64,000 bases of DNA from Treponema sp. J25. Its GTDB lineage: Bacteria > Spirochaetota > Spirochaetia > Treponematales > Breznakiellaceae. Made by a program: the position numbers and the translations under genes. The stretch is from assembly GCF_004343725.1 (NCBI RefSeq), contig NZ_PTQW01000003.1:1-64000 (forward strand). The letters run 5' to 3'. Positions 1-64,000 of the stretch are shown piece after piece (the stretch's first letter is position 1; every line of letters begins with the position of its first letter). Under the pieces are notes generated by a model that saw only the letters and a program-made list of their open reading frames with translations, did not search any database and had not been told where the DNA came from.

Positions 1-1
1 G

Positions 2-1030
2 CGGTTTTTAGAGGTGCCCTTTAGTTTTAAATATATTTTATTAGTTCCTATAGCGAATGGAATTACCTATCTCCCTAATCGATGGTGGAAATCCTTTTTT
101 ACCGCGATTGTTGTATTATGTTTTATTTTTATTGATTATCAAATTATTTCTATAGGATTTTATACTTTTTCTATAGAAGACTATGTTCATTATTATTCTA
201 CTGTTACCACAGCTTATATTCTGGGATTGCGAAATATTTTGTTTTTTATCAGTGAAGCTTTGTTTATAATATTTATTGTTCTTGAATTGCAAAATGTTCT
301 TGAGGAATCACAACGAATTAAAGCTTTGAATAAAGAATTAAAAGAAAACAAAGAGAAGCTTGAATTTGCAAACGTACAATTACAAAATTACGCTGAACGA
401 ATTGAAGAAATTGCAAAAATTAAGGAACGGAATCGTCTAGCGAGAGAAATACATGACACTATTGGTCATTATTTAACTGGTATTACATTAGGTCTTACTG
501 CTACAGAAGAGCTAATAAAGCAAACACCTCAAAAAGTAATAGAACAGATCAAACGTTTAAAAGATTTGGCTCAGCAAGGACTTGTTGATATAAGGCGTTC
601 ATTAAAAGAGTTGCGACCAGATACATTGGAAAAGGGAACATTATCTTTTGCTATAAACAAACTTGTGAGTGAAATAAATGCAAATACTACTAAAAAGATC
701 TGTCTTAGAATAAATGGTGAGTTGGATAGCCTTACACCTGCTTTAGATGAAACGATTTACCGTATTATTCAGGAAAGTATAACGAATGCAGTACGTCACG
801 GAGAGGCTACTTATATTGAAGTAAAAATCGAAGTAGATGAGAAAGCTGTTCATCTTTCTATTATTGATGATGGCGTGGGAGCATCAGAGATAGAGGAAGG
901 TTTTGGTTTCTACTATATGAGGCAACGTGTATTAGACCATAATGGATTTCTTGAGATTGAAACAGAGCCTGGAAAAGGTATGAGGTTATTTGTATACATT
1001 CCTCGTTCTGGAGTTCGCTATCATGATTAA
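2..1030 (+). CDS. Sensor histidine kinase, NarL/DesK type, 5' end outside window
   Basis: The frame is open to the left edge, so the gene is probably truncated by the window; the first in-window start is GTG at 14. Counting from that GTG, hydrophobic segments lie at about residues 28-50 and 65-92, followed by a charged coiled coil at 93-140. The H-box reads REIHDTIGHYL with the phospho-acceptor at about H147, which is the HisKA_3 pattern. The C-terminus has an ATPase domain with an N-box (QESITNAVRHG) and a G-box (DDGVGA). It should autophosphorylate in response to a membrane or cytoplasmic signal and pass phosphate to the regulator encoded next, whose start overlaps this stop by 8 nt. The DNA is clearly more AT-rich than the core genes further right, which suggests acquired DNA. 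The signal is unknown. Confidence 0.9.
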   Translation, partial: RFLEVPFSFKYILLVPIANGITYLPNRWWKSFFTAIVVLCFIFIDYQIISIGFYTFSIEDYVHYYSTVTTAYILGLRNILFFISEALFIIFIVLELQNVLEESQRIKALNKELKENKEKLEFANVQLQNYAERIEEIAKIKERNRLAREIHDTIGHYLTGITLGLTATEELIKQTPQKVIEQIKRLKDLAQQGLVDIRRSLKELRPDTLEKGTLSFAINKLVSEINANTTKKICLRINGELDSLTPALDETIYRIIQESITNAVRHGEATYIEVKIEVDEKAVHLSIIDDGVGASEIEEGFGFYYMRQRVLDHNGFLEIETEPGKGMRLFVYIPRSGVRYHD

Positions 1031-1688
1031 AATTGGTATTGTAGATGACCAGGATATGGTCAGAGACAGTTTAAAAATCTTATTGTCAGCCCAGGAAGAT
1101 TTTGACGTTGTAGGAATAGGTAAAGATGGCTATGATGCGTTAAGATTAGTTACAAACTTACATCCTGATGTTCTATTATTAGATATTCGTATGCCTATTA
1201 TGGATGGAGTAGAAGCAACCGCTATGCTTAAAGCCCGTTCTCCTAGTACCTCTATAATCATTCTTACTACTTTTGATGATGATGAATATGTTCTTAATGC
1301 TATTTGTAATGGAGCCTCTGGCTATTTATTGAAAAGTGCTGCTATGGATGAACTTGCTAAAGCCATTAGAACTGTTTATGCTGGTGGTAGTCTTATGACT
1401 CCCGAAATTGCAACGAAAGCTTTCAGAATGTTTTCAGAAATTGCAAAAAAAAATACAAAGAAAGAGAAACTTGAAAATGATTATATATTACTACCTGAGA
1501 ATTTGAATAGAACTGAATTAGATATAATAGGTAAAATAGGGAAAGGTTTCTCTAATAAAGAGATAGCTTATGCTCTATCTTTAAGTGAAGGAACAGTGCG
1601 TAATTATATCTCAAATATTTTACAGAAAACAGGTCTTCGAGATAGAACACAGATAGCTATATTTGCAGTGCGTCACCATATGGAATAA
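1023..1688 (+). CDS. NarL/FixJ-family response regulator
   Basis: This 221-residue two-domain regulator has a receiver domain with an acidic pair near residues 8-9, phospho-acceptor D54 in LLLDIRMP, and a conserved Lys in LLKSA. A LuxR-type helix-turn-helix follows at about residues 160-215 (FSNKEIAYALSLSEGTVRNY). The ATG at 1023 is preferred over an upstream TTG at 990 because it starts exactly at the receiver beta-1 strand (MIKIGIVDDQ) and gives the usual 8-nt overlap with the kinase gene. Pairing with the upstream HisKA_3 kinase is standard for this family. Target genes cannot be read from the window; a small membrane ORF directly downstream is broken by an IS element. Confidence 0.93.
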   Translation: MIKIGIVDDQDMVRDSLKILLSAQEDFDVVGIGKDGYDALRLVTNLHPDVLLLDIRMPIMDGVEATAMLKARSPSTSIIILTTFDDDEYVLNAICNGASGYLLKSAAMDELAKAIRTVYAGGSLMTPEIATKAFRMFSEIAKKNTKKEKLENDYILLPENLNRTELDIIGKIGKGFSNKEIAYALSLSEGTVRNYISNILQKTGLRDRTQIAIFAVRHHME

Positions 1689-1692
1689 TACT

Positions 1693-1800
1693 ATGAAATT
1701 CAATAGTAAACGGGAAAAAATCTTTCTTTTATATTTTATGCTTTCCTCTATAATTTTTATTGTTTGTTATTTTATTTTTTTTACGTACCCGCTGCCATGA
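1693..1800 (+). pseudogene. Small membrane-protein ORF interrupted by IS66 insertion
   Basis: An ATG at 1693, 4 nt after the regulator stop, opens a frame with a basic N-terminus (MKFNSKREK) and then a strongly hydrophobic helix (LLYFMLSSIIFIVCYFIFF). The frame meets the left inverted repeat of the IS at 1785 and stops at 1798-1800 inside the element, giving 35 residues. Spacing suggests it was the third gene of the two-component operon. AT-rich DNA resumes after the right repeat at 3887, but no long continuation is evident, so the original length is unknown. It may be a real short membrane protein cut by the insertion or a chance ORF; the TM segment and position favour the former. Confidence 0.45.
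1785..1800 (+). repeat. IS66 left terminal inverted repeat
   Basis: GTACCCGCTGCCATGA is the exact reverse complement of 3871-3886. Identity decays inward and stops abruptly outward, which defines the element boundary. Confidence 0.85.
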
Positions 1801-1855
1801 GCGCATCTGTACAAGATAAGGAGGTGTGGTAAGCTCGGTGGCGGAGGATACGAGC

Positions 1856-2248
1856 ATGAAGCGATACACCGAGGGTGAGCGACGGGCCCTCCTCGCCGAA
1901 TTAGGGGCAAGCGGGAAGAGCCTGCGGGAGTTTTGCACAGAGCGGGGCCTTAACCAGAGAACCGTCCAGCGATGGCAGCGGGAAGCGCGCCAGAACGCCG
2001 AGCAACATGGCCCGGGCGAACGGCCCGGTTTTCTGCCGGTACAGATAGCAGGCCAGACCAGTCCCCTTCGCTCGAGCGAAGGCGCTCGCTGGTCCTGGAG
2101 TAGTCCTGGAATCGAGCGGAAGGGGCCCTTTCCCCGACTCATCATTCAGGGAGGGACTGGGTGGGTGCTTGAGTGGCAGGGGCCGGTAGAACAGGGAGCG
2201 TTAGAAGCGGCCCTGCGGGCGGTGGTTGGGGTATGTGGCCAGAGGTAA
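1856..2248 (+). CDS. tnpA: IS66 TnpA (Orf1), helix-turn-helix protein
   Basis: The N-terminal region has a transposase-8-like helix-turn-helix (YTEGERRALLAELGASGKSL, then REFCTERGLNQRTVQRW), which matches IS66 accessory protein TnpA. The C-terminal half is variable, as in the family. The start at 1856 has GGAGG about 9 nt upstream; a GTG at 1826 would be too close to its own purine tract. The gene overlaps tnpB by 16 nt, the usual translational coupling in IS66. No frameshift is visible. At 130 residues it is of ordinary length. Confidence 0.75.
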   Translation: MKRYTEGERRALLAELGASGKSLREFCTERGLNQRTVQRWQREARQNAEQHGPGERPGFLPVQIAGQTSPLRSSEGARWSWSSPGIERKGPFPRLIIQGGTGWVLEWQGPVEQGALEAALRAVVGVCGQR

Positions 2249-2571
2249 GCCGGCTGCGGATATACCTCAGGAGCGGGCCGACGGACATGCGCAAGCAGGC
2301 CTACAGCCTTGCGGCGCTGGTGGAACAGGAATGGAAGGCACCGTTATTCAGCGGGGACCTGTTTCTCTTCTGCGGGAAGAGTAAGCGGGTCCTCAAGATA
2401 TTGTACTGGGATCGGAACGGCTTTTGCCTGTGGACCAAACGGCTTGAACGGGGAACCTTCCCGTGGCCCCGGGGACAGAGTGCCACCGAGCCCGTGGTCC
2501 TGACCGCTCACCACACAACGCCGGAAGAAGGCCCCCGGGAGCGGGCGGCGACGGATTCGGGGAGACATTGA
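2233..2571 (+). CDS. tnpB: IS66 TnpB (Orf2), aberrant C-terminus
   Basis: The first ~75 residues carry the highly conserved IS66 Orf2 core (RSGPTDMRKQAYSLAALV, then FLFCGKSKRVLKILYWDRNG and KRLERGTFPWP). After FPWP the sequence stops resembling the family, which normally continues to a leucine-rich end before a histidine-rich tail. Instead it runs into a Pro/Arg-rich stretch that is an out-of-frame reading of tnpC sequence. I read this as the left side of an internal deletion joining tnpB to tnpC. The remaining core could be stable, but the family-typical C-terminus is absent. Confidence 0.75.
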   Translation: MWPEVSRLRIYLRSGPTDMRKQAYSLAALVEQEWKAPLFSGDLFLFCGKSKRVLKILYWDRNGFCLWTKRLERGTFPWPRGQSATEPVVLTAHHTTPEEGPRERAATDSGRH

Positions 2572-2581
2572 ACGGGTAGAG

Positions 2582-3940
2582 GTGTTCCACGAGCTTGATG
2601 AGGCAGCTCGCGCCTGTCCGTGGTGTGCGAGGGAACGGCCGGTCATCGGGGAAGAGCGGAGCGAAGAGGTAGAGATTATCCCTGCGAAGGTGGTAGTGAA
2701 GGTGCATGTGCGGCGGAAGTACGGCCCCTGCACCTGCGACGACTTCATCGGCCACGACGAACCGGCCATTGTCAGCGCACCGGCGCCAGCGAAGATAGCG
2801 AAGGGGAGCCAGTATGCCAACAGCACGGCGGCGTTCATCATCGTGAGTAAGTATGTGGATGGGCTGCCGTTATATCGACAGGAAGGGGCGCTCCAGCGGC
2901 TCGGGCTTGAGCTGGGTCGGGGGACCATGGCCCGGATGATTCTGCGGGTGAGTGAGGAACTGGAGCCGCTGTGGCGGCGGATGAAGGAGGACCTGCGGTC
3001 GTCGCCGGTCCTGGGGATGGATGAGACGGTGACGCAGGTGCTGCATGAGCCAGAGCGGCCTGCGACAAGTCAATCCCGGATGTGGGTTGCCCGGGGCTTC
3101 AAAGAGGGGCCTGGGTCGACGGACCCACCTCGCCCCATCATCTGGTTTGAGTATGCCGACTCTCGTTCGGGGGATGTGGCGGCGTCTATCATCGGGAACT
3201 TCTCAGGGTACCTGCAGACCGACGGGTACAGTGGCTACAGCCGCATTGGCCGGCGGCCGGAAATTATTCATGTGGGCTGCTGGGCCCATATCCGGCGGGA
3301 GTTCTATCGGCTCGTGAGTGAGCAGGGGCCCACCTGCACCGCCGCCGAGATGGTACGCCTCATCCGAAGACTCTATCAGATTGAAAAGGATCTGCGTGCT
3401 CGTCTTGCTGCAGGGGAACTTTCCCGGGAGGTCTTTGTGGAGGAACGGAAGGCTGCGACTGCGCCGGTCTTTGAAGAGATTCGCTCGTGGCTTAACCACT
3501 GGGAAACGAAGGTCCCGCCCCATAGTCCCCTGGGGTCTGCCATCGCCTATGCCCTGGGGCAGTATCGCCGGGCGATTCGGTATGTGGACCACTGGCTGCT
3601 TACCCCCGACAACAACCCCGTAGAGAACGCCATTCGCCCCTTTGTGATTGGCCGCAAGAACTGGCTTTTTCATGACTCCGTGCATGGGGCCAAGGCCAGT
3701 GGACGGCTGTATTCCCTCATCGAGACCGCCAAAGCCAACGGCCACGAACCCTATCGCTACCTGTGTCACCTCTTCACTGAGTACGCCCGGGCCTCGGACA
3801 AAAGTGCCGCCCTCGACACCCTCCTGCCGTACACCCTCGCCCCGGCTCCTATTAATCAGCCCCAACGGAGTCATGGCAGCGGGTACTTTTCTGAGAATGA
3901 AATAGTGCTTTGGAATTCTATTTTTAATTCTGGTTTCTGA
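2582..3940 (+). CDS. tnpC: IS66 transposase TnpC, N-terminally truncated
   Basis: The 452 residues retain a zinc-finger-like segment (ACPWCARER, then CTC) and a complete DDE core: Asp in VLGMDETV, Asp in YLQTDGYSGY, Glu in NNPVENAIRP followed by IGRKNWLF. The usual N-terminal leucine-zipper/HTH region of about 80-100 residues is missing. The frame is open back to a stop at 2501-2503 and already reads family-like (RRKKAPG) there, so the deletion lies just upstream. The GTG at 2582 is simply the first available start. The stop codon lies 54 nt beyond the right inverted repeat, so the last ~17 residues come from host DNA. The catalytic residues are intact, but activity is doubtful. Confidence 0.85.
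   Translation: MFHELDEAARACPWCARERPVIGEERSEEVEIIPAKVVVKVHVRRKYGPCTCDDFIGHDEPAIVSAPAPAKIAKGSQYANSTAAFIIVSKYVDGLPLYRQEGALQRLGLELGRGTMARMILRVSEELEPLWRRMKEDLRSSPVLGMDETVTQVLHEPERPATSQSRMWVARGFKEGPGSTDPPRPIIWFEYADSRSGDVAASIIGNFSGYLQTDGYSGYSRIGRRPEIIHVGCWAHIRREFYRLVSEQGPTCTAAEMVRLIRRLYQIEKDLRARLAAGELSREVFVEERKAATAPVFEEIRSWLNHWETKVPPHSPLGSAIAYALGQYRRAIRYVDHWLLTPDNNPVENAIRPFVIGRKNWLFHDSVHGAKASGRLYSLIETAKANGHEPYRYLCHLFTEYARASDKSAALDTLLPYTLAPAPINQPQRSHGSGYFSENEIVLWNSIFNSGF
3871..3886 (-). repeat. IS66 right terminal inverted repeat
   Basis: Perfect 16-bp reverse complement of 1785-1800. It lies inside the extended tnpC reading frame. AT-rich host DNA begins directly after it. Confidence 0.85.
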
Positions 3941-4034
3941 AGGATTGTAGGATTTCTTGAAAAAGTCAAATCCGTTAGAATTATTGATTCAAACTGGATA
4001 CCGGGTTGTTTGCTGTTATCCATGTAAAAATTCC

Positions 4035-4412
4035 CTATGCAACGAGTTCTTTGTCTAGCAGAAAGAAGGAAGAAATTTGCTCAAAGTTTACTATTTCTTC
4101 AGACACAGACCAAAACACAAACCCTTCCTTTCTTGTTTGTGTGCTTGAAATATCCTCTATTGATTTACCGCAACAGGAGTCATGATCAAGAATAAAAAAA
4201 TAATTATTAATATTCTTTTTCCATAGAATATTCATCTTGATATCCATAACTAATTCTTGATATTGATCAGAATAATAAACTGAGGCATTGTCAATTGCAA
4301 CAAAATAACAATCTCCCTCAGGTTCATAAAAAATAGCAATCTTTACCTGAGGAAAATAGGTTTGTATCGTTTTTTCTATATCAATAGAAATAAAAAGGTT
4401 AGGATCTATCAT
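4035..4412 (-). CDS. Unknown protein paired with HEPN gene
   Basis: This 125-residue protein starts at an ATG 17 nt after the end of the HEPN reading frame; a TTG at 4433 is less likely. I do not recognise a family. It is rich in aromatic and acidic residues with alternating hydrophobic stretches (KIAIFYEPEGDCYFVAID) suggestive of a small alpha/beta fold, and it has two adjacent cysteines (DHDSCCGK). It lacks the GSx10DxD nucleotidyltransferase motif expected of an MNT antitoxin. Same strand, close spacing and AT-rich composition suggest co-transcription with the HEPN gene and shared foreign origin. Confidence 0.55.
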   Translation of the reverse strand: MIDPNLFISIDIEKTIQTYFPQVKIAIFYEPEGDCYFVAIDNASVYYSDQYQELVMDIKMNILWKKNINNYFFILDHDSCCGKSIEDISSTQTRKEGFVFWSVSEEIVNFEQISSFFLLDKELVA

Positions 4413-4429
4413 AAAACAAATTCCTTCTT

Positions 4430-4826
4430 TCAAGGGATGACGGTAAGTACAGTGTTTAATTCTTGAAGAGATGCTTCCATTTCATCCCTACTAATCATTT
4501 TGTCCTTATAATCCGCTTTTATTCGTCGCTGGTATAAATTATCCCAGACATTTAATTTATAAATTTGATTCTTATTTCCTTCCATTAACTATGAGACACT
4601 CCACCAAGGCCCGTTGTATAGTACCATGGGAAAAAGGCTTTTCTGTAGCCTTAATTTTTTGTAAAAACTTCTCATAATCGAATTTTTTCTCTATCATATA
4701 TGCTTTTGCCTTTTGAAAGGCCGCGTAATACGCCCGGCTTGCCCCGGCATTATATGCGCTTATTTCCTCCTTATAGCAGTACTCAGCTATTTGTTCATTT
4801 TCTTTAGCTTTCTGATAGAGACTCAT
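4430..4826 (-). pseudogene. HEPN-domain protein split by a frameshift
   Basis: The first frame (4572-4826, 84 aa) contains a HEPN-like N-terminal half (AGASRAYYAAFQKAKAYMIEK, then FSHGTIQRALVECLI). A second frame (4430-4585, 51 aa), overlapping by 14 nt, carries the typical HEPN C-terminal helix (LYQRRIKADYKD). Joined, they make about 130 residues, the normal size of a small HEPN protein. The junction is a purine run (about 4572-4588), where one indel or a slip would restore the frame. HEPN proteins are often RNases or toxins in toxin-antitoxin pairs. The canonical Rx4-6H motif is not evident, so ribonuclease activity is uncertain. Alternatives are a sequencing error or programmed slippage. 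Confidence 0.6.
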
Positions 4827-5015
4827 AATACCTAGAAGTATTTATTTAAAATCTAATATTGTCAAGCATTTAGAAAAAGTTTTGGTACGAGTAACGCTAT
4901 GAACCTTTCAATAATTCCCCCTTTTTATAAACATCCCGTAAAAAGTTTCTTTCTATATTCTAAAAACTCCCTATTCTTTTTTTCAACCTGTAAGCGACTT
5001 CCTTGGCTTTAGTTC

Positions 5016-5522
5016 TTATTTCCCCTTAAAAACGCGGAGTACTGCCTCATAATTGGGTTCCTGGGCTATTTCGGGAACCTGTTCGGTGTAGATGACCCGG
5101 TTCTCTTCATCGAGCACCACAATTGCCCGGGAAAGGAGCCCTGCCAGGGGCCCATCGATAATTTCTACCCCATAGGCCTTCCCAAAATCTCGGCTCCGCA
5201 GGTCCGATAGGGTGATAACTTGATCGATCCCTTCGGTACTGCAGAAGCGTTTTTGTGCAAAAGGTAAATCTCGACTAATGGTCAGGATGACCGTATTGGG
5301 AAATTGGGCTGCCTCTTGATTAAAGCGGCGGGCTGAAGCGGCACAAACCCCCGTATCAAGACTGGGAACGATGTTCAGGATTTTCTTTTTTCCTTTGAAA
5401 TTATCCAGTCTTACATTCTGGAGTTCCCCGTTTACCAGGACAAAATCGGGGGCCCTGCTTCCTATGGCAGGAAGTTCCCCTATGGTATGAATGGGATTCC
5501 CTTTAAAGGTGATAGTAGCCAT
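5016..5522 (-). CDS. tpx: Thiol peroxidase (Tpx, atypical 2-Cys peroxiredoxin)
   Basis: At 168 residues it has the normal length. The peroxidatic Cys is C60 in PSLDTGVC, and the resolving Cys is C94 in FCSTEG, the spacing of the Tpx subfamily. The active-site Arg is in LTISRDLPFAQKRF. Tpx reduces hydrogen peroxide and alkyl hydroperoxides with electrons from thioredoxin in the cytoplasm, a useful defence in an anaerobe or microaerophile. The ATG at 5522 is preceded by a strong purine-rich ribosome-binding site. It is monocistronic, between the AT-rich island and a divergent oxidoreductase gene. This is the first gene with the composition of the core genome. Confidence 0.96.
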   Translation of the reverse strand: MATITFKGNPIHTIGELPAIGSRAPDFVLVNGELQNVRLDNFKGKKKILNIVPSLDTGVCAASARRFNQEAAQFPNTVILTISRDLPFAQKRFCSTEGIDQVITLSDLRSRDFGKAYGVEIIDGPLAGLLSRAIVVLDEENRVIYTEQVPEIAQEPNYEAVLRVFKGK

Positions 5523-5551
5523 GTCTGCCTCCCTTCTGCGTGTTTACTTAT

Positions 5552-5581
5552 AACATAGCCTTTTTTATGGTGGCTCGTCAA
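5552..5581 (-). promoter_or_regulatory. Probable sigma70 promoter of tpx
   Basis: On the minus strand TTGACG (5576-5581) is followed after 18 bp by TATGTT (5552-5557), about 30 nt upstream of the tpx start codon. Confidence 0.45.
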
Positions 5582-5802
5582 ATCATTACTAAAATAGTCT
5601 TATTTATAAGCCCCTGTGTATAATGGAACCCCCGTGTATCCCGTGTATAAAGGATTTTTTATTGAAGAGAGGACCGAGGAATGGAGCCCCGTATTAACAA
5701 AAGAGGGATTTTACAACTTCTCGCTATAAAGAGAGGTCTTTTTACCAGGGATTCTGCTGGTTTTTTGTGGTACTTTCTGTTAATCTTTCCGATAGGTAGA
5801 GT

Positions 5803-6708
5803 ATGAAGATAGAAAGCAAGTGTCATTTTTGTCCCCGCTGCGATGGTCAGGGCTGTATCAATGAACTTCCCGGGATGGGAGGGGTTGGTAATAACGAGAA
5901 TTTTATTCTTAACTGTAGTTCCTGGCAAAAGTACTATCCCCTGGTAGAGGAGGATACACCGTCGGTACCTCTCAGACTTGCTCCCATGACGGGGGCAATG
6001 CAAAATGTGGGGTATGGGGAAGAGGCTCCCTTCTATGGGGACCTTATTGGAGTTGCCCTTGTGGCAGGACTTCGACTTTCCATCGGGGATGGCTACCCCG
6101 ATGAAAAACTCCTTTCTGGCATAGGGGCCCTGCGCTCCTATGGGGTCAAGGGGGCGGTGTTCTGTAAACCCTATCCGAACCATCGGATTCTGGAACGGTT
6201 TGAATGGGCCCGGGATGTGGCGGAATACCTGGGGGTGGATATCGATTCCTATGCTATAAAAACCATGCGGGACCTGGTGCACCTGGAGCAAAAGGATGCC
6301 CGGTCTCTCCGGGAATTACAGCGGGCTGCCCATGTTCCCTTCGTGATTAAGGGAATTTTCAAAAAAGAAGATATCGACCTGGTGCGGGAACTGCGTCCCG
6401 ATGTGGCCTTTATATCTAATCATGGAGGACGGGTAGAAACGGTACGGGGTTCTACGGTGGATTTCCTCGCAGTTTACGGAAAGGAACTTCGTCGTTATTG
6501 TGGGGCTCTCTGGGTCGATGGGGGAATCCGGTCTTACCGGGACCTGCAGGTAGCCCGAGTACTCGGTGCCGAGGAGGCCCTGATTGGGCGTCCGGCGGTG
6601 ACTGCCCTATTAAAACAGGGTGTAGCGGGAGCCCCGGCGGTTCTCCAGGACATCCTGGAACCTCTGGAAGAAGAGGTCCCTTGCCTGGAACCTGAAATAT
6701 ATCGCTGA
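5803..6708 (+). CDS. FMN-dependent alpha-hydroxy-acid oxidizing protein
   Basis: This 301-residue protein is shorter than classical lactate oxidases (~350-380). It starts with a four-cysteine cluster (CHFCPRCDGQGC, about residues 7-18) followed by a Gly-rich GMGGVG. The barrel carries the catalytic His/Arg motif SNHGGR at about residue 206 and the FMN-phosphate region DGGIRSYRDL, then GRPAVTALL. Family members oxidise 2-hydroxy acids using FMN; the Cys-cluster subgroup occurs in anaerobes and its substrate is not established. The Cys motif could bind zinc or an Fe-S cluster. The ATG has an AGGTAG box just upstream. The region 5582-5802 holds the divergent promoter area and short GTGTATA repeats but no other gene. 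Confidence 0.88.
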   Translation: MKIESKCHFCPRCDGQGCINELPGMGGVGNNENFILNCSSWQKYYPLVEEDTPSVPLRLAPMTGAMQNVGYGEEAPFYGDLIGVALVAGLRLSIGDGYPDEKLLSGIGALRSYGVKGAVFCKPYPNHRILERFEWARDVAEYLGVDIDSYAIKTMRDLVHLEQKDARSLRELQRAAHVPFVIKGIFKKEDIDLVRELRPDVAFISNHGGRVETVRGSTVDFLAVYGKELRRYCGALWVDGGIRSYRDLQVARVLGAEEALIGRPAVTALLKQGVAGAPAVLQDILEPLEEEVPCLEPEIYR

Positions 6709-6773
6709 TTGTATAAAAATACAAAAAAACGCATAAAAGCCTTATTAACGCCTCTTTTTATGCATAAATATTC

Positions 6774-6802
6774 TTGACACTGTATACATATTCTGGTACG
6801 TT
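6774..6802 (+). promoter_or_regulatory. Probable promoter of gatCAB-aspS operon
   Basis: TTGACA at 6774-6779 is followed after 17 bp by TACGTT at 6797-6802. The -35 box is perfect and the -10 box weak. The ATG of gatC is 7 nt downstream, so the transcript would have almost no leader; an upstream TATACAT (6783-6789) is an alternative element. Confidence 0.4.
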
Positions 6803-6808
6803 GAAGTC

Positions 6809-7171
6809 ATGATTCAGGATGAAGTACGACTCACGGCAGAGCTTGCCCAACTGGATATGACAGAAGAGGAACTCCGCCGGGCTCTGCCTGCCATCGAACA
6901 GATGCTTGCTTTTTTTGCCGCCATGGATACCTTCTCTCTTGCGGCCCCTCCTGAGGTTTCCCCAGCCAGAGAGGATGCATTGTCCCTTTTCCTCCATGCG
7001 AAGGACGCACTGCCGTATGCGGTGTGGAAGAATACCTATGATAACCACCATGCCCAGACCTCTCACACCGATGGGAGCCATCAAACAAGACGCCCCGTAA
7101 ACCCCACACAGCTTGTGCAACTGGCGGGGGAAACGCGCCATTCTTTTATCGTGGTTCCCAATGTTTTATAA
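6809..7171 (+). CDS. gatC: Asp/Glu-tRNA amidotransferase subunit C
   Basis: The N-terminal 40 residues match GatC (VRLTAELAQLDMTEEELRRA, then LPAIEQMLAFFAAM). The protein is 120 residues, longer than the usual ~95, because of a His/Asn-rich insertion (YDNHHAQTSHTDGSHQ) in the C-terminal arm. GatC wraps around GatA and GatB in the heterotrimer that converts misacylated Asp-tRNA(Asn) or Glu-tRNA(Gln) to the amidated form. It is the first gene of gatC-gatA-gatB-aspS. No strong ribosome-binding site is seen, consistent with a very short leader. Confidence 0.82.
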   Translation: MIQDEVRLTAELAQLDMTEEELRRALPAIEQMLAFFAAMDTFSLAAPPEVSPAREDALSLFLHAKDALPYAVWKNTYDNHHAQTSHTDGSHQTRRPVNPTQLVQLAGETRHSFIVVPNVL

Positions 7172-7271
7172 GCCAGGCTGATGAGTTTTCATACAGAAGG
7201 TGCGACGGTCCCGCTGGGGCCCGCCAAAGCCAGGTCTATCAGAGGGTTACAACAAAGAAAGGATTATTCCT

Positions 7272-8816
7272 ATGGAACAGGATACATTTGATAGGTACTT
7301 TACCCAGTGGGAAGCTCGGATAGGGGCTTTTCTTGAACATCGTCCACCCGGTGAATGGGCCCCGGTTTTTAAAAATGGAGGGGGGTCTCAGGGAAATGTT
7401 TCTCCCGGGAGTTCAGAGGTGGAGGCCAGGGCTCCCCTTGCCGGCATACCCTTTGGGGTAAAGGATAATATCGCCGTCGAAGGCTTTCATCTTACCTGTG
7501 GTTCCCGCCTTCTAGAGCAGTACCGGGCCCCCTATACAGCGACGGCGGTGGAACGGCTTCTTCAGAAAGGGGCGGTGCCGGTGGGAAAAACTAACCTGGA
7601 CGAGTTTGGCATGGGGTCTTCCACGGACAACTCGGCCCTCAAACAGACCAATAATCCCTGGGATACCCATCGTGTGGCGGGAGGTTCCTCGGGGGGCTCC
7701 GCGGCGGCCGTCGCGGCGGGGCTGGTCCCCTTTGCTCTTGGGTCTGATACGGGAGGGTCCGTCCGACAACCGGCGGCCTTCTGTGGGGTGGTGGGCCTTA
7801 AACCTACCTACGGCGCCGTTTCCCGTTATGGCCTTGTGGCCTACGCCTCAAGTCTCGAAGCCATAGGAATCCTGGCGGACACGGTGGACCGGGCCTTCCA
7901 GGTGTTTCAGGTGATTCGGGGACCCGATCCTCATGATATGACCACGATGGTAGGCAAAGGTCCTGAACAGGGGACAAGCCCTGCTCCGATGCATTTAATC
8001 GAGGATGGCCTTCCCCCTGTCCCGGCGCCAGAAAACCTTCGAATTGGGTATATCGATCCCTCATTGCTTGCCGAAACCTTAGCGAGGGCGGGGGAGAGTC
8101 TTGGAACAGGATCTATAGCTTCAGAAACAGAATTGTCCCTTCAGAACTTTCTGGAACAAGAGATAATCGAAGGTTTTGAAGAGACTATAGGCTTTTATCG
8201 ATCTCTGGGCTATTCGGTGGAACCAGTGACTATCCCGAGTCTTTCCTACGCGGTGGCCGCCTATTATACCATTGCGACGGCTGAGGCGAGTGCTAACCTG
8301 GCCCGTTTTGATGGGATCCGCTACGGGATGCGACCTGGTCAGGATGTTCTTGTAGAAAGCCCGGAGGATCTTGTTCGTGCAAGCCGCCGTTCTGGGTTTG
8401 GGGACGAAGTGAAGCTGCGAATATTGGTGGGCACCTTTGTGCTCCGTTCGGGCTTTCAGGATCGGTATTATCACCGGGCCCAGGAAATTCGACAGCAAAT
8501 TCGGAGGGAATTCGATGCGGTCCTTGCCCGGTATGGGGCAATTCTTTTGCCGGTGTTTCCCCGCCGGGCCTTTGGACGCAGTGAAGCGGGGCTTTCCTCT
8601 TTTGCCCAGAAGGTGGCCGATGTGTTTACCTGCGCGGCGAACCTGGCAGGTCTTCCTGCCCTGGCTTTCCCTGTTGGCGTCAAAGGAGGCCTCCCGGTAG
8701 GGATGCAATTTATGGGCGCTCCTTTTTCAGAGGAGATCCTCTGTGGGCTCGCAAAACTCTACGGTGATCGGCAGGGCTATCCCCACCCTGCGGGATATCA
8801 GTCCTTCTGGAGGTAA
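7272..8816 (+). CDS. gatA: Asp/Glu-tRNA amidotransferase subunit A
   Basis: This 514-residue amidase-signature enzyme has its catalytic triad visible: K64 in GVKDNI, S139 in GGSSGGSA and S163 in DTGGSVRQP, with the family spacing (75 and 24 residues). It releases ammonia from glutamine and channels it to GatB. ATG 7272 is chosen over an upstream start at 7200 because it has AAAGG upstream and begins at the conserved N-terminal helix. Two insertions are unusual: a Gly/Ser-rich stretch at about residues 35-50 and a longer linker at about 220-290 before the IGYIDPSL segment. The gene stops 3 nt before gatB. Confidence 0.95.
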   Translation: MEQDTFDRYFTQWEARIGAFLEHRPPGEWAPVFKNGGGSQGNVSPGSSEVEARAPLAGIPFGVKDNIAVEGFHLTCGSRLLEQYRAPYTATAVERLLQKGAVPVGKTNLDEFGMGSSTDNSALKQTNNPWDTHRVAGGSSGGSAAAVAAGLVPFALGSDTGGSVRQPAAFCGVVGLKPTYGAVSRYGLVAYASSLEAIGILADTVDRAFQVFQVIRGPDPHDMTTMVGKGPEQGTSPAPMHLIEDGLPPVPAPENLRIGYIDPSLLAETLARAGESLGTGSIASETELSLQNFLEQEIIEGFEETIGFYRSLGYSVEPVTIPSLSYAVAAYYTIATAEASANLARFDGIRYGMRPGQDVLVESPEDLVRASRRSGFGDEVKLRILVGTFVLRSGFQDRYYHRAQEIRQQIRREFDAVLARYGAILLPVFPRRAFGRSEAGLSSFAQKVADVFTCAANLAGLPALAFPVGVKGGLPVGMQFMGAPFSEEILCGLAKLYGDRQGYPHPAGYQSFWR

Positions 8817-8819
8817 GCC

Positions 8820-10406
8820 ATGTATCAATCCTTTATTGGGCTAGAAGTGCATATCCATCTTAAAACGGCCCGGAAGGTATTCTGTTCCTGTCGGGCCGCC
8901 TTTGGGGATGAACCAAATACCAATATCTGTCCCATCTGCACGGGACAACCGGGGGTGCTCCCCGAACTGAATCCTGAAGCGTTGTGGATGGGGGGCCTGG
9001 TTGCCCGGGCTCTGAATTGCCGTATTCCAAACCGGACCTGGTTTGAACGGAAGCAATATTTTTATCCCGATATGCCCAAAAACTATCAGATTTCCCAGTT
9101 TGCCTCTCCCCTCGGGCAGGAGGGGTACCTGGATATCGATGTGGGGGGAAAATCAAAACGAATTCGCATCAAGGAATGTCATCTTGAAGAAGATGCGGGC
9201 AAGATGATCCACGCGGGCAACGTGAGTCTTATCGATTATAACCGGGCAGGCACGGCCCTCCTGGAGATTGTTACCCAACCGGATATGGAAACGGGAGAAG
9301 AGGCGGAGGAATTCATTCAGAGTTTACGCCGCCTTGTTCGATACCTGGGGGTCTGTGATGGCAACATGGAAGAGGGGAGTCTCCGGGCCGATGCCAACGT
9401 GTCGGTGAATCGGCAGGGGGCCGGGCTCGGCAAAAAGGTGGAAATAAAGAACCTTAACTCATCCCGTTTTGTTCGCCTTGCCCTGGATTATGAAATTGAA
9501 CGGCAAAAGGCTCTTCTGGAAGAAGGAAAGCCGGTACGTCAGGAAACCCGACTGTGGAACGAAAACCGGGATCAGACCGAACCCATGCGAAGTAAGGAGA
9601 ATGCCCAGGATTACCGGTATTTCCCGGAACCGGATATTCCCCCCATCACCTTTGATGAAGAGTTTTACCGTTCCCTGGAGGACGCCCTGATAGAATCTCC
9701 CCGGGATCGGAGAATGCGGCTCCAAAAAGAGTGGGGGCTTTCTTTTGAGCAGGCCGATTTTATTACCCAGGAACGAGCCCTGGCAGAGTATTATGAGCAG
9801 GCGGTAGGGGCAATACAGGCCGTGTTTGATCCTTCAGGAGAAAAAAAGGGGACCATCCCTTTTGTACCCCCTCAAGAGGACCAGCCCCAGAGAAAAGGGG
9901 AAGTGGTACCATCGCCGGCGCTTACCACGGCAAATCTCGCCCGGCGGATCGCCCTCTGGCTTTCTAGCGACGTAAAGCGGATCATTAACCGGGACGGTGT
10001 TGCTGTGGAAGATTTATCACACTGGGCACTTACGCCGGCCCGGCTTGCCCAGCTGGTATACCTTGTGGCAGATGAAAAGGTCTCCACAAAGAACGCCAAG
10101 GAAACCCTGGAGTTGGTGGTCAAAGAAGATCGGGATCCCCTGGAGATTATTCAGGAAAAAGGATGGGAACGGATTAAGGATCGCAGCCGTATCCGCTCCT
10201 ATGTGGAACAGGTCTTTACCCATGAGGGGGCTACGGTTCAGGATGCCCGGGATGCCCAAAGGGCGGAAAATCGCAAACGTTACGAGACCCTGGTGGCATA
10301 CCTGGTAGGAAAGGTCCTGGCCGCCAGTGGGGGCCGCTGTGATGGTACCCTAACAAAAGAAGAGGTAGAACGGTGTTTGCAGGAGGATGGGTCATGCGTG
10401 TCTTAG
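8820..10406 (+). CDS. gatB: Asp/Glu-tRNA amidotransferase subunit B
   Basis: At 528 residues it is longer than the usual ~475-490. Family motifs are clear: IGLEVHIHLKT at the N-terminus, the zinc-site cysteines (FCSC, then CPICTGQPG), EDAGKMIHAG, EIVTQPDM, and the tail-domain GRCDGTL. GatB phosphorylates the misacylated aminoacyl-tRNA and transfers ammonia to it. An extra ~30 residues sit at about 338-368 (EKKGTIPFVPP onward), in the helical region before the tail. Its DNA contains a 25-bp sequence repeated near 51458, which suggests a small repeat insertion that kept the frame. The 3' end overlaps aspS by 13 nt. Confidence 0.95.
   Translation: MYQSFIGLEVHIHLKTARKVFCSCRAAFGDEPNTNICPICTGQPGVLPELNPEALWMGGLVARALNCRIPNRTWFERKQYFYPDMPKNYQISQFASPLGQEGYLDIDVGGKSKRIRIKECHLEEDAGKMIHAGNVSLIDYNRAGTALLEIVTQPDMETGEEAEEFIQSLRRLVRYLGVCDGNMEEGSLRADANVSVNRQGAGLGKKVEIKNLNSSRFVRLALDYEIERQKALLEEGKPVRQETRLWNENRDQTEPMRSKENAQDYRYFPEPDIPPITFDEEFYRSLEDALIESPRDRRMRLQKEWGLSFEQADFITQERALAEYYEQAVGAIQAVFDPSGEKKGTIPFVPPQEDQPQRKGEVVPSPALTTANLARRIALWLSSDVKRIINRDGVAVEDLSHWALTPARLAQLVYLVADEKVSTKNAKETLELVVKEDRDPLEIIQEKGWERIKDRSRIRSYVEQVFTHEGATVQDARDAQRAENRKRYETLVAYLVGKVLAASGGRCDGTLTKEEVERCLQEDGSCVS
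9848..9872 (+). repeat. Dispersed imperfect palindromic repeat, copy in gatB
   Basis: This 25-bp sequence (GGGGACCATCCC then TTTTGTACCCCCT) differs at only two positions from 51458-51482, and the two preceding bases also match. It sits in an extra segment of GatB not found in ordinary family members. Confidence 0.55.
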
Positions 10407-11725
10407 CTCGGGATGTGGCGCAGTATGCCACATCGGATTCCCCTCAACCGATTATGCTGCAAGGCTGGATTCACCGGATCCGGGAATTGGGCGGAGTAAG
10501 TTTTATCATTCTGCGGGATCGATCTGGCCTGGTGCAACTGGTGGTGGAAGGAAAGACCGATTATACCCTTGAGTCGGTGATTCAGGTGGAAGGACTCCCC
10601 ACGAGAAACGACAAAGCCCCCGGCGGAGTGGAAGTCCGGGTGCAGCACAGTACCCTCCTTTCCCGGGCTGAGCCAGACCTGCCCTTCCAGGTAAACGGCG
10701 ATGTGACCAAAATGGGGCTTGATACCATCCTGGATAAGCGGGTTCTCTCGTTGCGAAACCCCCGGATTAGGGCGATCTTCAAAGTACAGGCCACCATCAT
10801 CGAAGCCTTTTCTGAGTACCTCCGTTCCCAGGATTTTACCGAAATTAAAAGCAGCAAACTCATTGGGAGCGGCACCGAAGGAGGAACGGGGCTTTTTGAG
10901 GTAAACTATTTTGATAAAAAGGTGTACCTGGCCCAGTCCCCTCAATTTTATAAACAAACCATGGTTGCCGCCGGCCTTGAGCGGGTATTCGAGGTAGCCC
11001 CTGCCTACCGGGCGGAAAAACACGATACCCCCCGTCACCTGAATGAGTATGTTTCTATGGATGTGGAGATGGCCTTCATTACCAGTGAGCTTGACCTTAT
11101 CGAGCTTGAACGGGGGCTTCTGGCCCACATCTTTGAACAGGTGGCACGAAAAAATGGACCAGAACTGGAACTCTGGAATGCCCGGGTCCCCGATCCCAAC
11201 TTGGTGTTTAAGGCCCCCCTCATTGCCCATGACGATGCCCTCGCCCTGGCTTTTACCGAAGCCCAGCAGCATAACCAGGCCCTGCTCGAAGACGAAAAGG
11301 CCAGCGCCAAACTGGGCTTTTTCGAGGTAACCCCGGCGGTGGAACGGCTCCTCTGCGCCTGGGCGGGTCGGGAATACGGGATAGAACTGGTGTTTGTGAA
11401 CCAGTTCCCCCGGAAACATCGGCCCTTCTATACCTATCCCCTGGATGCGACAAAAACCATGAGTTTTGATGCCCTTTTCCGGGGCCTTGAGATAACCACC
11501 GGCGGGCGCCGTCAGGAACAGTACCAGGCGCTCCTCGAGGTGTTGCCCCGTTTTGGGCTTACGGAAGAGGGTCTGCGGGATTATCTTGCTATTTTTAAGT
11601 ACGGTTGCCCTCCCCATGGGGGGTTTGCCATCGGCTGTGAGCGGCTTACCCAAAAGATTTTGGGCCTTGCCAATGTAAAAGAGGCAAGCCTTTTCCCCCG
11701 GGATCGCAAGCGAGTAAGCCCCTGA
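10394..11725 (+). CDS. aspS: Aspartate-tRNA ligase, archaeal type, probably non-discriminating
   Basis: This 443-residue class II synthetase has an N-terminal OB fold (GWIHRIRELGGVSFIILRD) and a catalytic core with motif 2 (YRAEKHDTPRHLNEYVSMD) and motif 3 (GCPPHGGFAIGCERL). It is of the compact archaeal form and lacks the ~150-residue GAD insertion of ordinary bacterial AspRS. The phrase LFRGLEITTGGRRQEQY resembles bacterial AspRS2 enzymes that charge both tRNA(Asp) and tRNA(Asn). Its position directly after gatCAB, which would amidate Asp-tRNA(Asn), supports that role. ATG 10394 is preceded by AGGAGG and overlaps the gatB stop. AsnRS of the same fold is the alternative call. Confidence 0.88.
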   Translation: MRVLARDVAQYATSDSPQPIMLQGWIHRIRELGGVSFIILRDRSGLVQLVVEGKTDYTLESVIQVEGLPTRNDKAPGGVEVRVQHSTLLSRAEPDLPFQVNGDVTKMGLDTILDKRVLSLRNPRIRAIFKVQATIIEAFSEYLRSQDFTEIKSSKLIGSGTEGGTGLFEVNYFDKKVYLAQSPQFYKQTMVAAGLERVFEVAPAYRAEKHDTPRHLNEYVSMDVEMAFITSELDLIELERGLLAHIFEQVARKNGPELELWNARVPDPNLVFKAPLIAHDDALALAFTEAQQHNQALLEDEKASAKLGFFEVTPAVERLLCAWAGREYGIELVFVNQFPRKHRPFYTYPLDATKTMSFDALFRGLEITTGGRRQEQYQALLEVLPRFGLTEEGLRDYLAIFKYGCPPHGGFAIGCERLTQKILGLANVKEASLFPRDRKRVSP

Positions 11726-11774
11726 GCCTGCCTGGTAAGTACGGAGCCTTCCCAGGGACGTAAAAACAGGATCC

Positions 11775-11873
11775 CGTTCTTTCTCTGTCGCTGAAAGAAC
11801 GAGGCCTGTGGGTTCGTGTTTCCTCCTGTTAGAATATCGAGAATCTGGTCCTGTGCCCGATTTCGGGTACAGG
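11775..11873 (+). other. Intergenic region with two hairpins after aspS
   Basis: The 218-bp gap 11726-11943 holds two inverted repeats. The first is a 9-bp stem at 11775-11801 (CGTTCTTTC pairs with GAAAGAACG). The second is an 11-bp stem at 11850-11873 (CCTGTGCCCGA with TCGGGTACAGG, one G-U pair, very short loop). Neither is followed by a run of T, so they are not standard intrinsic terminators. A perfect 14-bp palindrome (AAAAAGGCCTTTTT) follows at 11890-11903. A structured leader, a processing site or mobile-repeat debris are possible. Confidence 0.4.
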
Positions 11874-11943
11874 GCTTGCTCGGGGACCCAAAAAGGCCTT
11901 TTTCGGCTTGTCAAAAAGGAAGGTTCTCCTCCATCATATCGGT

Positions 11944-12231
11944 ATGAATAATAAAAATTGGGAAAGTTCCCCGGTAGAGCCGGATCTGGTGAATCGGATT
12001 TCCACATCCTATGGCATTGAAGCCTCCCTTGCGGCTCGGATTATCGAAGATGTCCTTTTGACATACAGTAAAACATTGGAAGAGTATATTCGTTCCCGCC
12101 ATATTCAGCTGCAAAAGATGGGTTACAAGAATACTCAAATATATGCTATGATACAAAAGGAGGTTCAGGTTCGTCGCTTCGCCGCCGAACCGCTCAGCCT
12201 AAGGCAAATTCGCCGCTATATTTATGGCTAA
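11944..12231 (+). CDS. Small unknown protein
   Basis: A 95-residue protein with no family I recognise. It is largely helical and ends in a basic, arginine-rich segment (VQVRRFAAEPLSLRQIRRYIYG). A central helix pair (IEASLAARIIEDVLLTYSKT, then LEEYIRSRHIQLQKMGYKN) could be a helix-turn-helix or protein-binding helix. ATG 11944 is preferred to a TTG at 11908. It lies 15 nt before an alcohol dehydrogenase gene on the same strand, so the two may be co-transcribed. A regulatory or nucleic-acid-binding role would fit the charge pattern but is only a guess. Confidence 0.6.
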   Translation: MNNKNWESSPVEPDLVNRISTSYGIEASLAARIIEDVLLTYSKTLEEYIRSRHIQLQKMGYKNTQIYAMIQKEVQVRRFAAEPLSLRQIRRYIYG

Positions 12232-12246
12232 GAGGGAGGGTATAAG

Positions 12247-13413
12247 ATGCAAAACTTTGTCTTCGAAAATAGAACGAAAATTCTCTTTGGTCGGGGCATG
12301 GAACGCCAGGTGGGGGAAGAGGCCCGTCGCTTTGCTACGAAGATTCTGCTGCACCATTCGGGGGGACACGTGGTCCGTTCAGGTCTCCTGGACAAGGTAA
12401 AGGATTCCCTTAAGGCTGCGGGGGTCCAGTGGGTGGAACTGGGAGGGGTGCAGCCAAATCCCCGGCTTTCCCTGGTGTATGAGGGAATCCGGCTCTGTAG
12501 GAACGAGAAGGTAGGGCTGATCCTGGCGGTAGGGGGCGGTTCGGTGATTGACTCGGCTAAGGCTATCGCCGCCGGGGTTCCTTACGCAGGGGATGTGTGG
12601 GATTTTTATGATGGTAAGGGGAGTCCTGCTGAGGCATTGCCGGTGGCGACGGTGCTTACCATCCCCGCCGCGGGAAGTGAAGCAAGTCCGAGCTCGGTGA
12701 TTACCGATGAACGGGGCCCCTGGAAACGGGGGCTTACCGCCGAATGCCTTAGGCCTGTTTTTTCAATTTTAAATCCAGAACTCACCTTTTCCCTGCCCCC
12801 CTATCAGACAGCCTGCGGCATTGTGGACATGCTGGCCCATATCATGGAGCGGTATTTTACCCGGGAAGACCATGTGGAACTGACGGACCGGCTCTGCGAG
12901 GCCACGATGAAAACCATCGTCCGGAATGCGCCGGTGGTCATCCATGACCCCACCAATTACCATGCCCGGGCGGAGATTATGTGGGCCGGGACGATAGCGC
13001 ATAACGACCTTCTGGGTACTGGTAGAATAGGGGACTGGGCCACCCACATGATCGAGCATGAAATTTCGGCCCTCTATGACATTGCCCATGGGGCGGGCCT
13101 TGCCATCGTGTTCCCCGCCTGGATGGAATATAACCTCCTCGTGGATGTGCGGCGCTTTGCCCGTTTTGCAGAGGAAGTCTTTGGGGTAGATGGCCTGTTC
13201 TATGATCCTGAGCAGACAGCCCGACAGGGAATTCTGCGGCTCAAAGAATTTTACCGTTCCATAGGGCTTGCCCCCTCTTTGCGGGAAGCGGATATCCCCA
13301 CCGATAAGATCCCTGAGATGGCCCGCAGAGCCGTGATCATGGGGCCCATCGGTGCGTACCGTCGGCTCGATGCCTCCGATGTGGAGGCAATCCTGCGCCT
13401 CGCTGCTCGGTGA
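12247..13413 (+). CDS. Iron-containing alcohol dehydrogenase (BDH/YqhD-like)
   Basis: At 388 residues it matches the butanol-dehydrogenase subgroup of the iron-ADH family. The N-terminal Rossmann-like domain has the NAD(P) motif AVGGGSVIDSAKAIA (about residues 97-111). Metal ligands are visible as Asp and His in CGIVDMLAHIME and two His in the region from THMIEHE to DIAHGAGLA. It starts FVFENRTKILFG as in typical BDH. The enzyme would reduce aldehydes to alcohols with NAD(P)H during fermentation or aldehyde detoxification; substrate and cofactor preference cannot be settled here. The ATG has GAGGG about 7 nt upstream. It converges on tatD; the 167-bp gap shows no clear terminator. Confidence 0.93.
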   Translation: MQNFVFENRTKILFGRGMERQVGEEARRFATKILLHHSGGHVVRSGLLDKVKDSLKAAGVQWVELGGVQPNPRLSLVYEGIRLCRNEKVGLILAVGGGSVIDSAKAIAAGVPYAGDVWDFYDGKGSPAEALPVATVLTIPAAGSEASPSSVITDERGPWKRGLTAECLRPVFSILNPELTFSLPPYQTACGIVDMLAHIMERYFTREDHVELTDRLCEATMKTIVRNAPVVIHDPTNYHARAEIMWAGTIAHNDLLGTGRIGDWATHMIEHEISALYDIAHGAGLAIVFPAWMEYNLLVDVRRFARFAEEVFGVDGLFYDPEQTARQGILRLKEFYRSIGLAPSLREADIPTDKIPEMARRAVIMGPIGAYRRLDASDVEAILRLAAR

Positions 13414-13580
13414 GAAAAAGGGTCCCCGCGGTTTTACGCCCCGTGGTCCGCTGAAAATAACAGGGAGTCGATTGTGTGTCTTCCCTCCCGCTGAGAAGAA
13501 AGGTCTTGATAGGGCCATCACTGTTTTTGCGAGAGAGCGGCGGGGGAAGTCCTTACGCTAAAAATGGCAAGAGGAACGCC

Positions 13581-14474
13581 CTAGCGCAGTGGCTCCCCCG
13601 CGGGGGAAGAAAGGTCTACCCCGAAAAGGGTTTGAATGTTGTTTCGTATCTGGGCTGCGAGCTCTTCGGTGGCCATGCCGTGGATGAGGGCTGCTTCCTC
13701 ATAGGTGGCATGAATCATCCCGGGGTGGCAGGCCTTCCCCCGGTACGGATGGGGCGCCAGATAGGGGCTATCCGTTTCAAGGAGCAGTCGGTTAAGTGGA
13801 CAGGCCGCAAGGGCTTCCTGGAGGGGGCCCCTTTTTTTGTAGGTGAGATTCCCCGCAAAGGAGACAAAAAACCCGAGGTCCAGAAAAGAGGAAAGCTCCT
13901 CCTTTCCATAGGAAAAGCAGTGGATAACTCCCCGTACCCCTGGTACGGAGCGAAGGATTTCCGCGGTTTCTCTGGCGGCATCCCGGGAATGCACGATGAC
14001 CGGTACATTATATTCCCGGGCCAGGTAAAGCTGGGCTTCGAATAACTGGTGTTCCTGCTTCCAGATCTGGGGATCCCGATTCCAGTGTCGGTCAAGACCG
14101 CATTCTCCGATGGCAATCAGGCGAGGCTTCGGGAATTCCTGGTGGGTTCCAACTGATCCAGGGGAATAAAGCACCCTATCTATGTCCTGTTTAAGGTGTT
14201 CTACCTGCTGAGACCAGGTACGGATTGCTTGTTCACCGGGCCAGATACCAGCGCTCAGGTATACTTGAGGATCGGCGGCAAATGCTTCCCACCGGGGAAG
14301 CAGGTCCCCTGGGTCGGTTCCCACATCGATGATGAAGGACGGAAAAGGATTCTCGGGGGAAGCCCCCCCCTCAGGAGCAGCATCCGACGATGGCTTTACC
14401 AGGGCCTCATATAGATCTGGATGTTTTGTCTTAAGAGCGTACAGGTGGGCGTGGGTATCATAGAAGTTCACCAT
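13581..14474 (-). CDS. tatD: TatD-family metal-dependent DNase/hydrolase
   Basis: This 297-residue TIM-barrel hydrolase has metal-binding motifs in order: FYDTHAHL at the N-terminus, IGECGLDRHW in the middle, VIVHSRDA, GVIHCFSYG, and LLLETDSPYLAP near the C-terminus. All ligand residues are present. TatD proteins are Mg-dependent 3'-5' exonucleases or endonucleases linked to DNA repair and quality control; the in vivo substrate in spirochaetes is not known. An insertion of about 15 residues (SSDAAPEGGASPENPFPS) sits near residues 29-46. It is divergent from the tRNA-Leu gene 50 bp away. Confidence 0.93.
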   Translation of the reverse strand: MVNFYDTHAHLYALKTKHPDLYEALVKPSSDAAPEGGASPENPFPSFIIDVGTDPGDLLPRWEAFAADPQVYLSAGIWPGEQAIRTWSQQVEHLKQDIDRVLYSPGSVGTHQEFPKPRLIAIGECGLDRHWNRDPQIWKQEHQLFEAQLYLAREYNVPVIVHSRDAARETAEILRSVPGVRGVIHCFSYGKEELSSFLDLGFFVSFAGNLTYKKRGPLQEALAACPLNRLLLETDSPYLAPHPYRGKACHPGMIHATYEEAALIHGMATEELAAQIRNNIQTLFGVDLSSPAGEPLR

Positions 14475-14523
14475 ACTTCTTGACCATAGCAGGTGCTCCT
14501 GCTATTATACAATAGTCTAATTC

Positions 14524-14606
14524 GCCGGGATGGTGGAATGGTAGACACCGGGGACTTAAAATCCCCTCCCCGCAAGGGGGTACGGGTTCAACTCCCGTTC
14601 CCGGCA
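14524..14606 (+). tRNA. tRNA-Leu (anticodon UAA)
   Basis: Acceptor strands GCCGGGA (14524-14530) and TCCCGGC (14599-14605) pair perfectly, with discriminator A at 14606. The anticodon stem GGGGA/TCCCC encloses CTTAAAA with anticodon TAA at 14557-14559. A long variable arm (CTCCCCGCAAGGGGG) marks it as class II, and the T-loop TTCAACT is present. The CCA end is not encoded. Confidence 0.95.
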
Positions 14607-14678
14607 GGAATATTTCTAAATAAAAAGTGGGAACCACCATTTCTCTGTATCCCGGTGGCCTTGAACAAAGAAACGCCG

Positions 14679-14711
14679 GGGAGACCTTGAGGAAAGGCTC
14701 CCTATTTTTTT
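14679..14711 (+). terminator. Intrinsic terminator after tRNA-Leu
   Basis: GGGAG (14679-14683) and CCTT pair with AAGG and CTCCC (14698-14702), with one bulged base and a short loop, followed by TATTTTTTT. It ends the tRNA-Leu transcript. No gene is seen between here and 14804. Confidence 0.7.
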
Positions 14712-14803
14712 AAAACGAACAAGCAGTCCCCGGGGGGACTAAAAAAGTAGCACAGGCTTGTTTCGAAGGACCTGGCGAAACGAGCCCGAAAGGTTGAAGG
14801 TCG

Positions 14804-15733
14804 ATGAAGATTAAAAGTGCCCTTGCGTCTCTTTCGGTCCGGGTTTTATACGAATCTTTTAATGCGGAAATGCTGGTACGGATCGGTAAGCTCCTTATAC
14901 CGGGCTATGACATCCATGCCCGTTCGGGGATCCCTGAGAATATTCCCATTACAGCCCAAACCGCCGCGTCCCAGCTTCTGAAAGATGTTCTGGTAGAAGG
15001 CCGGTATTTACAGTTGATTGAGCTTTTGCTCCGCATCAACCGGGAAGGTTTTATGGGGCGGGAGTATCCGGTTTGTTATCTCCGGGAACTCTTAAAGGGC
15101 ATTGCCGCCGAGGGATACCTGTACGATAGTACCAGTGGGCTTTTTATGGAACGGGGAGAGGGCCAGATTACTCCCCACTGGGGACGTCTTATCGAAGGAG
15201 AAGAGCTCCAGTTTGTCCTTTTCCGGCTTGATATCGTGCAGAATTCCCTTATTGTTCGAGACAATCCCAAAGAACGGGTTGACCAGGCCTATGGGGAGCT
15301 TCGAGAGATCGTCCATAAGGCGGTGTATAAACGGATGGGCCGTGTCTGGGCCTGGGAAGGCGATGGGGCCATCGGGGCTTTTCTCTTTGGAAACAAACAT
15401 ACCGCGGCGGTCTGTGCAGCCATGGAAGTTCTCCACGAACTCTTTTTTTACAATCGCCTTTCTAATCCCCTGGATCGTCCCCTGCAGCTTCGTCTTGCGG
15501 TTCATGGGGGCCCCCTCAAATATTCTTTCTACAGTGATGAATTAAAGAGGAATGAGGTGATCCGGGAGATTGGAGAGATCGAAGCCTCCTGTGCAAAACC
15601 GGATACTCTGGTGGTTTCAGAAAATGTTTTTATGGATGTGGACCGGATTATCCAGGATCTTTTTGGTCCCCTTGCTTCCTGGAAGGGGTATAAGACCCGA
15701 TCCTACAGTGTCCGGGTGGGGGAAAGCCGATGA
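14804..15733 (+). CDS. Class III nucleotide-cyclase-like protein (metal-site half)
   Basis: This 309-residue protein has a helical N-terminal region (1-130) and then a class III cyclase homology domain. Two metal-binding Asp positions are kept: D143 in FRLDIV and D187 in WEGDGAIGAF, with the canonical 44-residue spacing. The LRLAVHGGPL strand also matches. The usual Lys before the second Asp is Trp, and the transition-state helix (normally VNxAxR) reads REIGEI, so Asn and Arg are missing. A homodimer should therefore be inactive. The stop overlaps the next cyclase-like gene by 4 nt (ATGA), so the products are probably made together and may pair. A divergent Treponema-specific scaffold is the alternative. 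Confidence 0.65.
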   Translation: MKIKSALASLSVRVLYESFNAEMLVRIGKLLIPGYDIHARSGIPENIPITAQTAASQLLKDVLVEGRYLQLIELLLRINREGFMGREYPVCYLRELLKGIAAEGYLYDSTSGLFMERGEGQITPHWGRLIEGEELQFVLFRLDIVQNSLIVRDNPKERVDQAYGELREIVHKAVYKRMGRVWAWEGDGAIGAFLFGNKHTAAVCAAMEVLHELFFYNRLSNPLDRPLQLRLAVHGGPLKYSFYSDELKRNEVIREIGEIEASCAKPDTLVVSENVFMDVDRIIQDLFGPLASWKGYKTRSYSVRVGESR

Positions 15734-16755
15734 TTGTGTATGTGGCTACGGAAAAGGATAATTCCTGTCTTTCCATTAAAACCGCAAAGGGAGTAGAACT
15801 TCGTAGTGGGCCGGCACCGAATCATCAGACGGTAGATCTTTCGGGGGTAGATATCCTCTATTTTGATATCGAAAGTTATCCGCTGCCGGCGATTCGAAAA
15901 GTGCTTTCCCTGCTCCAGCGGAGGGAAATCACAATTCCCTGGGGTGTCCTTTGTAAAACCCAGCATGCAGAGGATCCGGCGCTGTTCTTTCAGGAAGGGG
16001 CCTGCGATTACCTTGGGCCATCCCTGGTGGTAGAAGAGGGCCTCTCGGTGCGACGCCTGAAGCGGGCCCTTTCGCTGGCAGCATACCTTTCGCGGGGAAA
16101 ATATGCTGAGATCGAAGAAGAGGAAATGCCCGCTGCTTCAGGTAATGAAGGGGAACAAAAAAAATCCTCCCCTCCGTATCGCTTCCCTGGCTGGCAGAAG
16201 ATACAGGTTGGCTGTACCTATCCCTTTTACCTTGTCTATGTAACCCTGGATCAACAGGATCATATAAAAGAAAGTCTCGGGGATAGCCGTTTCCAGGAAT
16301 TGCGGAGCGCCCTCCATCGGTTGCTTACCCCCTTAGTTTCTCCTGTAGATGGCCTTCTGTGGATGCAGCGAAACTGCAGTTTCCTTTTCCTGGTGCCTTA
16401 CGAAGAACGGCGAATCAGCCGTGTCATAGAACAACTGCTGCGATTCTTCCTCAATTTTCCCTTGATTACCTGCGAAGAACTCCACCTGGATAGGCCCGTA
16501 GGCCTTATCGCGGCTATCCATGGGGGGGAGCTTCCCTTTGCCCCTCCGGGGCAAACAGGAGCTGTCATTTCAGATGCGGTGAATTTTATCCATCATCTGG
16601 GGATGAAACGGGCCGAGGCAGGGCGTCTTACCCTTTCTGCGCCGGTGGTCTCTGCTATTCCGGCCACACTGGGCTCCCTTTTTGTGTCCGCCGGAACCTT
16701 CGAAGGGTATGCCCTTACTCAGTCGGTTCGTTTTTTCCCTGAAGGGAACAAGTAG
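15730..16755 (+). CDS. Receiver-like plus cyclase-like protein (partner half)
   Basis: The 341 residues form two parts. Residues 1-120 resemble a receiver fold (VDILYFDIES, then LLQRREITIPWGVLC and FFQEGACDYLGPSL); an acidic D46 is present but the full phospho-site is not. After an acidic linker (126-146) comes a cyclase-like domain from about 150. Here the second metal Asp is replaced (QRNCSFLF), but the Asn of the transition-state helix is kept at N285 in SDAVNFIHHL, with His at the Arg position. This is roughly the complement of what the upstream protein lacks. IAAIHGGEL matches the family beta strand. Function is unknown; a heterodimeric cyclase or a sensory pseudo-enzyme is possible. Confidence 0.6.
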   Translation: MIVYVATEKDNSCLSIKTAKGVELRSGPAPNHQTVDLSGVDILYFDIESYPLPAIRKVLSLLQRREITIPWGVLCKTQHAEDPALFFQEGACDYLGPSLVVEEGLSVRRLKRALSLAAYLSRGKYAEIEEEEMPAASGNEGEQKKSSPPYRFPGWQKIQVGCTYPFYLVYVTLDQQDHIKESLGDSRFQELRSALHRLLTPLVSPVDGLLWMQRNCSFLFLVPYEERRISRVIEQLLRFFLNFPLITCEELHLDRPVGLIAAIHGGELPFAPPGQTGAVISDAVNFIHHLGMKRAEAGRLTLSAPVVSAIPATLGSLFVSAGTFEGYALTQSVRFFPEGNK

Positions 16756-16797
16756 GAAAGGCGGCCATTCCAAAAAGTAAATTGTTGGTTGTGTTCC

Positions 16798-18690
16798 TTA
16801 CTCCAGGCGCCGGACCATTTTAAATAGGTCTTCCCGGGAAAGCCTTATCCAGATGGGCCGTCCATGGGGACAGCGGGGCTCCGGTAACTCCAGGGCGGCC
16901 GCTGCCAGGGCCTGAGCGGTACGGTCATCAAGAATTTCGCCATCCTGAATCGCCGAGTGACAGGCGAGAGTCGCAATCCATCGTTGAGTAAAGTTTTCCT
17001 TTTCCCCTGGCATGCTCAAAAGGTGCTCGATGGTCTTTTCAGGGGAAAGTTTCCAGCAAGAAGGAAGGGCTTCAAGGAGCCAGGTGCCGGGAGCTTCAGG
17101 GGTAATAACAAGGCCATAGTGGGCCAGTTCTTGCCGATGGGTCGTAAGAAAGGCGTCGACCGTTTCCGTGTCGGTGGTAAAGGGAAGGGGTACCAGGAGT
17201 TCCTGCGGCGGCGGAGGCCGGTCCTGCAGTTCATTGAAGAGGATCCGTTCGTGGGCCGCATGTTGGTCAATGAGGTAGAGGGTGTCGTCCTTTTCTACTA
17301 TCAGAAAAAGATTGAATAGTTGGCCCAGGTAACGAAAATCTTCGCCGGAAAGGGCGGTTTTCTCCTGCTCCTTCCCCGGAAGGGGTGCAAAGGAGGAGGA
17401 TCGAGCCAGGAACTGTTCAATCTGTTCAGCCCGTATGAAAGGGTCTCCTTTTCCTGTCCTGCCAGAGGAAAAGAACCTTTCTCCTCCTTCCTCCGGTTTC
17501 CCATGGCCAGAAAAACCGGAAGCATCAGTTTTTTCCGTAGACTGAACTGCCAAAAAAGAAGAAGGAGCCTTCTCCTTGTGGAAGGGAGGGCTGGCCTCAA
17601 AAAGGACCTGTTCCGCCGGGGCGCTCCCCGTTGTGGCGGCGGTTCCTCCCTGCACATACAGGACATGGCGTCCAAAGAAATCTTGGAGCGTCCGGGTAAT
17701 CGTATGATGAATGGCCGCAGGGTCTTTAAAACGGACTTCCCGTTTGGCAGGATGGATATTGAAGTCCGCCAGGGCTGGATCGATGTCTATAAAAAGGGCT
17801 CCTACCGGATGGGTCCCGTTAGGGAAAAATCCCTGACAACCGTATTCCAGGGCCTGCAGGAGGGCATATTCTTGAATCCGCCGATGATTCGCAAAAACGA
17901 ACTGATTCCGCCGATCCGAGCGATAGAGTTCCGGTCCGCCAATGATGATATGCACGGAAAAGCCATCTCCTGACCCATATACTTCGTGGAGAAAGGGTTT
18001 TTCCCGTTCGCTGAGGAGAATCTGGGAAAAGCGCTCCCGGTATCCTCCCACGGCGGGCAAGAGGGTCTTAAGGGCCCCTTCCTGCAGGAATCGGAATTCC
18101 CGTTCGGGGAAGGCCAGGGCCTTATCGCACCACACCTGGTAACAGAGCTGGGCCTCTGCCGGAGGGCGTTTCAGGAATTTTTTTCGGGCCGGAACGGTTT
18201 CGAACAGGGCCCGAACCCGGACGGTGGTCCCCCGATTCCGCTGGACAGGCCGGAGTATTGGTTCTTCCCGGGAACGGGTCAAGGGCCCAATTTCAAGTTG
18301 CCAGGCCCCGTTCCCATCGGAAGAGGTGATTTCCAGGCGGCTTACGGCGGCAATGGCCGCCAGGGCTTCTCCGCGGAATCCCAGGGTTGTGGTGTGCTCC
18401 AGGTCCTCAAGACTCTGGATTTTGCTTGTCGCATGGGGAAGCCAGCAGAGCTGGAGATCTTCCTTTACCATGCCTATGCCATCATCAATCACTTCGATGA
18501 GGTCCGATCCTCCACCGCTGATAGCCACATCGATCCGCTGGCTCTTTGCATCCAGAGCGTTGTCCATCAATTCCCGCACCACCGCTGCGGGCCGATCGAT
18601 GACCTCCCCCGCCGCAATCCGCTGGGCTACTTCCGGAGCAAGGACGTGGATGGTGCTCCCTGAAGGGGCCCCTTTTTCTGGCTTGCTCAT
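16798..18690 (-). CDS. mutL: DNA mismatch repair protein MutL
   Basis: At 630 residues it has a clear GHKL ATPase: the Glu region VVRELMDNALDAKS, DDGIGM and TLGFRGEAL. A low-complexity linker spans about 350-450. The C-terminal dimerisation/endonuclease domain contains IDQHAAHERILFNEL, ACHSAIQDG and CPHGRPI. In the first motif the DQHA-X2-E-X4-E pattern has Asn where the last Glu usually is, with a Glu one residue later. MutL couples MutS recognition to strand incision. It overlaps xseB by 4 nt, so mutL, xseB and xseA form one operon. An intact Cys/His set suggests that nicking is still possible. Confidence 0.96.
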   Translation of the reverse strand: MSKPEKGAPSGSTIHVLAPEVAQRIAAGEVIDRPAAVVRELMDNALDAKSQRIDVAISGGGSDLIEVIDDGIGMVKEDLQLCWLPHATSKIQSLEDLEHTTTLGFRGEALAAIAAVSRLEITSSDGNGAWQLEIGPLTRSREEPILRPVQRNRGTTVRVRALFETVPARKKFLKRPPAEAQLCYQVWCDKALAFPEREFRFLQEGALKTLLPAVGGYRERFSQILLSEREKPFLHEVYGSGDGFSVHIIIGGPELYRSDRRNQFVFANHRRIQEYALLQALEYGCQGFFPNGTHPVGALFIDIDPALADFNIHPAKREVRFKDPAAIHHTITRTLQDFFGRHVLYVQGGTAATTGSAPAEQVLFEASPPFHKEKAPSSFLAVQSTEKTDASGFSGHGKPEEGGERFFSSGRTGKGDPFIRAEQIEQFLARSSSFAPLPGKEQEKTALSGEDFRYLGQLFNLFLIVEKDDTLYLIDQHAAHERILFNELQDRPPPPQELLVPLPFTTDTETVDAFLTTHRQELAHYGLVITPEAPGTWLLEALPSCWKLSPEKTIEHLLSMPGEKENFTQRWIATLACHSAIQDGEILDDRTAQALAAAALELPEPRCPHGRPIWIRLSREDLFKMVRRLE

Positions 18691-18938
18691 GAAAGTTCCT
18701 CGTCAAAGAGACCCAATTCTGGCTTTTCTTCTGCCGGGGCCTCCGGGTTATTCATGAGAATTTCGATGCGGCTTTCTATTCTGGCAAGCTCCTTTTCCAG
18801 GGAACGGGCCAGTTTTATCCCCTCCTCAAAGGCTTTTAACGCCTCGTCTAAGGGTACATCGGTTTTTCGGATCTTTTCTCCCAGCTGTTCTAGCTGTTTC
18901 AGTCGTTCCTCAAAGGATTTTCCTGTTTTACCTGCCAT
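18687..18938 (-). CDS. xseB: Exodeoxyribonuclease VII small subunit
   Basis: An 83-residue protein with the typical XseB helix-turn-helix hairpin (SFEERLKQLEQLGEKIRKTD, then VPLDEALKAFEEGIKLARS). It ends with an acidic tail. It binds XseA to make the single-strand-specific ExoVII. The ATG follows a GAGGAACC purine tract and lies 21 nt after xseA. Its stop overlaps the mutL start. Confidence 0.95.
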   Translation of the reverse strand: MAGKTGKSFEERLKQLEQLGEKIRKTDVPLDEALKAFEEGIKLARSLEKELARIESRIEILMNNPEAPAEEKPELGLFDEELS

Positions 18939-18959
18939 GGTTCCTCCTGTTGTAGACCC

Positions 18960-20219
18960 TCACCGTTCCTGCTCCGCCGGTGCTTCCATCCTTTCCGCCG
19001 TCCTGACGGTGGCGGTAATACGCCCTTCCAGGGGACGAATGGAAAGGGTGTCCCCCACGGCGACCTCTTCATGCTGGCGGATGACCTTGCCGGTCCGCTG
19101 ATTGACCACCACCGAAAAACCCCGCTCCAGGATCCGCCGGGGATGGGCCGTTTCAAGGTAGTTCAGTTCCCGCTCAAGACGCTGACGGAACAGGCTAAGG
19201 CGTTCCTGCATGGCCAGGAGGAGCCCCTCTTTGGCATCGTCAAAACGCACGAGGCGGGGTTGCAGGATGCTGCGGAAGCGGAATTCCAGGTCCTCCAGCG
19301 AAAAGGGCCTCAAGAGCAACTTAATCCGTCCTAACCGTTCCTGCATGAGGCGGATAAGTTCGGCCCCCAGTTTTTGTACGTACCGCAGGGCCTCTTCCCG
19401 GTTGGCGCTCACCAGTTCGGCTGCCGCCGAAGGGGTAGGGGCCCGCACATCGGCGGCAAAATCGGAAAGGGCCCAGTCGATCTCATGGCCCACCGCGCTG
19501 ATTACAGGGATATGAGAAGCCGCAATGGCCCGCACCACAATTTCCTCGGAAAAGGGAAGGAGGTCTTCCAGGGAGCCTCCCCCCCGACCCACGATGAGCA
19601 CTTCTACCAGATCCCATTGATTGGCCTGTTCTATCCGTCGGGCAATGATAGGGGCTGCGTCGGTTCCCTGAACCGGTGTGGGAAAAATGATAATCCGGAT
19701 TCCCCGGGCCCGACGCTGTAAAATATTCAGAATATCCCGGACCGCCGCACCAGTGGGGGAACTCACAATACCCACCGAAGACGGAAAAGTGGGAAGGGGC
19801 TTTTTCTTGGCGGGATCAAAGAGCCCCTCCGCGGCAAGGCGCCGTTTGCGCTCTTCCAACATGGCCAGGATGGCCCCCTCCCCACTGGCTTCTATCGTTT
19901 CGCAGATGATCTGATAGGTTCCCCGCTGGGGATACACCGAAAGGCTCCCCCGCACGCGGACCCTGAGACCATCTCGGAGCTCTATCTGGAGAGCCCGCTG
20001 ACGGTTCTTAAAAAGGACGGCCTGGATCGCCGCCCCTTCGTCCTTAAGGGTAAAGTACATATGGCCCGTACTAGAAGGTCGGTAATTGGAAATTTCCCCT
20101 TCTACAATAACGAGGGGGAAAAAACCTTCCAGGCAGGCCCGGATCCGTTCGGTTAATTCCGAAACGGTCCACACCTGGGGGGAAAGGTTTTCTTCTGCTC
20201 CATAGCTCATGTCTTCCAT
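18960..20219 (-). CDS. xseA: Exodeoxyribonuclease VII large subunit
   Basis: This 419-residue enzyme starts with an OB-fold (VWTVSELTERIRACLEG, then VEGEISNYRPSSTGHMYFTL). The catalytic core shows SPTGAAVRDI, the Asp/Gly-rich VGRGGGSLEDL and SAVGHEIDW motifs, and a long coiled coil follows. It degrades single-stranded DNA in both directions, consistent with sharing an operon with mutL. The frame is open 180 nt further upstream, but ATG 20219 has GGAAGG 5 nt upstream, begins close to the conserved region, and lies downstream of a plausible promoter at 20304-20333. The longer form would run into the divergent gene at 20362. Confidence 0.94.
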   Translation of the reverse strand: MEDMSYGAEENLSPQVWTVSELTERIRACLEGFFPLVIVEGEISNYRPSSTGHMYFTLKDEGAAIQAVLFKNRQRALQIELRDGLRVRVRGSLSVYPQRGTYQIICETIEASGEGAILAMLEERKRRLAAEGLFDPAKKKPLPTFPSSVGIVSSPTGAAVRDILNILQRRARGIRIIIFPTPVQGTDAAPIIARRIEQANQWDLVEVLIVGRGGGSLEDLLPFSEEIVVRAIAASHIPVISAVGHEIDWALSDFAADVRAPTPSAAAELVSANREEALRYVQKLGAELIRLMQERLGRIKLLLRPFSLEDLEFRFRSILQPRLVRFDDAKEGLLLAMQERLSLFRQRLERELNYLETAHPRRILERGFSVVVNQRTGKVIRQHEEVAVGDTLSIRPLEGRITATVRTAERMEAPAEQER

Positions 20220-20303
20220 TGGGCCTTCCTTGCTCACAAAGAGGGACCCTTCCCCATCGGGCATTTCTGGGGGAACTTTCCACCGGCCTTGTTCCATGGG
20301 GGT

Positions 20304-20333
20304 AGTATACTCCGGGCTTTGCCTATTGGACAA
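20304..20333 (-). promoter_or_regulatory. Possible promoter of xseA-xseB-mutL
   Basis: On the minus strand TTGTCC (20328-20333) is followed after 18 bp by TATACT (20304-20309). It supports the shorter XseA start at 20219. Confidence 0.35.
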
Positions 20334-20361
20334 TTCCTGATTTGCCGATACAGTAAGGGAT

Positions 20362-22020
20362 ATGAATGCCATTGCCATTCTTTTTGCGGGGAACATCACT
20401 CCCTATGCTTTTGAACCGTTAGAAAACCGAAACCAAGGGGAGAAGCCTGAAGAAAAAAAACTCCCCCCCGAGGGTTCTGAAAAACCGGGGACCTCCCTTG
20501 CCCCTTCTGTTCATGGTAACTCCTCTGTTTCGGCCCTGGAACAAACCCTCGAGCGGGTAAGCCGCTTTCCCTTTTGTGTGAAAATCGCCCTGCTCTGTAG
20601 AGAGGCGGATGTTTCTTCCATTCAAAAGGTCCTGAGCCGTTGCGACCTCCCTGTGCCGGTCACGGTACAAGCGGCAGCAACCTGGGACCTGGGATCCCTC
20701 TTAGATCAGATGATAGGGCTTTCCCAGGGGATGGATGCCCTCTATTATGCCTGGGCGGATACGCCCTTTATAGATCCCCAACTGGCGGCTTCCATGATTG
20801 AGCGGCACCGGAAATACCGGGCCGAATACACCAATAGCGATGGCTGGCCCTCTGGGCTGGCGCCGGAAATCATAGCTCCCGGGATACTCCCTGTACTGCG
20901 GGCCCTGTTAAAAGAGGAAAAACTCCCCGTCGAACGGGATAGCCTTTTCCTGGTGTTCCAGCGGGATATCAATGCCTTTGATATCGAAACGGAAATCTCG
21001 CCCGTAGACCTCCGGCCCTATCGGCTCAGCCTTTCGGCGGATACCAAACGCAATTATGTTTTGCTGCAGTCCCTGAGTGCGGCGGGACTTACCGGTGCAG
21101 CGGGAATAGAGGATCTGCTTATCAGAGAGGGGGAACACCTGCGGACCCTTCCTGCCTTTTACAGTATTCAGATTACCCGGCACTGTCCCCAGGAATGCCG
21201 CCTCTGCCCGTACCCCCGCCTGGGGAAGCGCCGGGGTGAGCCCATTACGGCTCAACATGAATCCATGGGACTGGAGCAGTTTACGGCCCTGCTAGACCGG
21301 ATAGTTGCCTTTAGCGATGATGCGTATATCGATATTTCCTTATGGGGAGAGCCCGCCTCTCATCCTCAGATTAAAGACCTTATCCAGGCTATTTTGGATC
21401 GACCTTCCCTGAGTGGTATTATCGAAACCAGTGGTATTGGGTGGGATCCAGCTTTTTTCCCCTCCCTTCGTAGGCAACTGGAACAGGCCGCTCCGCGGCC
21501 CTTAGGAAGAAAGCCCCTGTATTTTATTCTTTCGTTGGATTCTCAGGACCCTGCCCGTTATCAGGAACTCCGGGGGCCTGGTTATGAGGAAGCCCAGGAA
21601 CGGGCCCACCAGGTGCTGGAGCTTTTTCCTGAGGTTACCTACTTCCAGGCCCTTCGCATTCAGGGAAACGAGGATGATATCGAAAGGTTCTATCGGTATT
21701 GGAAAGATAAGGGGGGCCAGGTAATTATTCAAAAGTATGATTATTTTTGTGGGTACCTGGAACAAAAACGGGCAGGGGACATTTCTCCGTTGGTACGGCG
21801 GCCCTGTTGGCACCTTATGCGGGATATGCATATTTTGATAGATGGGGCGGTGCCGCTGTGTCGAGAAAGTATCGATCCTCCCCTGGTGCTGGGGAATGTG
21901 TTTCAAGAAGGTCTTGCAGAAATCTGGGAACGGGGAAATACCGTGTACCGACAACACCTTAAGGGATCCTATACGGGGATATGTAAGGACTGCGATGAGT
22001 ACTATACCTACAACTTTTAA
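20362..22020 (+). CDS. Spiro-SPASM radical SAM protein with nucleotidyltransferase-like N-terminus
   Basis: The 552 residues have two parts. The first ~250 resemble a nucleotidyltransferase-type alpha/beta domain (ALEQTLERVSRFPFCVKIAL, then DALYYAWADTPFIDPQLAASM). The radical SAM core begins at about 270 with CPQECRLCPYPR (Cx3Cx2C binding the 4Fe-4S cluster), followed by DISLWGEP. The C-terminal SPASM region has further cysteines (RRPCWHL, PLCRES, CKDCDEYY) for an auxiliary cluster. I recognise this architecture as the spirochaete-specific spiro-SPASM family, whose reaction is unknown. It is the first gene of a five-gene cluster with sugar-nucleotide enzymes, which points to radical modification of a sugar, lipid or peptide. 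An N-terminal low-complexity stretch lies at residues 25-60. Confidence 0.85.
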   Translation: MNAIAILFAGNITPYAFEPLENRNQGEKPEEKKLPPEGSEKPGTSLAPSVHGNSSVSALEQTLERVSRFPFCVKIALLCREADVSSIQKVLSRCDLPVPVTVQAAATWDLGSLLDQMIGLSQGMDALYYAWADTPFIDPQLAASMIERHRKYRAEYTNSDGWPSGLAPEIIAPGILPVLRALLKEEKLPVERDSLFLVFQRDINAFDIETEISPVDLRPYRLSLSADTKRNYVLLQSLSAAGLTGAAGIEDLLIREGEHLRTLPAFYSIQITRHCPQECRLCPYPRLGKRRGEPITAQHESMGLEQFTALLDRIVAFSDDAYIDISLWGEPASHPQIKDLIQAILDRPSLSGIIETSGIGWDPAFFPSLRRQLEQAAPRPLGRKPLYFILSLDSQDPARYQELRGPGYEEAQERAHQVLELFPEVTYFQALRIQGNEDDIERFYRYWKDKGGQVIIQKYDYFCGYLEQKRAGDISPLVRRPCWHLMRDMHILIDGAVPLCRESIDPPLVLGNVFQEGLAEIWERGNTVYRQHLKGSYTGICKDCDEYYTYNF

Positions 22021-22984
22021 CGACGAACCTCCACCCTATACCGTATTGGGGGGGCAGGAAATTCTTGAACGAACCGGGGTAAGCGCGGTGTTACTCCAGC
22101 GGGGGGGGCGCTACATTCGCCGCCTTGTGTTCCAGGAACTACAGGAAGCGGGTTTTGAACAGGTGGTCCTGCTCGAAAATTCCCGCGCTTCCCCTGAACT
22201 GGAAGAACTGCTCCATCGTTTCCCCTTTGTTCGCTGTGTCCTTCCCCAAAAAGAGCTTACTCTGGGAGAACAGATCAATCTTGCTGTCCGGGAAGTAAAA
22301 ACGCCCCTCTTCCTTGTCCTGTGGAGCGATACCCATTTTTCCCAAAAAGGAGGGGCCCTGAGGATCGCTGAACGGTGGGCCCACCATTACCTGGTTCCGC
22401 GGGGAGAAGGTGAAACACCAGAGACACCTCTCTGTCTTGTTCCTCTTGTTCAGAATAATCGGTACGAGATTATTCCTACCGTCATGGTCCCCACTTTTTA
22501 CAAGGGTCGCATCCATACCATTCCGGTGGTTCCTAAAAAGGAGGGAGTTCCGTCTCTTTTCCCTTTTGATGGGATAGGGGTGTATAATCGGGATGCCTTT
22601 GTTTCTCTGGGGGGCTATGATGGGACCATTCACAATCCCTACTGGCAGCTTATGGATTTTGGGTTTCGAGCCCATCTGTGGGGGGAGCGGATCCTTGCAA
22701 CCCAAACGATCCGCATTCACTACGATCAGGATCCACCCACGGTGCATACGACCGCCCAAGATAGTTATCTGCGCTTTTATTTAAAGAATATCGCCCCCCA
22801 GTTTCGCAGCGATCATGCCCATCTTCCCTATAGCAGGCTTTTCGAATTCCTAGTAAAGAGCGGAAAAAGCCTTCGGGAAGGGTGGGAATTGTTTCGAGAA
22901 ATTCGGCGGTGGGTTTTGCAGTATCGGTATCGATTCACCATGGATGCTCGATTTCTTATCAAGTCATGGGAAGAGGGGGTATGA
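21995..22984 (+). CDS. Glycosyltransferase-like protein
   Basis: A 329-residue protein with a GT-A-like layout: an N-terminal nucleotide-binding region (VLLQRGGRYIRRLVFQELQE), a central segment FLVLWSDTHF that could hold the metal-binding DxH/DxD, and an acceptor region FDGIGVYNRDAFVSLGGYDG as in family 2 glycosyltransferases. YWQLMDFGFRAHLWGERI supplies the W(E)DxxxxxR-like motif. It would transfer a sugar from a nucleotide donor; donor and acceptor are unknown. ATG 21995 has AAGGA 7 nt upstream and overlaps the SPASM gene by 26 nt. An earlier start at 21842 would be an unsupported out-of-frame extension. Confidence 0.72.
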   Translation: MSTIPTTFNDEPPPYTVLGGQEILERTGVSAVLLQRGGRYIRRLVFQELQEAGFEQVVLLENSRASPELEELLHRFPFVRCVLPQKELTLGEQINLAVREVKTPLFLVLWSDTHFSQKGGALRIAERWAHHYLVPRGEGETPETPLCLVPLVQNNRYEIIPTVMVPTFYKGRIHTIPVVPKKEGVPSLFPFDGIGVYNRDAFVSLGGYDGTIHNPYWQLMDFGFRAHLWGERILATQTIRIHYDQDPPTVHTTAQDSYLRFYLKNIAPQFRSDHAHLPYSRLFEFLVKSGKSLREGWELFREIRRWVLQYRYRFTMDARFLIKSWEEGV

Positions 22985-23868
22985 AAAAATCACTTACCAC
23001 GGGGCTTATCCTGCAGGCCCGCATCGATTCTTCCCGGTTGCCCCGAAAAGCCCTGTTAGATTTAGGGGACAAACCGCTTATCTTTCGGGTGATGGAAGCC
23101 CTCCTGCATGTGCCGGTGGAATATCATATTCTTGCCTGCCCTGCTGATGCGGTAGAAGCCTTTCGTCCCCTTGCAAAGGATGCGGGCTTTCACCTTTTTG
23201 TGGGAGATAAGGAAAATGTCCTATCCCGCTATGTGGGGGCTGCCCGGGCCTTTGATCTTGATATTATTGTGCGGGCCACAGGGGATAACCCCTTCGTGTT
23301 TAGCGATGGGGCTACGCGATTGCTGTATGAGACGATGCGCTGTGGGGCCGATTATGGGGCCTATGGAGGACTTCCCTATGGGGCTGGGGTAGAAGTTGTC
23401 CGGCGAGAGGCCCTGGAACGGGCCCTCCGGGAGGCAGAAACGGCCTATGATCGGGAACATGTCTGTCCCTATCTGTATACCCACCCGGAGTTTTTTTATC
23501 TTCACCGCCCGCTGGCTCCCCGCCTATGGCGCGATTCCCAGCTTCGCCTTACGGTGGATACCCAGGCCGATTATGAATGGGCCCGGATTCTCTATGAAGC
23601 CCTGTCTCAGGATCCTCTGGTGCAACAAAAAACGGAACTGCGGTATACGGGTAAGGTGATTCGCCGGGTTGCCCGGTTTTTAGATTCTGGAGATTCCTCC
23701 GCAGGGAAGTTCTCCCTATCTGATGCCTCGGTGCAAGGCGCTTGCGAAAACGGAGGGACGCCCTTTAAAAAGGCAGAATCGGCTCCTGAACTCCCCGAGG
23801 GACAAAGGTCTGGGGGCCTGGATAAACCGGTGGTTCCTTCTTCCGCAGGGCAGAGGGGGGCTTTATGA
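22981..23868 (+). CDS. SpsF-like cytidylyltransferase (nonulosonate-type activator)
   Basis: The N-terminus LILQARIDSSRLPRKALLDL is the CMP-sugar synthetase signature in its SpsF form, followed by DKPLIFRVMEALL. RATGDNPF is the nucleotide/metal Asp motif, and RLTVDTQADYEWAR is the conserved C-terminal block. SpsF-like enzymes activate acidic sugars with CTP before transfer to surface polysaccharide or protein. The ~60 residues after the catalytic domain are a Gly/Ser/Pro-rich tail with no recognisable fold. The start overlaps the previous stop by ATGA and the end overlaps the next start by 4 nt, so translational coupling is strong throughout. Confidence 0.85.
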   Translation: MKKSLTTGLILQARIDSSRLPRKALLDLGDKPLIFRVMEALLHVPVEYHILACPADAVEAFRPLAKDAGFHLFVGDKENVLSRYVGAARAFDLDIIVRATGDNPFVFSDGATRLLYETMRCGADYGAYGGLPYGAGVEVVRREALERALREAETAYDREHVCPYLYTHPEFFYLHRPLAPRLWRDSQLRLTVDTQADYEWARILYEALSQDPLVQQKTELRYTGKVIRRVARFLDSGDSSAGKFSLSDASVQGACENGGTPFKKAESAPELPEGQRSGGLDKPVVPSSAGQRGAL

Positions 23869-25982
23869 ATGATGCGCCCTTGCCCCGGTTGCTGGTCGTT
23901 CCCACCCAGGAAAAAGGAAGGGGGGGAGGCCACCTTATGCGGTGTATCCAGGTAGTGGAGGACCTCCGAAAAAGGGGCCTTGAGGTCTATCTCTATGACG
24001 CTCCCTCGGAGGTTTCCTCTCTTGCTCCCCTGGATCCTTTTTCTACAACCTGGAGCGCCATCATTCTGGATAGGTTTCAGACAAAGAAAGCAGAACTTTC
24101 CTTTTGGCGCCAATGGGGGCCGGTAGTAGGGCTTGATGAGGGAGGGCCCTGCCGGGCTTCCTTCGATTATCTCATCGATATTATTCCGTCCCTGCCTCCC
24201 CGGATTCCGCCCAACCTCTTTTTCCCGCAGGCCCTCGGTGTTCCTGATATACGACGTTCCAACTGGCCTGAACAGGCTCCACCCTCTCTTCGGATGTTGG
24301 TAACCTTTGGGGCAGAGGACCCCCGGGCCCTTTCGGTGCCGGTGGCCCGTCTGCTTCTTGCATCCCGCTGGGGCTCGGTGACCATCGTAGTTGGTCCCCG
24401 GAATCGGCAAGGGGTAGAGAATATACGGCAGGAATTTCCCGATGGAAAGGTGGAAATTCTCTCTGCCCCGAATAACCTTAAGGAACTGCTTGCGGATTAT
24501 GATCTCGTATTCACCCATTACGGCCTTACCGCCTATGAGACGCTCTTCGCCCGGGTGCCGGTGTTGCTTCTTAATCCTACCCCTTACCACCATCGCCTTG
24601 CCCGGTGGTATGGCTTTTATTCCCTGGGGGTAGGGAAAGGGGCCCTCCGTCGGTTGAACTCCCTGGTGCGGGTTTCAGAGAGAGGGCGCTTTTTCTCCCT
24701 CTTTTCTCAAAGTGAAAAGGGGCGCCCTTCTGTTTCGACCCCCTTTCCCCAATCTTTCTCGACAACGGAGGTCCCGGCGAGGGATGCCCTGTATCGTAAG
24801 GTGTGCACCGCTTCCCGAAGGGTTCTTGAGCGCTGTACAGCCCCTGCAGGTGAGGGACAAGCAGTTTCCTCTGAGGTTGCCCTTCCCGAAGCTGAGCCAC
24901 CATCTCCCCGTTCCCTCGCCGATCTACTCAGCCGCTGGGTGTTCCCGGGAAAGGGGCGGTGCCCCCTCTGTGGTGGCCATCCTTCTCCAGGGGCCCGGGC
25001 ACTGGCCCGCTTCCCCGATCGAACCTATTTCCGCTGTGCCTTCTGCGGTATGACCTACATGGTGCGTCCGCAATCTCCGGCGATTCACTACGATGGGGCC
25101 TACTTTGGGGAAGAATACAAAAAGCAGTATGGCAGGACCTATTTAGAAGATTTTCCGCATCTCAAAAACATGGCCCGGGCCCGTCTTAACCAGATTATCC
25201 TTCTTTTAGAGAGATCCCCGAGAAAAGTGGGGCTGGGAAAGGAGCCTCGGGAAGAGGCGACGATGGAGAAAACGAAGGGAGACGGGGGAAACCCGTCTCG
25301 AGGGAAGTCTGGGTCGGTCATCCCCTCAGAACAGCGTCCTAAAGGGCCCACCCTTCTTGATATTGGCTGCGCCTATGGGCCCTTCTTAGATGCGGCCCGG
25401 GAAGAGGGCTTTACCTGTTTTGGTATGGACCCCTCATCGGATGGTATTGACTATGTCCAGCACACCCTGGGTATCCCCGCGGCCCGGGCCTTTTTCCCCC
25501 AGGAGGATCCCCGTCGCCTCTTCGGTTGTCCCTCCTTTGATGTGATCACCCTCTGGTATGTGATAGAACATTTCCCCAATCTTAAGGAAGTACTTTCCCA
25601 GATCAACGCCTGTTTACCCATTGGGGGAGTGTTCGCCTTTTCAACCCCCTCCCTGTCGGGTATTTCGGGGCGTACCAACCTCTCTCGTTTTCTCGAAAGG
25701 AGCCCCGCCGACCACTGGACCCTCTGGGACCCCCGGGAAACGGCGGCCTTCCTTGCCCGTTTTGGGTTTAAACTGGTTACAATCCAGAGTACGGGACATC
25801 ATCCGGAACGCTTCCCCTGGCTCGGACCGGTGGCGGAACAGTCCCTTCCGGGGGCGAAGAATGATAAGGGTGGGCGGGCAAGCTGGGTCTATCGATTCTT
25901 ACTGAAGACGAGTCGGGTATTGCGTTTAGGGGATACCTTTGAAGCCTATGCGATTAAAATTCGACATCTTGATAACCGATGA
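23865..25982 (+). CDS. SpsG/PseG-like protein fused to SAM methyltransferase
   Basis: At 705 residues this is a two-domain fusion. Residues 1-~260 match SpsG/PseG, nucleotide-sugar hydrolases or glycosyltransferases of GT-B fold (GGGHLMRCIQVVEDLRKRG, with the catalytic-type His, then LVFTHYGLTAYETLFARVPV). A spacer (about 265-345) is low complexity. A zinc-ribbon-like segment follows (CPLCGG, then FRCAFCGMTY). From about 497 comes a class I methyltransferase: TLLDIGCAYGPFLDA binds SAM, and LWYVIEHFPNL and GGVFAFSTPSL are later motifs. PseG releases UDP from an intermediate of pseudaminic-type sugars. The fused methyltransferase suggests an O- or N-methylated nonulosonate or its precursor. A further Gly/Lys-rich insertion lies at about 458-492. 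Confidence 0.85.
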   Translation: MNDAPLPRLLVVPTQEKGRGGGHLMRCIQVVEDLRKRGLEVYLYDAPSEVSSLAPLDPFSTTWSAIILDRFQTKKAELSFWRQWGPVVGLDEGGPCRASFDYLIDIIPSLPPRIPPNLFFPQALGVPDIRRSNWPEQAPPSLRMLVTFGAEDPRALSVPVARLLLASRWGSVTIVVGPRNRQGVENIRQEFPDGKVEILSAPNNLKELLADYDLVFTHYGLTAYETLFARVPVLLLNPTPYHHRLARWYGFYSLGVGKGALRRLNSLVRVSERGRFFSLFSQSEKGRPSVSTPFPQSFSTTEVPARDALYRKVCTASRRVLERCTAPAGEGQAVSSEVALPEAEPPSPRSLADLLSRWVFPGKGRCPLCGGHPSPGARALARFPDRTYFRCAFCGMTYMVRPQSPAIHYDGAYFGEEYKKQYGRTYLEDFPHLKNMARARLNQIILLLERSPRKVGLGKEPREEATMEKTKGDGGNPSRGKSGSVIPSEQRPKGPTLLDIGCAYGPFLDAAREEGFTCFGMDPSSDGIDYVQHTLGIPAARAFFPQEDPRRLFGCPSFDVITLWYVIEHFPNLKEVLSQINACLPIGGVFAFSTPSLSGISGRTNLSRFLERSPADHWTLWDPRETAAFLARFGFKLVTIQSTGHHPERFPWLGPVAEQSLPGAKNDKGGRASWVYRFLLKTSRVLRLGDTFEAYAIKIRHLDNR

Positions 25983-25993
25983 GGAAAGGTAGC

Positions 25994-27583
25994 ATGAAAC
26001 AGGCACTTTTGATTCTTGGCGCGGGCATCCTGCAGGGCCCCGCCATTCGTCTTGCAAAGGAAGAAGGATTATACACAGTAGTGGTTGATGGAAACCCCCA
26101 GGCTCCCCTGGCAAGCCTGGCCGATCGATTTGAACCGATCGATTTGAAAGATAAGGAGAGGATCCTTGCCTTTGCCCAGAACATTCAGAAAACGATACCT
26201 CTGGCGGGGGTCATGACGGCGGGTACCGATTTTTCTGCTACCGTGGCCTACGTGGCAGAACACCTGGGACTACCGGGCATTCCATATGAGTGTGCTCTGG
26301 ACGCAAGTGACAAAGAACGGATGCGACGGCGCTTTAAAGAGGCCGGGGTGCCTTCGCCGGACTTTGTGGCCCTTACGGAACTGCCTGCCGCCGATTGGGT
26401 TCCCCCCTTCGCTTTTCCCGTGGTGGTAAAACCGGTGGATAACATGGGTGCCCGGGGATGCCGCCGGGCCGATACGGTGACAGAATTGCATGAGGCTATA
26501 AGGGGTGCCTTTCCGTATTCCCGCAGTGGCCGGGTTATCGTAGAGGAATACATGGAAGGTCCCGAATATTCGGTGGATGCCATCGTGTATGAGGGCCGGA
26601 TTACCATCTGTGGCGTGGCGGACCGGCATATTTTTTTTCCCCCCTACTTCATAGAAATGGGGCATACCATGCCTACCGATACGGACCCCGCCCTGGTAGA
26701 ACAACTGATTGCCGTTTTTTCCCGGGGAGTCCGGGCCCTGGGGATTACCCATGGGGCCGCGAAGGGGGATGTAAAGCTCACACCCCGGGGGCCCATGATT
26801 GGGGAAATTGCGGCCCGCCTTTCGGGGGGCTATATGTCGGGCTGGACCTACCCCTACGCATCGGGGGTGGAACCCACCCGGGCGGCCATTCAGGTGGCTA
26901 TTGGCAGGGCCCCAACGAATCTGGAGCCAAAGCGGTACTGGACCAGCGCGGAGCGGGCCTTTATCTCCATTCCCGGTACCATCCGGGAAATCCACGGCAT
27001 CGATGCCGCCCGGGCGGTGCCGAATGTGCGGGATGTTTTCCCTCGGGTTGCTCCGGGAGATACGGTCCAGTTCCCTGAAAACAATGTTACCAAATGCGGC
27101 AATGTAATTTCTGTTGCTCCCGAACGATCTGAGGCCATAGTCGCTGCGGAGAGGGCGGTGCAGCAAATCCTTATTAGGCTCCGTTATCCTGATGAGAGAA
27201 CCGAAGCCTTCTTGCAGGATATGGAAACAAGGAATCCAGGAGAAGTCTGCTTTCCTCCTGATGCCTATTCCCTTTCCCCGGATCTTCTCTCTGCTATCAA
27301 AAGATTACCCGATCCTTCTTCTCTCTGCCCCTCGCCGGAGGGAACCCTGAATCTTCTGGTTGTTCCCGGTCTGTTGGAGACCGCCGCCACTGATTATGTG
27401 GGCCGTTCGCTCCGGGAAGGTCTTGTGGCAGTGGAAGCCTTGACAGGCCTTCGTTTCCGTTTCCGATCATTTACCAATTTTGAGGGGGAAACCTCTGGGG
27501 CTCTGGGGAAGCAATTCTGGCTTTCCTTTGTGCGGGGAGGCTATCAAGGGGCAGTGTATTATCTGGATACTCTCCTAAAGTAG
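25994..27583 (+). CDS. ATP-grasp carboxylate-amine ligase-like protein
   Basis: The 529 residues begin with a pre-ATP-grasp Rossmann segment (LLILGAGILQGPAIRLAKEE). The ATP-grasp domain shows DKERMRRRFKEAGVPSPDF, FPVVVKPVDNMGARGC, VEEYMEGPEYSVDAIV and the metal-binding GEIAARLSGGYMSG. The family joins a carboxylate to an amine or thiol through an acyl-phosphate. The last ~120 residues are an extra domain I do not recognise. ATG 25994 has GAGGAAAGG upstream; an in-frame start at 25979 overlaps the previous gene. As the last gene of the cluster it may attach an amino acid to the sugar made upstream, or make an N-acyl donor. Confidence 0.85.
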   Translation: MKQALLILGAGILQGPAIRLAKEEGLYTVVVDGNPQAPLASLADRFEPIDLKDKERILAFAQNIQKTIPLAGVMTAGTDFSATVAYVAEHLGLPGIPYECALDASDKERMRRRFKEAGVPSPDFVALTELPAADWVPPFAFPVVVKPVDNMGARGCRRADTVTELHEAIRGAFPYSRSGRVIVEEYMEGPEYSVDAIVYEGRITICGVADRHIFFPPYFIEMGHTMPTDTDPALVEQLIAVFSRGVRALGITHGAAKGDVKLTPRGPMIGEIAARLSGGYMSGWTYPYASGVEPTRAAIQVAIGRAPTNLEPKRYWTSAERAFISIPGTIREIHGIDAARAVPNVRDVFPRVAPGDTVQFPENNVTKCGNVISVAPERSEAIVAAERAVQQILIRLRYPDERTEAFLQDMETRNPGEVCFPPDAYSLSPDLLSAIKRLPDPSSLCPSPEGTLNLLVVPGLLETAATDYVGRSLREGLVAVEALTGLRFRFRSFTNFEGETSGALGKQFWLSFVRGGYQGAVYYLDTLLK

Positions 27584-27596
27584 GGAGGAAGACCCC

Positions 27597-28709
27597 ATGG
27601 GTATACCCGCGGATTACCGCAGCGAATGGTCAGGAAAAGGGATGAGCGTCACTATCCTTGTTTGTGTTTTTCTCTTGTTTGTCATTCCTCTTGCCGCTCA
27701 AGAATCTTTTCTTTCTCTTGAAGACACCCTCAGTCGTCTTTCTGCCACGTTTTACTATGACCCTTTAGGAGAAGTGGGGGTACTCGACGTAGCGGGCCAT
27801 CGCTGTGTTTTCCCTCTGTGGGTTTCTCCGGATAGTCTTGTTGCTTCTCCCCTCGTTCCGGTTATTATCGATGGTGCGACGGTTTTTTATGCGGAAGCAC
27901 CGGTCTTCCGGCAGGGTAAGCCCCAGTTCCCTTCCAGCTTTGTGGAAACCCTTCGGCAACGAATAGCCGAGCTTGAAGAAGAAGAAAAAAGCCGGTTTCG
28001 GATTGCGGCCATCGTTATCGACCCGGGACATGGGGGAAAAGACCCTGGTGCGGTAGGGGAACTTATGAAAAATGGAAAGAAGCTTACCCTCCGAGAAAAG
28101 GATATCACCCTTAGGGCGGGGAAGGAACTCTATGGGCTGTTAAAAAAGCAGTATCCCGATAAGCGAATCTTACTTACCCGGGATGAGGATGTGTATGTAA
28201 GCCTGGAAGATCGGGTAGCTATTGCCAATTCGGTTCCTTTAAAAGAGCATGAAGCCATAATGTATGTTTCGCTTCACCTGAACGCTTCTTTTAACAAGAA
28301 TGCCCGGGGCTATGAAGTATGGTACCTTTCGCCTGAGTATCGAAGAAATCTCCTTGATCCCGATCGGTATGGGGATAATAAAGAGATCCTTCCCATTCTT
28401 AATGCCATGTTAGAGGAAGAATTCACCACCGAAAGTATTCTTATTGCGCAGGGCATCCATAAGCGTCTTACCGAGGAAGTGGGAGTGCTCCTCCCCTCTC
28501 GGGGCATAAAGGCGGCCGAATGGTTTGTGGTACGAAACACCCGCATGCCTGCCGTATTGGTAGAATTGGGCTTTATCACTAACCAACAGGACGCATCGTT
28601 GTTGTATGAACAGGAAAGCTTGTCGCGGTTTGTCAAAGCATTGTATAACGGTATTGTAGACTTTACCACTACGTTTGAACGTTCAGGAGGCTTTGTGAAT
28701 CACAAATGA
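27597..28709 (+). CDS. N-acetylmuramoyl-L-alanine amidase (Amidase_3)
   Basis: This 370-residue secreted amidase has a signal peptide-like hydrophobic segment at about residues 16-35 (VTILVCVFLLFVIPLAAQ) with a likely cleavage after Ala. An N-terminal domain of ~110 residues precedes the zinc catalytic domain: AIVIDPGHGGKDPGAVG gives the first His, REKD a Glu, SLHLNAS the second His and VLVELGFITN the catalytic Glu. It cleaves the amide bond between muramic acid and the stem peptide in the periplasm, needed for division or for letting periplasmic flagella pass the wall. It lies 13 nt after the ATP-grasp gene and overlaps the next gene by 4 nt. Confidence 0.92.
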   Translation: MGIPADYRSEWSGKGMSVTILVCVFLLFVIPLAAQESFLSLEDTLSRLSATFYYDPLGEVGVLDVAGHRCVFPLWVSPDSLVASPLVPVIIDGATVFYAEAPVFRQGKPQFPSSFVETLRQRIAELEEEEKSRFRIAAIVIDPGHGGKDPGAVGELMKNGKKLTLREKDITLRAGKELYGLLKKQYPDKRILLTRDEDVYVSLEDRVAIANSVPLKEHEAIMYVSLHLNASFNKNARGYEVWYLSPEYRRNLLDPDRYGDNKEILPILNAMLEEEFTTESILIAQGIHKRLTEEVGVLLPSRGIKAAEWFVVRNTRMPAVLVELGFITNQQDASLLYEQESLSRFVKALYNGIVDFTTTFERSGGFVNHK

Positions 28710-29233
28710 AGAACATAGATATCCCCACTATCCTTACAGAAAAATCCCGGCATTTTTTAAGGGATCCTCGAAAACGTCGTCTCTTATATATCGTAGTTCT
28801 TTTACTGATTGCGCTGTTAAGCATAGGATTTTCCGGAAGAGCCAGGTATCTCGTGGGAGGGTATGTCCCCCCCGGCAAAGAACGGTGGGAAATTCGCTTT
28901 ATTCAGAAACAAGAAACGATGGAGGAAAATTTGCGTCGTTTTGTAGAAGAATCGCTGCTTGGGCTTCAGATTCCGGAAAGCAGTCCCATCTTTCATTCCG
29001 ATACTCAACTTGAAACCGTAATGATTCGGGGCAAGAAGGCCTACATAGGCTTTTCCGCTCCTGCGGCGCTTCCTATTTCGTTTCCCCTCTCTTTTGAAAA
29101 GCGGGCCCGCTTTTTTTGTAGCTTGGTGCTGAAAAACTTCCCCTTTCTTGAAGAAATCAGCCTATTTATTTCTGGAAATGAGGTGTATACCACAAAAGTT
29201 AACGAAAAATTGAGAAAAAGAATTGACAAATAG
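28706..29233 (+). CDS. GerMN-domain-like membrane-anchored protein
   Basis: A 175-residue protein with a basic cytoplasmic start, one transmembrane helix at about residues 25-45 (LLYIVVLLLIALLSIGF), and an extracytoplasmic domain of ~125 residues. The domain has a GerMN-like layout (EENLRRFVEESLLG, then AYIGFSAPAALP and FPFLEEISLFISG). Such domains often accompany amidases and may bind peptidoglycan or regulate it. It overlaps the amidase stop by ATGA, so the two probably work as a pair at the cell wall. The flaA promoter overlaps its 3' end. Confidence 0.7.
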   Translation: MKNIDIPTILTEKSRHFLRDPRKRRLLYIVVLLLIALLSIGFSGRARYLVGGYVPPGKERWEIRFIQKQETMEENLRRFVEESLLGLQIPESSPIFHSDTQLETVMIRGKKAYIGFSAPAALPISFPLSFEKRARFFCSLVLKNFPFLEEISLFISGNEVYTTKVNEKLRKRIDK

Positions 29234-29250
29234 AAAGCATCTCGTATACT
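29223..29250 (+). promoter_or_regulatory. Sigma70-type promoter of flaA
   Basis: TTGACA (29223-29228) is followed after 16 bp by TATACT (29245-29250), about 45 nt before the flaA ATG and overlapping the end of the GerMN gene. A second -10-like TATAAT lies at 29265-29270. Confidence 0.7.
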
Positions 29251-29295
29251 TGTAAGTGTTTAGGTATAATGCCCGATTTTAATAAGGAGCTTTGA

Positions 29296-30324
29296 ATGAA
29301 ACGGACGTTCATTCTTGTTGCCATCGCGTTGTTTGTGGCGGGAGCCTTGAGTGCCGAGGAAGCCGTTCTTATCGACTTCTCTAAACTAGCGGCGGATATA
29401 CTCCCTAACCAGGACAACGTACCCACCCAGAACCGTGCGACCATGATGGATTTCTCCAACGTGGCCGGCGGCAGCTTCACCGCGGAGCAGAAGAAGCTCA
29501 TGAGGACCTCCCTGGCCCTTGCCAATTGGGATGTTATCCTTGCGTCTTCTTCTCGGACAGTTGCAAACGAGGCAAAAAGTTATGCCCTCGAGGCCCCCTC
29601 TAAACAGTTTGGAAAGGTAATGGGTGTGCGGATCCATTTCCCGCTTGCTCCCTTTAACTCCTGGGCCCGGATTCAGCCTCCCTTTGAAATTCCTGCGTTC
29701 GAGACTATGGCTCAGGTTGCCGATGATGGGACGGTCCAACAGCCCACTGAACAGGATAAGGCCAGCAAGGTAACCCGTTTTGAAAATGGCTATGGGGTGG
29801 TAAAGAATGTAGGGGTGATCAAGTCCCTGGCGGTAAATGTGTATGGACTTAATTTCCCCCATGCCTTGTCGGTAATCCTCATTGATTCAGATGGGAATGA
29901 GAAGATTATCCCCATGGGATATCTTAAGTTTGACGGATGGGGAGAGCTCCGCTGGGATAACCCGCAGTATGTGGAGAATGTCCGGAATCGGGAACTCCGC
30001 TTGTATCCTATTTATCCTAAGTCCACTCCCTTTGTGAAGTTTGGTGGCTTCCTTATTCAGCGGGATGGGGCCCATGAAGGGGGAGACTTCGTGGTATACT
30101 TCAAAGATGTCAAGATGATCTACGATAAGGCTGTCCTTGACACTGAACGGGATATCGATGACGAGGCCCTGTGGAACATTATCCGGGATCGAGAAAATGA
30201 ACGGAAGACCATCGAGATGTCTCGATTCGGCCAGGCCCAGGTACTCCGCTATCTTGAAAGCCAGAAGAAGGCCACGGAGACCGGTTTTACTCCTTCTACA
30301 GGGACGAACCAGCAAAACCAATAA
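29296..30324 (+). CDS. flaA: Flagellar filament outer-layer (sheath) protein FlaA
   Basis: The 342 residues carry a signal peptide (TFILVAIALFVAGALSAEE, cleavage near residue 20). The mature protein has FlaA hallmarks: VMGVRIHFPLAPFNSWARIQ, GVGVIKSLAVNVYGLNFPHA-like segments, and SVILIDSDGNEK. FlaA coats the FlaB core of spirochaete periplasmic flagella and is exported by Sec, hence the signal peptide. AAGGAG lies 8 nt before the ATG. It has its own promoter and a strong terminator, so it is transcribed alone and probably highly. The C-terminal Gln/Thr-rich tail is variable in the family. A paralogue elsewhere in the genome is likely but cannot be seen. Confidence 0.93.
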   Translation: MKRTFILVAIALFVAGALSAEEAVLIDFSKLAADILPNQDNVPTQNRATMMDFSNVAGGSFTAEQKKLMRTSLALANWDVILASSSRTVANEAKSYALEAPSKQFGKVMGVRIHFPLAPFNSWARIQPPFEIPAFETMAQVADDGTVQQPTEQDKASKVTRFENGYGVVKNVGVIKSLAVNVYGLNFPHALSVILIDSDGNEKIIPMGYLKFDGWGELRWDNPQYVENVRNRELRLYPIYPKSTPFVKFGGFLIQRDGAHEGGDFVVYFKDVKMIYDKAVLDTERDIDDEALWNIIRDRENERKTIEMSRFGQAQVLRYLESQKKATETGFTPSTGTNQQNQ

Positions 30325-30382
30325 GATAGATAAAGCAGTATAAGGAGCGCAAAGAAGTATTTTCTGTGCGCTGACTGTGGAA

Positions 30383-30424
30383 AAGGCCCTCTTTCCCCAA
30401 AAGATTGGGAAGGGGGCCTTTTTT
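30383..30424 (+). terminator. Intrinsic terminator of flaA
   Basis: A GC-rich inverted repeat (AAGGCCCTCTTTCCC at 30383-30397 pairing with GGGAAGGGGGCCTT at 30407-30420) with a short loop, followed by TTTTTT. A weaker hairpin (GCGCA/TGCGC) precedes it. Confidence 0.85.
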
Positions 30425-30544
30425 ATGAATAGGCATTTTTCTCTCTTTCCGTAAGTGTCCCGTGAAAACATCAGGGGAAAAACCCCCTCAAGGGGTACTT
30501 TCTATTTGTTGCGAAGCTTTCAATTATCACATAGAATAGGAATT

Positions 30545-31780
30545 ATGATGAAAACTCCTCCGGTTCTTTTGGAATGGGATACTCTCAAGGATAATTTTTT
30601 TCAATTTTATGAACAGCGGCGCCAGGTGACAAGGCTCCTTCAGGAACAATTGGAAGGGGCCTTCCTGCGCTTTTCTCCTCGCCCAACGGTTAAGTCTCGC
30701 ACAAAGGATTTTGAAAGTTTCTATAAAAAGTATGTTCGGTTGATTCAAAATAATTCGGCCTCGTTGCCTAAGATTACCGACCTTATTGGATTGCGGATCG
30801 TATGTACTTTTATTGAAGACGTCCAACTTGTGGAAGATGTCATAAAAAAACTTTTTGTAATTCATGAAATTGAACGGAAGGGTTCCCAGTATTCTTTTAA
30901 AGAATTTGGCTATGAATCCACCCATGTGCTGATTCGAATTCCTGATACTCTGATCCAGGAGTATGGTCCCTTAGGATGCGATGTGGCGGAGATTCAAATT
31001 CGTACTATTTTACAGGACGCCTGGGCAGAGGTGGAACATGAGCTCGTGTATAAAGCTGAGTTTACCCCTTTTGATGAGCCGATGAAACGAAAGCTGGCAG
31101 CGGTGAATGCGAGTCTTTCTCTGGCGGACATTGTTTTCCAGGAAATAAGGGACTATCAGCGCCAATTGAATCGGGAGTTGGATAGGCGGCGAGAAAGTTT
31201 TTATAAAAAAGTAGAGGATGCAACGGATCGGGAAATTTTTAAACAAGAAGAAACGTCCGAACTAAAACCTTCGATGTGGTATTCTTTAGAAGGAAGCCGT
31301 TCGAGGGAATCTCTGGATGATCTCTTATTAGACGCCCTCTATGCCCATAACCAGGGAAATTTTGAGGAAGCGATCGCCCTCTATACCCGTATTATCGAAA
31401 CCTCTCCTCCAGTTACGGTAGCCGCAGTAATCTATAAACATCGGGCGATGGCCTATTTTGCCGAGTCCCGGTACGAAGAGGCTATTCAAGACTTTAGTCG
31501 AGCCCTGGAACTGGACCCCAAGTCCTATAAGGCTGCCTATTTCCGGGGTATCGTATATGCGGTTCTGCAGCGGTTTACCGAAGCGATAGAAGATTACTCC
31601 CGATCCCTTGAGGTAAATCCCTATCAATTTTATGCCCTATATCGGCGATCCCAGGCGTATTATCACCTTGGAGATTATACCCAGGCCCTTTCGGATTGTG
31701 AGGCGGCACTCCGGATCCATCCGGATTCAGAAAAGGCCCAGCGGTTTCGTCAACTCCTGCTAAAAAAGATTGAAACCTAG
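30545..31780 (+). CDS. RelA/SpoT-type synthetase domain with TPR repeats
   Basis: The 411 residues have an N-terminal (p)ppGpp synthetase domain: RPTVKSRTKDFESFYKKY, ITDLIGLRIVCTF, GYESTHVLI and EIQIRTILQDAWAEVEHEL. All conserved blocks of the RelA_SpoT fold are present, and there is no HD hydrolase or TGS domain. After a coiled-coil linker, three or four tetratricopeptide repeats occupy about 280-411 (AIALYTRIIE, AIQDFSRALELDP, AIEDYSRSLEVNP, ALSDCEAALRIHP). Small alarmone synthetases usually lack TPRs, so the repeats may bind a partner that controls synthesis. ATG 30545 has AGGA upstream. It precedes the tRNA-Glu promoter directly. Confidence 0.88.
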   Translation: MMKTPPVLLEWDTLKDNFFQFYEQRRQVTRLLQEQLEGAFLRFSPRPTVKSRTKDFESFYKKYVRLIQNNSASLPKITDLIGLRIVCTFIEDVQLVEDVIKKLFVIHEIERKGSQYSFKEFGYESTHVLIRIPDTLIQEYGPLGCDVAEIQIRTILQDAWAEVEHELVYKAEFTPFDEPMKRKLAAVNASLSLADIVFQEIRDYQRQLNRELDRRRESFYKKVEDATDREIFKQEETSELKPSMWYSLEGSRSRESLDDLLLDALYAHNQGNFEEAIALYTRIIETSPPVTVAAVIYKHRAMAYFAESRYEEAIQDFSRALELDPKSYKAAYFRGIVYAVLQRFTEAIEDYSRSLEVNPYQFYALYRRSQAYYHLGDYTQALSDCEAALRIHPDSEKAQRFRQLLLKKIET

Positions 31781-31782
31781 GC

Positions 31783-31811
31783 TTGACAAAAAAAAGAATA
31801 TCCGCTATATT
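31783..31811 (+). promoter_or_regulatory. Promoter of tRNA-Glu
   Basis: TTGACA (31783-31788), a 17-bp spacer and TATATT (31806-31811) form a near-consensus sigma70 promoter about 60 nt upstream of the mature tRNA. Confidence 0.8.
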
Positions 31812-31872
31812 CAGCAACGGACAGTGCGATGTAATACAGTGTAAAACAGTGTAGTTTATCGCAAATGTTCAC

Positions 31873-31944
31873 GTCTCCTTCGTCTAGGGGTTAGGACAGC
31901 GGGTTTTCATCCCGCCAACAGGGGTTCGAATCCCCTAGGAGATG
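31873..31944 (+). tRNA. tRNA-Glu (anticodon UUC)
   Basis: Acceptor strands GTCTCCT (31873-31879) and AGGAGAT (31937-31943) pair with one terminal G-U. The anticodon stem GCGGG/CCCGC encloses TTTTCAT with anticodon TTC, and the T arm is AGGGGTTCGAATCCCCT. The discriminator is G at 31944 and CCA is not encoded. Confidence 0.95.
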
Positions 31945-31951
31945 GCAGCTG

Positions 31952-31989
31952 CCCGATGATAGCTTGTTCTGTCATCGGGTTTTTTGTTT
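31952..31989 (+). terminator. Intrinsic terminator of tRNA-Glu
   Basis: Perfect 8-bp stem CCCGATGA (31952-31959) and TCATCGGG (31972-31979), a 12-nt loop, then TTTTTTGTTTT. Confidence 0.9.
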
Positions 31990-32122
31990 TAGGATAAGCG
32001 GTGTGCTTGTTTAAAAGCACCTTGCCCGGTAGCCAATTTCTTTGTCTACTGAGTAAGTTCCATACCACCGGAAACAAGAAAAAATAATCGGGAAATGGGC
32101 AGGGGTTCTGCCAGGAAAATCG

Positions 32123-34570
32123 GTGCGTTCAGAAAAAAGGTTCTCTCCTACCAGCATTCGTATTCTCCAAACCATGATCAGCGAAGCGGAGGGGAACGAA
32201 ATTTTTGTGGCCGGCTATCGCGGAAAGGATGGCCTGGTGGAGCAACTCGAGCTTATTTCCCGGGGAAATGAAGCTTCTGTCTTAGCCCTTCTCGATCGCC
32301 TTGATGCGGAGGCGGATGTTCTTATTCACAATCACCCATCGGGAAATCTTACTCCCAGTGATAATGACCTGGTGATCACAGAACGGGTCGCTTCGCAGGG
32401 CCTTGGTTCCTATATTGTAGATAATGAGGTCCAGCGGGTGTATGTCATCGTAGAGCCCGTTGATAAAAGGGAAAAAAAACTCCTCGATCCCGATATGCTC
32501 TGTGGCGCCCTTCAAGAAGGAGGGGCTATTGCTCAATTCCTTTCTCCCTATGAACCACGGCAATCCCAGCTCGATTTGATGCGACTCGTTATCCAGGCCT
32601 TTAACACGGACCACCTGTTGGTCGCCGAGGCGGGTACGGGGGTGGGGAAGTCCTTCGCCTATCTTATCCCTGCCATTGCCTATGCAATTGTAAATAAAGA
32701 GCGGGTAGTTATTTCTACGGCCACGATAACGCTGCAGCATCAATTATACGAAAAGGATATCCCCCTCCTTACCAGGGCCTTTAAAAAACCCGTAAAGGCC
32801 GTGGTAATCAAAGGTCGGAACAACTACCTGTGCCTTCGGCGTCTTGCGGATATGCTTCAGGAGGGGGAATTAGAATTTGCAGGATCCCGGGATGAGATAG
32901 AGTCCATCCAGAAATGGGCGGAAACAACGGAAACGGGAAATAAGGCGGAACTTCCCTTCCTCCCTTCTGAAATGCTGTGGGGTCGTATCTGTTCCGAATC
33001 GGATCTCTGTAGTGGCCTTCGGTGTGCCTATCGGGATCGCTGTTTTGTGCTCCGTCTGAAACGGGAGGCCGCAACGGCCTTAATCCTGGTGGTTAACCAT
33101 CATCTTTTGTTTGCGGATCTGGCGGCACGAAAAGAAGGGGCCAGCCTCGATGCCACGGTAGTGCTTCCTCCCTATCGACGCTTGGTGTTGGACGAGGCCC
33201 ATACGATAGAACAGGGGGCTACGTCGTTCTTTTCTGAAAGCTTTAGCAAACTTACCCTTTTAAAATTGCTGAACCTTTTGTACACCAAGCGGCGGGCACA
33301 AAAAAAGGGCCTTGCCCTTCGGCTTGCGACGCACCTTGCGAATGGAGAATCCTGGCTCGAGGAACTTTCCCGTTTGGTGGGAAAGCTTCGGAAGCTGGGG
33401 GAAGAGGTGGAGAAAGCCGCTCGATCCCTGTTGGGAGTCGAGGGGACCTATCGCCTGGTGCCCCAGGACTACGAAAATTTTTCTCGTGCCGTGGGCGCTG
33501 ATCTGGAGGCCCTAAAAAAGACGATTCTTCAACTGGTTGACCATATCCGTGAAGCCCTGGAGGACCAGACAACGGACGATGCAGAAGAAGCCCTGGTGTG
33601 GGAACTTCGGGGTATTCTGAGACGCCTTGTGAGTATCGGCGAATTGGTAGGGCGCTTTTTGCGGTATAGGGAAGAGGAAGAAGGGGTTTTTTATCTTGAA
33701 TTGGGGGGAAACAAAGAAAAGGATAGCTGGGTTTCTTTTTGTGCAAGCCCCCTCGACCTTGCTCCAGTTTTGCAGGACGCTCTCTGGAGTCGTTTTCCCA
33801 CCCTTGTGTCTGTTTCCGCTACCCTTACCATCGGCGGCTCTTTCCGATATTGGGAACGACGGGTGGGGCTTCAGGAAAAAGGGGAGGAGTCCGTCCTTCG
33901 GGGGATATTCCCTTCTCCCTTCCCGTATCAACAGAGGGTTCTCGTGGGAGTGCCTACTGATGCCCCCCTGCCGGATTCCGAAGAATATCACCCTTACCTT
34001 ATTCGTACCATTGGGGCGCTTTTAAAAAGCTCTGGCGGTTCCGCCCTTATTCTTTTTACCTCCTATGCAACGCTTACGGCGGTTTACGAGGGGTTGCGTC
34101 CCCTTCTGGAACAAGAGGGGATCCCCCATATGAAACAGGGGGATGATGATCGCTCCCGTCTTTTGGCTCGTTTTATTGGGGAAACCCAGAGTGTTTTATT
34201 TGCCACCGATTCTTTCTGGGAAGGGATTGATGCTCCAGGGGAAACTCTCAGACTTTTGGTTATTACCCGTTTACCCTTTAAAACCCCGAACGACCCCCTC
34301 TTTCAGGCTCGAAGCGAATATATCGAGCAACGAGGGGGAAATGCCTTTATGGAATTGTCCCTCCCCGAAGCGGTAATGAAATTCAAACAGGGCTTTGGTC
34401 GGCTTATGCGTCGGTCCACCGATTATGGAGCAATTGTAGCCCTCGATGGCCGGCTGCTTAAAAAATCCTATGGCCGAATCTTTTTAAGTTCCCTGCCGGA
34501 AACAAAAACCTGCTTTGATCTTACCAGCGAAGTGATAAAAAGGGTGGGGGAATTCCTTGATCGATTCTAA
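32123..34570 (+). CDS. RadC-like MPN domain fused to DinG-type helicase
   Basis: The 815 residues combine two enzymes. Residues 1-~130 are a JAMM/MPN domain of RadC type: E26, then H69 and H71 in IHNHPSGNLTPSDND, with S79 and D82, the full metal-site pattern. From about 145 a DinG/XPD superfamily 2 helicase follows: Walker A in AEAGTGVGKS, VISTATITLQHQL, four cysteines (ICSESDLCSGLRC, then RDRC) for a 4Fe-4S cluster, LDEAHTIEQG, and C-terminal motifs FATDSFWEGIDAPG and QGFGRLMRR. DinG helicases unwind R-loops and forked DNA. The fused MPN domain could cut a protein or nucleic acid at those structures. The GTG at 32123 has AGGA 7 nt upstream. Confidence 0.9.
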   Translation: MRSEKRFSPTSIRILQTMISEAEGNEIFVAGYRGKDGLVEQLELISRGNEASVLALLDRLDAEADVLIHNHPSGNLTPSDNDLVITERVASQGLGSYIVDNEVQRVYVIVEPVDKREKKLLDPDMLCGALQEGGAIAQFLSPYEPRQSQLDLMRLVIQAFNTDHLLVAEAGTGVGKSFAYLIPAIAYAIVNKERVVISTATITLQHQLYEKDIPLLTRAFKKPVKAVVIKGRNNYLCLRRLADMLQEGELEFAGSRDEIESIQKWAETTETGNKAELPFLPSEMLWGRICSESDLCSGLRCAYRDRCFVLRLKREAATALILVVNHHLLFADLAARKEGASLDATVVLPPYRRLVLDEAHTIEQGATSFFSESFSKLTLLKLLNLLYTKRRAQKKGLALRLATHLANGESWLEELSRLVGKLRKLGEEVEKAARSLLGVEGTYRLVPQDYENFSRAVGADLEALKKTILQLVDHIREALEDQTTDDAEEALVWELRGILRRLVSIGELVGRFLRYREEEEGVFYLELGGNKEKDSWVSFCASPLDLAPVLQDALWSRFPTLVSVSATLTIGGSFRYWERRVGLQEKGEESVLRGIFPSPFPYQQRVLVGVPTDAPLPDSEEYHPYLIRTIGALLKSSGGSALILFTSYATLTAVYEGLRPLLEQEGIPHMKQGDDDRSRLLARFIGETQSVLFATDSFWEGIDAPGETLRLLVITRLPFKTPNDPLFQARSEYIEQRGGNAFMELSLPEAVMKFKQGFGRLMRRSTDYGAIVALDGRLLKKSYGRIFLSSLPETKTCFDLTSEVIKRVGEFLDRF

Positions 34571-34679
34571 GGTGCTCTTCTAATCTTGCTATTTCCTGCT
34601 AAAGTTTCCAGCCCCCATCATATACCTCATCACATAATGAAGGCGGAAACTTCCCTTTCCTTTTGGTCTAATCAATCCC

Positions 34680-36194
34680 TTACTGGTTTGTTTCTCCATG
34701 GCTATCAAAGATAGTTTTCCCCAGTCGGTACGCCGAGAGATCCGCCTGTTTTCTCTGAGTTTCCAGGGCTTCTTTTTCTCGCTCTAATTCGGGGAAAGAA
34801 TACACAGGTTCGTGTTGCTTGTCTTCGAACTGCACTTCGGGAACACTATAGGTTCCCATTTCTTTGATAATCTTTTCGGTGGTTTCTTTAAGCCGCCGGG
34901 GAGCATATTCCTCCGTAGCAGGATGAATGTCGCTGGGGAGAACCCGGCGAGGATTCTCCCAGATTCTTAGATAGGTGGTTTTACGTAGATTCTCGGTTTT
35001 GATTTCTTCATTTTTTTCCTTTAGCCGTTGATAACGGACGAGAGGAATGAGATAAAAAAGAACGGAAAACACAAAGGGTACTATTCCCATGCCCCAGAAC
35101 AGGATCGCCAGGGGATTGGTTCCAAGGCTGTACAAAAGGGCATAGGTAATCGTGTAAAGGTAAGAAAAGCCCCGAAGATGTTCCTGAACAGGAATGCCTA
35201 CGATCAGGCTGTTCACAAGGAAATAGCCGCCAAACAGTACGTTTACCCCGTTGAGGATAGCAAACCATCGATTCATGGAGGGGGGATTCTTTGAAAAACT
35301 ATGAAGCCGCTTAATAGGGGTGGTCAATCCACTGCTGTTTTTTTCTATCTGAAGGGTGTTCATAAGGAGTTCTTTAAATTGATAGACCAGTGTCCCCGCT
35401 TCGGTTACCTCGGGGGTCCCGCCAAACTGGGCGCAGTAACTTAAAATCTCCGCTTCTGCCTGCTGAGGCGGGCGGCCCGTGAGAATCATAAATTCGGGAA
35501 GGGAAATGATTCCCTTGTTAGCCTGAATGTAGGAGAGAACCGCCCGTTTTTCCCGGTTCTCCCAATCCATGTTGGGATCCCCATCGCCAAAAACAAAGGA
35601 AAACACCGCCTGATGAAGGGGCCGTCCCCGGGGACGAGGGGGCCGCCGGTCTATTCCGTAGGCCTGGTCAATAGAACGGGTGAGTTCCGAGTAAAACCAA
35701 ATTCGTATGAAAAGATCGAGTACGTAGGAGATGGCGTAAAAACCACCTATCCCGTTTCCTCGACGGGAACTGGAACGCTCATCACTTGAACCGGATACGG
35801 AAATAACGGTGGAGGCAAGAAGGGCAAAAAGGGCGACCACCACAAACAGCACAAAGTAACCAACGAGCATCAGAAGGATCCACATTTTAAAAAGCCAGGT
35901 GCCTACCTGGATACTTATTTTTTTTACGCCCTTTAAAAAGGATCGAAGTCGCGCCCTGAGCCCCCGGTATTTGCTTACAAAACCTCTGGGGAAGGAATAG
36001 AGAATTTCCCCCGATTCAGTCACTTCGAGTCGACCTGAATACTCGTCTACTATTTGAGGTACCAGTTCTTTTACTTGTTCGAGGGGTAGGCCCGTTCGTG
36101 CCGTAAGATCCGCTACGGTACATCCTTTTTTGAATTTCTTGAAAGTCTCCACCAGTTGTTCATAGGCTTTTTTGTTGTTCCGGTCCCCTTTCAT
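34680..36194 (-). CDS. Membrane protein with two winged-helix-like repeats
   Basis: A 504-residue protein with an internal duplication. Residues ~22-70 (TVADLTARTGLPLEQVKELV ending ESGEILYSF) and ~240-290 (SLPEFMILTGRPPQQAEAEI ending EAGTLVYQF) read as related winged-helix units. Each is followed by hydrophobic helices: one at about 100-130 (ILLMLVGYFVLFVVVALFAL) and several at about 320-400. The C-terminus is charged. I recognise no named family, though the pattern looks conserved-hypothetical in spirochaetes. Cytoplasmic winged helices on a membrane protein suggest signalling or protein-protein contact rather than classical DNA binding. It is separated from the iscR-like gene by 98 bp. Confidence 0.7.
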   Translation of the reverse strand: MKGDRNNKKAYEQLVETFKKFKKGCTVADLTARTGLPLEQVKELVPQIVDEYSGRLEVTESGEILYSFPRGFVSKYRGLRARLRSFLKGVKKISIQVGTWLFKMWILLMLVGYFVLFVVVALFALLASTVISVSGSSDERSSSRRGNGIGGFYAISYVLDLFIRIWFYSELTRSIDQAYGIDRRPPRPRGRPLHQAVFSFVFGDGDPNMDWENREKRAVLSYIQANKGIISLPEFMILTGRPPQQAEAEILSYCAQFGGTPEVTEAGTLVYQFKELLMNTLQIEKNSSGLTTPIKRLHSFSKNPPSMNRWFAILNGVNVLFGGYFLVNSLIVGIPVQEHLRGFSYLYTITYALLYSLGTNPLAILFWGMGIVPFVFSVLFYLIPLVRYQRLKEKNEEIKTENLRKTTYLRIWENPRRVLPSDIHPATEEYAPRRLKETTEKIIKEMGTYSVPEVQFEDKQHEPVYSFPELEREKEALETQRKQADLSAYRLGKTIFDSHGETNQ

Positions 36195-36292
36195 GCCTTT
36201 GCCTCCATTTTGGATGTTTCTTTACCCCAGAGCCTATTGTTCAACGAAAAACGTTCTTCGTGGATCCCTTTTAAGAGCATAGTGATCCTTTT

Positions 36293-36700
36293 CTATGATG
36301 AAATAAGAGCGCCCAGGGTGATGCTGGAAAAATAATCGTTCACCCGTCGGGTCGCCTCCGCCCAAATTTCGTAGGCCTTGCAGTCGTTAATATTGTGACA
36401 GACTCCCTGCTTTTTCTGGGTGCAGGGGGTTAATTCTAGGTTTTCGCCGGCGGCATCCAGAATTTCCCGAATGGTGATCTCCGTAAGGGGTTTAGAAAAA
36501 CGGAAACCTCCCCCGGGACCTCGCACCGATTCTACCAGACCTGCTTTCCGTAGTTTAAAAAAAATTTGTTCCAGAAATACCGATGAAATTCCCTCTTCTT
36601 CGGAAAGACGGGTTATGGAAACGGCTTCCCCTTTCTGACTGAGCCGGGCGAGAGCGATGATAGCCCGAAGGGCATATCGTCCTCGGGTGGTGATTCTCAT
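36293..36700 (-). CDS. Rrf2-family regulator, IscR-like
   Basis: The 135 residues start RITTRGRYALRAIIALA, the Rrf2 signature, with a winged-helix recognition segment (LSEEEGISSVFLEQIFFKLR) and the wing VRGPGGGFRFSKP. Three cysteines follow at about 92, 99 and 106 (PCTQKKQGVCHNINDC), close to the IscR C-X5-C-X5-C cluster ligands, here C-X6-C-X6-C. Such proteins sense Fe-S status or redox and repress their own promoter. An IscR type-1-like half-site lies 38-54 nt upstream of the start. No isc or suf genes are adjacent, so the regulon is elsewhere. Confidence 0.88.
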   Translation of the reverse strand: MRITTRGRYALRAIIALARLSQKGEAVSITRLSEEEGISSVFLEQIFFKLRKAGLVESVRGPGGGFRFSKPLTEITIREILDAAGENLELTPCTQKKQGVCHNINDCKAYEIWAEATRRVNDYFSSITLGALISS

Positions 36701-36737
36701 AGTAATTCCTCATCTTTTCGTGATTGGGGCGTTCTGT

Positions 36738-36754
36738 ATACCTGACCGAATCAG
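36738..36754. promoter_or_regulatory. IscR type-1-like operator half-site
   Basis: ATACCTGACCGAATCAG fits 16 of the first 17 positions of the E. coli IscR type-1 consensus (ATASYYGACTRWWWYAG). The right half of the site is degenerate. It is flanked by GTTCTG/CAGAAC (36731-36736 and 36752-36757), an imperfect dyad. Position upstream of the Rrf2 gene suggests autoregulation. Confidence 0.45.
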
Positions 36755-36858
36755 AACACCTTTAGGATACCATAAAGTATTTTAAGAAATTACACAAGGG
36801 AGTAATCCTGGAATGGCTGGCATCCCTTTTTGCGCCCCCTCAGGCGAAGAATCTATAG

Positions 36859-36888
36859 TTGACAGGTGGGTAGGCGACATAGTATGCT
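36859..36888 (+). promoter_or_regulatory. Probable promoter of small zinc-ribbon gene
   Basis: TTGACA (36859-36864), an 18-bp spacer and TATGCT (36883-36888), about 65 nt before the ATG at 36955. Confidence 0.5.
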
Positions 36889-36954
36889 CATCCTCATCGA
36901 TTTTTATCTTGATGGATACTATTATACCGGTGTGCCGGTAAGGAGAAGAAACCT

Positions 36955-37125
36955 ATGGGTCAGGTTAGTAAGAACGCCCGTACCACCAGCGCAACCCAGC
37001 GATTTTATTGTTCCTGTGGTGGAGAGATCAAAATGAAGACCATTTTCGAAAATGGGAAAGTAAAGAATGTGGCGGAATGTGAAAAGTGCAAGCGGGTGGA
37101 ACGTCGTCCGTCTGATTTTAAATGA
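36955..37125 (+). CDS. Small zinc-ribbon protein (56 aa)
   Basis: A 56-residue ORF with AAGGAGAAG upstream of its ATG and its own promoter. It carries two Cys pairs, CSCGG near residue 19 and CEKC near residue 46, the spacing of a minimal zinc ribbon, with a basic tail (KRVERRPSDFK). The layout (beta hairpin, ENGKVKNVAE, second knuckle) resembles small ribosome- or RNA-associated zinc proteins. I cannot name a family with certainty. It lies between the iscR-like gene and rpsT, both transcribed independently. Confidence 0.72.
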   Translation: MGQVSKNARTTSATQRFYCSCGGEIKMKTIFENGKVKNVAECEKCKRVERRPSDFK

Positions 37126-37136
37126 ACCGTGTAAGA

Positions 37137-37162
37137 AGTGCCCCGCTGTACGGAGGGGCGCT
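37137..37162 (+). terminator. Hairpin after zinc-ribbon gene, possible terminator
   Basis: AGTGCCCC (37137-37144) pairs with GGGGCGCT (37155-37162) with one wobble. The following T content is poor (TTCTG), so termination would be weak. Confidence 0.35.
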
Positions 37163-37184
37163 TTCTGAAGAGAGCTTTTATTTA

Positions 37185-37213
37185 TTGACATATATACATT
37201 TATTTGATATGCT
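37185..37213 (+). promoter_or_regulatory. Promoter of rpsT
   Basis: TTGACA (37185-37190), a 17-bp spacer and TATGCT (37208-37213), about 50 nt before the rpsT start. Confidence 0.7.
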
Positions 37214-37264
37214 CAAAGAGCGTGTTGTTTTTATTTCCAGTTCTAAGGTGTGAGGGGGAATCCT

Positions 37265-37537
37265 TTGGCAAGCAAGAGTACTTCAGCCGAAAAACGACAT
37301 CGGCAAAGTGAGGAACGACGGCTCAGAAACAAGGCCGTTAAAAGCGCTGTTCGGACCAGTGTTAAAAAATTTGTAGCCGCAGTCCAGAAGAAAGACACTG
37401 CAGAGGCAGAGGTCCTTTTGAAAGAAATGGTTTCAAAAATCGATAAGGCTGCCCAGAAGGGAATTATTAAGAAAAATGCGGCGGCCCGAAAAAAAAGCCG
37501 GATGCAGAGATTGTTTAATACCCTCAAGAGCGCATAA
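37265..37537 (+). CDS. rpsT: 30S ribosomal protein S20
   Basis: A 90-residue basic helical protein (KSTSAEKRHRQSEERRLRNK, then KSAVRTSVKKF, with a C-terminal AARKKSRMQRLFN) of S20 type. The start is probably TTG at 37265 (giving MASKSTSAEK), because GAGGGGG lies 6-8 nt upstream and S20 proteins begin there; a GTG at 37250 would lie inside the purine tract. A TTG start in rpsT recalls the weak non-AUG start used by E. coli rpsT for autogenous control. S20 binds 16S rRNA early in assembly. Confidence 0.93.
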   Translation: MASKSTSAEKRHRQSEERRLRNKAVKSAVRTSVKKFVAAVQKKDTAEAEVLLKEMVSKIDKAAQKGIIKKNAAARKKSRMQRLFNTLKSA

Positions 37538-37617
37538 GAGGGAAGGAAAAAGGGAGACTGTTCTGGGGCGGGAAAAAGAACAGTCTGGGTAAGAGAAACC
37601 GATGATCTGGAGGGACG

Positions 37618-37956
37618 ATGGCCGACTATAAGGTTACCAAAGCGGATATCATTGAGTCTATTTTGGAAAAGACCGGTTTAAATAGAAAGGATATCCACCA
37701 GGTCATCGATCTTTTTGCTGAAGAGATAAAAAAGGCCCTTGTAGCGGGAAAGGTAGTGGAACTCCGGGGGTTTGGGACCTTTGAGATTCGGGTGCGCAAA
37801 GGACGAAAGAAGGCTCGGAACCCTAAAACAGGGGAGACCGTCTCTGTTTCTTCCCATGGGGTAGCGGCGTTCCGGGCCGGAAAAGAGCTAAAACGGGACG
37901 TCTGGCCTATTACGGCGCCCCTGTCTGCCCAGGGGGATGGTGGAGAGGGCCAGTGA
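37618..37956 (+). CDS. HU/IHF-family DNA-binding protein
   Basis: The 112 residues match HU: KADIIESILEKTGLNRKDI, the dimerisation core ELRGFGTFEIRVRKGRKKAR, and the DNA-contact NPKTGETVSVSS. HU wraps and bends DNA in the nucleoid. It is longer than the standard ~90 residues by a Pro/Gly-rich tail (ITAPLSAQGDGGEGQ). It follows rpsT by 80 nt and its stop overlaps the lnt start by 4 nt (GTGA). Whether it is HU or IHF cannot be decided from one gene. Confidence 0.93.
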   Translation: MADYKVTKADIIESILEKTGLNRKDIHQVIDLFAEEIKKALVAGKVVELRGFGTFEIRVRKGRKKARNPKTGETVSVSSHGVAAFRAGKELKRDVWPITAPLSAQGDGGEGQ

Positions 37957-39581
37957 AATTCCCTGGCTTGGTACAGTGGGGCCGTGGTGTTATCCATCAT
38001 TTTTTATTGATGGGTAGTAGTGCCCTGTTGTTTACCGCCGCTTTCCCCAATAGTCTGTTTAAGGAAGGTCTTCCTCTCCTTGCCTTTGTAGCGTACATTC
38101 CTATCTTTATTCTCATTCAAGAGATTGCGCTCCCGGTGTCCGTCCTGTGGGGGGCGCTCTATGGCTACCTCAGTTACGCCTTGTTTAATTATTGGCTCAG
38201 TGTGTTTCACCCCCTGGCCGGAATTGTGGTAGGGGTAATTTATCTTACCTACTTTGCTATCCTCTTTCCCCTCCTAAAACTGAGTGAATATCTTTTCCCC
38301 AAAAAATATTATATTTTACAGTGGCTTTTGTGGCTTTCCTATGAGTACCTCCGGACCAAAGGTTTCTTAGGGTATGCCTATGGTATTACGGGGTACTCCC
38401 AGTGGAATATGGGCCCCCTGATTCAAATTGCCGATATCGGCGGTGTGTGGCTTGTTTCGGCCCTGGTAGTGTTCCCTTCAGTGTACCTGGCGGCCCTCTA
38501 TGGACGATGGAACAAGGAACGGTCGGCCTTCAAAATAGGAAAAGACGTCGGGGCCGCTGTTGCTTGGGTGCTGGCCCTGATTGCAACCCTTGTATACGGA
38601 TATATGCGTCCGCTAAATTATACAGGGGCCCCGGTTAAGCGACTAGCCCTTATTCAGCATAATGCGGATCCCTGGCGGGGAGGCCTTCCTGCCTATCGGC
38701 GGAATTTTGAAGTGCTGAAAAGGCTTTCTCTTGAGGCAATCCAGCAGGAGCCCTCCCTGGATCTGGTGGTCTGGTCAGAGACCGCCTTTGTGCCCCGTAT
38801 TTACTGGCATACTACCTATCGAGATGACCCTGAATCGTATGTCCTGGTAAAGGAACTCCTTGATTTCCTGGCGACCCAGTCGGTTCCCTATGTGATTGGG
38901 AATGATGACGCGCGCCTTGAAGTCAATGAGGAAGGGCGCTGGGAACGGGTAGATTATAATGCGGTGATGCTCTTCGAAAAAGGGGAAGAGCAGGGAATCT
39001 ATCGAAAAATTCACCTTGTTCCTTTTACAGAGCATTTTCCTTATAAAAAGCAACTGCCCTGGGTATACGAGGCCCTGCGTAATGCGGATACCCATTTCTG
39101 GAAAAAGGGAACCGAATACACCGTGTTTGAGAGTAGCGGTCTTCGGTTTGCTACCCCTATTTGTTTTGAGGATACCTTTGGATACCTTTCCCGCGAATTT
39201 GTTCGCCGCGGTGCAGAGATTATTGTAAACCTTACCAATGATGCCTGGGCCCATAGTCTTGCCTGCCAGATGCAACATGCCACCATGGCCGTTTTTCGGG
39301 CTGTTGAAAACCGACGAAGTGTGGTCCGGGCGACGGCCTCAGGGCAAACCTGTGCGATTGACCCCAATGGGAAAATTACCGCTATGGGAGAACCCTTTAC
39401 GGAGACATACCTCATCGCGGCCGTACCCCTCGTATCGGAGGCCACGTTGTATACTGCCTGGGGAGATTGGGCGGCCTACCTTTTTGTAGGAGCCGCCCTG
39501 GGGGGGCTCTTACTGGGGCTGGTTCGGGAAGGTCATCGTTTCTTGACAAGTTCTTTTCGCCGTAGGAAAATAGAATCCTGA
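37953..39581 (+). CDS. lnt: Apolipoprotein N-acyltransferase
   Basis: This 542-residue membrane enzyme has about six hydrophobic helices in the first 220 residues and a C-terminal nitrilase-like domain. The catalytic triad is visible: Glu in LVVWSETAF, Lys in YRKIHLVPFTEHF and Cys in TPICFEDTFG. ATASGQTCAIDPNGKI is the conserved late block. It transfers an acyl chain to the N-terminal Cys of lipoproteins, giving triacylated forms, which matters in lipoprotein-rich spirochaetes. The GTG at 37953 overlaps the HU stop. A final helix lies near residues 505-525. Confidence 0.93.
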   Translation: MKFPGLVQWGRGVIHHFLLMGSSALLFTAAFPNSLFKEGLPLLAFVAYIPIFILIQEIALPVSVLWGALYGYLSYALFNYWLSVFHPLAGIVVGVIYLTYFAILFPLLKLSEYLFPKKYYILQWLLWLSYEYLRTKGFLGYAYGITGYSQWNMGPLIQIADIGGVWLVSALVVFPSVYLAALYGRWNKERSAFKIGKDVGAAVAWVLALIATLVYGYMRPLNYTGAPVKRLALIQHNADPWRGGLPAYRRNFEVLKRLSLEAIQQEPSLDLVVWSETAFVPRIYWHTTYRDDPESYVLVKELLDFLATQSVPYVIGNDDARLEVNEEGRWERVDYNAVMLFEKGEEQGIYRKIHLVPFTEHFPYKKQLPWVYEALRNADTHFWKKGTEYTVFESSGLRFATPICFEDTFGYLSREFVRRGAEIIVNLTNDAWAHSLACQMQHATMAVFRAVENRRSVVRATASGQTCAIDPNGKITAMGEPFTETYLIAAVPLVSEATLYTAWGDWAAYLFVGAALGGLLLGLVREGHRFLTSSFRRRKIES

Positions 39582-39618
39582 AGGTGTATACCAAGGTTGA
39601 GCAAGGAAGGAATAATCG

Positions 39619-40326
39619 ATGGAAGCCAAGAAAAAGATCCTTATTGTAGATGATGAACAGATAAACCTCGAATTCTTTGATGTCATGCTTTCTAAACTGG
39701 GCTTTGTGGTGGAAAAAGCAGAGAACGGTGTGGAAGCCCTGGAGAAGGTTCGATCCTTTGGGCCGGATTTAATTCTGCTTGATAATATCATGCCGAAACT
39801 TTCTGGGTGGGAAGTAACAAAGCTTTTGAAGAAAGATCCCGAATATCATGCCTATAAAGACATTCCTATCATCATGTTTTCTGCAATGGACGATGTGAAA
39901 GACAAGGTAGAAGGCTTTGAACTGGGAGTAGATGATTATATAACCAAGCCCTATAACTTTTCGGAAGTGCTTGCCCGCATTCGGGCGGTGCTTCGGCATC
40001 GGGAGCTTTTTTCTCAAATTGCGGTTCGAGAATCGCGGCTTAGTTTAACCGAAACCATAAACGAAGAAATGAAAAAATTCCTTAAAAACTGTGAAGAATC
40101 GGTAAACCTCCTGGAACAGGCCGTGGATCAGTCCCATGGAGGCGCAAATGGGCTCGAACTGTTACAACAAACGGTGAAGAATGTTACTTCTAACTTTCGA
40201 ACTAAACTTTTAGAGCTGGATGCGAAAATGCATGCTATTGAGAAACAACATGAACTTTTGCGAAAAAAGGAGATAGAAATCAATACGTTGGAGCACCAAT
40301 TCCGCAAAAGTTTGCATGCCGATTAA
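39619..40326 (+). CDS. Receiver-domain response regulator with coiled-coil output
   Basis: The 235 residues have a receiver domain at 1-~125: ILIVDDEQ acidic pocket, phospho-acceptor Asp in LILLDNIMPKLSG, Ser in MFSAMDD and Lys in ITKPYNFSE. No DNA-binding or enzymatic output follows. The C-terminal ~105 residues are a helical coiled coil (MKKFLKNCEESVNLLEQAVD onward, ending KKEIEINTLEHQFRK). It may act by protein contact or dimerisation. AAGGAAGG lies upstream of the ATG. The next genes (cyclase-tail protein, bactofilin) are close and on the same strand, so it may regulate that group. No kinase is adjacent. Confidence 0.9.
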   Translation: MEAKKKILIVDDEQINLEFFDVMLSKLGFVVEKAENGVEALEKVRSFGPDLILLDNIMPKLSGWEVTKLLKKDPEYHAYKDIPIIMFSAMDDVKDKVEGFELGVDDYITKPYNFSEVLARIRAVLRHRELFSQIAVRESRLSLTETINEEMKKFLKNCEESVNLLEQAVDQSHGGANGLELLQQTVKNVTSNFRTKLLELDAKMHAIEKQHELLRKKEIEINTLEHQFRKSLHAD

Positions 40327-40377
40327 TGGGGTATATTCAATAAGGATGATGAGGGGAAAACCCCATCGGAGGGGCCT

Positions 40378-40599
40378 ATGATAGACGAAAAGAAAAAGAA
40401 GGTTCTGGAACTTTTTGCAGAGGGTCGGAAGTTGTACAAATTGATGGAATTTTCAAAGGCCCTTTCGTATTTTGTGGAGGCCCTTAAGGTTGATCCTAAT
40501 GATGGACCTTCGAAGGTGTACTACCTTCGTTGTAAGCATTATATAGAAAATCCGCCCCCTGAAGATTGGGATGGCGTATTTGTAATGACTACTAAATAA
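40378..40599 (+). CDS. Stand-alone cyclase C-terminal tail (TPR-like) protein
   Basis: A 73-residue protein with one TPR-like helix pair (YKLMEFSKALSYFVEALKVDP) followed by RCKHYIENPPPEDWDGVFVM. That ending is typical of the C-terminal tail of spirochaete class III adenylate cyclases, where PPPxDWDGV closes the protein. Here it exists alone, with no catalytic domain on either side. It may be a remnant, or a small adaptor that binds what the cyclase tail binds. GGAGGGG precedes the ATG. It sits between a response regulator and a bactofilin, 12 nt before the latter. Confidence 0.7.
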   Translation: MIDEKKKKVLELFAEGRKLYKLMEFSKALSYFVEALKVDPNDGPSKVYYLRCKHYIENPPPEDWDGVFVMTTK

Positions 40600-40611
40600 A
40601 TAGGGCGCAAA

Positions 40612-41079
40612 ATGATTAAAAACACCGAACGACAAAAAACTGAAACGGGAAAAACAAGCCTCAGTGAACGGGAAGAACAGGTTACCACCTTTGGAAAGGG
40701 GACCCGTTTTGCAGGGGTTCTTCGGTTTAAGAAGACCCTCTGTATTCAGGGGGCTTTTCAGGGAACCATAAAAGGGGAAGGGTCTCTTGTTATTGATAAA
40801 GATGCCCATGTAGAGGTGAATGAGTTATCCGTATCTTCTCTTATAGTGCGAGGATTTCTTAAAGGACGCATCTTTGCGGTTGATAAGGTGGATATGCTTC
40901 CAGGGGCTACCGTCATAGGGGATGTTACGACGGGGCGTCTTCGAATTGCGGACAATGTAAGCTTTGAGGGCCAGTGTATCATGACGGGTATTGATGAACA
41001 GCATCTGGAGATATTTTCCCGTCCCACCGAAGACATTAAGGCGGAACTGAAAAAATATGTTCCCCACCAGGAGGGGTAA
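40612..41079 (+). CDS. Bactofilin-family cytoskeletal protein
   Basis: The 155 residues have a disordered charged N-terminus (1-25) and a right-handed beta-helix of bactofilin type: TRFAGVLRFKKTLCIQGAFQ, GTIKGEGSLVIDKDAHVEVN, VRGFLKGRIFAVDKVDMLPG, ATVIGDVTTGRLRIADNVSF. Regular G-x(n)-hydrophobic turns are visible throughout. Bactofilins polymerise without nucleotide and shape cells or place wall enzymes; in spirochaetes they could influence helical form. The C-terminal tail is polar. It lies within the run from lnt to cinA. Confidence 0.9.
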   Translation: MIKNTERQKTETGKTSLSEREEQVTTFGKGTRFAGVLRFKKTLCIQGAFQGTIKGEGSLVIDKDAHVEVNELSVSSLIVRGFLKGRIFAVDKVDMLPGATVIGDVTTGRLRIADNVSFEGQCIMTGIDEQHLEIFSRPTEDIKAELKKYVPHQEG

Positions 41080-41090
41080 ATCGCCCGCCC

Positions 41091-41639
41091 ATGAGTAGCT
41101 TGTTCCCAAGCAATACTGGTAAGTCCCCGATCATTGGAGCCCCTTTCTTTGGGGGTGCCTTTTGTACAAGGAGACTTGTTCGTAGCCTGGCGCGAAAGCT
41201 GGTGGATCATCGGTATACGATGGTTACCGCCGAGTCATGTACGGGAGGATTGCTTGCTTCAGTGTTAACGGAAGTTCCGGGGGCTTCCCGTTTCTTCTGG
41301 GGGGGCTATGTGTGTTATGCGGGGGACGCGAAGATATCCCAGTTGGGTGTAGAGAAGCGCCTCCTGGAAACATATGGGGCGGTCAGCAGGGAAGTTGCCG
41401 AAGCAATGGCCCGGGGCGCCCTTTCTCGGAGTGGAGCAACCCTGGCGGTGGCCATTACGGGTCTTGCGGGCCCTACGGGGGATGGGTCTGCTACCCCCAT
41501 AGGAACGGTCTGGATTTCCTGTGCTCTGCGGGAAGGGTTAGTCCGTTCGAAGGACTATGTTTTTTCTGGCTCTCGAAATGCAATTCGCAAGCGGGCGATG
41601 CGCAGCGCTCTTTTCCAAATCCTTGACTTGCTACCTTGA
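41091..41639 (+). CDS. pncC: CinA C-terminal-type nicotinamide-nucleotide amidohydrolase
   Basis: This 182-residue protein corresponds to the CinA C-terminal domain alone: VTAESCTGGLLASVLTEVPG, FFWGGYVCYA, GAVSREVAEAMARGA and AVAITGLAGPTGDGS. The catalytic Ser/Lys region of PncC is conserved. It deamidates nicotinamide mononucleotide, recycling NAD breakdown products. An N-terminal extension of ~25 residues precedes the domain. The rho promoter overlaps its stop codon. Confidence 0.9.
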   Translation: MSSLFPSNTGKSPIIGAPFFGGAFCTRRLVRSLARKLVDHRYTMVTAESCTGGLLASVLTEVPGASRFFWGGYVCYAGDAKISQLGVEKRLLETYGAVSREVAEAMARGALSRSGATLAVAITGLAGPTGDGSATPIGTVWISCALREGLVRSKDYVFSGSRNAIRKRAMRSALFQILDLLP

Positions 41640-41664
41640 CAGTGAGGAGTATACGACATATACT
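41636..41664 (+). promoter_or_regulatory. Promoter of rho
   Basis: TTGACA (41636-41641), a 17-bp spacer and TATACT (41659-41664). The leader to the rho start is about 135 nt, long enough for autoregulation by Rho, with no clear structure seen in it. Confidence 0.7.
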
Positions 41665-41806
41665 ATATTTATCCTTCCAGGTGTTGAAAAATCAAAACAG
41701 GCGAGTTCATGGGTGCATCCAGATCATAATGTATTGATATGTATGGTAATCCCTCGTTGGTGTTAGTAAATCCAGAACAATGTAGTTCTGTCTATGGAGA
41801 ATGTGC

Positions 41807-43672
41807 ATGGCTATAATCAGAAAAAAGAAAAAGGCTGAAACCCCATCTGAAGAAGGTCAGCAATTGCAGGAAGAGCTTGATCTCGGGGAATCTACAGAAA
41901 AGGAAGAAGGAAGGGAAGAAGAGAGGAATGACTTTTTGGTAGACCCTTCCGGGATATTCCCTTCTTCTCTGGAAACCACGGGAGAGCAAGAAACGTTTTC
42001 TTCTTTTTCAGAAGATCATCGGGGGGGAGACGAAGAAATCTCTCTGAGTTCTGAAGAAAATTCTTCTGGGGGCATACAAGAACGGGAATCCCCCGTCACT
42101 GCTTCGCCGGCAGATGAAATAATAAACGAAGGGGGAGAATCGGTCCCGCAGGCCCGAGTGGTTGTTCGCACCCGGGGCCGACGTCCCTATGACCGTAGCC
42201 AGGGGCGGAGTGCTGCTGTGGGAGGAAACGGCAATTGGAATAATGGTAATGGAAGCGCTTCTTCTGCCACGGGTTCCTCCGTAAGTGCCACCTCCCTTGA
42301 AGCTCCTGCGTTCCCTTCTTTTTATCAGCTGCCTATTACGATGCCGGATATTTATGGCAAACCCGAACCCCGGAGCGATCAGGATTCAGGAAAGCCCCGT
42401 CTTTCGATCAATGAGCTTACCCGTCTCAATATGAAGGACCTGCGGGAACTCGCGGCTTTCTACGGAATTAGTCACGAAGACATGGTGACATTAAAGAAGC
42501 AGGAAATAATCTTTTCGATTCTGAAGGCCCACACCGAACGGGGGGGAATCATTTATGCGTATGGGTCCCTGGAAATTTTACCCGATGGCTATGGATTCTT
42601 GCGGAGTCCCCAGAATTCATACCTCCCCGGGCCCGATGATATTTACATTAGCCCGAGTCAAATTCGGCTGTTTGCCCTTAAGACGGGAGACACCGTCTAT
42701 GGCCAGATTCGCAGCCCCAAGGAAGGGGAACGGTTCTTTGCCATGCTTCGGGTGGAAACCGTAAACTATGATGATCCTTCGGTGGCCCAGAGCCGTATTC
42801 CCTTCGATAACCTTACGCCCCTCTATCCCAATCAAAAATTGAATCTTGAAACCACCCCCGAAGAAATTTCTACCCGGATTATTAACCTCTTCTGTCCCAT
42901 CGGGAAGGGCCAGCGGGCCCTTATTGTGGCACCCCCCCGAACCGGTAAGACCATCATGATGCAAAAAATCGCCAATGCGATTACCCAGAACCACCCAGAG
43001 GTTTATCTCATTGTTTTACTTATCGATGAGCGGCCGGAAGAAGTTACCGATATGGAGCGGACCGTGCGGGCGGAGGTCATTTCTTCCACCTTTGATGAAC
43101 AGGCGACCCGCCATGTGCAGGTGGCAGAGATGGTGCTAGAAAAGGCTAAGCGCCTGGTGGAACACAAAAAAGATGTGGTCATCCTGTTGGATTCTATTAC
43201 CCGCCTTGCCCGAGCCTATAACCAGACCGTGCCTACGTCAGGTAAAATTCTTTCCGGTGGGGTTGACTCTAATGCTTTGCACAAACCGAAGCGCTTTTTT
43301 GGGGCCGCCCGAAACATCGAAGAAGGGGGGAGCCTCACCATCATTTCCACAGCCCTCATCGAAACAGGGAGCCGTATGGATGAGGTTATTTTTGAGGAGT
43401 TTAAAGGCACCGGTAATATGGAGATCAACCTGGACCGGCGGCTTTCGGATCGACGCCTCTTCCCTGCCATCAATATTAAAAAGAGTGGCACCCGAAAAGA
43501 GGAACTGCTCCTTACCGAAGAGGAACTCCAGAAGATCTGGGTGCTCCGGAAGGTTATCAATCCCATGGATGATATTGAGATCATCGAGCTCCTTATTGAC
43601 AGAATGAAAAAAACTAAGAATAATGAGGCGTTCCTGCGGTCTATGAATACGGGGACTGCAGCCATAGATTAG
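41807..43672 (+). CDS. rho: Transcription termination factor Rho
   Basis: The 621 residues are longer than the ~420 of E. coli because of an N-terminal extension (about 1-195) that is acidic and then Gly/Asn/Ser-rich ([15 protein letters not shown]). After it come the Rho N-terminal helical domain ([20 protein letters not shown]), the cold-shock-like RNA-binding fold ([20 protein letters not shown]), Walker A ([12 protein letters not shown]), Walker B with [13 protein letters not shown], and the Q/R-loop regions. Insertions in Rho that bind RNA or phase-separate occur in other bacteria. ATG 41807 has GGAG with better spacing than ATG 41801. Confidence 0.96.
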
Positions 43673-43691
43673 TGAGTGTTGTGGAGGACCT

Positions 43692-43895
43692 ATGAAAGAG
43701 GGTATTCACCCCAAGTATGAGTTGACCAAGATTACCTGTGCCTGTGGCAATGTGATCGAAACCCGTTCAACCGTTAAGAATATCAATGTGGAAATTTGCT
43801 CCGCCTGCCACCCCTTCTTTACGGGAAAGCAGAAATTGGTAGATACCGCCGGTCGTATTGAACGGTTCCGCAAGAAGTTCAATATTAAAGAATAA
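43692..43895 (+). CDS. rpmE: 50S ribosomal protein L31, zinc-binding form
   Basis: 67 residues starting [20 protein letters not shown]. Cysteines C16, C18, C37 and C40 (CAC, then [10 protein letters not shown]) form the zinc knuckle of the C+ type L31. It bridges the ribosomal subunits. The ATG has GGAGG upstream and lies 19 nt after rho, a common rho-rpmE arrangement, so it probably shares the rho transcript. Confidence 0.97.
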
Positions 43896-43913
43896 CGTCC
43901 CTGTTCTTTGTAT

Positions 43914-43958
43914 TGAAAAATTCCCCCATCCTTGAGTGAAAAAGAGTGGGTGGGGGAA
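43914..43958. terminator. Hairpin between convergent rpmE and rlmK-like genes
   Basis: TTCCCCCATCC (43921-43931) pairs with GGGTGGGGGAA (43948-43958), one wobble. A T-run is present only on the minus-strand side (AAAAAT at 43915-43920 in plus reading), so it may end the leftward transcript best. The rest of the 43896-44113 gap shows no gene. Confidence 0.45.
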
Positions 43959-44113
43959 AGATGCTCCTATCGTAAATCGTAAAAAAAGGCAAAAAGTATT
44001 TTTCCTTTGTGTTGAAAACGGCGGTCAGTGTTCTTCTGAGTTAGACGTAGCTCTTACCGTTTTTTGTTGGCCCTTTTTCGTTTCTAAAAGATATCGATGA
44101 AGGGGTTTTACCT

Positions 44114-45286
44114 TTAGGATTTCTCCGGCATAAAGAGGTAACAGCGGCGGGGGATTTTGCCGCGGAAGTCTTCATCAATCGTCGTAGTGGTAAGGTCTTT
44201 AATGTGTAGGCGAGGATGCCGCTGCAAAAGAGCTTCAGCCTTTAGCTGAAAGTGTCGGGCATTGGTTGAGAACCAGAGGACCCCGCCAGGTGCAAGAATA
44301 TCAAGGCAGGTCGTAATAAGCGCAACGTGGTCCCGCCGAATATCCAGGACACCTTCCATTTTTTTTGAATTAGAAAAAGTTGGTGGATCCAGAATGATAA
44401 GGTCCCACTGAAGGCCCTGTTTCCGGGCTTCTTGTACAAACCGAAGTACATCTGCCCGAATAAGCCGGTGTCGCAGAGGGGGGGGCGGTGACGAGTTTCT
44501 CCCGGGGAAAGGAGCCCCATACCATCGTTCATAGGTTTCTACCGGCACGAAGGTCGCTTCAAGCTGATTAAGGGCGCAATTGTGCTGAGCCCACTCCAGG
44601 TAGTTCCTGGAGAGGTCCACCGAATCTACCGAAGCGGCCTGGCCTGCCAGGGCATACACAGAAAAGGCGCCGGTATAACAAAAGAGATTGAGCACCCGTT
44701 TCCCGCCGGCAATGGAACGAATAAAGGCGCGGCTTTTTCGATGATCCAGGAAAAGACCCGTATCAAGGTAATCTGAGAGGTTCACCTGAAAAAGAAGTCC
44801 CCCTTCTGTGACGGTTTGGGTGATGCCCTTTTCGGAGAAACGTTGATATTGTACTGCCCCTCCTCTTCGATTCTTAAGTCGTCGTCGTTGCCGGAGAAAG
44901 ATATGGTCTTCGGGAATCTGCAAGGCCCGGGCAACACTTTCCTGCATATGCCTGAGCCACAGCGCTTCTTCCTGTTCATCCTTATGATAGGGTCGCTCGT
45001 ACAGGGCTCCTGCAATCATACCATCATAGAAATCGAGTACCAGGGGAATCTCGGGGATGTCCCGATCATACAAGCGATAGGCGTTTGTCCCAATGCGGCT
45101 GGCCCATTTTCGCAGGTGTCGATATCGTTTGAGGATACGATTATAGAGAATTTCCTTTTGATACTCGATCTTATGAGGTGGGTCCCCTTTAGTGCTTTCA
45201 CAGGAGGACACGCCGGCCTCGGGCGCTGTTCCCTGCTTTTCTTGCAGGGATGGAGGAGTTCTGGGGGGTATTCGTTCTTTGTGCAC
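44114..45286 (-). CDS. RlmK-like 23S rRNA methyltransferase
   Basis: The 390 residues correspond to the C-terminal half of RlmKL. NRILKRYRHLRKWASRIGTN and YRLYDRDIPEIPLVLDFYDG form the linker/RFM region, LSDYLDTGLFLDHRKSR is the family hallmark, and LNLFCYTGAFSVYALAGQA is the SAM motif I. IILDPPTFSNSKKM is motif IV. In E. coli this half makes m7G2069 in 23S rRNA; the RlmL half is absent here. An N-terminal ~40 residues are low complexity. It lies 22 nt downstream of rex on the same strand. Confidence 0.88.
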   Translation of the reverse strand: MHKERIPPRTPPSLQEKQGTAPEAGVSSCESTKGDPPHKIEYQKEILYNRILKRYRHLRKWASRIGTNAYRLYDRDIPEIPLVLDFYDGMIAGALYERPYHKDEQEEALWLRHMQESVARALQIPEDHIFLRQRRRLKNRRGGAVQYQRFSEKGITQTVTEGGLLFQVNLSDYLDTGLFLDHRKSRAFIRSIAGGKRVLNLFCYTGAFSVYALAGQAASVDSVDLSRNYLEWAQHNCALNQLEATFVPVETYERWYGAPFPGRNSSPPPPLRHRLIRADVLRFVQEARKQGLQWDLIILDPPTFSNSKKMEGVLDIRRDHVALITTCLDILAPGGVLWFSTNARHFQLKAEALLQRHPRLHIKDLTTTTIDEDFRGKIPRRCYLFMPEKS

Positions 45287-45308
45287 CGCTTTCCCTCAGA
45301 AAAAGGGC

Positions 45309-45956
45309 CTATTTTTTGGGCTGCATTTGGGCCATCTGAATCATCACGCAGAGCATGGCGTATCCGGAAGAAAGATCTTCCTTTTGAACGACCACGTTTT
45401 CTGGAACCTTCAGTTTTACATTGGTAAAATTCCAGATTGCCGTAATTCCCGCCTTTACCAGGATGTCCGTCGTTTCCTGGGCAAAAGCAGAAGGTACCGT
45501 AAGAATTGCCATTTTAACACCCAGGTTGCGGATCTGCATTTCCATGGTGCTCACGGGCATCACCGGGACTCCGTGAACGGAGGATCCGATTTTTTTAGGA
45601 TCCTTGTCAAAGGCGGCAATGATATTAAGCCCATGGAATTGAAATTCCTGATATCCCAAGAGGGCAGAGCCCAGATTACCCACCCCTACGAGAACCGCAT
45701 CTCGGATGGAATCCCAGCCTAGAAAGTGTTCAATTGCTGTAATAAGGGCATGAACGGGATACCCCTTCTTTGGTTTTCCTACAATACCTGTAATCGCCAG
45801 GTCCTTCCGTACCTGGATTGCTTCTAAATTGAGTTCCTCCGCAATCACGGTTCCAGAAATGTACTCAAGCCCGTCCCGTTGGGCCTGCCGGATGATATGA
45901 AGATAGGAAGGTAAGCGTCGAATCGAAGGTGTAGCCGGTATTTTTTGATTTCCCAT
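45309..45956 (-). CDS. rex: Redox-sensing transcriptional repressor Rex
   Basis: At 215 residues it has an N-terminal winged helix (TPSIRRLPSYLHIIRQ, then YISGTVIAEELNLEAIQVRK, DLAITGIVGKPKKGYPV) and a Rossmann domain with VLVGVGNLGSALLGY. WNFTNVKLKVP is the typical C-terminal segment. Rex senses the NADH/NAD ratio and represses fermentation and respiration genes when NAD is high. A Rex site (TTGTG-N8-CACAA) next to the alcohol dehydrogenase would be expected, but I see no clear one. Its stop lies 22 nt before the methyltransferase gene. Confidence 0.95.
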   Translation of the reverse strand: MGNQKIPATPSIRRLPSYLHIIRQAQRDGLEYISGTVIAEELNLEAIQVRKDLAITGIVGKPKKGYPVHALITAIEHFLGWDSIRDAVLVGVGNLGSALLGYQEFQFHGLNIIAAFDKDPKKIGSSVHGVPVMPVSTMEMQIRNLGVKMAILTVPSAFAQETTDILVKAGITAIWNFTNVKLKVPENVVVQKEDLSSGYAMLCVMIQMAQMQPKK

Positions 45957-46004
45957 ACTGATGTCCTTATATGTCCTTAGTATTGAGTAGTATATCTAAA
46001 AATA

Positions 46005-46643
46005 TCACCGTTGTAAATCGATAAAAAAGGGACAAATATGGTGTATGATGCAGATCGGGCAGGATGGTTTACGGGCAAAGCAACAGGAGCGGCCGTGTCG
46101 ATTCAGGCCGTGACTTATGGGTATCCAGCGGTCAGGGGAAAAGTGTCGGGCCAGGTCCTGTTCTACCTGTTCAGCGGTTTTCCCCTTGCTCAGGCCAAGT
46201 CGCCGGCTTACCCGTAGTACATGGGTGTCCACAATAAGGGCCGGTACCCCATAACAGGTAGCGAGGATTACACTGGCGGTTTTGCGACCCACCCCCGGGA
46301 GGGCCGTAAGCTCTTCCATGGTGGCGGGGACCTTTCCCCCATGGTCGGCGACGATTTTCTGGGCAAGGGTTACCAGGTATCGAGCCTTGGTGTGATAAAA
46401 GCCCGTCGGTCGAATAAGATCCTCCAGTTCTGAAAGGGAAGCATCTGCAAGGTCCGCTGGACCTGGATACCGGGCAAAGAGCTGGGGGGTGATCCGATTA
46501 ACCATTGCATCGGTACATTGGGCCGAGAGCACCGTAGCCACCAGGAGCTCAAAGGGATTCCTGAAATGGAGCAAGGGCCGGGTATCGGGGTACTGCTGGG
46601 TAAGAAGGTCGTATATCTCTTGTAATCGTTTTGCTTCTTGCAT
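46005..46643 (-). CDS. nth: Endonuclease III
   Basis: The 212 residues include the helix-hairpin-helix LTALPGVGRKTASVILATCY with catalytic Lys and the Asp in IVDTHVLRVSRRLG. The C-terminal cluster loop CFARKPSCPICIIHHIC gives the C-X6-C-X2-C-X5-C pattern for the 4Fe-4S cluster. It removes oxidised pyrimidines and cuts at abasic sites. ATG 46643 has AAAGG at good spacing; an earlier in-frame start at 46658 overlaps that box. It lies 48 nt beyond rex and diverges from ileS. Confidence 0.95.
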   Translation of the reverse strand: MQEAKRLQEIYDLLTQQYPDTRPLLHFRNPFELLVATVLSAQCTDAMVNRITPQLFARYPGPADLADASLSELEDLIRPTGFYHTKARYLVTLAQKIVADHGGKVPATMEELTALPGVGRKTASVILATCYGVPALIVDTHVLRVSRRLGLSKGKTAEQVEQDLARHFSPDRWIPISHGLNRHGRSCCFARKPSCPICIIHHICPFFIDLQR

Positions 46644-46855
46644 TATTATACCTTTCATACCAGGAAAATCGCTGATCCCGAGCGGTGGCAGTTTATCGAA
46701 GGAGGGCCTCTTTTTTGCTTGTCCTGAACGGTAGCCCGCCCGCCGAAGGGATCTTCCCTGGGGACTTGTGTATTATATAGTATAAATAATATATTGAAAA
46801 GAACCTGATCCCGTGGGTATCCATGGCAGGCTCTGATCGAATATGGAGGAGCGCG

Positions 46856-49800
46856 GTGTACAGAAGTGTGGATCCCAAAGTAGAATTCCCAAAATTGGAG
46901 GAAGAGGTCCTTAAATTCTGGGAAGAGCACGACATTTTTAAGAAGTCTATCGCTCAGCGAGAGGGGGCTGAAGAGTTTGTGTTTTACGATGGGCCCCCCT
47001 TCGCAACGGGGTTACCCCATTTTGGGCATTTTGTCCCGGGGACTATTAAGGATATTATTCCCCGCTATCAGACCATGAAGGGGAAGAAGGTAGAGCGCCG
47101 TTTTGGTTGGGACTGCCATGGCCTGCCGGTGGAAAACCTTATCGAAAAAGAACTGGGTCTTAATTCTAAAACCGATATCGAACGATATGGGGTGGCTAAT
47201 TTTAATGAAGCCTGTCGGGCCTCGGTACTTCGGTATGTAAAGGAATGGCGTCGCATTGTAACCCGCCTGGGACGTTGGGTAGATTTCGACAATGACTATA
47301 AAACCATGGATCCCGATTATATGGAATCCATTTGGTGGGTTATGAAGACCCTGTGGGAACGGGGCCTCCTGTATGAGGGATACTACATTCTTCCCTATTG
47401 TCCCCGCTGTTCGACGGTCCTTTCAAACCATGAATTGAACCTGGGGGGCTATAAGGATGTACACGATCCGGCTATCACGGTACGGTTCAAGGTTACCGGC
47501 GCTGGATCAGGAACCGCCGCCGAAAAGGCGGGCTTGGGAAGCCTGGGAAAAGAGGGGGATACCTACCTTCTTGCCTGGACCACCACACCGTGGACCCTTC
47601 CTTCTAACCTGGCCCTGACGGTAGGACCGGATATCGAGTATGCTTTGGTCCAGGATGGGCAGGAGCGCTATATTCTTGCGGAGGCCCGCCTGGGAGCGTA
47701 TTACAAAACCCCTGAGGAATATCGGGTTATCTGGAAAAAGAAGGGCTCTGAACTCGTGGGGCTTACCTACGAGCCCCTTTTCCCCTATTTTGTCAGTGCG
47801 GCGGAACAGAACGCCTTCCGGGTGTATCCCGGGGACTTTGTGTCTACCGAGGACGGTACGGGTATTGTGCATACCGCCCCTGGTTTTGGCGAGGATGACC
47901 AGCGGGTGCTTCAGGGAACGGGGGTGCCTACTATTTGCCCCGTCGATGCGGAGTGTCGTTTTACCGAGGATGTCAGCGATTACCGGGGACTCTTTGTTAA
48001 GGATGCGGATAAGGCGATTATTGAACGTTTGCGGGCAGAAGGAAAGCTTGTAAAGCGGGAGCAGATTCTCCACGCCTATCCCCACTGCTGGCGTTGTTCC
48101 AGCCCCCTCATTTACCGGGCCATCAGTTCCTGGTTTGTGAATGTCACCAAAATTAAGGACCGGATGCTCCGGGCAAATCAGCAAATTTACTGGGTGCCGG
48201 ATCACATTAAGGATGGCCGGTTTGGCAAGTGGCTTGAGGGGGCCCGGGATTGGGCTATCAGTCGTAACCGCTATTGGGGAAATCCCCTGCCTATCTGGAA
48301 GTGTCCGGACTGTGGAACCACCATTTGCGTAGGGAGTCGGGAAGAACTGAAGCGCCTTTCAGGACAGGAGGTAACGGATCTCCACAAGCACTTTGTGGAT
48401 AGTATTACCATTCCCTGTAGTTGTGGGGGAACCATGCGCCGGATCCCCGAAGTGCTGGACTGTTGGTTTGAATCGGGGGCCATGCCCTACGCCCAGAATC
48501 ATTATCCCTTTGAAAACAAGGAATTCTTTGAGGCCCATTTCCCCGCAGACTTTATCAGCGAGGGGCTCGATCAAACCCGGGGATGGTTCTATACCCTGAC
48601 GATTCTTGCGGCGGCCCTCTTTGATCGACCGGCCTTTAAAAACTGTGTGGTGAATGGTCTTGTGCTGGCATCGGATGGCAAGAAGATGTCTAAAAGCCTC
48701 CGGAATTATACGGACCCCATGGATGTGATTAACACTTTTGGGGCCGATGCGCTACGGCTCTTTTTGATGCATTCGGCGGTGGTAAAAGCCGAAGATCTCC
48801 GCTATTCCGATGAAGGGGTCCGGGAAGTCCTGAAGAGCATCCTTATTCCCCTGTGGAACTCCTACAGTTTCTTCGTGACCTACGCAAATATCGATGGTAT
48901 CCATCCAACGGGGGCCCCCGAGAATCCTTCCAATCCTCTGGATCGCTGGATCCTTTCGGTTTCGGAGGGCCTTGTAGAAAAGGTGACGGCGGCCCTCGAT
49001 GCCTACGATATGAATCGGGCCATCGATCCGATTGTTGAGTTTATCGATTTATTGAATAACTGGTACATCCGTCGGTCCCGGCGCCGCTTCTGGCGCAGCG
49101 AAAACGATCAGGATAAAACCGAAGCCTACGGAACCCTCTATCAGGTGCTCAAAACCTTTACGTTGGTGGCGGCTCCCTTCATTCCCTTTGTGACCGAGGC
49201 CATCTGGCAGAACCTTAAAACCGATGGGGACCCCCTGTCGGTGCACCTGGCGGACTTCCCGGTGTCTCAAAAGAGCCGGCGGGATCTTCAACTTGAATAC
49301 CGGATGCAGGTGGTGCAACATGCGGTTTCCATGGGACGGGCCCTGCGCTACCAGTACAATATCAAGGTGCGGCAACCCCTGAAAACCGTAGAACTGGTGA
49401 CCCGCAACCCGGAAGAAAAGAAGGTCCTCATTGAGATGGAAGAAATCATCCGGGAAGAGCTGAATGTGAAAACCGTGGTGTTCCGGGATAACGAAGAAGA
49501 CCTGGTGGAATATCAGGCAAAACCAAACTTCCGGGTGCTGGGAAAAGAGCTTGGTAAGGACATGCAAATCGCGGCCCAGCGCATCAGTGCCTTAAGCCAG
49601 CGGGAAATTCAGAGTATCCTGGAAGGCTCGGTCCTTTCCCTGGATATTAATGGCCGGACCCTGGAACTTACGGCGGATAAACTGGACATTCGGCGCCTGG
49701 AAAAGGCAAATCTCCGGGTTCTTAACGAGGGAACCCTTACGGTGGCGCTGGATACGGAAATAACCGAAGAACTTGCCCAGGAGGGTGATATCCGGGACCT

Positions 49801-50026
49801 GGTCCGGGGGATCCAGAATTTGCGAAAAGAAAAGGGCCTTGAGGTTACCGATCGCATTCGTTTGTGGGTGCATGGTTCAGAGCGCCTGGAAAAGGCTTTT
49901 CGAGCCTTCCAGAGCTATGTAGCCCAGGAAACCCTGGCACTCGACAGTGTCTGGCAAGCCGTTCCTGGTATGACTGCCATTGAGGCCGGGGACGAAACCT
50001 GGCAGGTGGCCCTGGAAAAGGCCTAG
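46856..50026 (+). CDS. ileS: Isoleucine-tRNA ligase, eukaryote-like long form
   Basis: The 1056 residues (start GTG at 46856, with GGAGG 6 nt upstream, giving MYRSVDPKVEFPK) form a class Ia synthetase. The HIGH motif is HFGH in PPFATGLPHFGHFVPG, with WDCHGLP after it, and KMSKS is DGKKMSKSLRNY. The editing domain has TTPWTLPSNL. A zinc-binding segment (KCPDCGTTICVG) and further Cys pairs lie in the middle. Length, the HFGH variant and SRNRYWGNPLPIW fit the eukaryote-like IleRS group, which is known in spirochaetes and is linked with natural mupirocin insensitivity. The ATG at 46823 lacks a good ribosome-binding site. Confidence 0.95.
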   Translation: MYRSVDPKVEFPKLEEEVLKFWEEHDIFKKSIAQREGAEEFVFYDGPPFATGLPHFGHFVPGTIKDIIPRYQTMKGKKVERRFGWDCHGLPVENLIEKELGLNSKTDIERYGVANFNEACRASVLRYVKEWRRIVTRLGRWVDFDNDYKTMDPDYMESIWWVMKTLWERGLLYEGYYILPYCPRCSTVLSNHELNLGGYKDVHDPAITVRFKVTGAGSGTAAEKAGLGSLGKEGDTYLLAWTTTPWTLPSNLALTVGPDIEYALVQDGQERYILAEARLGAYYKTPEEYRVIWKKKGSELVGLTYEPLFPYFVSAAEQNAFRVYPGDFVSTEDGTGIVHTAPGFGEDDQRVLQGTGVPTICPVDAECRFTEDVSDYRGLFVKDADKAIIERLRAEGKLVKREQILHAYPHCWRCSSPLIYRAISSWFVNVTKIKDRMLRANQQIYWVPDHIKDGRFGKWLEGARDWAISRNRYWGNPLPIWKCPDCGTTICVGSREELKRLSGQEVTDLHKHFVDSITIPCSCGGTMRRIPEVLDCWFESGAMPYAQNHYPFENKEFFEAHFPADFISEGLDQTRGWFYTLTILAAALFDRPAFKNCVVNGLVLASDGKKMSKSLRNYTDPMDVINTFGADALRLFLMHSAVVKAEDLRYSDEGVREVLKSILIPLWNSYSFFVTYANIDGIHPTGAPENPSNPLDRWILSVSEGLVEKVTAALDAYDMNRAIDPIVEFIDLLNNWYIRRSRRRFWRSENDQDKTEAYGTLYQVLKTFTLVAAPFIPFVTEAIWQNLKTDGDPLSVHLADFPVSQKSRRDLQLEYRMQVVQHAVSMGRALRYQYNIKVRQPLKTVELVTRNPEEKKVLIEMEEIIREELNVKTVVFRDNEEDLVEYQAKPNFRVLGKELGKDMQIAAQRISALSQREIQSILEGSVLSLDINGRTLELTADKLDIRRLEKANLRVLNEGTLTVALDTEITEELAQEGDIRDLVRGIQNLRKEKGLEVTDRIRLWVHGSERLEKAFRAFQSYVAQETLALDSVWQAVPGMTAIEAGDETWQVALEKA

Positions 50027-50030
50027 GAGC

Positions 50031-51137
50031 ATGAAAGGGCACTTCTTTTTTAAAAGATCAGACAGAGGGCGGGTGATTTCCCGGAACATCCTCTGGACGG
50101 TGGGGGCCCTCTGTGGAATCTTTGTGATTTCCTGTGCCACCATTCCCTCCCGCCCCCTTCCCGAAAAGGATCCCTTCGATGTGCTCCTGAACTCTCTCCT
50201 TGCTTTACCGCCGGGGGGGCAGTTCTATATGGGGGCCCGGATTGCGGATGCGGCAGGCCTGCGGACAGAAATAGAACGAACCCTTCCCGCTAACGAAAGC
50301 ATCCGGCAGGGCTTGAAGGTGACGGAACAGATAAGCATGGTCCTGTATGCAGCCGGGGAGGGGCAAAGTGCATGGGTTGCCCTGTTAGAAGGGCGCTACC
50401 CCGCTTGGCAAATCAATTGGTCCCTCTGGTGGCATCCTGCATGGAAAAAACGCCGTTCTGCGGAAGGAATCCCCTTTTGGTATAATGCTCAAGAGGGCCT
50501 TTCCTTGCAGACAGAGGAGCATACCCTCCTGCTTTCCAATGCTCCTGAGGGGATCCCTTTTAGGGAACTTTTGAACAGGGTAAAGCCAGCGGGGACCTCC
50601 GCTCTTTCTATCGGTTCCCAATCTCCAGTACCGGCAAACGCCCCTTCTTCTTATCCCATGCCGGATAAGAAGGCTTTTTCATTTTTTTCTTCCCGTCAAA
50701 AGGGAAGGGTGATCCTCATTGGCTGGCTTAATGAACCGTTTCAGACCGTTGCCGCTTCTCTTGAAACCCTCTCGGTTCCTCTTTCCGTACCCATAGAACG
50801 GGTTTTCTGGGTACTCGAGGAAATACCCCCGGAGGGTACCGAGAAGGATAGCCCCTATTGCTTGTATCTTGCCCTGCAAACCCCCTCAGTGTCCCATGCA
50901 CGGGCCCTTTCGGCCCTTCTGCGGCTGTCCCAGCGTTTTGCGGGGACCCTGCCTCTTCCCGGGGGGCCTGGACAGGATCCTCTTGCGCAGCTTCTGATGT
51001 CCCTCCTTTCAACAGGGAACATACAACAGGAAGAAACATCTCTTGTTATCGAAAGCAAACCTATTCCTTCGCAGGACATAGCTTTACTTTTTTCTCGCTT
51101 ATTAGTATATTCTACTTCGAAAAAAACGATTCCATAA
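50031..51137 (+). CDS. Predicted lipoprotein of unknown function
   Basis: The 368 residues begin with a basic segment and a hydrophobic signal (RNILWTVGALCGIFVISC) ending in a lipobox-like VISC at about residue 35, so the mature protein is likely lipidated and made a substrate for the Lnt encoded in this window. Two related-looking halves follow, each with a Trp/Leu-rich beta region (WQINWSLWWHPAWKK) and a helical end (SHARALSALLRLSQRF). I recognise no family. TAGGAG precedes the ATG, 4 nt after ileS. It may be a surface or periplasmic protein. Confidence 0.7.
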   Translation: MKGHFFFKRSDRGRVISRNILWTVGALCGIFVISCATIPSRPLPEKDPFDVLLNSLLALPPGGQFYMGARIADAAGLRTEIERTLPANESIRQGLKVTEQISMVLYAAGEGQSAWVALLEGRYPAWQINWSLWWHPAWKKRRSAEGIPFWYNAQEGLSLQTEEHTLLLSNAPEGIPFRELLNRVKPAGTSALSIGSQSPVPANAPSSYPMPDKKAFSFFSSRQKGRVILIGWLNEPFQTVAASLETLSVPLSVPIERVFWVLEEIPPEGTEKDSPYCLYLALQTPSVSHARALSALLRLSQRFAGTLPLPGGPGQDPLAQLLMSLLSTGNIQQEETSLVIESKPIPSQDIALLFSRLLVYSTSKKTIP

Positions 51138-51155
51138 GGTAAAGGGGATAAAGCG

Positions 51156-51437
51156 ATGCCAACCTATGAGTACGAATGCAAAAGCTGTGGTCATGTGTTT
51201 GAAGCTTTCCAGAATATGAGCGATGCCCCCTTACGGTCCTGTCCCCAATGTGGAAAGGACGTTCGTCGTCTTATCAATGGGGGCACGGGTATTATCTTTA
51301 AAGGCTCTGGTTTTTATGTAACCGATAACGGTAAAGGCAAGGGATCTCAAAAAAGCACCTCATCGGAGGCAAAAAAGGATTCCTGTACTTCCTGTGCTGC
51401 CGCTTCGGGTGGTGGTTGTGCTGCTGAGGCGGTATAG
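51156..51437 (+). CDS. FmdB-family zinc-ribbon protein
   Basis: The 93 residues start MPTYEYECKSCGHVFEAFQN and continue RSCPQCGKDVRRLING, the FmdB/CxxC regulatory ribbon, with FKGSGFYVTDN as the second conserved element. A Cys-rich tail (DSCTSCAAASGGGC) follows. The family's function is poorly known; it has been called regulatory. GGTAAAGGGG lies upstream. The 158-bp gap to the next gene holds a dispersed repeat and a terminator-like stem. Confidence 0.9.
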   Translation: MPTYEYECKSCGHVFEAFQNMSDAPLRSCPQCGKDVRRLINGGTGIIFKGSGFYVTDNGKGKGSQKSTSSEAKKDSCTSCAAASGGGCAAEAV

Positions 51438-51457
51438 CCACATAAGGAGAAACAGAA

Positions 51458-51482
51458 GGGGACCATTCCTTTGGTACCCCCT
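51458..51482 (+). repeat. Dispersed imperfect palindromic repeat, intergenic copy
   Basis: 25 bp matching 9848-9872 with two differences. It can fold as GGGG-ACCA with TGGT-A-CCCC (one bulged A), loop TTCCTT. The stem is stronger here than in the gatB copy. Confidence 0.55.
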
Positions 51483-51494
51483 AGGAACAGCGAA

Positions 51495-51579
51495 GGCCCT
51501 CTACACGGTAACGGTGCCCATCATATAAAAAGGTCCTACTTCCGAACAGTGAAAAGTTGAGGCGGAGGGCCCGTTTTTT
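51495..51579 (+). terminator. Possible terminator after fmdB-like gene
   Basis: GGCCCTC (51495-51501) can pair with GAGGGCC (51565-51571) across a long loop, followed by CG and TTTTTT. The loop length makes it uncertain. Confidence 0.35.
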
Positions 51580-51595
51580 ATAGAGAGGAAAAAAC

Positions 51596-52192
51596 GTGTC
51601 ATACGAAAAAATTCCTCTTCTTCCTACAGACAGCGGAGAAGAGGATAGCTTGTTTCTTTCTCTGCTTCTGGATCCCCTCTATATTGAACTGGCCCGTTTG
51701 TTTCGGGAAAGGCCCTGGGGCCCCCTTAAAGGGGCAACCCTCTATTCGGTCAGTTCTATCCCTTCTCATATCGAGGCCCTTGCCGCCCTCTGGTATGTGT
51801 GGTTTGGAAGGCCCCATCAAACGGTGCTCCAGCGAGGAGATACCAGTTTCCAGGCTTTGTTTCTGTATGATCACTGGACTCTCCAGTGGACAGGCTCAAT
51901 TTCAAAAGAAACGTTTTTCTCCGAGCCTATCCTGCAAGGGTCCTTTCTCTTTTCTTCTGCGATGGTAGAATTTCGCTATGGGAGTGAGCGCTGGATTGCG
52001 GTAAGTCCCGATGGAGAACAGGTGTATCATATTCCCCTGCCGGAAGCGCATCCTTCCCTGTACCTCTGGATGGATGCTCCGGGTGGAGTATCCCTTCCCG
52101 ACGGGGCTCTAAAAAAAGCCGCCTGGGATTTTGCCCGGGATATGAAACGACGGTTACAGGTTTCCGCAGAACAAGGGGAGAAATTTCAGTGA
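51596..52192 (+). CDS. Unknown protein, 198 aa
   Basis: Starts at GTG 51596 with AGAGAGGAAAA upstream. No family is recognised. The sequence has alternating hydrophobic strands with many aromatics (LFLYDHWTLQWTGSI, AMVEFRYGSERWIAVSPDGE) suggesting a beta-rich globular fold, and a basic helical end (KAAWDFARDMKRRLQ). No signal peptide, membrane helix or metal motif is seen. It precedes the zinc-ribbon membrane gene by 16 nt, so they are probably co-transcribed. Confidence 0.6.
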   Translation: MSYEKIPLLPTDSGEEDSLFLSLLLDPLYIELARLFRERPWGPLKGATLYSVSSIPSHIEALAALWYVWFGRPHQTVLQRGDTSFQALFLYDHWTLQWTGSISKETFFSEPILQGSFLFSSAMVEFRYGSERWIAVSPDGEQVYHIPLPEAHPSLYLWMDAPGGVSLPDGALKKAAWDFARDMKRRLQVSAEQGEKFQ

Positions 52193-52208
52193 AAAGAGGG
52201 GGGAACCA

Positions 52209-52553
52209 ATGAAAGGAGGAGGAACTCGTCCCCGCTTTTTTTGTGAACACTGTGGCGAGGAGGTTCCCCGGAATGCCCGGGTCTGCCCCCATTGTGGTCG
52301 ATTTTTTGTTCATGTCCGCTGTCCCCGCTGCGGTTTTGTTGGGGCAGAGGATCTCTTTAAAGAAGGCTGTCCCGTCTGTGGCTATTCGGCCTTACCTATT
52401 AATGAAAAGAGACGGGGAAAAGGCTGGTTGCCCTTTGTTCGTTCTTATACCTTTGGTTCTGAAGGCCCAGAGCCCCTTCCCTGGTGGGTGTATGGCTTAA
52501 CCGTAGCGCTCTTGTTGATAAGTCTTACTATTTTTTTCTGTACCCTTTTTTAG
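52209..52553 (+). CDS. Double zinc-ribbon protein with C-terminal membrane helix
   Basis: The 114 residues contain CEHCGEEVPRNARVCPHCG and RCPRCGFVGAEDLFKEGCPVCG, two consecutive zinc ribbons (about 12-30 and 37-59), then a basic linker and one C-terminal transmembrane helix (WVYGLTVALLLISLTIFFC). A tail-anchored zinc-ribbon protein may hold a partner at the membrane. Function unknown. AAAGAGGGGGG-like purines precede the ATG. It is the last gene before the flagellar operon. Confidence 0.75.
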   Translation: MKGGGTRPRFFCEHCGEEVPRNARVCPHCGRFFVHVRCPRCGFVGAEDLFKEGCPVCGYSALPINEKRRGKGWLPFVRSYTFGSEGPEPLPWWVYGLTVALLLISLTIFFCTLF

Positions 52554-52588
52554 TTCTTCCCTCCTCATCTAAGAACTTACAACTTTTC

Positions 52589-52615
52589 TCAGGTTCCGGT
52601 CTTTTTTGCCGATAC
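52589..52615 (+). promoter_or_regulatory. Possible sigma28 (FliA) promoter of flgN operon
   Basis: GCCGATAC (52608-52615) matches 7 of 8 positions of the FliA -10 consensus GCCGATAA. 11 bp upstream, TCAGGTTC (52589-52596) matches 5 of 8 of TAAAGTTT. It lies 19 nt before flgN, the first gene of a late flagellar operon. Confidence 0.4.
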
Positions 52616-52634
52616 TAGAAGTGGGAGGCCTGTC

Positions 52635-53159
52635 ATGAAGATGAAAAAGACCCATAATCCCCACGAAGAGAAGGTGACCCTGTGTCTGCAGCTATTACGA
52701 GAAGAAGTCGCCTTAATAGAACGGATTTCTGCAACCCAGGAGATTCTCCGTAGTGCCCTGAGTAATCGGGAATTCGAAGATCTTCATGTCGTACTGGAAC
52801 GATTACAAAACTATAACGAAGAATTTGTGGCCCTTGAAGAAAAACGAAATACCCTTTTTAAAGAATTGGCCCATGAATTAGAGGTTGATCCTCTTACAAC
52901 TCCCTTTTATGGGATTGTTTGCCGACTTCCGGAACCAGAACGACGGGAAATTACCGATGCCTATCGGCAACTTAAGATTGGAACCCTTCGGGTGCGCCTT
53001 GCCAACGAGACCCTTCAGGACTATGTAACCTTTTCCCGTTCGCTGTTACAGGAAGTATTGCAGGTGGCATTCCCTGATCGGCGGGGTAAAATGTATACCC
53101 CCGATGGTAAAGAACGTCATCCGGAGATGCGAAGCCTTATTTTGAATAAAACCCTGTAG
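52635..53159 (+). CDS. flgN: FlgN-family flagellar chaperone
   Basis: The 174 residues are almost entirely helical (EEKVTLCLQLLREEVALIER, then LERLQNYNEEFVALEEKRNT, LRVRLANETLQDYVTFSRSL) and end in a Gly/Lys-containing tail, as in FlgN export chaperones for FlgK and FlgL. Sequence conservation in this family is low, so the call rests on length, helical pattern and position directly before flgK (25 nt). It would keep hook-filament junction proteins unfolded before export. Confidence 0.85.
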   Translation: MKMKKTHNPHEEKVTLCLQLLREEVALIERISATQEILRSALSNREFEDLHVVLERLQNYNEEFVALEEKRNTLFKELAHELEVDPLTTPFYGIVCRLPEPERREITDAYRQLKIGTLRVRLANETLQDYVTFSRSLLQEVLQVAFPDRRGKMYTPDGKERHPEMRSLILNKTL

Positions 53160-53184
53160 GGTAAGTACAACAAGGAGCCCCTCC

Positions 53185-55062
53185 ATGCAGTCTACCTTTA
53201 TGCCTATAGAAATCGGAAAGCGTTCCCTGGTAGCCCATCAGCAAGGATTAGCGACGGTGGGACACAACCTTTCGAATGCTTCTACCGAAGGCTATTCCCG
53301 TCAGCGGGTAGAATTTACCCCCTTTGAGCCCCTGTATCTTCCTGGGCTCAATCGGGAAGAAACGCCGGGCCAGATCGGTCAGGGTGTGGTGGTGGAACGG
53401 ATCCTTCGAGCCCGGGATGAGCTTTTAGATAAGCGGATTGTGGCCCAGGGGAGTGGAGAGGGGTACTGGGAAACCCGGGATAAGTATATCCTCATGATGG
53501 AACGGCTTTACAACGAACCGGCGGATGTTTCCATCCGGGGACGGATGGACGCGTTCTGGGATGCCTGGCAGGAGCTTTCCCTCCATCCTGCCGATGCGGC
53601 CCCGCGCAAGGCGGTCCTGGAACGGGGGAAAACCCTTATCGATACGATCCGGGAGCGATATAAGGGGCTTAAGAATCTCCAGAACATGGCGGAAGAGGAT
53701 ATTCAGGGAACCGTTAAACGGATAAACGACCTTTCCCGGCAAATCGCAAAATTGAACGAAGAAATCCAGAAAATTCGGGCCCAGGGCGACAATCCCAATG
53801 ATTTATATGATCGGCGGGACCTTTTGGTGGAAAAACTGTCTTCCCTTATCAACATTACTACTGATACGCGAGACCCCGATGAGTTTATCATCCATACAGC
53901 GGGCTTTGTGTTAGTCCAGGGTCGGATTGGTCGTCAGTTTGATCTTGTCAGCGGTATCGATACGGAGGGCTATTCCCGGGTAATCTGGAAAGAAACCGGA
54001 GAAGAGGCCCATTTTGAAAGCGGAAGTTTGGCGGCCCTTTTGGAGTTACGGGATAAAACCGTACGGGATGAAATCCAGAGCCTTGATACGATGACCATGA
54101 ATTTTATCGACCTGGTGAACGACGCTCACCGGGCAGGGTATGGCATAAATGGAAAAACGGGCCTCGATTTCTTTACCGAACATCCCTTTGTTACCAATGT
54201 AAATGGCAATTACGATCGAAACGGCGATGGCCAGTATGATTCTACCTATATTTTCCGTATTACCGGAACCAATAAACTGGAAGAACGGGCCCAGATAGGC
54301 CTTGAAGGAACCATTACCCTGGCTGCGGCGGAAGGTACGGTGGACATCCCCTACTATCCTACCGATACGGTGGCCGATGTGGTGCAGCGTATTAATAACG
54401 CCGGGGCGGAAGTAGTTGCCCGCCTTGACCGGGAAGGACGTCTTACCCTTAAGGGGACTCCCGCGGCTAATCCCGCCAATCCTGATTTTGTGATTCGATA
54501 TGTGGCGGATTCGGGCCGTTTCCTGGAAGGCTATGCGGGGATTCTCCAGAACCGGGGGCCGGAAGGGGCCTTCCGATGGGACCAGGCGAATGCGGTTACC
54601 GCCCTTCGGGGAGAGAGTGGTTCCTATGCGGTAGCCCCCATAGCTCATCCCTCAGGCTGGATAGAGGTGAATCAGGCTCTGGTAAAAGATCCCTTCTCCA
54701 TTGCAAGCGGCTATGGAGAAAACGGTAAGCCCGCCAATCCGGGTAATGGGGAAGCGGCCCTGGAAATCGCTCGCCTGCGCAATACGGTGGTTATGGTGGG
54801 ACGCCTCGGAACCTTCGATGACTATTTTGCCGATGCGGTGGCTCGGGTTGGATTATGGGGAGAACAAAGTGATCGGGCCCTGGAAATCCAGAACCGGATC
54901 ATGAAACAGCTTAAGGATATGCGGGACTCCATTTCAGGGGTAAATATCGATGAGGAACTTTCTCAGATGATAAAATACCAGCATGGCTATGCCGCGGCGG
55001 CCCGTTTTATCAGCACCTTTAATGAAATGCTGGATACTATCATCAATCGACTGGGGGTGTGA
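53185..55062 (+). CDS. flgK: Flagellar hook-associated protein 1 (FlgK)
   Basis: The 625 residues start with the flagellar rod/hook N-terminal block (IGKRSLVAHQQGLATVGHNL, then SNASTEGYSRQRVEF) and end with a C-terminal helical block (DEELSQMIKYQHGYAAAARF ending NRLGV). A large variable central region (300-500) includes an FlgK-like NANPANPDF beta area. FlgK and FlgL join the hook to the filament. It follows flgN by 25 nt and precedes flgL by 6 nt. It is longer than the E. coli protein (~547), within spirochaete range. Confidence 0.95.
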   Translation: MQSTFMPIEIGKRSLVAHQQGLATVGHNLSNASTEGYSRQRVEFTPFEPLYLPGLNREETPGQIGQGVVVERILRARDELLDKRIVAQGSGEGYWETRDKYILMMERLYNEPADVSIRGRMDAFWDAWQELSLHPADAAPRKAVLERGKTLIDTIRERYKGLKNLQNMAEEDIQGTVKRINDLSRQIAKLNEEIQKIRAQGDNPNDLYDRRDLLVEKLSSLINITTDTRDPDEFIIHTAGFVLVQGRIGRQFDLVSGIDTEGYSRVIWKETGEEAHFESGSLAALLELRDKTVRDEIQSLDTMTMNFIDLVNDAHRAGYGINGKTGLDFFTEHPFVTNVNGNYDRNGDGQYDSTYIFRITGTNKLEERAQIGLEGTITLAAAEGTVDIPYYPTDTVADVVQRINNAGAEVVARLDREGRLTLKGTPAANPANPDFVIRYVADSGRFLEGYAGILQNRGPEGAFRWDQANAVTALRGESGSYAVAPIAHPSGWIEVNQALVKDPFSIASGYGENGKPANPGNGEAALEIARLRNTVVMVGRLGTFDDYFADAVARVGLWGEQSDRALEIQNRIMKQLKDMRDSISGVNIDEELSQMIKYQHGYAAAARFISTFNEMLDTIINRLGV

Positions 55063-55068
55063 TAAACC

Positions 55069-56316
55069 ATGAGACGCATTAGCACCGATATGCCCAACAA
55101 CGATATGCAATTCTATCTTCGGCGGCACGAACAGGATCTTTCTACCTTGCAGACAAAGATGGCCACCCAGAAACGGATTAAGGAACTCCGGGAAGATCCC
55201 CTTGCGGCAAGCCATGCGGTCCGCTATGAATCGTACCTTACCCGCCTTAAGCGGTTTGAGCAAAATTCTCTTGCGTCGGTCGATCACTACAAGGTAGTAG
55301 ATGGGCACCTTCGCCAGGCCGTGGATGTGCTCCAACGGATCAGGGAATTAGCGGTCCAGGGTGCCCATGGGGTGTACACTCAGGGGGATCTTAAAAACAT
55401 AGCGGTGGAGGTAAATGAATTATTAAAGGAACTCGTGCAGGTGTCGAACGCCCTTGGACCGGATGGAAAACGGCTTTTTGCGGGGGATAAGGCCTTTACC
55501 GAGCCCTTCCGCATTGTGGAAGGGACTGCCCCCGGCGGAGGCGAGTCAATGATTGTTAGGGTAGAATATCAGGGGGCGGGGAGTAATCGGCGGGCGGAAA
55601 TTGCGGAGAACACCACCATCAATCTTGATATTGGAGGGGGAGAAGCCTTCTGGGCTGAACGGATGCAAATTTTTTCTTCGTTCGATGCTACAGGATATCG
55701 GGCTCAGGCGGCGGGGGCCTTTTATGTGGATGGGTACCGGGTAGAAGTACAGCCCGGAGACACGGTTCATGCCATTGTGGCAAAGATCAACGAGTCCCCG
55801 GCGCCGGTAAAGGCCTACGTGGACCCGGTAACCCGGGGGCTTGCCCTTGAAGGAACTAATCCCCACCTCATTAGGCTGGAAGATGAGCAGGGATCCCGGA
55901 TATTAAAAGATCTGGGCATTCTCCGGGATACGGCCGATCCGGGGGCTCCCAACTGGCATCCGGCCGCCCGGGTTTCGGGTGGTTCGGTGTTTGATATGGT
56001 GATCCGTTTGCGGGATGCCCTTCTTCAGGGAAATACCGATATGGTTGGAAGCCAGGGTATTGGGGGGATTGATCTGGCGCTGGATAATCTGGAAAGCCGC
56101 CTGGCGGAACTCGGCAGTCGTCAGGAACGGTCGGAGGTTACCTGGAAGCGCCTGAATGAGGAGATCCCCGATGTGACCGCTAACCTTGCCCGGGTTTCCT
56201 CCCTGGACTTTGCTCAGGCTGCGACGGAACTCAGCATGCTCGATTTTGTGCATAAGGCCACGTTGCAGACCGCCGCTAAGATTACACCCCCCACCTTGCT
56301 TGATTACTTACGATAG
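55069..56316 (+). CDS. flgL: Flagellar hook-associated protein 3 (FlgL)
   Basis: The 415 residues are flagellin-like: N-terminal helices (DMPNNDMQFYLRRHEQDLST, then QRIRELAVQGAHGVYTQGD) and C-terminal helices (LDNLESRLAELGSRQERSEV, ending TAAKITPPTLLDYLR). The middle (150-310) is a beta-rich insertion. It forms the second hook-filament junction layer. The ATG overlaps no gene; it lies 6 nt after flgK. It precedes fliW by 8 nt. Confidence 0.94.
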   Translation: MRRISTDMPNNDMQFYLRRHEQDLSTLQTKMATQKRIKELREDPLAASHAVRYESYLTRLKRFEQNSLASVDHYKVVDGHLRQAVDVLQRIRELAVQGAHGVYTQGDLKNIAVEVNELLKELVQVSNALGPDGKRLFAGDKAFTEPFRIVEGTAPGGGESMIVRVEYQGAGSNRRAEIAENTTINLDIGGGEAFWAERMQIFSSFDATGYRAQAAGAFYVDGYRVEVQPGDTVHAIVAKINESPAPVKAYVDPVTRGLALEGTNPHLIRLEDEQGSRILKDLGILRDTADPGAPNWHPAARVSGGSVFDMVIRLRDALLQGNTDMVGSQGIGGIDLALDNLESRLAELGSRQERSEVTWKRLNEEIPDVTANLARVSSLDFAQAATELSMLDFVHKATLQTAAKITPPTLLDYLR

Positions 56317-56324
56317 GAGTACCC

Positions 56325-56774
56325 ATGAAAGTAGCAACAAAGGCCTATGGCCTGATTGATGTGGATGAACGACAGCGGATTACCTTCCCCGATGGCTTGT
56401 ATGGGTTTGAAGGACTCAAGGAATACGTGCTCCTGGATGCGCAGCAGCAACCTTTTTACTGGCTCCAGTCCCTGGATAGTGAACAGGTGGCCTTTATTTT
56501 GATAGATCCCTTCTTGTTTCGGCCCGATTATGAACTGGATGTTTCCGATGAGGAACTCCTTGCCATTGGCCTTGCAAGACCCCAGGATGCCCTCGTCTTT
56601 GCTATCATCACCATCCCACCGACGGGCGCTCCTATGACGGCTAATCTGCAGGGACCCCTCGTAATAAACCGGGAGAATCATCTGGGAAAGCAGGTGGTGC
56701 TGACGGATCCTCGCTGGAAGACCAAGCACGATATTCTGGCAGAACTTGAGATGACGAGGAAGGCCCCATGCTGA
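56325..56774 (+). CDS. fliW: Flagellar assembly factor FliW
   Basis: The 149 residues carry the FliW pattern: [51 protein letters not shown] and [16 protein letters not shown]. FliW binds flagellin and also CsrA; when flagellin is exported, free FliW inhibits CsrA, linking secretion to flagellin translation. Its stop overlaps the csrA start by 7 nt, the standard gene pair. Confidence 0.96.
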
Positions 56775-57019
56775 TTCTTTCACGAAAGGTTAACGAGAAA
56801 ATCATGATCGGCACCGATATCTCTATTTCGGTGATCGAAATCCGGGGCGATCAGGTAAAACTGGGGGTGGAAGCCCCTGCTGCTGTCAAGGTGTATCGGC
56901 AGGAAGTGTTCGATGCGATCATGAGAGAAAACCGGGCGGCCGCCGAATCGGCTCCGGCCCTCCCCAATCTTCCCCTTACGAAGCCGGAAGATCCCAGGGG
57001 GGACAAAAACCATTCTTAA
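56768..57019 (+). CDS. csrA: Carbon storage regulator CsrA
   Basis: 83 residues starting [20 protein letters not shown] with [20 protein letters not shown] and [18 protein letters not shown]; the RNA-binding Arg44-type residue in [10 protein letters not shown] is present. CsrA blocks translation of flagellin mRNA at GGA sites and is held by FliW. A ~15-residue Pro-rich tail is extra. Its stop overlaps the convergent HD-GYP stop by 4 nt. Confidence 0.97.
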
Positions 57020-58095
57020 AGCGGTGGATCCTTGTTTTCTTCAAAGATACGATTAAACTCTTCGTGGATTGCATAAAACACGTCAAAAAGATGGGGATCA
57101 AAGTGTTTGCCCCGCCATTCAGCCATTTTTCTTACCGCCGTAAGGTGATCATAGGCCGGTTTGTAGGTCCGTTTCATGCGGAGGGCGTCATACACATCTG
57201 CGATGGTCACAATACGGGCCGCGAGGGGAATCATGGTCCCTTCCAACTGGAAGGGGTACCCCGTCCCATCCCAGCGTTCATGGTGATTCAGGGCAATGTC
57301 CCGGGCCATGGGATTGGGGTAGGTGGATAGAATAAAGGCGCCGTTCTTTGTGTGTTCCTTCATGATGGTCCACTCCCATTCTTCCAGGGGCCCTTCTTTG
57401 TTCAAAATATCGTCGGGGGTACCGATTTTCCCTACATCGTGCATGGAGGCTAAAAACCCAATATCTTCGATAAAATCCCGATCTACCTCTTCATAGCCTG
57501 GTTTATTATAGAGTTCCCGGGCAAGACGGCTTGAATAGTAATTTACCCGCATGATGTGCTTGCCGGTGTCATTGTCTTTTAATTTAGAAGCTTCAAGAAG
57601 ACTTGCGTAAATACTCTGCAGAATTTTCTTGTTTTCTTCGGTTACATCGTCAAAGAGGATGATAAACTGTTCGGGTTCTTCTTTATTTAAAAGGGCAGGG
57701 AACAGGTACAGTTTTGTCTCCAAAGATCCCGCGTCCCGCCGTTTGGTTTTAACAAAACCCTTCCAAGAATAGCCCTGTTTGCCCGTTCTTATATGGAGAA
57801 GCATCTCTTTCATTGCTTCTATACCAAGGGCTTTCCCGAAAATATCAGTAAAATAATTTCCTACGAGGGTACAATAGTTGGTAAAAAGGTTTGCACAGGC
57901 CCGATTGGTAAAGAGGATGCGGAGTTCCTTATCTACGAGGAGCACGGGAAACATGCTATTGATAAAGGACCGCATACAGAGGGGGATGTTTCCTTCGGCG
58001 GGTATACCCGGGGACGGGCTCTCTTCTTCTTCAAGGAATGCTGTTTCTTCTACGGGTTCAAGCATCTCCTCCGCTTCTTCCGATAGGTCCTTCAT
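57016..58095 (-). CDS. PAS/HD-GYP cyclic-di-GMP phosphodiesterase-like protein
   Basis: The 359 residues have an acidic N-terminus (1-30), a PAS-like sensor (about 40-150: [20 protein letters not shown]), and an HD-GYP domain with [14 protein letters not shown] (HD pair) and [14 protein letters not shown] (GYP), then [15 protein letters not shown]. It would hydrolyse c-di-GMP to pGpG or GMP. ATG 58095 has AAGGAAGG 6 nt upstream and overlaps tsaB by 38 nt; a start at 58125 would extend further into it. Its position next to flagellar genes and a PilZ gene suggests motility control. Confidence 0.92.
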
Positions 58096-58774
58096 GGTTT
58101 CCTTCCTTTGCCAGTTCCGCATCACTTTTTCTTAAGTACCGGGGGCCCTTCTGGGGATCATCCCCTCTAGGATTAAGTGTATAGCGCTTTTGAGCAATTT
58201 CCAGTAGTTCCCGGGCCTTTCCTTTTCGGGCCCCTGGGTCAAGATAACAATTTGTGCCCCCTATTATGTTTGCTTCTCCTTCATAAAAACGGGGGGCATC
58301 AGGGCCGGTAAAAAGATAGGGCTGTGGTGTACCCCTAAGGAGTTCTGCAAGATGGGATATCTCTATGTCCAGGTAGGCACTGATGGGGGTTCCCCCTTGA
58401 TACAGGGCGGTAAAAACCGAGTGCTTTTTGGCGTCTATCAGGGGCACCACCGTTCCTGGCCAGTGTCGATGGGCCCATCCATAACAGTCCAAGGTAGGAA
58501 TAGCTATGTAGGGAATCCCCAATGCCAGTGCAAAACCTTTTACAGTGGCAAAACCGATTCTGAGCCCGGTAAAAGAGCCGGGGCCCTCCATGCAGCAAAG
58601 GAGTTCTAAATCTTCCCGGGGGCACTGGGCCTGGGCCAGCAGGGCATCGACGAGGGGAATAAGACGCTCCGAATGGTGGAGCCCCCCATCAATTTCGGTA
58701 TACCAGATACCTTTTGCTGTTTGAAGTGCCATCGATAAAATATCTGTCGCCGTGTCCAACGCCAGTATGTTCAT
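58058..58774 (-). CDS. tsaB: tRNA threonylcarbamoyladenosine protein TsaB
   Basis: The 238 residues start ILALDTATDILSMALQTAKG and contain MEGPGSFTGLRIGFATVKGF, the TsaB actin-like fold signatures. TsaB pairs with TsaD and TsaE to make t6A37 in ANN-decoding tRNAs. It lies 16 nt after tsaE, and its 3' end overlaps the HD-GYP start. The C-terminal ~40 residues are low in conservation. Confidence 0.94.
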   Translation of the reverse strand: MNILALDTATDILSMALQTAKGIWYTEIDGGLHHSERLIPLVDALLAQAQCPREDLELLCCMEGPGSFTGLRIGFATVKGFALALGIPYIAIPTLDCYGWAHRHWPGTVVPLIDAKKHSVFTALYQGGTPISAYLDIEISHLAELLRGTPQPYLFTGPDAPRFYEGEANIIGGTNCYLDPGARKGKARELLEIAQKRYTLNPRGDDPQKGPRYLRKSDAELAKEGNHEGPIGRSGGDA

Positions 58775-58790
58775 AGGAGTTCCTTTATAA

Positions 58791-59204
58791 TTACACCATA
58801 AAACGAGGATGGGTAAGGGTGAGTAGCCGGTCCGTTTCTCCTATAATGCTAATATCCACCGAGATTGCTTCTGCTGGCAGTACTTCCTGGATCCGCTCGG
58901 CCCACTCAATAATACAGATCCCGTTCCCGTACAGGTAGTCTTCTATTCCTATAGAAAACGCATCATCACTGCCGCGAAGACGATACGCATCAATATGGTA
59001 GATGGGCATATCCCCTTCATATTCATTTATGATGGTGTAGGTGGGACTCGTCACGGGTTCCTGCACATGCAGGGCCTCCGCAATTCCCCGCACAAGGGTG
59101 GTCTTGCCTACTCCGAGGCCTCCGTATAGTGCAAGCACCTCCCCCTGTGTAAGGCGTTCACCTATCCACCTTCCCCATTGGGTCATCTCTTCAGGGGTGT
59201 GCAC
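58791..59204 (-). CDS. tsaE: tRNA threonylcarbamoyladenosine protein TsaE (ATPase)
   Basis: 137 residues with Walker A in [20 protein letters not shown], then [15 protein letters not shown] and YHIDAYRL, the TsaE layout, and IIEWAERI near the end. TsaE recycles the TsaBD complex by ATP hydrolysis. Small cytoplasmic ATPase, same strand as tsaB, 11 nt after an upstream unknown gene. Confidence 0.95.
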
Positions 59205-59215
59205 AGTGACCCGAA

Positions 59216-59476
59216 TCAGGGAAGGCCTCCTGTTTTATCGAGGTGACTGATATGATGCCGTAATTCGCGCAGCAGGGGAAGCAGTGGATATTCTACAGGT
59301 TCTATGATCCGTACCTGAATTTCCCGTTTCCCCAGGGGAGTATGTTCCACGGTGAATTCAATCGTCCGTTCGATGGGATTGTGTAACACCTCAAGCACCG
59401 CCGTGGCCTGAAAGGAACGGCGGTACAGAATAGGGTGTTCCTTTTTCTCTATATTCTTTATTTCCAGGACTTTCAT
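59216..59476 (-). CDS. Small unknown protein, 86 aa
   Basis: No family recognised. It is a compact beta-rich sequence ([40 protein letters not shown]) ending in a helix ([18 protein letters not shown]). Tight position between the PilZ gene and tsaE (34 and 11 nt) implies it is translated from the same transcript and is a real gene. A spirochaete-restricted function is likely. Confidence 0.65.
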
Positions 59477-59510
59477 ACTCTATACATACTAAAAGAAAAG
59501 AGGGGCTTTT

Positions 59511-60605
59511 TCAATCCTGGTCGTACTCAAACACCATGGCATTGATGGTATTAAGGGTTTTTCGGGGAATTTTGACAAACTGAATATGCATTACCCCTCC
59601 CATGCTCATGGTCTTGTTGGTTCGTACAATTCTTCCTAGGGCCGCCAGGGTTTTTGCCTGGGGGTCTTCAAATTCTATTTTAAGGTACGCGCCGGCGGGA
59701 AGGGCCGCGACACTTTTTATGGCACAGCCCCCCGCAGAAACATTGATGATGGTTCCCAGGGAACGACGATCATCCACGATGGTTTTCTTTTCTATTTTTC
59801 TTCCTACCTTCCGTTCTTCCACCCGAACAAGAGAAAAGAAGCAGGAAATATACACATCCTTTCGTTTGTAACGACGATTGGGCAGGGCTTCTACGTGGTC
59901 TGAATGGGCAAGTTGGAGCCCTTTACCGCGGGGGGTGTCAACCGTATCGATAACCCGGCTTTCGAAACGATACCCCTGGCTCGAACGGGCGTAGAAGGAA
60001 AGGGTTACCTTGCTTCCCCGGGGGAATTTAATTGGTGTTCCTACCGCACTCCGGGGGTTTTCTACAAGGAGGTAGTCTCCTCGGGCGGTAATAATCCTCA
60101 CGGGGTAACTTTCTCCCCGGGGAGAGACAATGGTAGCCGCCATATTATCAGAGAGTTTCCGGGTGCTCGAAATAACAAGCCGTTCTCCCCGGGCAGCTTC
60201 TACCCTGTTTCGGATGGCAAAGAGGAGGGCCTTTTGATATGATGCCATCTCCTCTGTTTCGGCGGTTTTTTCGATGTCCCGGTAGGCCTTCTTAAAAAGC
60301 CGATCAAGAATAGTAGTGTTCCCTAGAGTTGTTACGGGGTCTGTTATGGAGGCTCGCCTGAAAATCCATTCCAGGAGGGCCTCTTCTTCTCTATCTAATC
60401 CATAGGCGGCTGCAGCCCGATGGAGGGCCCAGCGGCTAAAGCGGCGGGGGGCAAGAGTACCACCACCTTTCCCTGTGCCGGTAGAAATTCCATTTTTCCA
60501 GATATTATATATCACCAAAATAATAATGAGCACTCCTACAACGGCTAAAAAGATGATGGCACTGCGGGGATCGGATTCTCTAAAGTACACCGATTGAAGA
60601 AGCAT
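59511..60605 (-). CDS. PilZ-domain cyclic-di-GMP receptor, membrane-anchored
   Basis: The 364 residues begin with a transmembrane helix (IIFLAVVGVLIIILVIYN, about 17-35). The middle holds a YcgR-N-like region, and a PilZ domain follows from about 225, with the RxxxR motif in NRRYKRKDV and the DxSxxG-type motif in INVSAGGCAI. Binding c-di-GMP would change contacts with the flagellar motor or another membrane target. In spirochaetes PilZ proteins affect motility and host adaptation. It is followed by an unknown gene 34 nt on, and preceded by one 6 nt away, so it is within the fliD-side operon. Confidence 0.9.
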   Translation of the reverse strand: MLLQSVYFRESDPRSAIIFLAVVGVLIIILVIYNIWKNGISTGTGKGGGTLAPRRFSRWALHRAAAAYGLDREEEALLEWIFRRASITDPVTTLGNTTILDRLFKKAYRDIEKTAETEEMASYQKALLFAIRNRVEAARGERLVISSTRKLSDNMAATIVSPRGESYPVRIITARGDYLLVENPRSAVGTPIKFPRGSKVTLSFYARSSQGYRFESRVIDTVDTPRGKGLQLAHSDHVEALPNRRYKRKDVYISCFFSLVRVEERKVGRKIEKKTIVDDRRSLGTIINVSAGGCAIKSVAALPAGAYLKIEFEDPQAKTLAALGRIVRTNKTMSMGGVMHIQFVKIPRKTLNTINAMVFEYDQD

Positions 60606-60611
60606 AGGCGC

Positions 60612-61460
60612 TTAACTATCCTCTGGCTCGTTTGCCACAAGATATGACCGGAGGGCGGTACACAGTTCACGCACCCGGGGAGCGATTTCATATTCCGCCA
60701 GATCCCCCGCAAGAATCGTGTCCTGGTTTCCATAGGCCTGAATAAAATTTTCTAAAAACGTATTTAATTCCTCTATAAAGGCAGGTAAAGCCTTTTCTCC
60801 AGTAATAAAAAGATAAAGATTTTGTTGTGGAGGGGTGTACAAATACGAAATCAGACGAAGACATCTTTCGTAGGTTAAACTGAAGTCATGAATTAACTGA
60901 GCAACTTCTTTATCTCGTCCGGTTTGAAAGAGGATCCCCACATTTTCAAGACGCGGGGTAAGTTCGGAGAGCTGAGTAAGACAGTCCTGGAGGAGTTTCT
61001 CCGCTTCAAGCAGTTCTGTTTCCCGTTCTGTAAGAAGTTCGAGGAGATACTCCCCCATGTGAGGAAGATCCCGAAGTACTTTCACCATATGGTGATATAA
61101 AACAGGTTCTTGTCCCTCAATAAGACGGGCTGCAGGGGAATGAATCCATTCCTTAGGATCCCATGTTCCTTGTTGTTCTTGCGCTTTTTCTAGTAATTGT
61201 CGGCTATAGCGAAATGCCTTATACAGAAGTTCTCGATTATTAGCTGTTTCTAGATCCAGGGTATGGACCTTTTCTAGCTCCATGGACCAGAGGGAATCAA
61301 GACTATCCGCTGTAAGAGAAGTCCCATTTACCCGTATACTGGTAAGGGTCGATCCCTGCATTTCAAAGGATAATTCAAGATTCTGGAGAAATGACCCTAG
61401 ATTTTCTTCCGTTATATCCGGGACAAGTGTTGAAGTTTCACCATTAATCGTAATCTGCAT
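60612..61460 (-). CDS. Unknown helical protein next to fliD
   Basis: The 282 residues are not assigned. Residues ~1-70 include a beta-rich start (MQITINGETSTLVPDITEEN) that resembles small chaperone or YlzH-like domains. The rest is helical (LLEAEKLLQDCLTQLSELTP, FIEELNTFLENFIQAYGNQD). Location 33 nt after fliD and 6 nt before the PilZ gene suggests a flagellar chaperone or regulator. No FliT/FliS motif is clear. It may be the FliD-side counterpart of FlgN by position only. Confidence 0.65.
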   Translation of the reverse strand: MQITINGETSTLVPDITEENLGSFLQNLELSFEMQGSTLTSIRVNGTSLTADSLDSLWSMELEKVHTLDLETANNRELLYKAFRYSRQLLEKAQEQQGTWDPKEWIHSPAARLIEGQEPVLYHHMVKVLRDLPHMGEYLLELLTERETELLEAEKLLQDCLTQLSELTPRLENVGILFQTGRDKEVAQLIHDFSLTYERCLRLISYLYTPPQQNLYLFITGEKALPAFIEELNTFLENFIQAYGNQDTILAGDLAEYEIAPRVRELCTALRSYLVANEPEDS

Positions 61461-61493
61461 ATTCCCTTCCTTCAGTTTTCCTTATCGGTATAC

Positions 61494-63464
61494 TTATCTG
61501 TTGGATTGATTATTAAGTTGCTCAAGAGAATTGGAGGTTTTTTGCATTTGCTGAAGAGCCCCTTCCATTTGACCATACTGGCGACGAAGACTTGCTTCTT
61601 TTGCGGCTAGTTGTTTATCCAGGGCTTCTATGCGTTTTTGTTCTTCGCTGATACGAGTGTCAAGGCCTGAGGTTTTAAGGGCGATAATACCGCCGGTCTG
61701 GACATACGGCTGGAGGAGCGCATTGAGTTGATAGGCAAATCCCGAATCGATTACCAGGTCCCCATCGGTATCATTGCCAAAGAGTTCTTTTACGGCGGGG
61801 AGCCGTTTTGCCAGGGCCTCATCCAGGGTCTTTTCGTCGATTTCCAGGTACCCCCGCAATCGGGCAGGGTCGTAACCCTGGCTACTACCGGCCTTTCGAG
61901 CGTCGGTGCTGATACCGATTTGGGCCAGTAGGGCCAGTTCCCGCTCAAGGGACGTGGGGTAACTCGAACTAATGAGCCGCTGAAGGGACGAACGGAGGGT
62001 GTTGATGGTAGAGTCTCCCTGGAGGGTCCCCAATTTCTTCTGCATCTCCTCTTGCTCGTCCTTTGAAAGATAGGTGAGTTCCTGGACAATCTTATCATCC
62101 GTGCGGGCAAGGACATTCAGTTCTGCCATAAGCCGGTTGTAGTTCCCAACCAGGGTAATAATCGCCTCTTTCGCAGTTTTTCTATCCGGTTCAATAGTGA
62201 GTTTTACCGGTTTATCGGAGACTCCCGTGAGGGTAACGGTAACCCCCGGGATAAGATCGTCTACGTCATTTTTGGGACGCCGTACTTCGATGCCGTCCAT
62301 GGCAAGAATCGCATCCTGGGCAGTAGAGATGGCGTTTTTAGGACGGAGTCCTTCCCGGGCTTCGGGATTAAAGATCCGCAAATTTCTTATTGAAACATCC
62401 CGATGGGTGTTTTTATTCTGGATTTCCACTGCACTGATGGCTTTCCCTTCGCTAAAGTCCGTAAGGGGAATTTCCTGGCCTACAAAATCGGTGGAGTCTC
62501 GAATAGGAGGAAGGGTTTTTTTTGTCCCATCGGAAAAAACAAGGGTCACTACTGAAAGATCATCGACCCGCGGAGGAACCGGTGGGGGCGTCCACGGAGG
62601 AAGGTCCACCGTGGAAGGGTCGTTTTCAATGGTAATGCCCCCATAGGTGATACTCCCCGCGCCGGGGAACTGGGGCCCTGAAGGAGCTTCTTGAACGGTC
62701 GAATCCTTGTCCTCTTTTAAAGTGGTAGCAGTTTCATAGGCCAACACAAGCTTCTGGGTCGGTTGAATGGGCGGCGACAGGGTAAACACTTTACTTGTCC
62801 CTGCTGAAAAAAGCTGCGGAGTTTCAACGATAGTTCGACTTGCCGAATCGATTCGTTCGACCATTCCTGTGGCAAGGGCTAGTTTTTCACTGTCATCTTT
62901 AAAAGAGAGCCGATTGGTGGATCCCGTCACTTTTGATTCGATAAGCAGGGATCGGGTACCCGGTTCTACGGTAACCACATCGGCTCGGAGACGATCTTTC
63001 CCTCGCTTGGTGATCGCCTCGGCAAATTCCTTTAAACTCCCCCCCCTAAAAGTAAAACTAAAGGTTTCTTCTCCTATGGTAAACGTATAGGTTCCTTCCG
63101 GGATCCGATAGTTTTCCGGGAGAGGATTTGATAGAAAACGATCCGCCGCGGCAAGCTGCTTTACCGTAAACGTACGGGTCTGTTCTGACGCTTCCCGGCG
63201 GGCTGTCGCAGTGATAACCGCCGGATCCTGGGAATTAGCAACCCGTTCTGAGAAGGGATTCTGAAAAGAATAGAGGGTGCGGGCCGATTCTCGTACTGTC
63301 GAAATACGCCGACCCACATCCTGCCATATGGTTTTCTGAGTTTTGTAGTCTTCTATTGCCTTTTCGGCCCGAACCTTGGGAGCCCGTTCGATCTTCATGA
63401 GATCTTCGATGATCTTCTCCGTATCGAACTGGCTCTTTACTCCAGGAATATATATATCCGACAT
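61494..63464 (-). CDS. fliD: Flagellar filament capping protein FliD
   Basis: 656 residues starting MSDIYIPGVKSQFDTEKIIE and DLMKIERAPKVRAEKAIEDY, the FliD N-terminus; the C-terminal helices read LDTRISEEQKRIEALDKQLA and QMEGALQQMQKTSNSLEQLN. The centre (190-430) is an enlarged variable domain with a Pro-rich linker (PPWTPPPVPPRVDDL). FliD caps the growing filament and guides flagellin insertion. It is larger than E. coli FliD (~470), which is normal for spirochaetes. It lies 26 nt after flaG. Confidence 0.95.
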   Translation of the reverse strand: MSDIYIPGVKSQFDTEKIIEDLMKIERAPKVRAEKAIEDYKTQKTIWQDVGRRISTVRESARTLYSFQNPFSERVANSQDPAVITATARREASEQTRTFTVKQLAAADRFLSNPLPENYRIPEGTYTFTIGEETFSFTFRGGSLKEFAEAITKRGKDRLRADVVTVEPGTRSLLIESKVTGSTNRLSFKDDSEKLALATGMVERIDSASRTIVETPQLFSAGTSKVFTLSPPIQPTQKLVLAYETATTLKEDKDSTVQEAPSGPQFPGAGSITYGGITIENDPSTVDLPPWTPPPVPPRVDDLSVVTLVFSDGTKKTLPPIRDSTDFVGQEIPLTDFSEGKAISAVEIQNKNTHRDVSIRNLRIFNPEAREGLRPKNAISTAQDAILAMDGIEVRRPKNDVDDLIPGVTVTLTGVSDKPVKLTIEPDRKTAKEAIITLVGNYNRLMAELNVLARTDDKIVQELTYLSKDEQEEMQKKLGTLQGDSTINTLRSSLQRLISSSYPTSLERELALLAQIGISTDARKAGSSQGYDPARLRGYLEIDEKTLDEALAKRLPAVKELFGNDTDGDLVIDSGFAYQLNALLQPYVQTGGIIALKTSGLDTRISEEQKRIEALDKQLAAKEASLRRQYGQMEGALQQMQKTSNSLEQLNNQSNR

Positions 63465-63490
63465 GGGTCCTTCTTAAGGCCCGTTTGAAC

Positions 63491-63874
63491 TTACACGGTT
63501 TGATCAAACAAAATTCCTAGGGTTTCCTTGATCCGTTGATGTAGCCGCTGTAGTTCCTCGGGCGGAAGCTCCTTAATCACCTTATCGGTTTGCGCATCAA
63601 TAACCTTTACAATCACTTCCTCGGTTTTATGGTCGATGACAAAACGGAGCTTCTTGTTAAAAGCCAGACTAATTTTTTCAAGTTCCTGGGCTGTTTCTTC
63701 TATTCTTTTTGTTGTTCCCGTGCTCCCCAGCAAGGCTGTGGTACTCGGTGGAACGGTTTCCTGTCCTTCCGTCCCGGTTGCATGGTGGGCCCCTATAAAG
63801 GACCCTCGTTCTTGCGGGAGACCTGCCAGGGGATATCCATATCCCACTGGGGTAATTGGTATACCCATAGGCAC
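63491..63874 (-). CDS. flaG: FlaG-family flagellar protein
   Basis: The 127 residues end in the conserved FlaG block (LRFVIDHKTEEVIVKVIDAQ, then TDKVIKELPPEELQRLHQRI). The N-terminal 55 residues are low complexity. FlaG affects filament length and is commonly next to fliD. GGAGGTGCC lies before the ATG. It precedes fliD by 26 nt and follows the flagellin terminator. Confidence 0.92.
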   Translation of the reverse strand: MPMGIPITPVGYGYPLAGLPQERGSFIGAHHATGTEGQETVPPSTTALLGSTGTTKRIEETAQELEKISLAFNKKLRFVIDHKTEEVIVKVIDAQTDKVIKELPPEELQRLHQRIKETLGILFDQTV

Positions 63875-63901
63875 CTCCCTGTACTTTCTATGTAAGTAAA
63901 G

Positions 63902-63927
63902 AAAAAAGGGGAGGGCGCGAACTCCCC
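63902..63927 (-). terminator. Intrinsic terminator after flagellin-like gene
   Basis: On the minus strand GGGGAG (63927-63922) pairs with CTCCCC (63913-63908), loop TTCGCGCC, followed by TTTTTT (63907-63902). It would separate highly transcribed flagellin from flaG-fliD. Confidence 0.75.
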
Positions 63928-63984
63928 CTCCTTCCTCTCAAAAGGCGACGTCCAGATGTCTCTTGAAAGGGCTCTTTTTTCCTG

Positions 63985-64000
63985 TTAGCCGAGGAGCTGC
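63985..64000 (-). CDS. 3' end of probable flagellin (FlaB) gene, partial
   Basis: Only the last codons are in the window: on the minus strand the frame reads Gln-Leu-Leu-Gly-stop, an ending like the MLxLL/QLL termini of spirochaete flagellins. A strong terminator 58 nt downstream and adjacency to flaG-fliD support a flagellin core gene. The evidence is short and contextual. Confidence 0.4.

Follow-up and report, generated by a model that had tools for sequence, protein, structure and literature searches.

The window analysed here is a 64,000-nucleotide stretch of the genome of Treponema sp. J25. A tight run of genes on its + strand encodes a spiro-SPASM protein, a GT-A-fold protein, SpsF, an SpsG-methyltransferase fusion, an ATP-grasp protein, an amidase and a small protein, and ends at flaA. 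These genes are listed below together with a more distant FMN_dh gene, and the evidence for each is given in brackets.

20362..22020, + strand: spiro-SPASM protein, 552 aa (TIGR04321 560.9 bits; SPASM 36.6 bits; AlphaFold2 model; alignments)
21995..22984, + strand: GT-A-fold protein (fold search, genome distribution, Borrelia-like gene order)
22981..23868, + strand: SpsF-type cytidylyltransferase, candidate CMP-nonulosonate synthetase (PF02348, CTP_transf_3, 106.8 bits)
23865..25982, + strand: SpsG/PseG-like domain plus SAM-dependent methyltransferase (TIGR03590 38.6 bits, below cut-off; Methyltransf_23 86.7 bits)
25979..27583, + strand: ATP-grasp carboxylate-amine ligase with an L-amino-acid-ligase C-terminal domain (LAL_C2 70.7 bits; ATP-grasp_4 49.4 bits)
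27597..28709, + strand: N-acetylmuramoyl-L-alanine amidase (Amidase_3 161.3 bits)
28706..29233, + strand: conserved small protein (conserved place in operon)
29296..30324, + strand: FlaA, flagellar filament outer-layer (sheath) protein (PF04620 250.1 bits)
5803..6708, + strand: FMN-dependent 2-hydroxyacid-dehydrogenase-like protein, FMN_dh (~60% identity to a cluster-adjacent ORF in a T. pallidum-like genome)

A sequence-only reading of this DNA had placed five overlapping genes at 20362-27583, and all five ORFs were found there on the + strand. Their overlaps range from 4 to 26 nt: 26 nt between the spiro-SPASM and GT-A protein genes, a 4-nt ATGA between the GT-A protein and SpsF genes, and 4 nt at both the SpsF/SpsG-methyltransferase and SpsG-methyltransferase/ATP-grasp junctions. 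The proposed extent of five genes is too short, as the run continues through the amidase gene, which starts 13 nt past the ATP-grasp gene, and the small-protein gene, which overlaps the amidase gene by 4 nt, to flaA, two genes downstream of the five-gene cluster at 29296. The small protein (28706-29233) has no Pfam or NCBIfam match, and flaA possesses its own promoter-like site at 29223-29250 (11/12 matches).

Sugar enzymes in the run and elsewhere in the genome

The QxRxxSxRLxxK and DNP motifs of SpsF are intact, the signature is invariant in 24/24 homologues, and the protein matches 6oew with an E value of 1e-43. The SpsG/PseG-like domain occupies residues ~1-270 of its fusion protein and exhibits a conserved GxGHxxR motif (alignment A4), with a score of 38.6 bits against the PseG equivalog TIGR03590 that lies below the cut-off of 153.55, and the methyltransferase part (residues ~366-705) carries a CxxC...CxxC segment. 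SpsF is also fused to SpsG-methyltransferase in Treponemataceae-type genomes. The ATP-grasp protein possesses the ATP-grasp domain and the conserved loop residues, and its closest solved relatives are L-amino acid ligases and BacD. Roughly half of the tested Spirochaetia genomes lack FMN_dh, which has an N-terminal CxxCxxC...C, and outside Spirochaetia the ATP-grasp protein carries a homologue of FMN_dh as its C-terminal half; the gene at 5803-6708 is probably linked to the sugar module.

A search for a synthase elsewhere in the Treponema sp. J25 genome returned a NeuB/SAF synthase (PF03102 209.9 bits, with a SAF domain, at G000:C17:58436), and adjacent CapD-type dehydratase and DegT aminotransferase genes are present in this genome, in the T. 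pallidum-like genome and in others. These genes complete the nonulosonate route that had been proposed from the cluster. No PseB or PseC equivalog scored above cut-off in any of 16 genomes, where only CapD-type and DegT-type relatives were found, and no Pse genes were seen by eye to cluster beside NeuB in the J25, T. pallidum-like or T. denticola-like genomes, in which the genes are scattered. The scores for PseG, PseB, PseC and NeuB/PseI all lie below the curated equivalog cut-offs.

The GT-A protein has no Pfam match above cut-off, and its predicted fold is closest to polypeptide GalNAc-transferases (E ~1e-13, TMq ~0.55-0.63). A candidate metal-binding DxD/DxH site reads DTH in the window protein but ND or EE in relatives. 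Borrelia-like genomes retain the order GT-amidase-small protein-flaA with the sugar genes cut out, and flagellin-less genomes retain GT-amidase without the sugar genes, so the GT-A protein is not specific to the sugar module. The glycosyltransferase, which had been counted as part of the sugar cluster, thus goes with the amidase, and the module comprises four genes: spiro-SPASM, SpsF, SpsG-methyltransferase and ATP-grasp. The same Borrelia-like gene order led to the rejection of flaA adjacency as an argument for FlaA being the target; the proximity of flaA, offered earlier as evidence, proves little, and the proteins of Treponema reported to be glycosylated are the FlaB core flagellins and not the FlaA sheath (Wyss 1998).

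Distribution across Spirochaetota

TIGR04321 scores above cut-off in 227/296 Spirochaetota genomes, and the same gene order recurs in many families of the class Spirochaetia, far beyond chance, so that the conserved neighbourhood expected by the sequence-only reading is present in relatives. Beyond the class, a SPASM-SpsF-SpsG core is seen with no amidase. The order in L065 agrees with that listed in a T. pallidum annotation paper, where TPASS_0285 is a SPASM protein, 0289 a methyltransferase, 0290 a HAD protein and 0291 an FMN dehydrogenase (PMC4403809). A single relative was found in an IMG/VR scan, suggesting that the module is not a phage feature.

A phylogenetic profile against flagellin upholds the flagellar link that had been drawn. 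Spiro-SPASM and flagellin are both present in 41 genomes and both absent from 15, four genomes have flagellin only, all of them Borrelia-like, and none has spiro-SPASM without flagellin (Fisher p 7e-11 with relatedness ignored, the correlation amounting to two or three loss events). All tested genomes with spiro-SPASM have an ATP-grasp orthologue (>330 bits), the tested genomes without spiro-SPASM have none, and it is missing in 5/5 flagellin-less genomes tested for it. Both spiro-SPASM and ATP-grasp are retained in a T. pallidum-like genome of 1.1 Mb. NeuB, like spiro-SPASM and ATP-grasp, follows flagellin and is gone from Borrelia-like genomes as well; it is present in nearly all genomes with spiro-SPASM, the exceptions being mostly incomplete drafts. 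Two flagellin-less genomes possess a strong NeuB and no spiro-SPASM, suggesting that NeuB also serves other glycans.

Architecture of spiro-SPASM and loss of its cysteine triad

The window spiro-SPASM scores 560.9 bits against TIGR04321 (cut-off 250) over model positions 20-510 of 510. Its N-domain (residues ~1-260) has a cytidylyltransferase fold, and comparison of the predicted model places a spirochaete cytidylyltransferase as its closest match; the N-terminal stretch contains no RxxSxRLxxK, only an AD-P remnant of the SpsF signature. The radical SAM barrel carries a Cx3Cx2C triad (C275, C279, C282) and is followed by a four-Cys SPASM domain (C482, C500, C541, C544). The AlphaFold2 model (pLDDT 92) matches SuiB (Z 23.2), 6oew (Z 22.3) and BtrN (Z 21.1), and the SuiB and BtrN matches reveal the barrel-plus-SPASM fold of radical SAM enzymes; the Pfam PF04055 score of 22.8 lies below the gathering score of 29.5.

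The triad is missing in 46/163 homologues, syphilis-type treponemes among them, with 10 or more changes across the tree. Two badly extracted rows, L036 and L060, both triad-less in alignment A1, were excluded from the careful tree. In triad-less homologues all four cysteines of SPASM remain, as do many other residues, and GxE (G329, E330) and E355/T356 are mostly conserved, whereas the triad columns drift freely and conservation of H334 falls from 100% to 64%. No second Cx3Cx2C was found anywhere in the 46 triad-less proteins. Spiro-SPASM thus looks, from its sequences, like a radical enzyme kept by many lineages after loss of its active-site cysteines. Since the window copy has the triad, radical chemistry is possible in Treponema sp. 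J25; since so many members lack it, such chemistry cannot be the indispensable function of the family, and a radical step cannot be essential to the system. Radical SAM catalysis is a possibility limited to triad-bearing members, and a non-radical role, such as binding a CMP-sugar or partnering SpsF, is more likely to be the indispensable one. Substitution of FMN_dh for the radical step was rejected, since FMN_dh and the triad show no anticorrelation (4 triad-bearing and 8 triad-less with FMN_dh, 6 and 6 without; p 0.68).

A proposed flagellin-sugar pathway and its alternatives

The block of sugar genes common to spirochaetes probably makes a decorated sialic-acid-like sugar for the internal flagella. 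Gene order within the four-gene module is conserved, the module occurs alongside NeuB and flagellin, and its parts are seen in several different fusions. It is reasonably likely to serve activation and decoration in a nonulosonic-acid pathway that is specific to spirochaetes and has the flagellin core as its target. In such a pathway, the CapD-type dehydratase and DegT aminotransferase would supply a UDP-4-amino-sugar, SpsG would free the sugar from UDP, NeuB would condense it with PEP, and SpsF would form the CMP-nonulosonate. The methyltransferase would O-methylate a hydroxy acid, whose C2 oxidation state the FMN enzyme may set where present, and the ATP-grasp ligase would couple the carboxylate of this acid to a sugar amino group. 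The product would be a glycan like the one reported for T. denticola FlaB, which has a mass of 450.2 Da (Kurniyati 2017, cited in PMC9481697) and is needed for filament assembly (PMC9481697). Replacing one acetyl of a nonulosonate by C7H12O5 gives a computed mass of 450.185 Da, a match that alone is not unique. The acyl group is reportedly 2-methoxy-4,5,6-trihydroxyhexanoyl (attributed to Kurniyati 2017). We infer that both the genes and the T. denticola mass would fit a nonulosonate to which an O-methylated hydroxy acid is amide-linked. A methylated and amide-ligated decoration, as envisaged earlier, is a reasonable reading, with no preference for an amino acid over an O-methylated hydroxy acid as the amide-linked group. 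In Leptospira, the flagellar glycan appears to bridge core and sheath.

Spiro-SPASM probably originated by fusion of a cytidylyltransferase-fold domain with a radical SAM/SPASM enzyme. In Treponema sp. J25, where the SAM-cluster motif is still present, it may oxidise or epimerise a nucleotide-bound sugar by radical chemistry. A tentative proposal, to which we give somewhat less than even weight, is that in many spirochaetes it is a double pseudoenzyme, in which a signature-less cytidylyltransferase-fold domain is joined to a cluster-less radical SAM barrel and the protein is retained solely as a SPASM scaffold (four-Cys, probably Fe-S) that would be required for the flagellar glycan. Radical activity would have been lost repeatedly and would survive as optional tailoring in other lineages, including Treponema sp. 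J25. It is very improbable that the protein is radically active in all lineages, with other ligands holding the first cluster in triad-less members: the conserved GxE and E355/T356 residues mean that a SAM-like pocket may persist, but the lack of any other Cx3Cx2C and the drift at the triad columns and H334 argue against it.

The nonulosonate made by the module might instead go into a polysaccharide of the envelope or a glycan carried on lipid, its flagellar link reflecting only shared ancestry and operon position. Nonulosonates are found on many surface glycans, NeuB occurs without spiro-SPASM in two flagellin-less genomes, and flaA stays next to this run even where the sugar genes are gone; this alternative is nevertheless unlikely given that all flagellin-less genomes tested lack spiro-SPASM and, in the five tested for it, ATP-grasp, that the 1.1 Mb genome retains both, and that T. 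denticola is reported to carry a flagellin glycan whose mass fits (PMC9481697). Action of the ATP-grasp protein, SPASM protein and amidase on peptidoglycan or a RiPP-like peptide, with the sugar enzymes as mere neighbours, is very improbable. The peptide enzymes SuiB and SkfB are among the nearest solved radical SAM folds, the amidase gene lies directly downstream and the ATP-grasp protein is closest to amino-acid ligases, yet the N-domain of spiro-SPASM best matches a cytidylyltransferase, the amidase is kept in genomes that lack SPASM and ATP-grasp, and the core outside the class lacks the amidase.

The flagellin-core reading provides a concrete gene set for spirochaete flagellin glycosylation and, if true, would explain why the module survives in a treponeme genome of 1.1 Mb that has lost most biosynthesis. 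Spiro-SPASM is also one of few natural cases where the defining cluster of a radical SAM domain has disappeared again and again from a protein that is itself retained, so that what SPASM domains do apart from radical chemistry can be tested directly. A literature search returned, among the papers covered, no assignment of the module to the T. denticola glycan, no spirochaete flagellin-glycan pathway and no paper naming spiro-SPASM; the TIGR04321 model description gives no function, and longer NCBI notes may already mention the missing motif.

Like the Pse/Leg pathways (PseB-PseC-PseH-PseG-PseI-PseF; Bacillus SpsC-SpsG), the Treponema sp. J25 genome encodes a dehydratase, an aminotransferase, a PseG-like hydrolase, a NeuB synthase and a cytidylyltransferase. 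Unlike in those pathways, its genes are scattered and score below the Pse equivalog cut-offs, SpsG is fused to a methyltransferase, and three further components, ATP-grasp, spiro-SPASM and FMN_dh, have no counterpart in the standard routes. Treponeme genomes carry the same module, and the T. denticola FlaB glycan has a mass consistent with a nonulosonate bearing a single acetyl and a single C7H12O5 acyl; that glycan is known as a structure. Campylobacter possesses a comparable flagellin nonulosonate with an amide-linked O-methylated hydroxy acid, in which Pse bears a 2,3-di-O-methylglyceroyl amide; the C. jejuni protein concerned, Cj1295, has an aminopeptidase-like domain, and the accessible text describes no ATP-grasp, SPASM or FMN_dh partner (PMC3068675). 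Window gene 1 is a full-length member of the TIGR04321 spiro-SPASM family (561 bits). BtrN and BlsE, which have sugar-type substrates, share with anSME and SuiB the barrel plus auxiliary-cluster fold of spiro-SPASM; unlike it, all four possess no cytidylyltransferase domain and need the Cx3Cx2C motif that is missing in more than a quarter of the sampled spiro-SPASM proteins.

Loss of the radical SAM triad in spiro-SPASM

What surprises most about the locus is that spiro-SPASM has lost its radical SAM cluster repeatedly, in a setting where much of the sequence-only reading was correct. Spiro-SPASM is a full-length member of TIGR04321 by profile match, and a profile search finds this family above cut-off in 227/296 Spirochaetota genomes. 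The structural model (pLDDT 92) has an N-domain with a cytidylyltransferase fold (6oew, Z 22.3 in a structure search) and a radical SAM/SPASM second half (SuiB, Z 23.2; BtrN, Z 21.1), and a profile search is concordant with both folds (BtrN, 1.7e-20; 6oew, 3e-7). The SpsF signature was not found in an alignment of the N-domain.

The Cx3Cx2C triad (C275, C279 and C282 in the window protein) is present in 117 of 163 homologues and missing from 46, and no second Cx3Cx2C was found anywhere in these 46 proteins. All four SPASM cysteines are intact in 159/163 homologues, the remaining four rows being two extraction failures and two with serine in place of the last cysteine. On an IQ-TREE tree of 80 rows, with the triad columns removed, the triad state changes at least 10 times, and 16 to 21 losses are counted if the motif was ancestral and never regained, exact counts being soft where some long branches join. 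Triad-less families f44 and f45 are nested within strongly supported triad-bearing groups, which makes several losses certain. The triad is also missing from every sampled T. pallidum/T. denticola-like genome (g7, g8) and from the AT-rich family f24, taken to be Brachyspira-like. Triad-less groups retain D216, R218, R221, P264, K458, P476, R487, G495 and the SPASM cysteines at ≥95%, and to judge by these residues spiro-SPASM is still strongly constrained without its triad. We conclude that radical catalysis is optional and that the conserved role is probably a different one, possibly binding a CMP-sugar or acting as a partner of SpsF. One locus from the window's own family (L088, genome G138) has a motif changed to Cx3Cx4C (CPAHCDNKFC), perhaps a triad loss under way.

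Gene order and the probable link to flagellin

All five ORFs proposed earlier were found at 20362-27583 on the plus strand: spiro-SPASM; an unclassified protein of predicted GT-A fold (GT), sharing 26 nt with gene 1 from its start at 21995; and, by profile match, an SpsF cytidylyltransferase, a methyltransferase joined to an SpsG/PseG-like domain (SpsG-MT), and an ATP-grasp ligase bearing an LAL_C2 domain. Junctions 2/3, 3/4 and 4/5 are ATGA-type overlaps of 4 nt each. Next come an amidase gene, after 13 nt, and a small-protein gene that shares 4 nt with it; a further 62 nt separate this gene from flaA, which has a good promoter-like site of its own.

Other features in and just past the window
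30455-31780: TPR repeats joined to a RelA/SpoT domain
32123-34570: DinG-type helicase joined to a RadC-like JAB domain match (PF04002 + PF13307)
G000:C3:64423-64833 and 65566-65976 (own genome), minus strand: two flagellin genes just past the window end, ~37 kb from the cluster

The conserved neighbourhood for which the sequence-only reading looked to relatives exists: among 80 fetched neighbourhoods and three families inspected later, one order is seen again and again across the class Spirochaetia, often adjoined by a divergent xseA: spiro-SPASM, GT, SpsF, SpsG-MT, ATP-grasp, amidase, small protein, flaA. The run is split in two in a few genomes, among them the T. denticola-like and T. pallidum-like ones, where ATP-grasp lies at another locus, and in family f2 a single ORF comprises SpsF, SpsG and the methyltransferase. 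Outside Spirochaetia the core is spiro-SPASM, SpsF and SpsG, with spiro-SPASM solitary in some families, and ATP-grasp sits at a separate locus, fused to an FMN-dependent dehydrogenase.

Among 60 genomes tested, flagellin is present in 41/41 with spiro-SPASM, and the 15 flagellin-less genomes (families f9 and f12) all lack spiro-SPASM, statistics that are limited by relatedness to only two or three loss events. Four Borrelia-like genomes in this set possess flagellin and lack both spiro-SPASM and the nonulosonate synthase NeuB, and ATP-grasp is also absent from both Borrelia-like genomes tested for it. Borrelia-like genomes keep the following run in order, with the sugar genes gone.

GT, amidase, small protein and flaA in Borrelia-like loci
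L268:7169-10773
L269:7595-11177
L275:10412-14006

GT, amidase and small protein are likewise retained in one flagellin-less family. Since GT and amidase are kept without the sugar genes, the sugar module comprises four genes (spiro-SPASM, SpsF, SpsG-MT and ATP-grasp), and GT goes with the amidase. The proposal of five genes acting as one unit is not supported as regards GT. The cluster is a real and conserved module for nonulosonate decoration, probably of the flagellum.

Backbone genes and proposed sugar chemistry

A search for neuB/pseI elsewhere in the genome, suggested earlier, found NeuB with a SAF domain on a contig other than the window's. DegT aminotransferase and CapD-type dehydratase genes lie side by side in the same genome and in a 1.1 Mb T. 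pallidum-like genome, whose size, together with a gene order agreeing with TPASS_0285-0291 (PMC4403809), leads us to infer that it is T. pallidum or closely related to it. None of the NeuB, CapD-type and DegT-type proteins reached the Pse equivalog cut-offs in profile scores, which leaves the assignment at the level of a nonulosonate. Downstream of NeuB, ~670-aa ORFs of no known family, alike by eye, were seen in T. denticola-like (L235:10034-12031) and T. pallidum-like (L234:10636-12675) loci.

An FMN-dependent 2-hydroxyacid-dehydrogenase-like protein (FMN_dh) is encoded at 5803-6708, near an IS66-family transposase (2582-3940), and is 60% identical to an FMN_dh ORF that the T. pallidum-like genome carries beside its cluster. 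Its N-terminal CxxCxxC...C is invariant in the alignment. Part of family f1 and families f2 and f10 have FMN_dh, which several other families lack. Its fusion to ATP-grasp elsewhere argues, by Rosetta-stone reasoning, for the two acting in one pathway.

The T. denticola FlaB glycan reportedly carries a 2-methoxy-4,5,6-trihydroxyhexanoyl amide at N7. An O-methylated hydroxyhexanoyl amide would call for a methyltransferase, an FMN 2-hydroxyacid-dehydrogenase-like enzyme and a carboxylate-amine ligase, the acyl group and enzyme roles being putative. A KDPG-aldolase-like ORF, noted by eye close to NeuB at L234:16012-16671 of the T. pallidum-like genome, could, speculatively, provide a 2-keto-3-deoxy acid towards the acyl group. 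Swapping one acetyl of a nonulosonate residue for C7H12O5 (O-methylated trihydroxyhexanoyl) gives a computed mass of 450.185; for the T. denticola FlaB glycan, on which filament assembly depends, 450.2 Da is reported (PMC9481697). Putative glycans of Leptospira FlaB1 lie at the interface of core and sheath (PMC13144727). In Campylobacter, a di-O-methylglyceroyl amide is described (PMC3068675), which is comparable to the acyl group proposed here.
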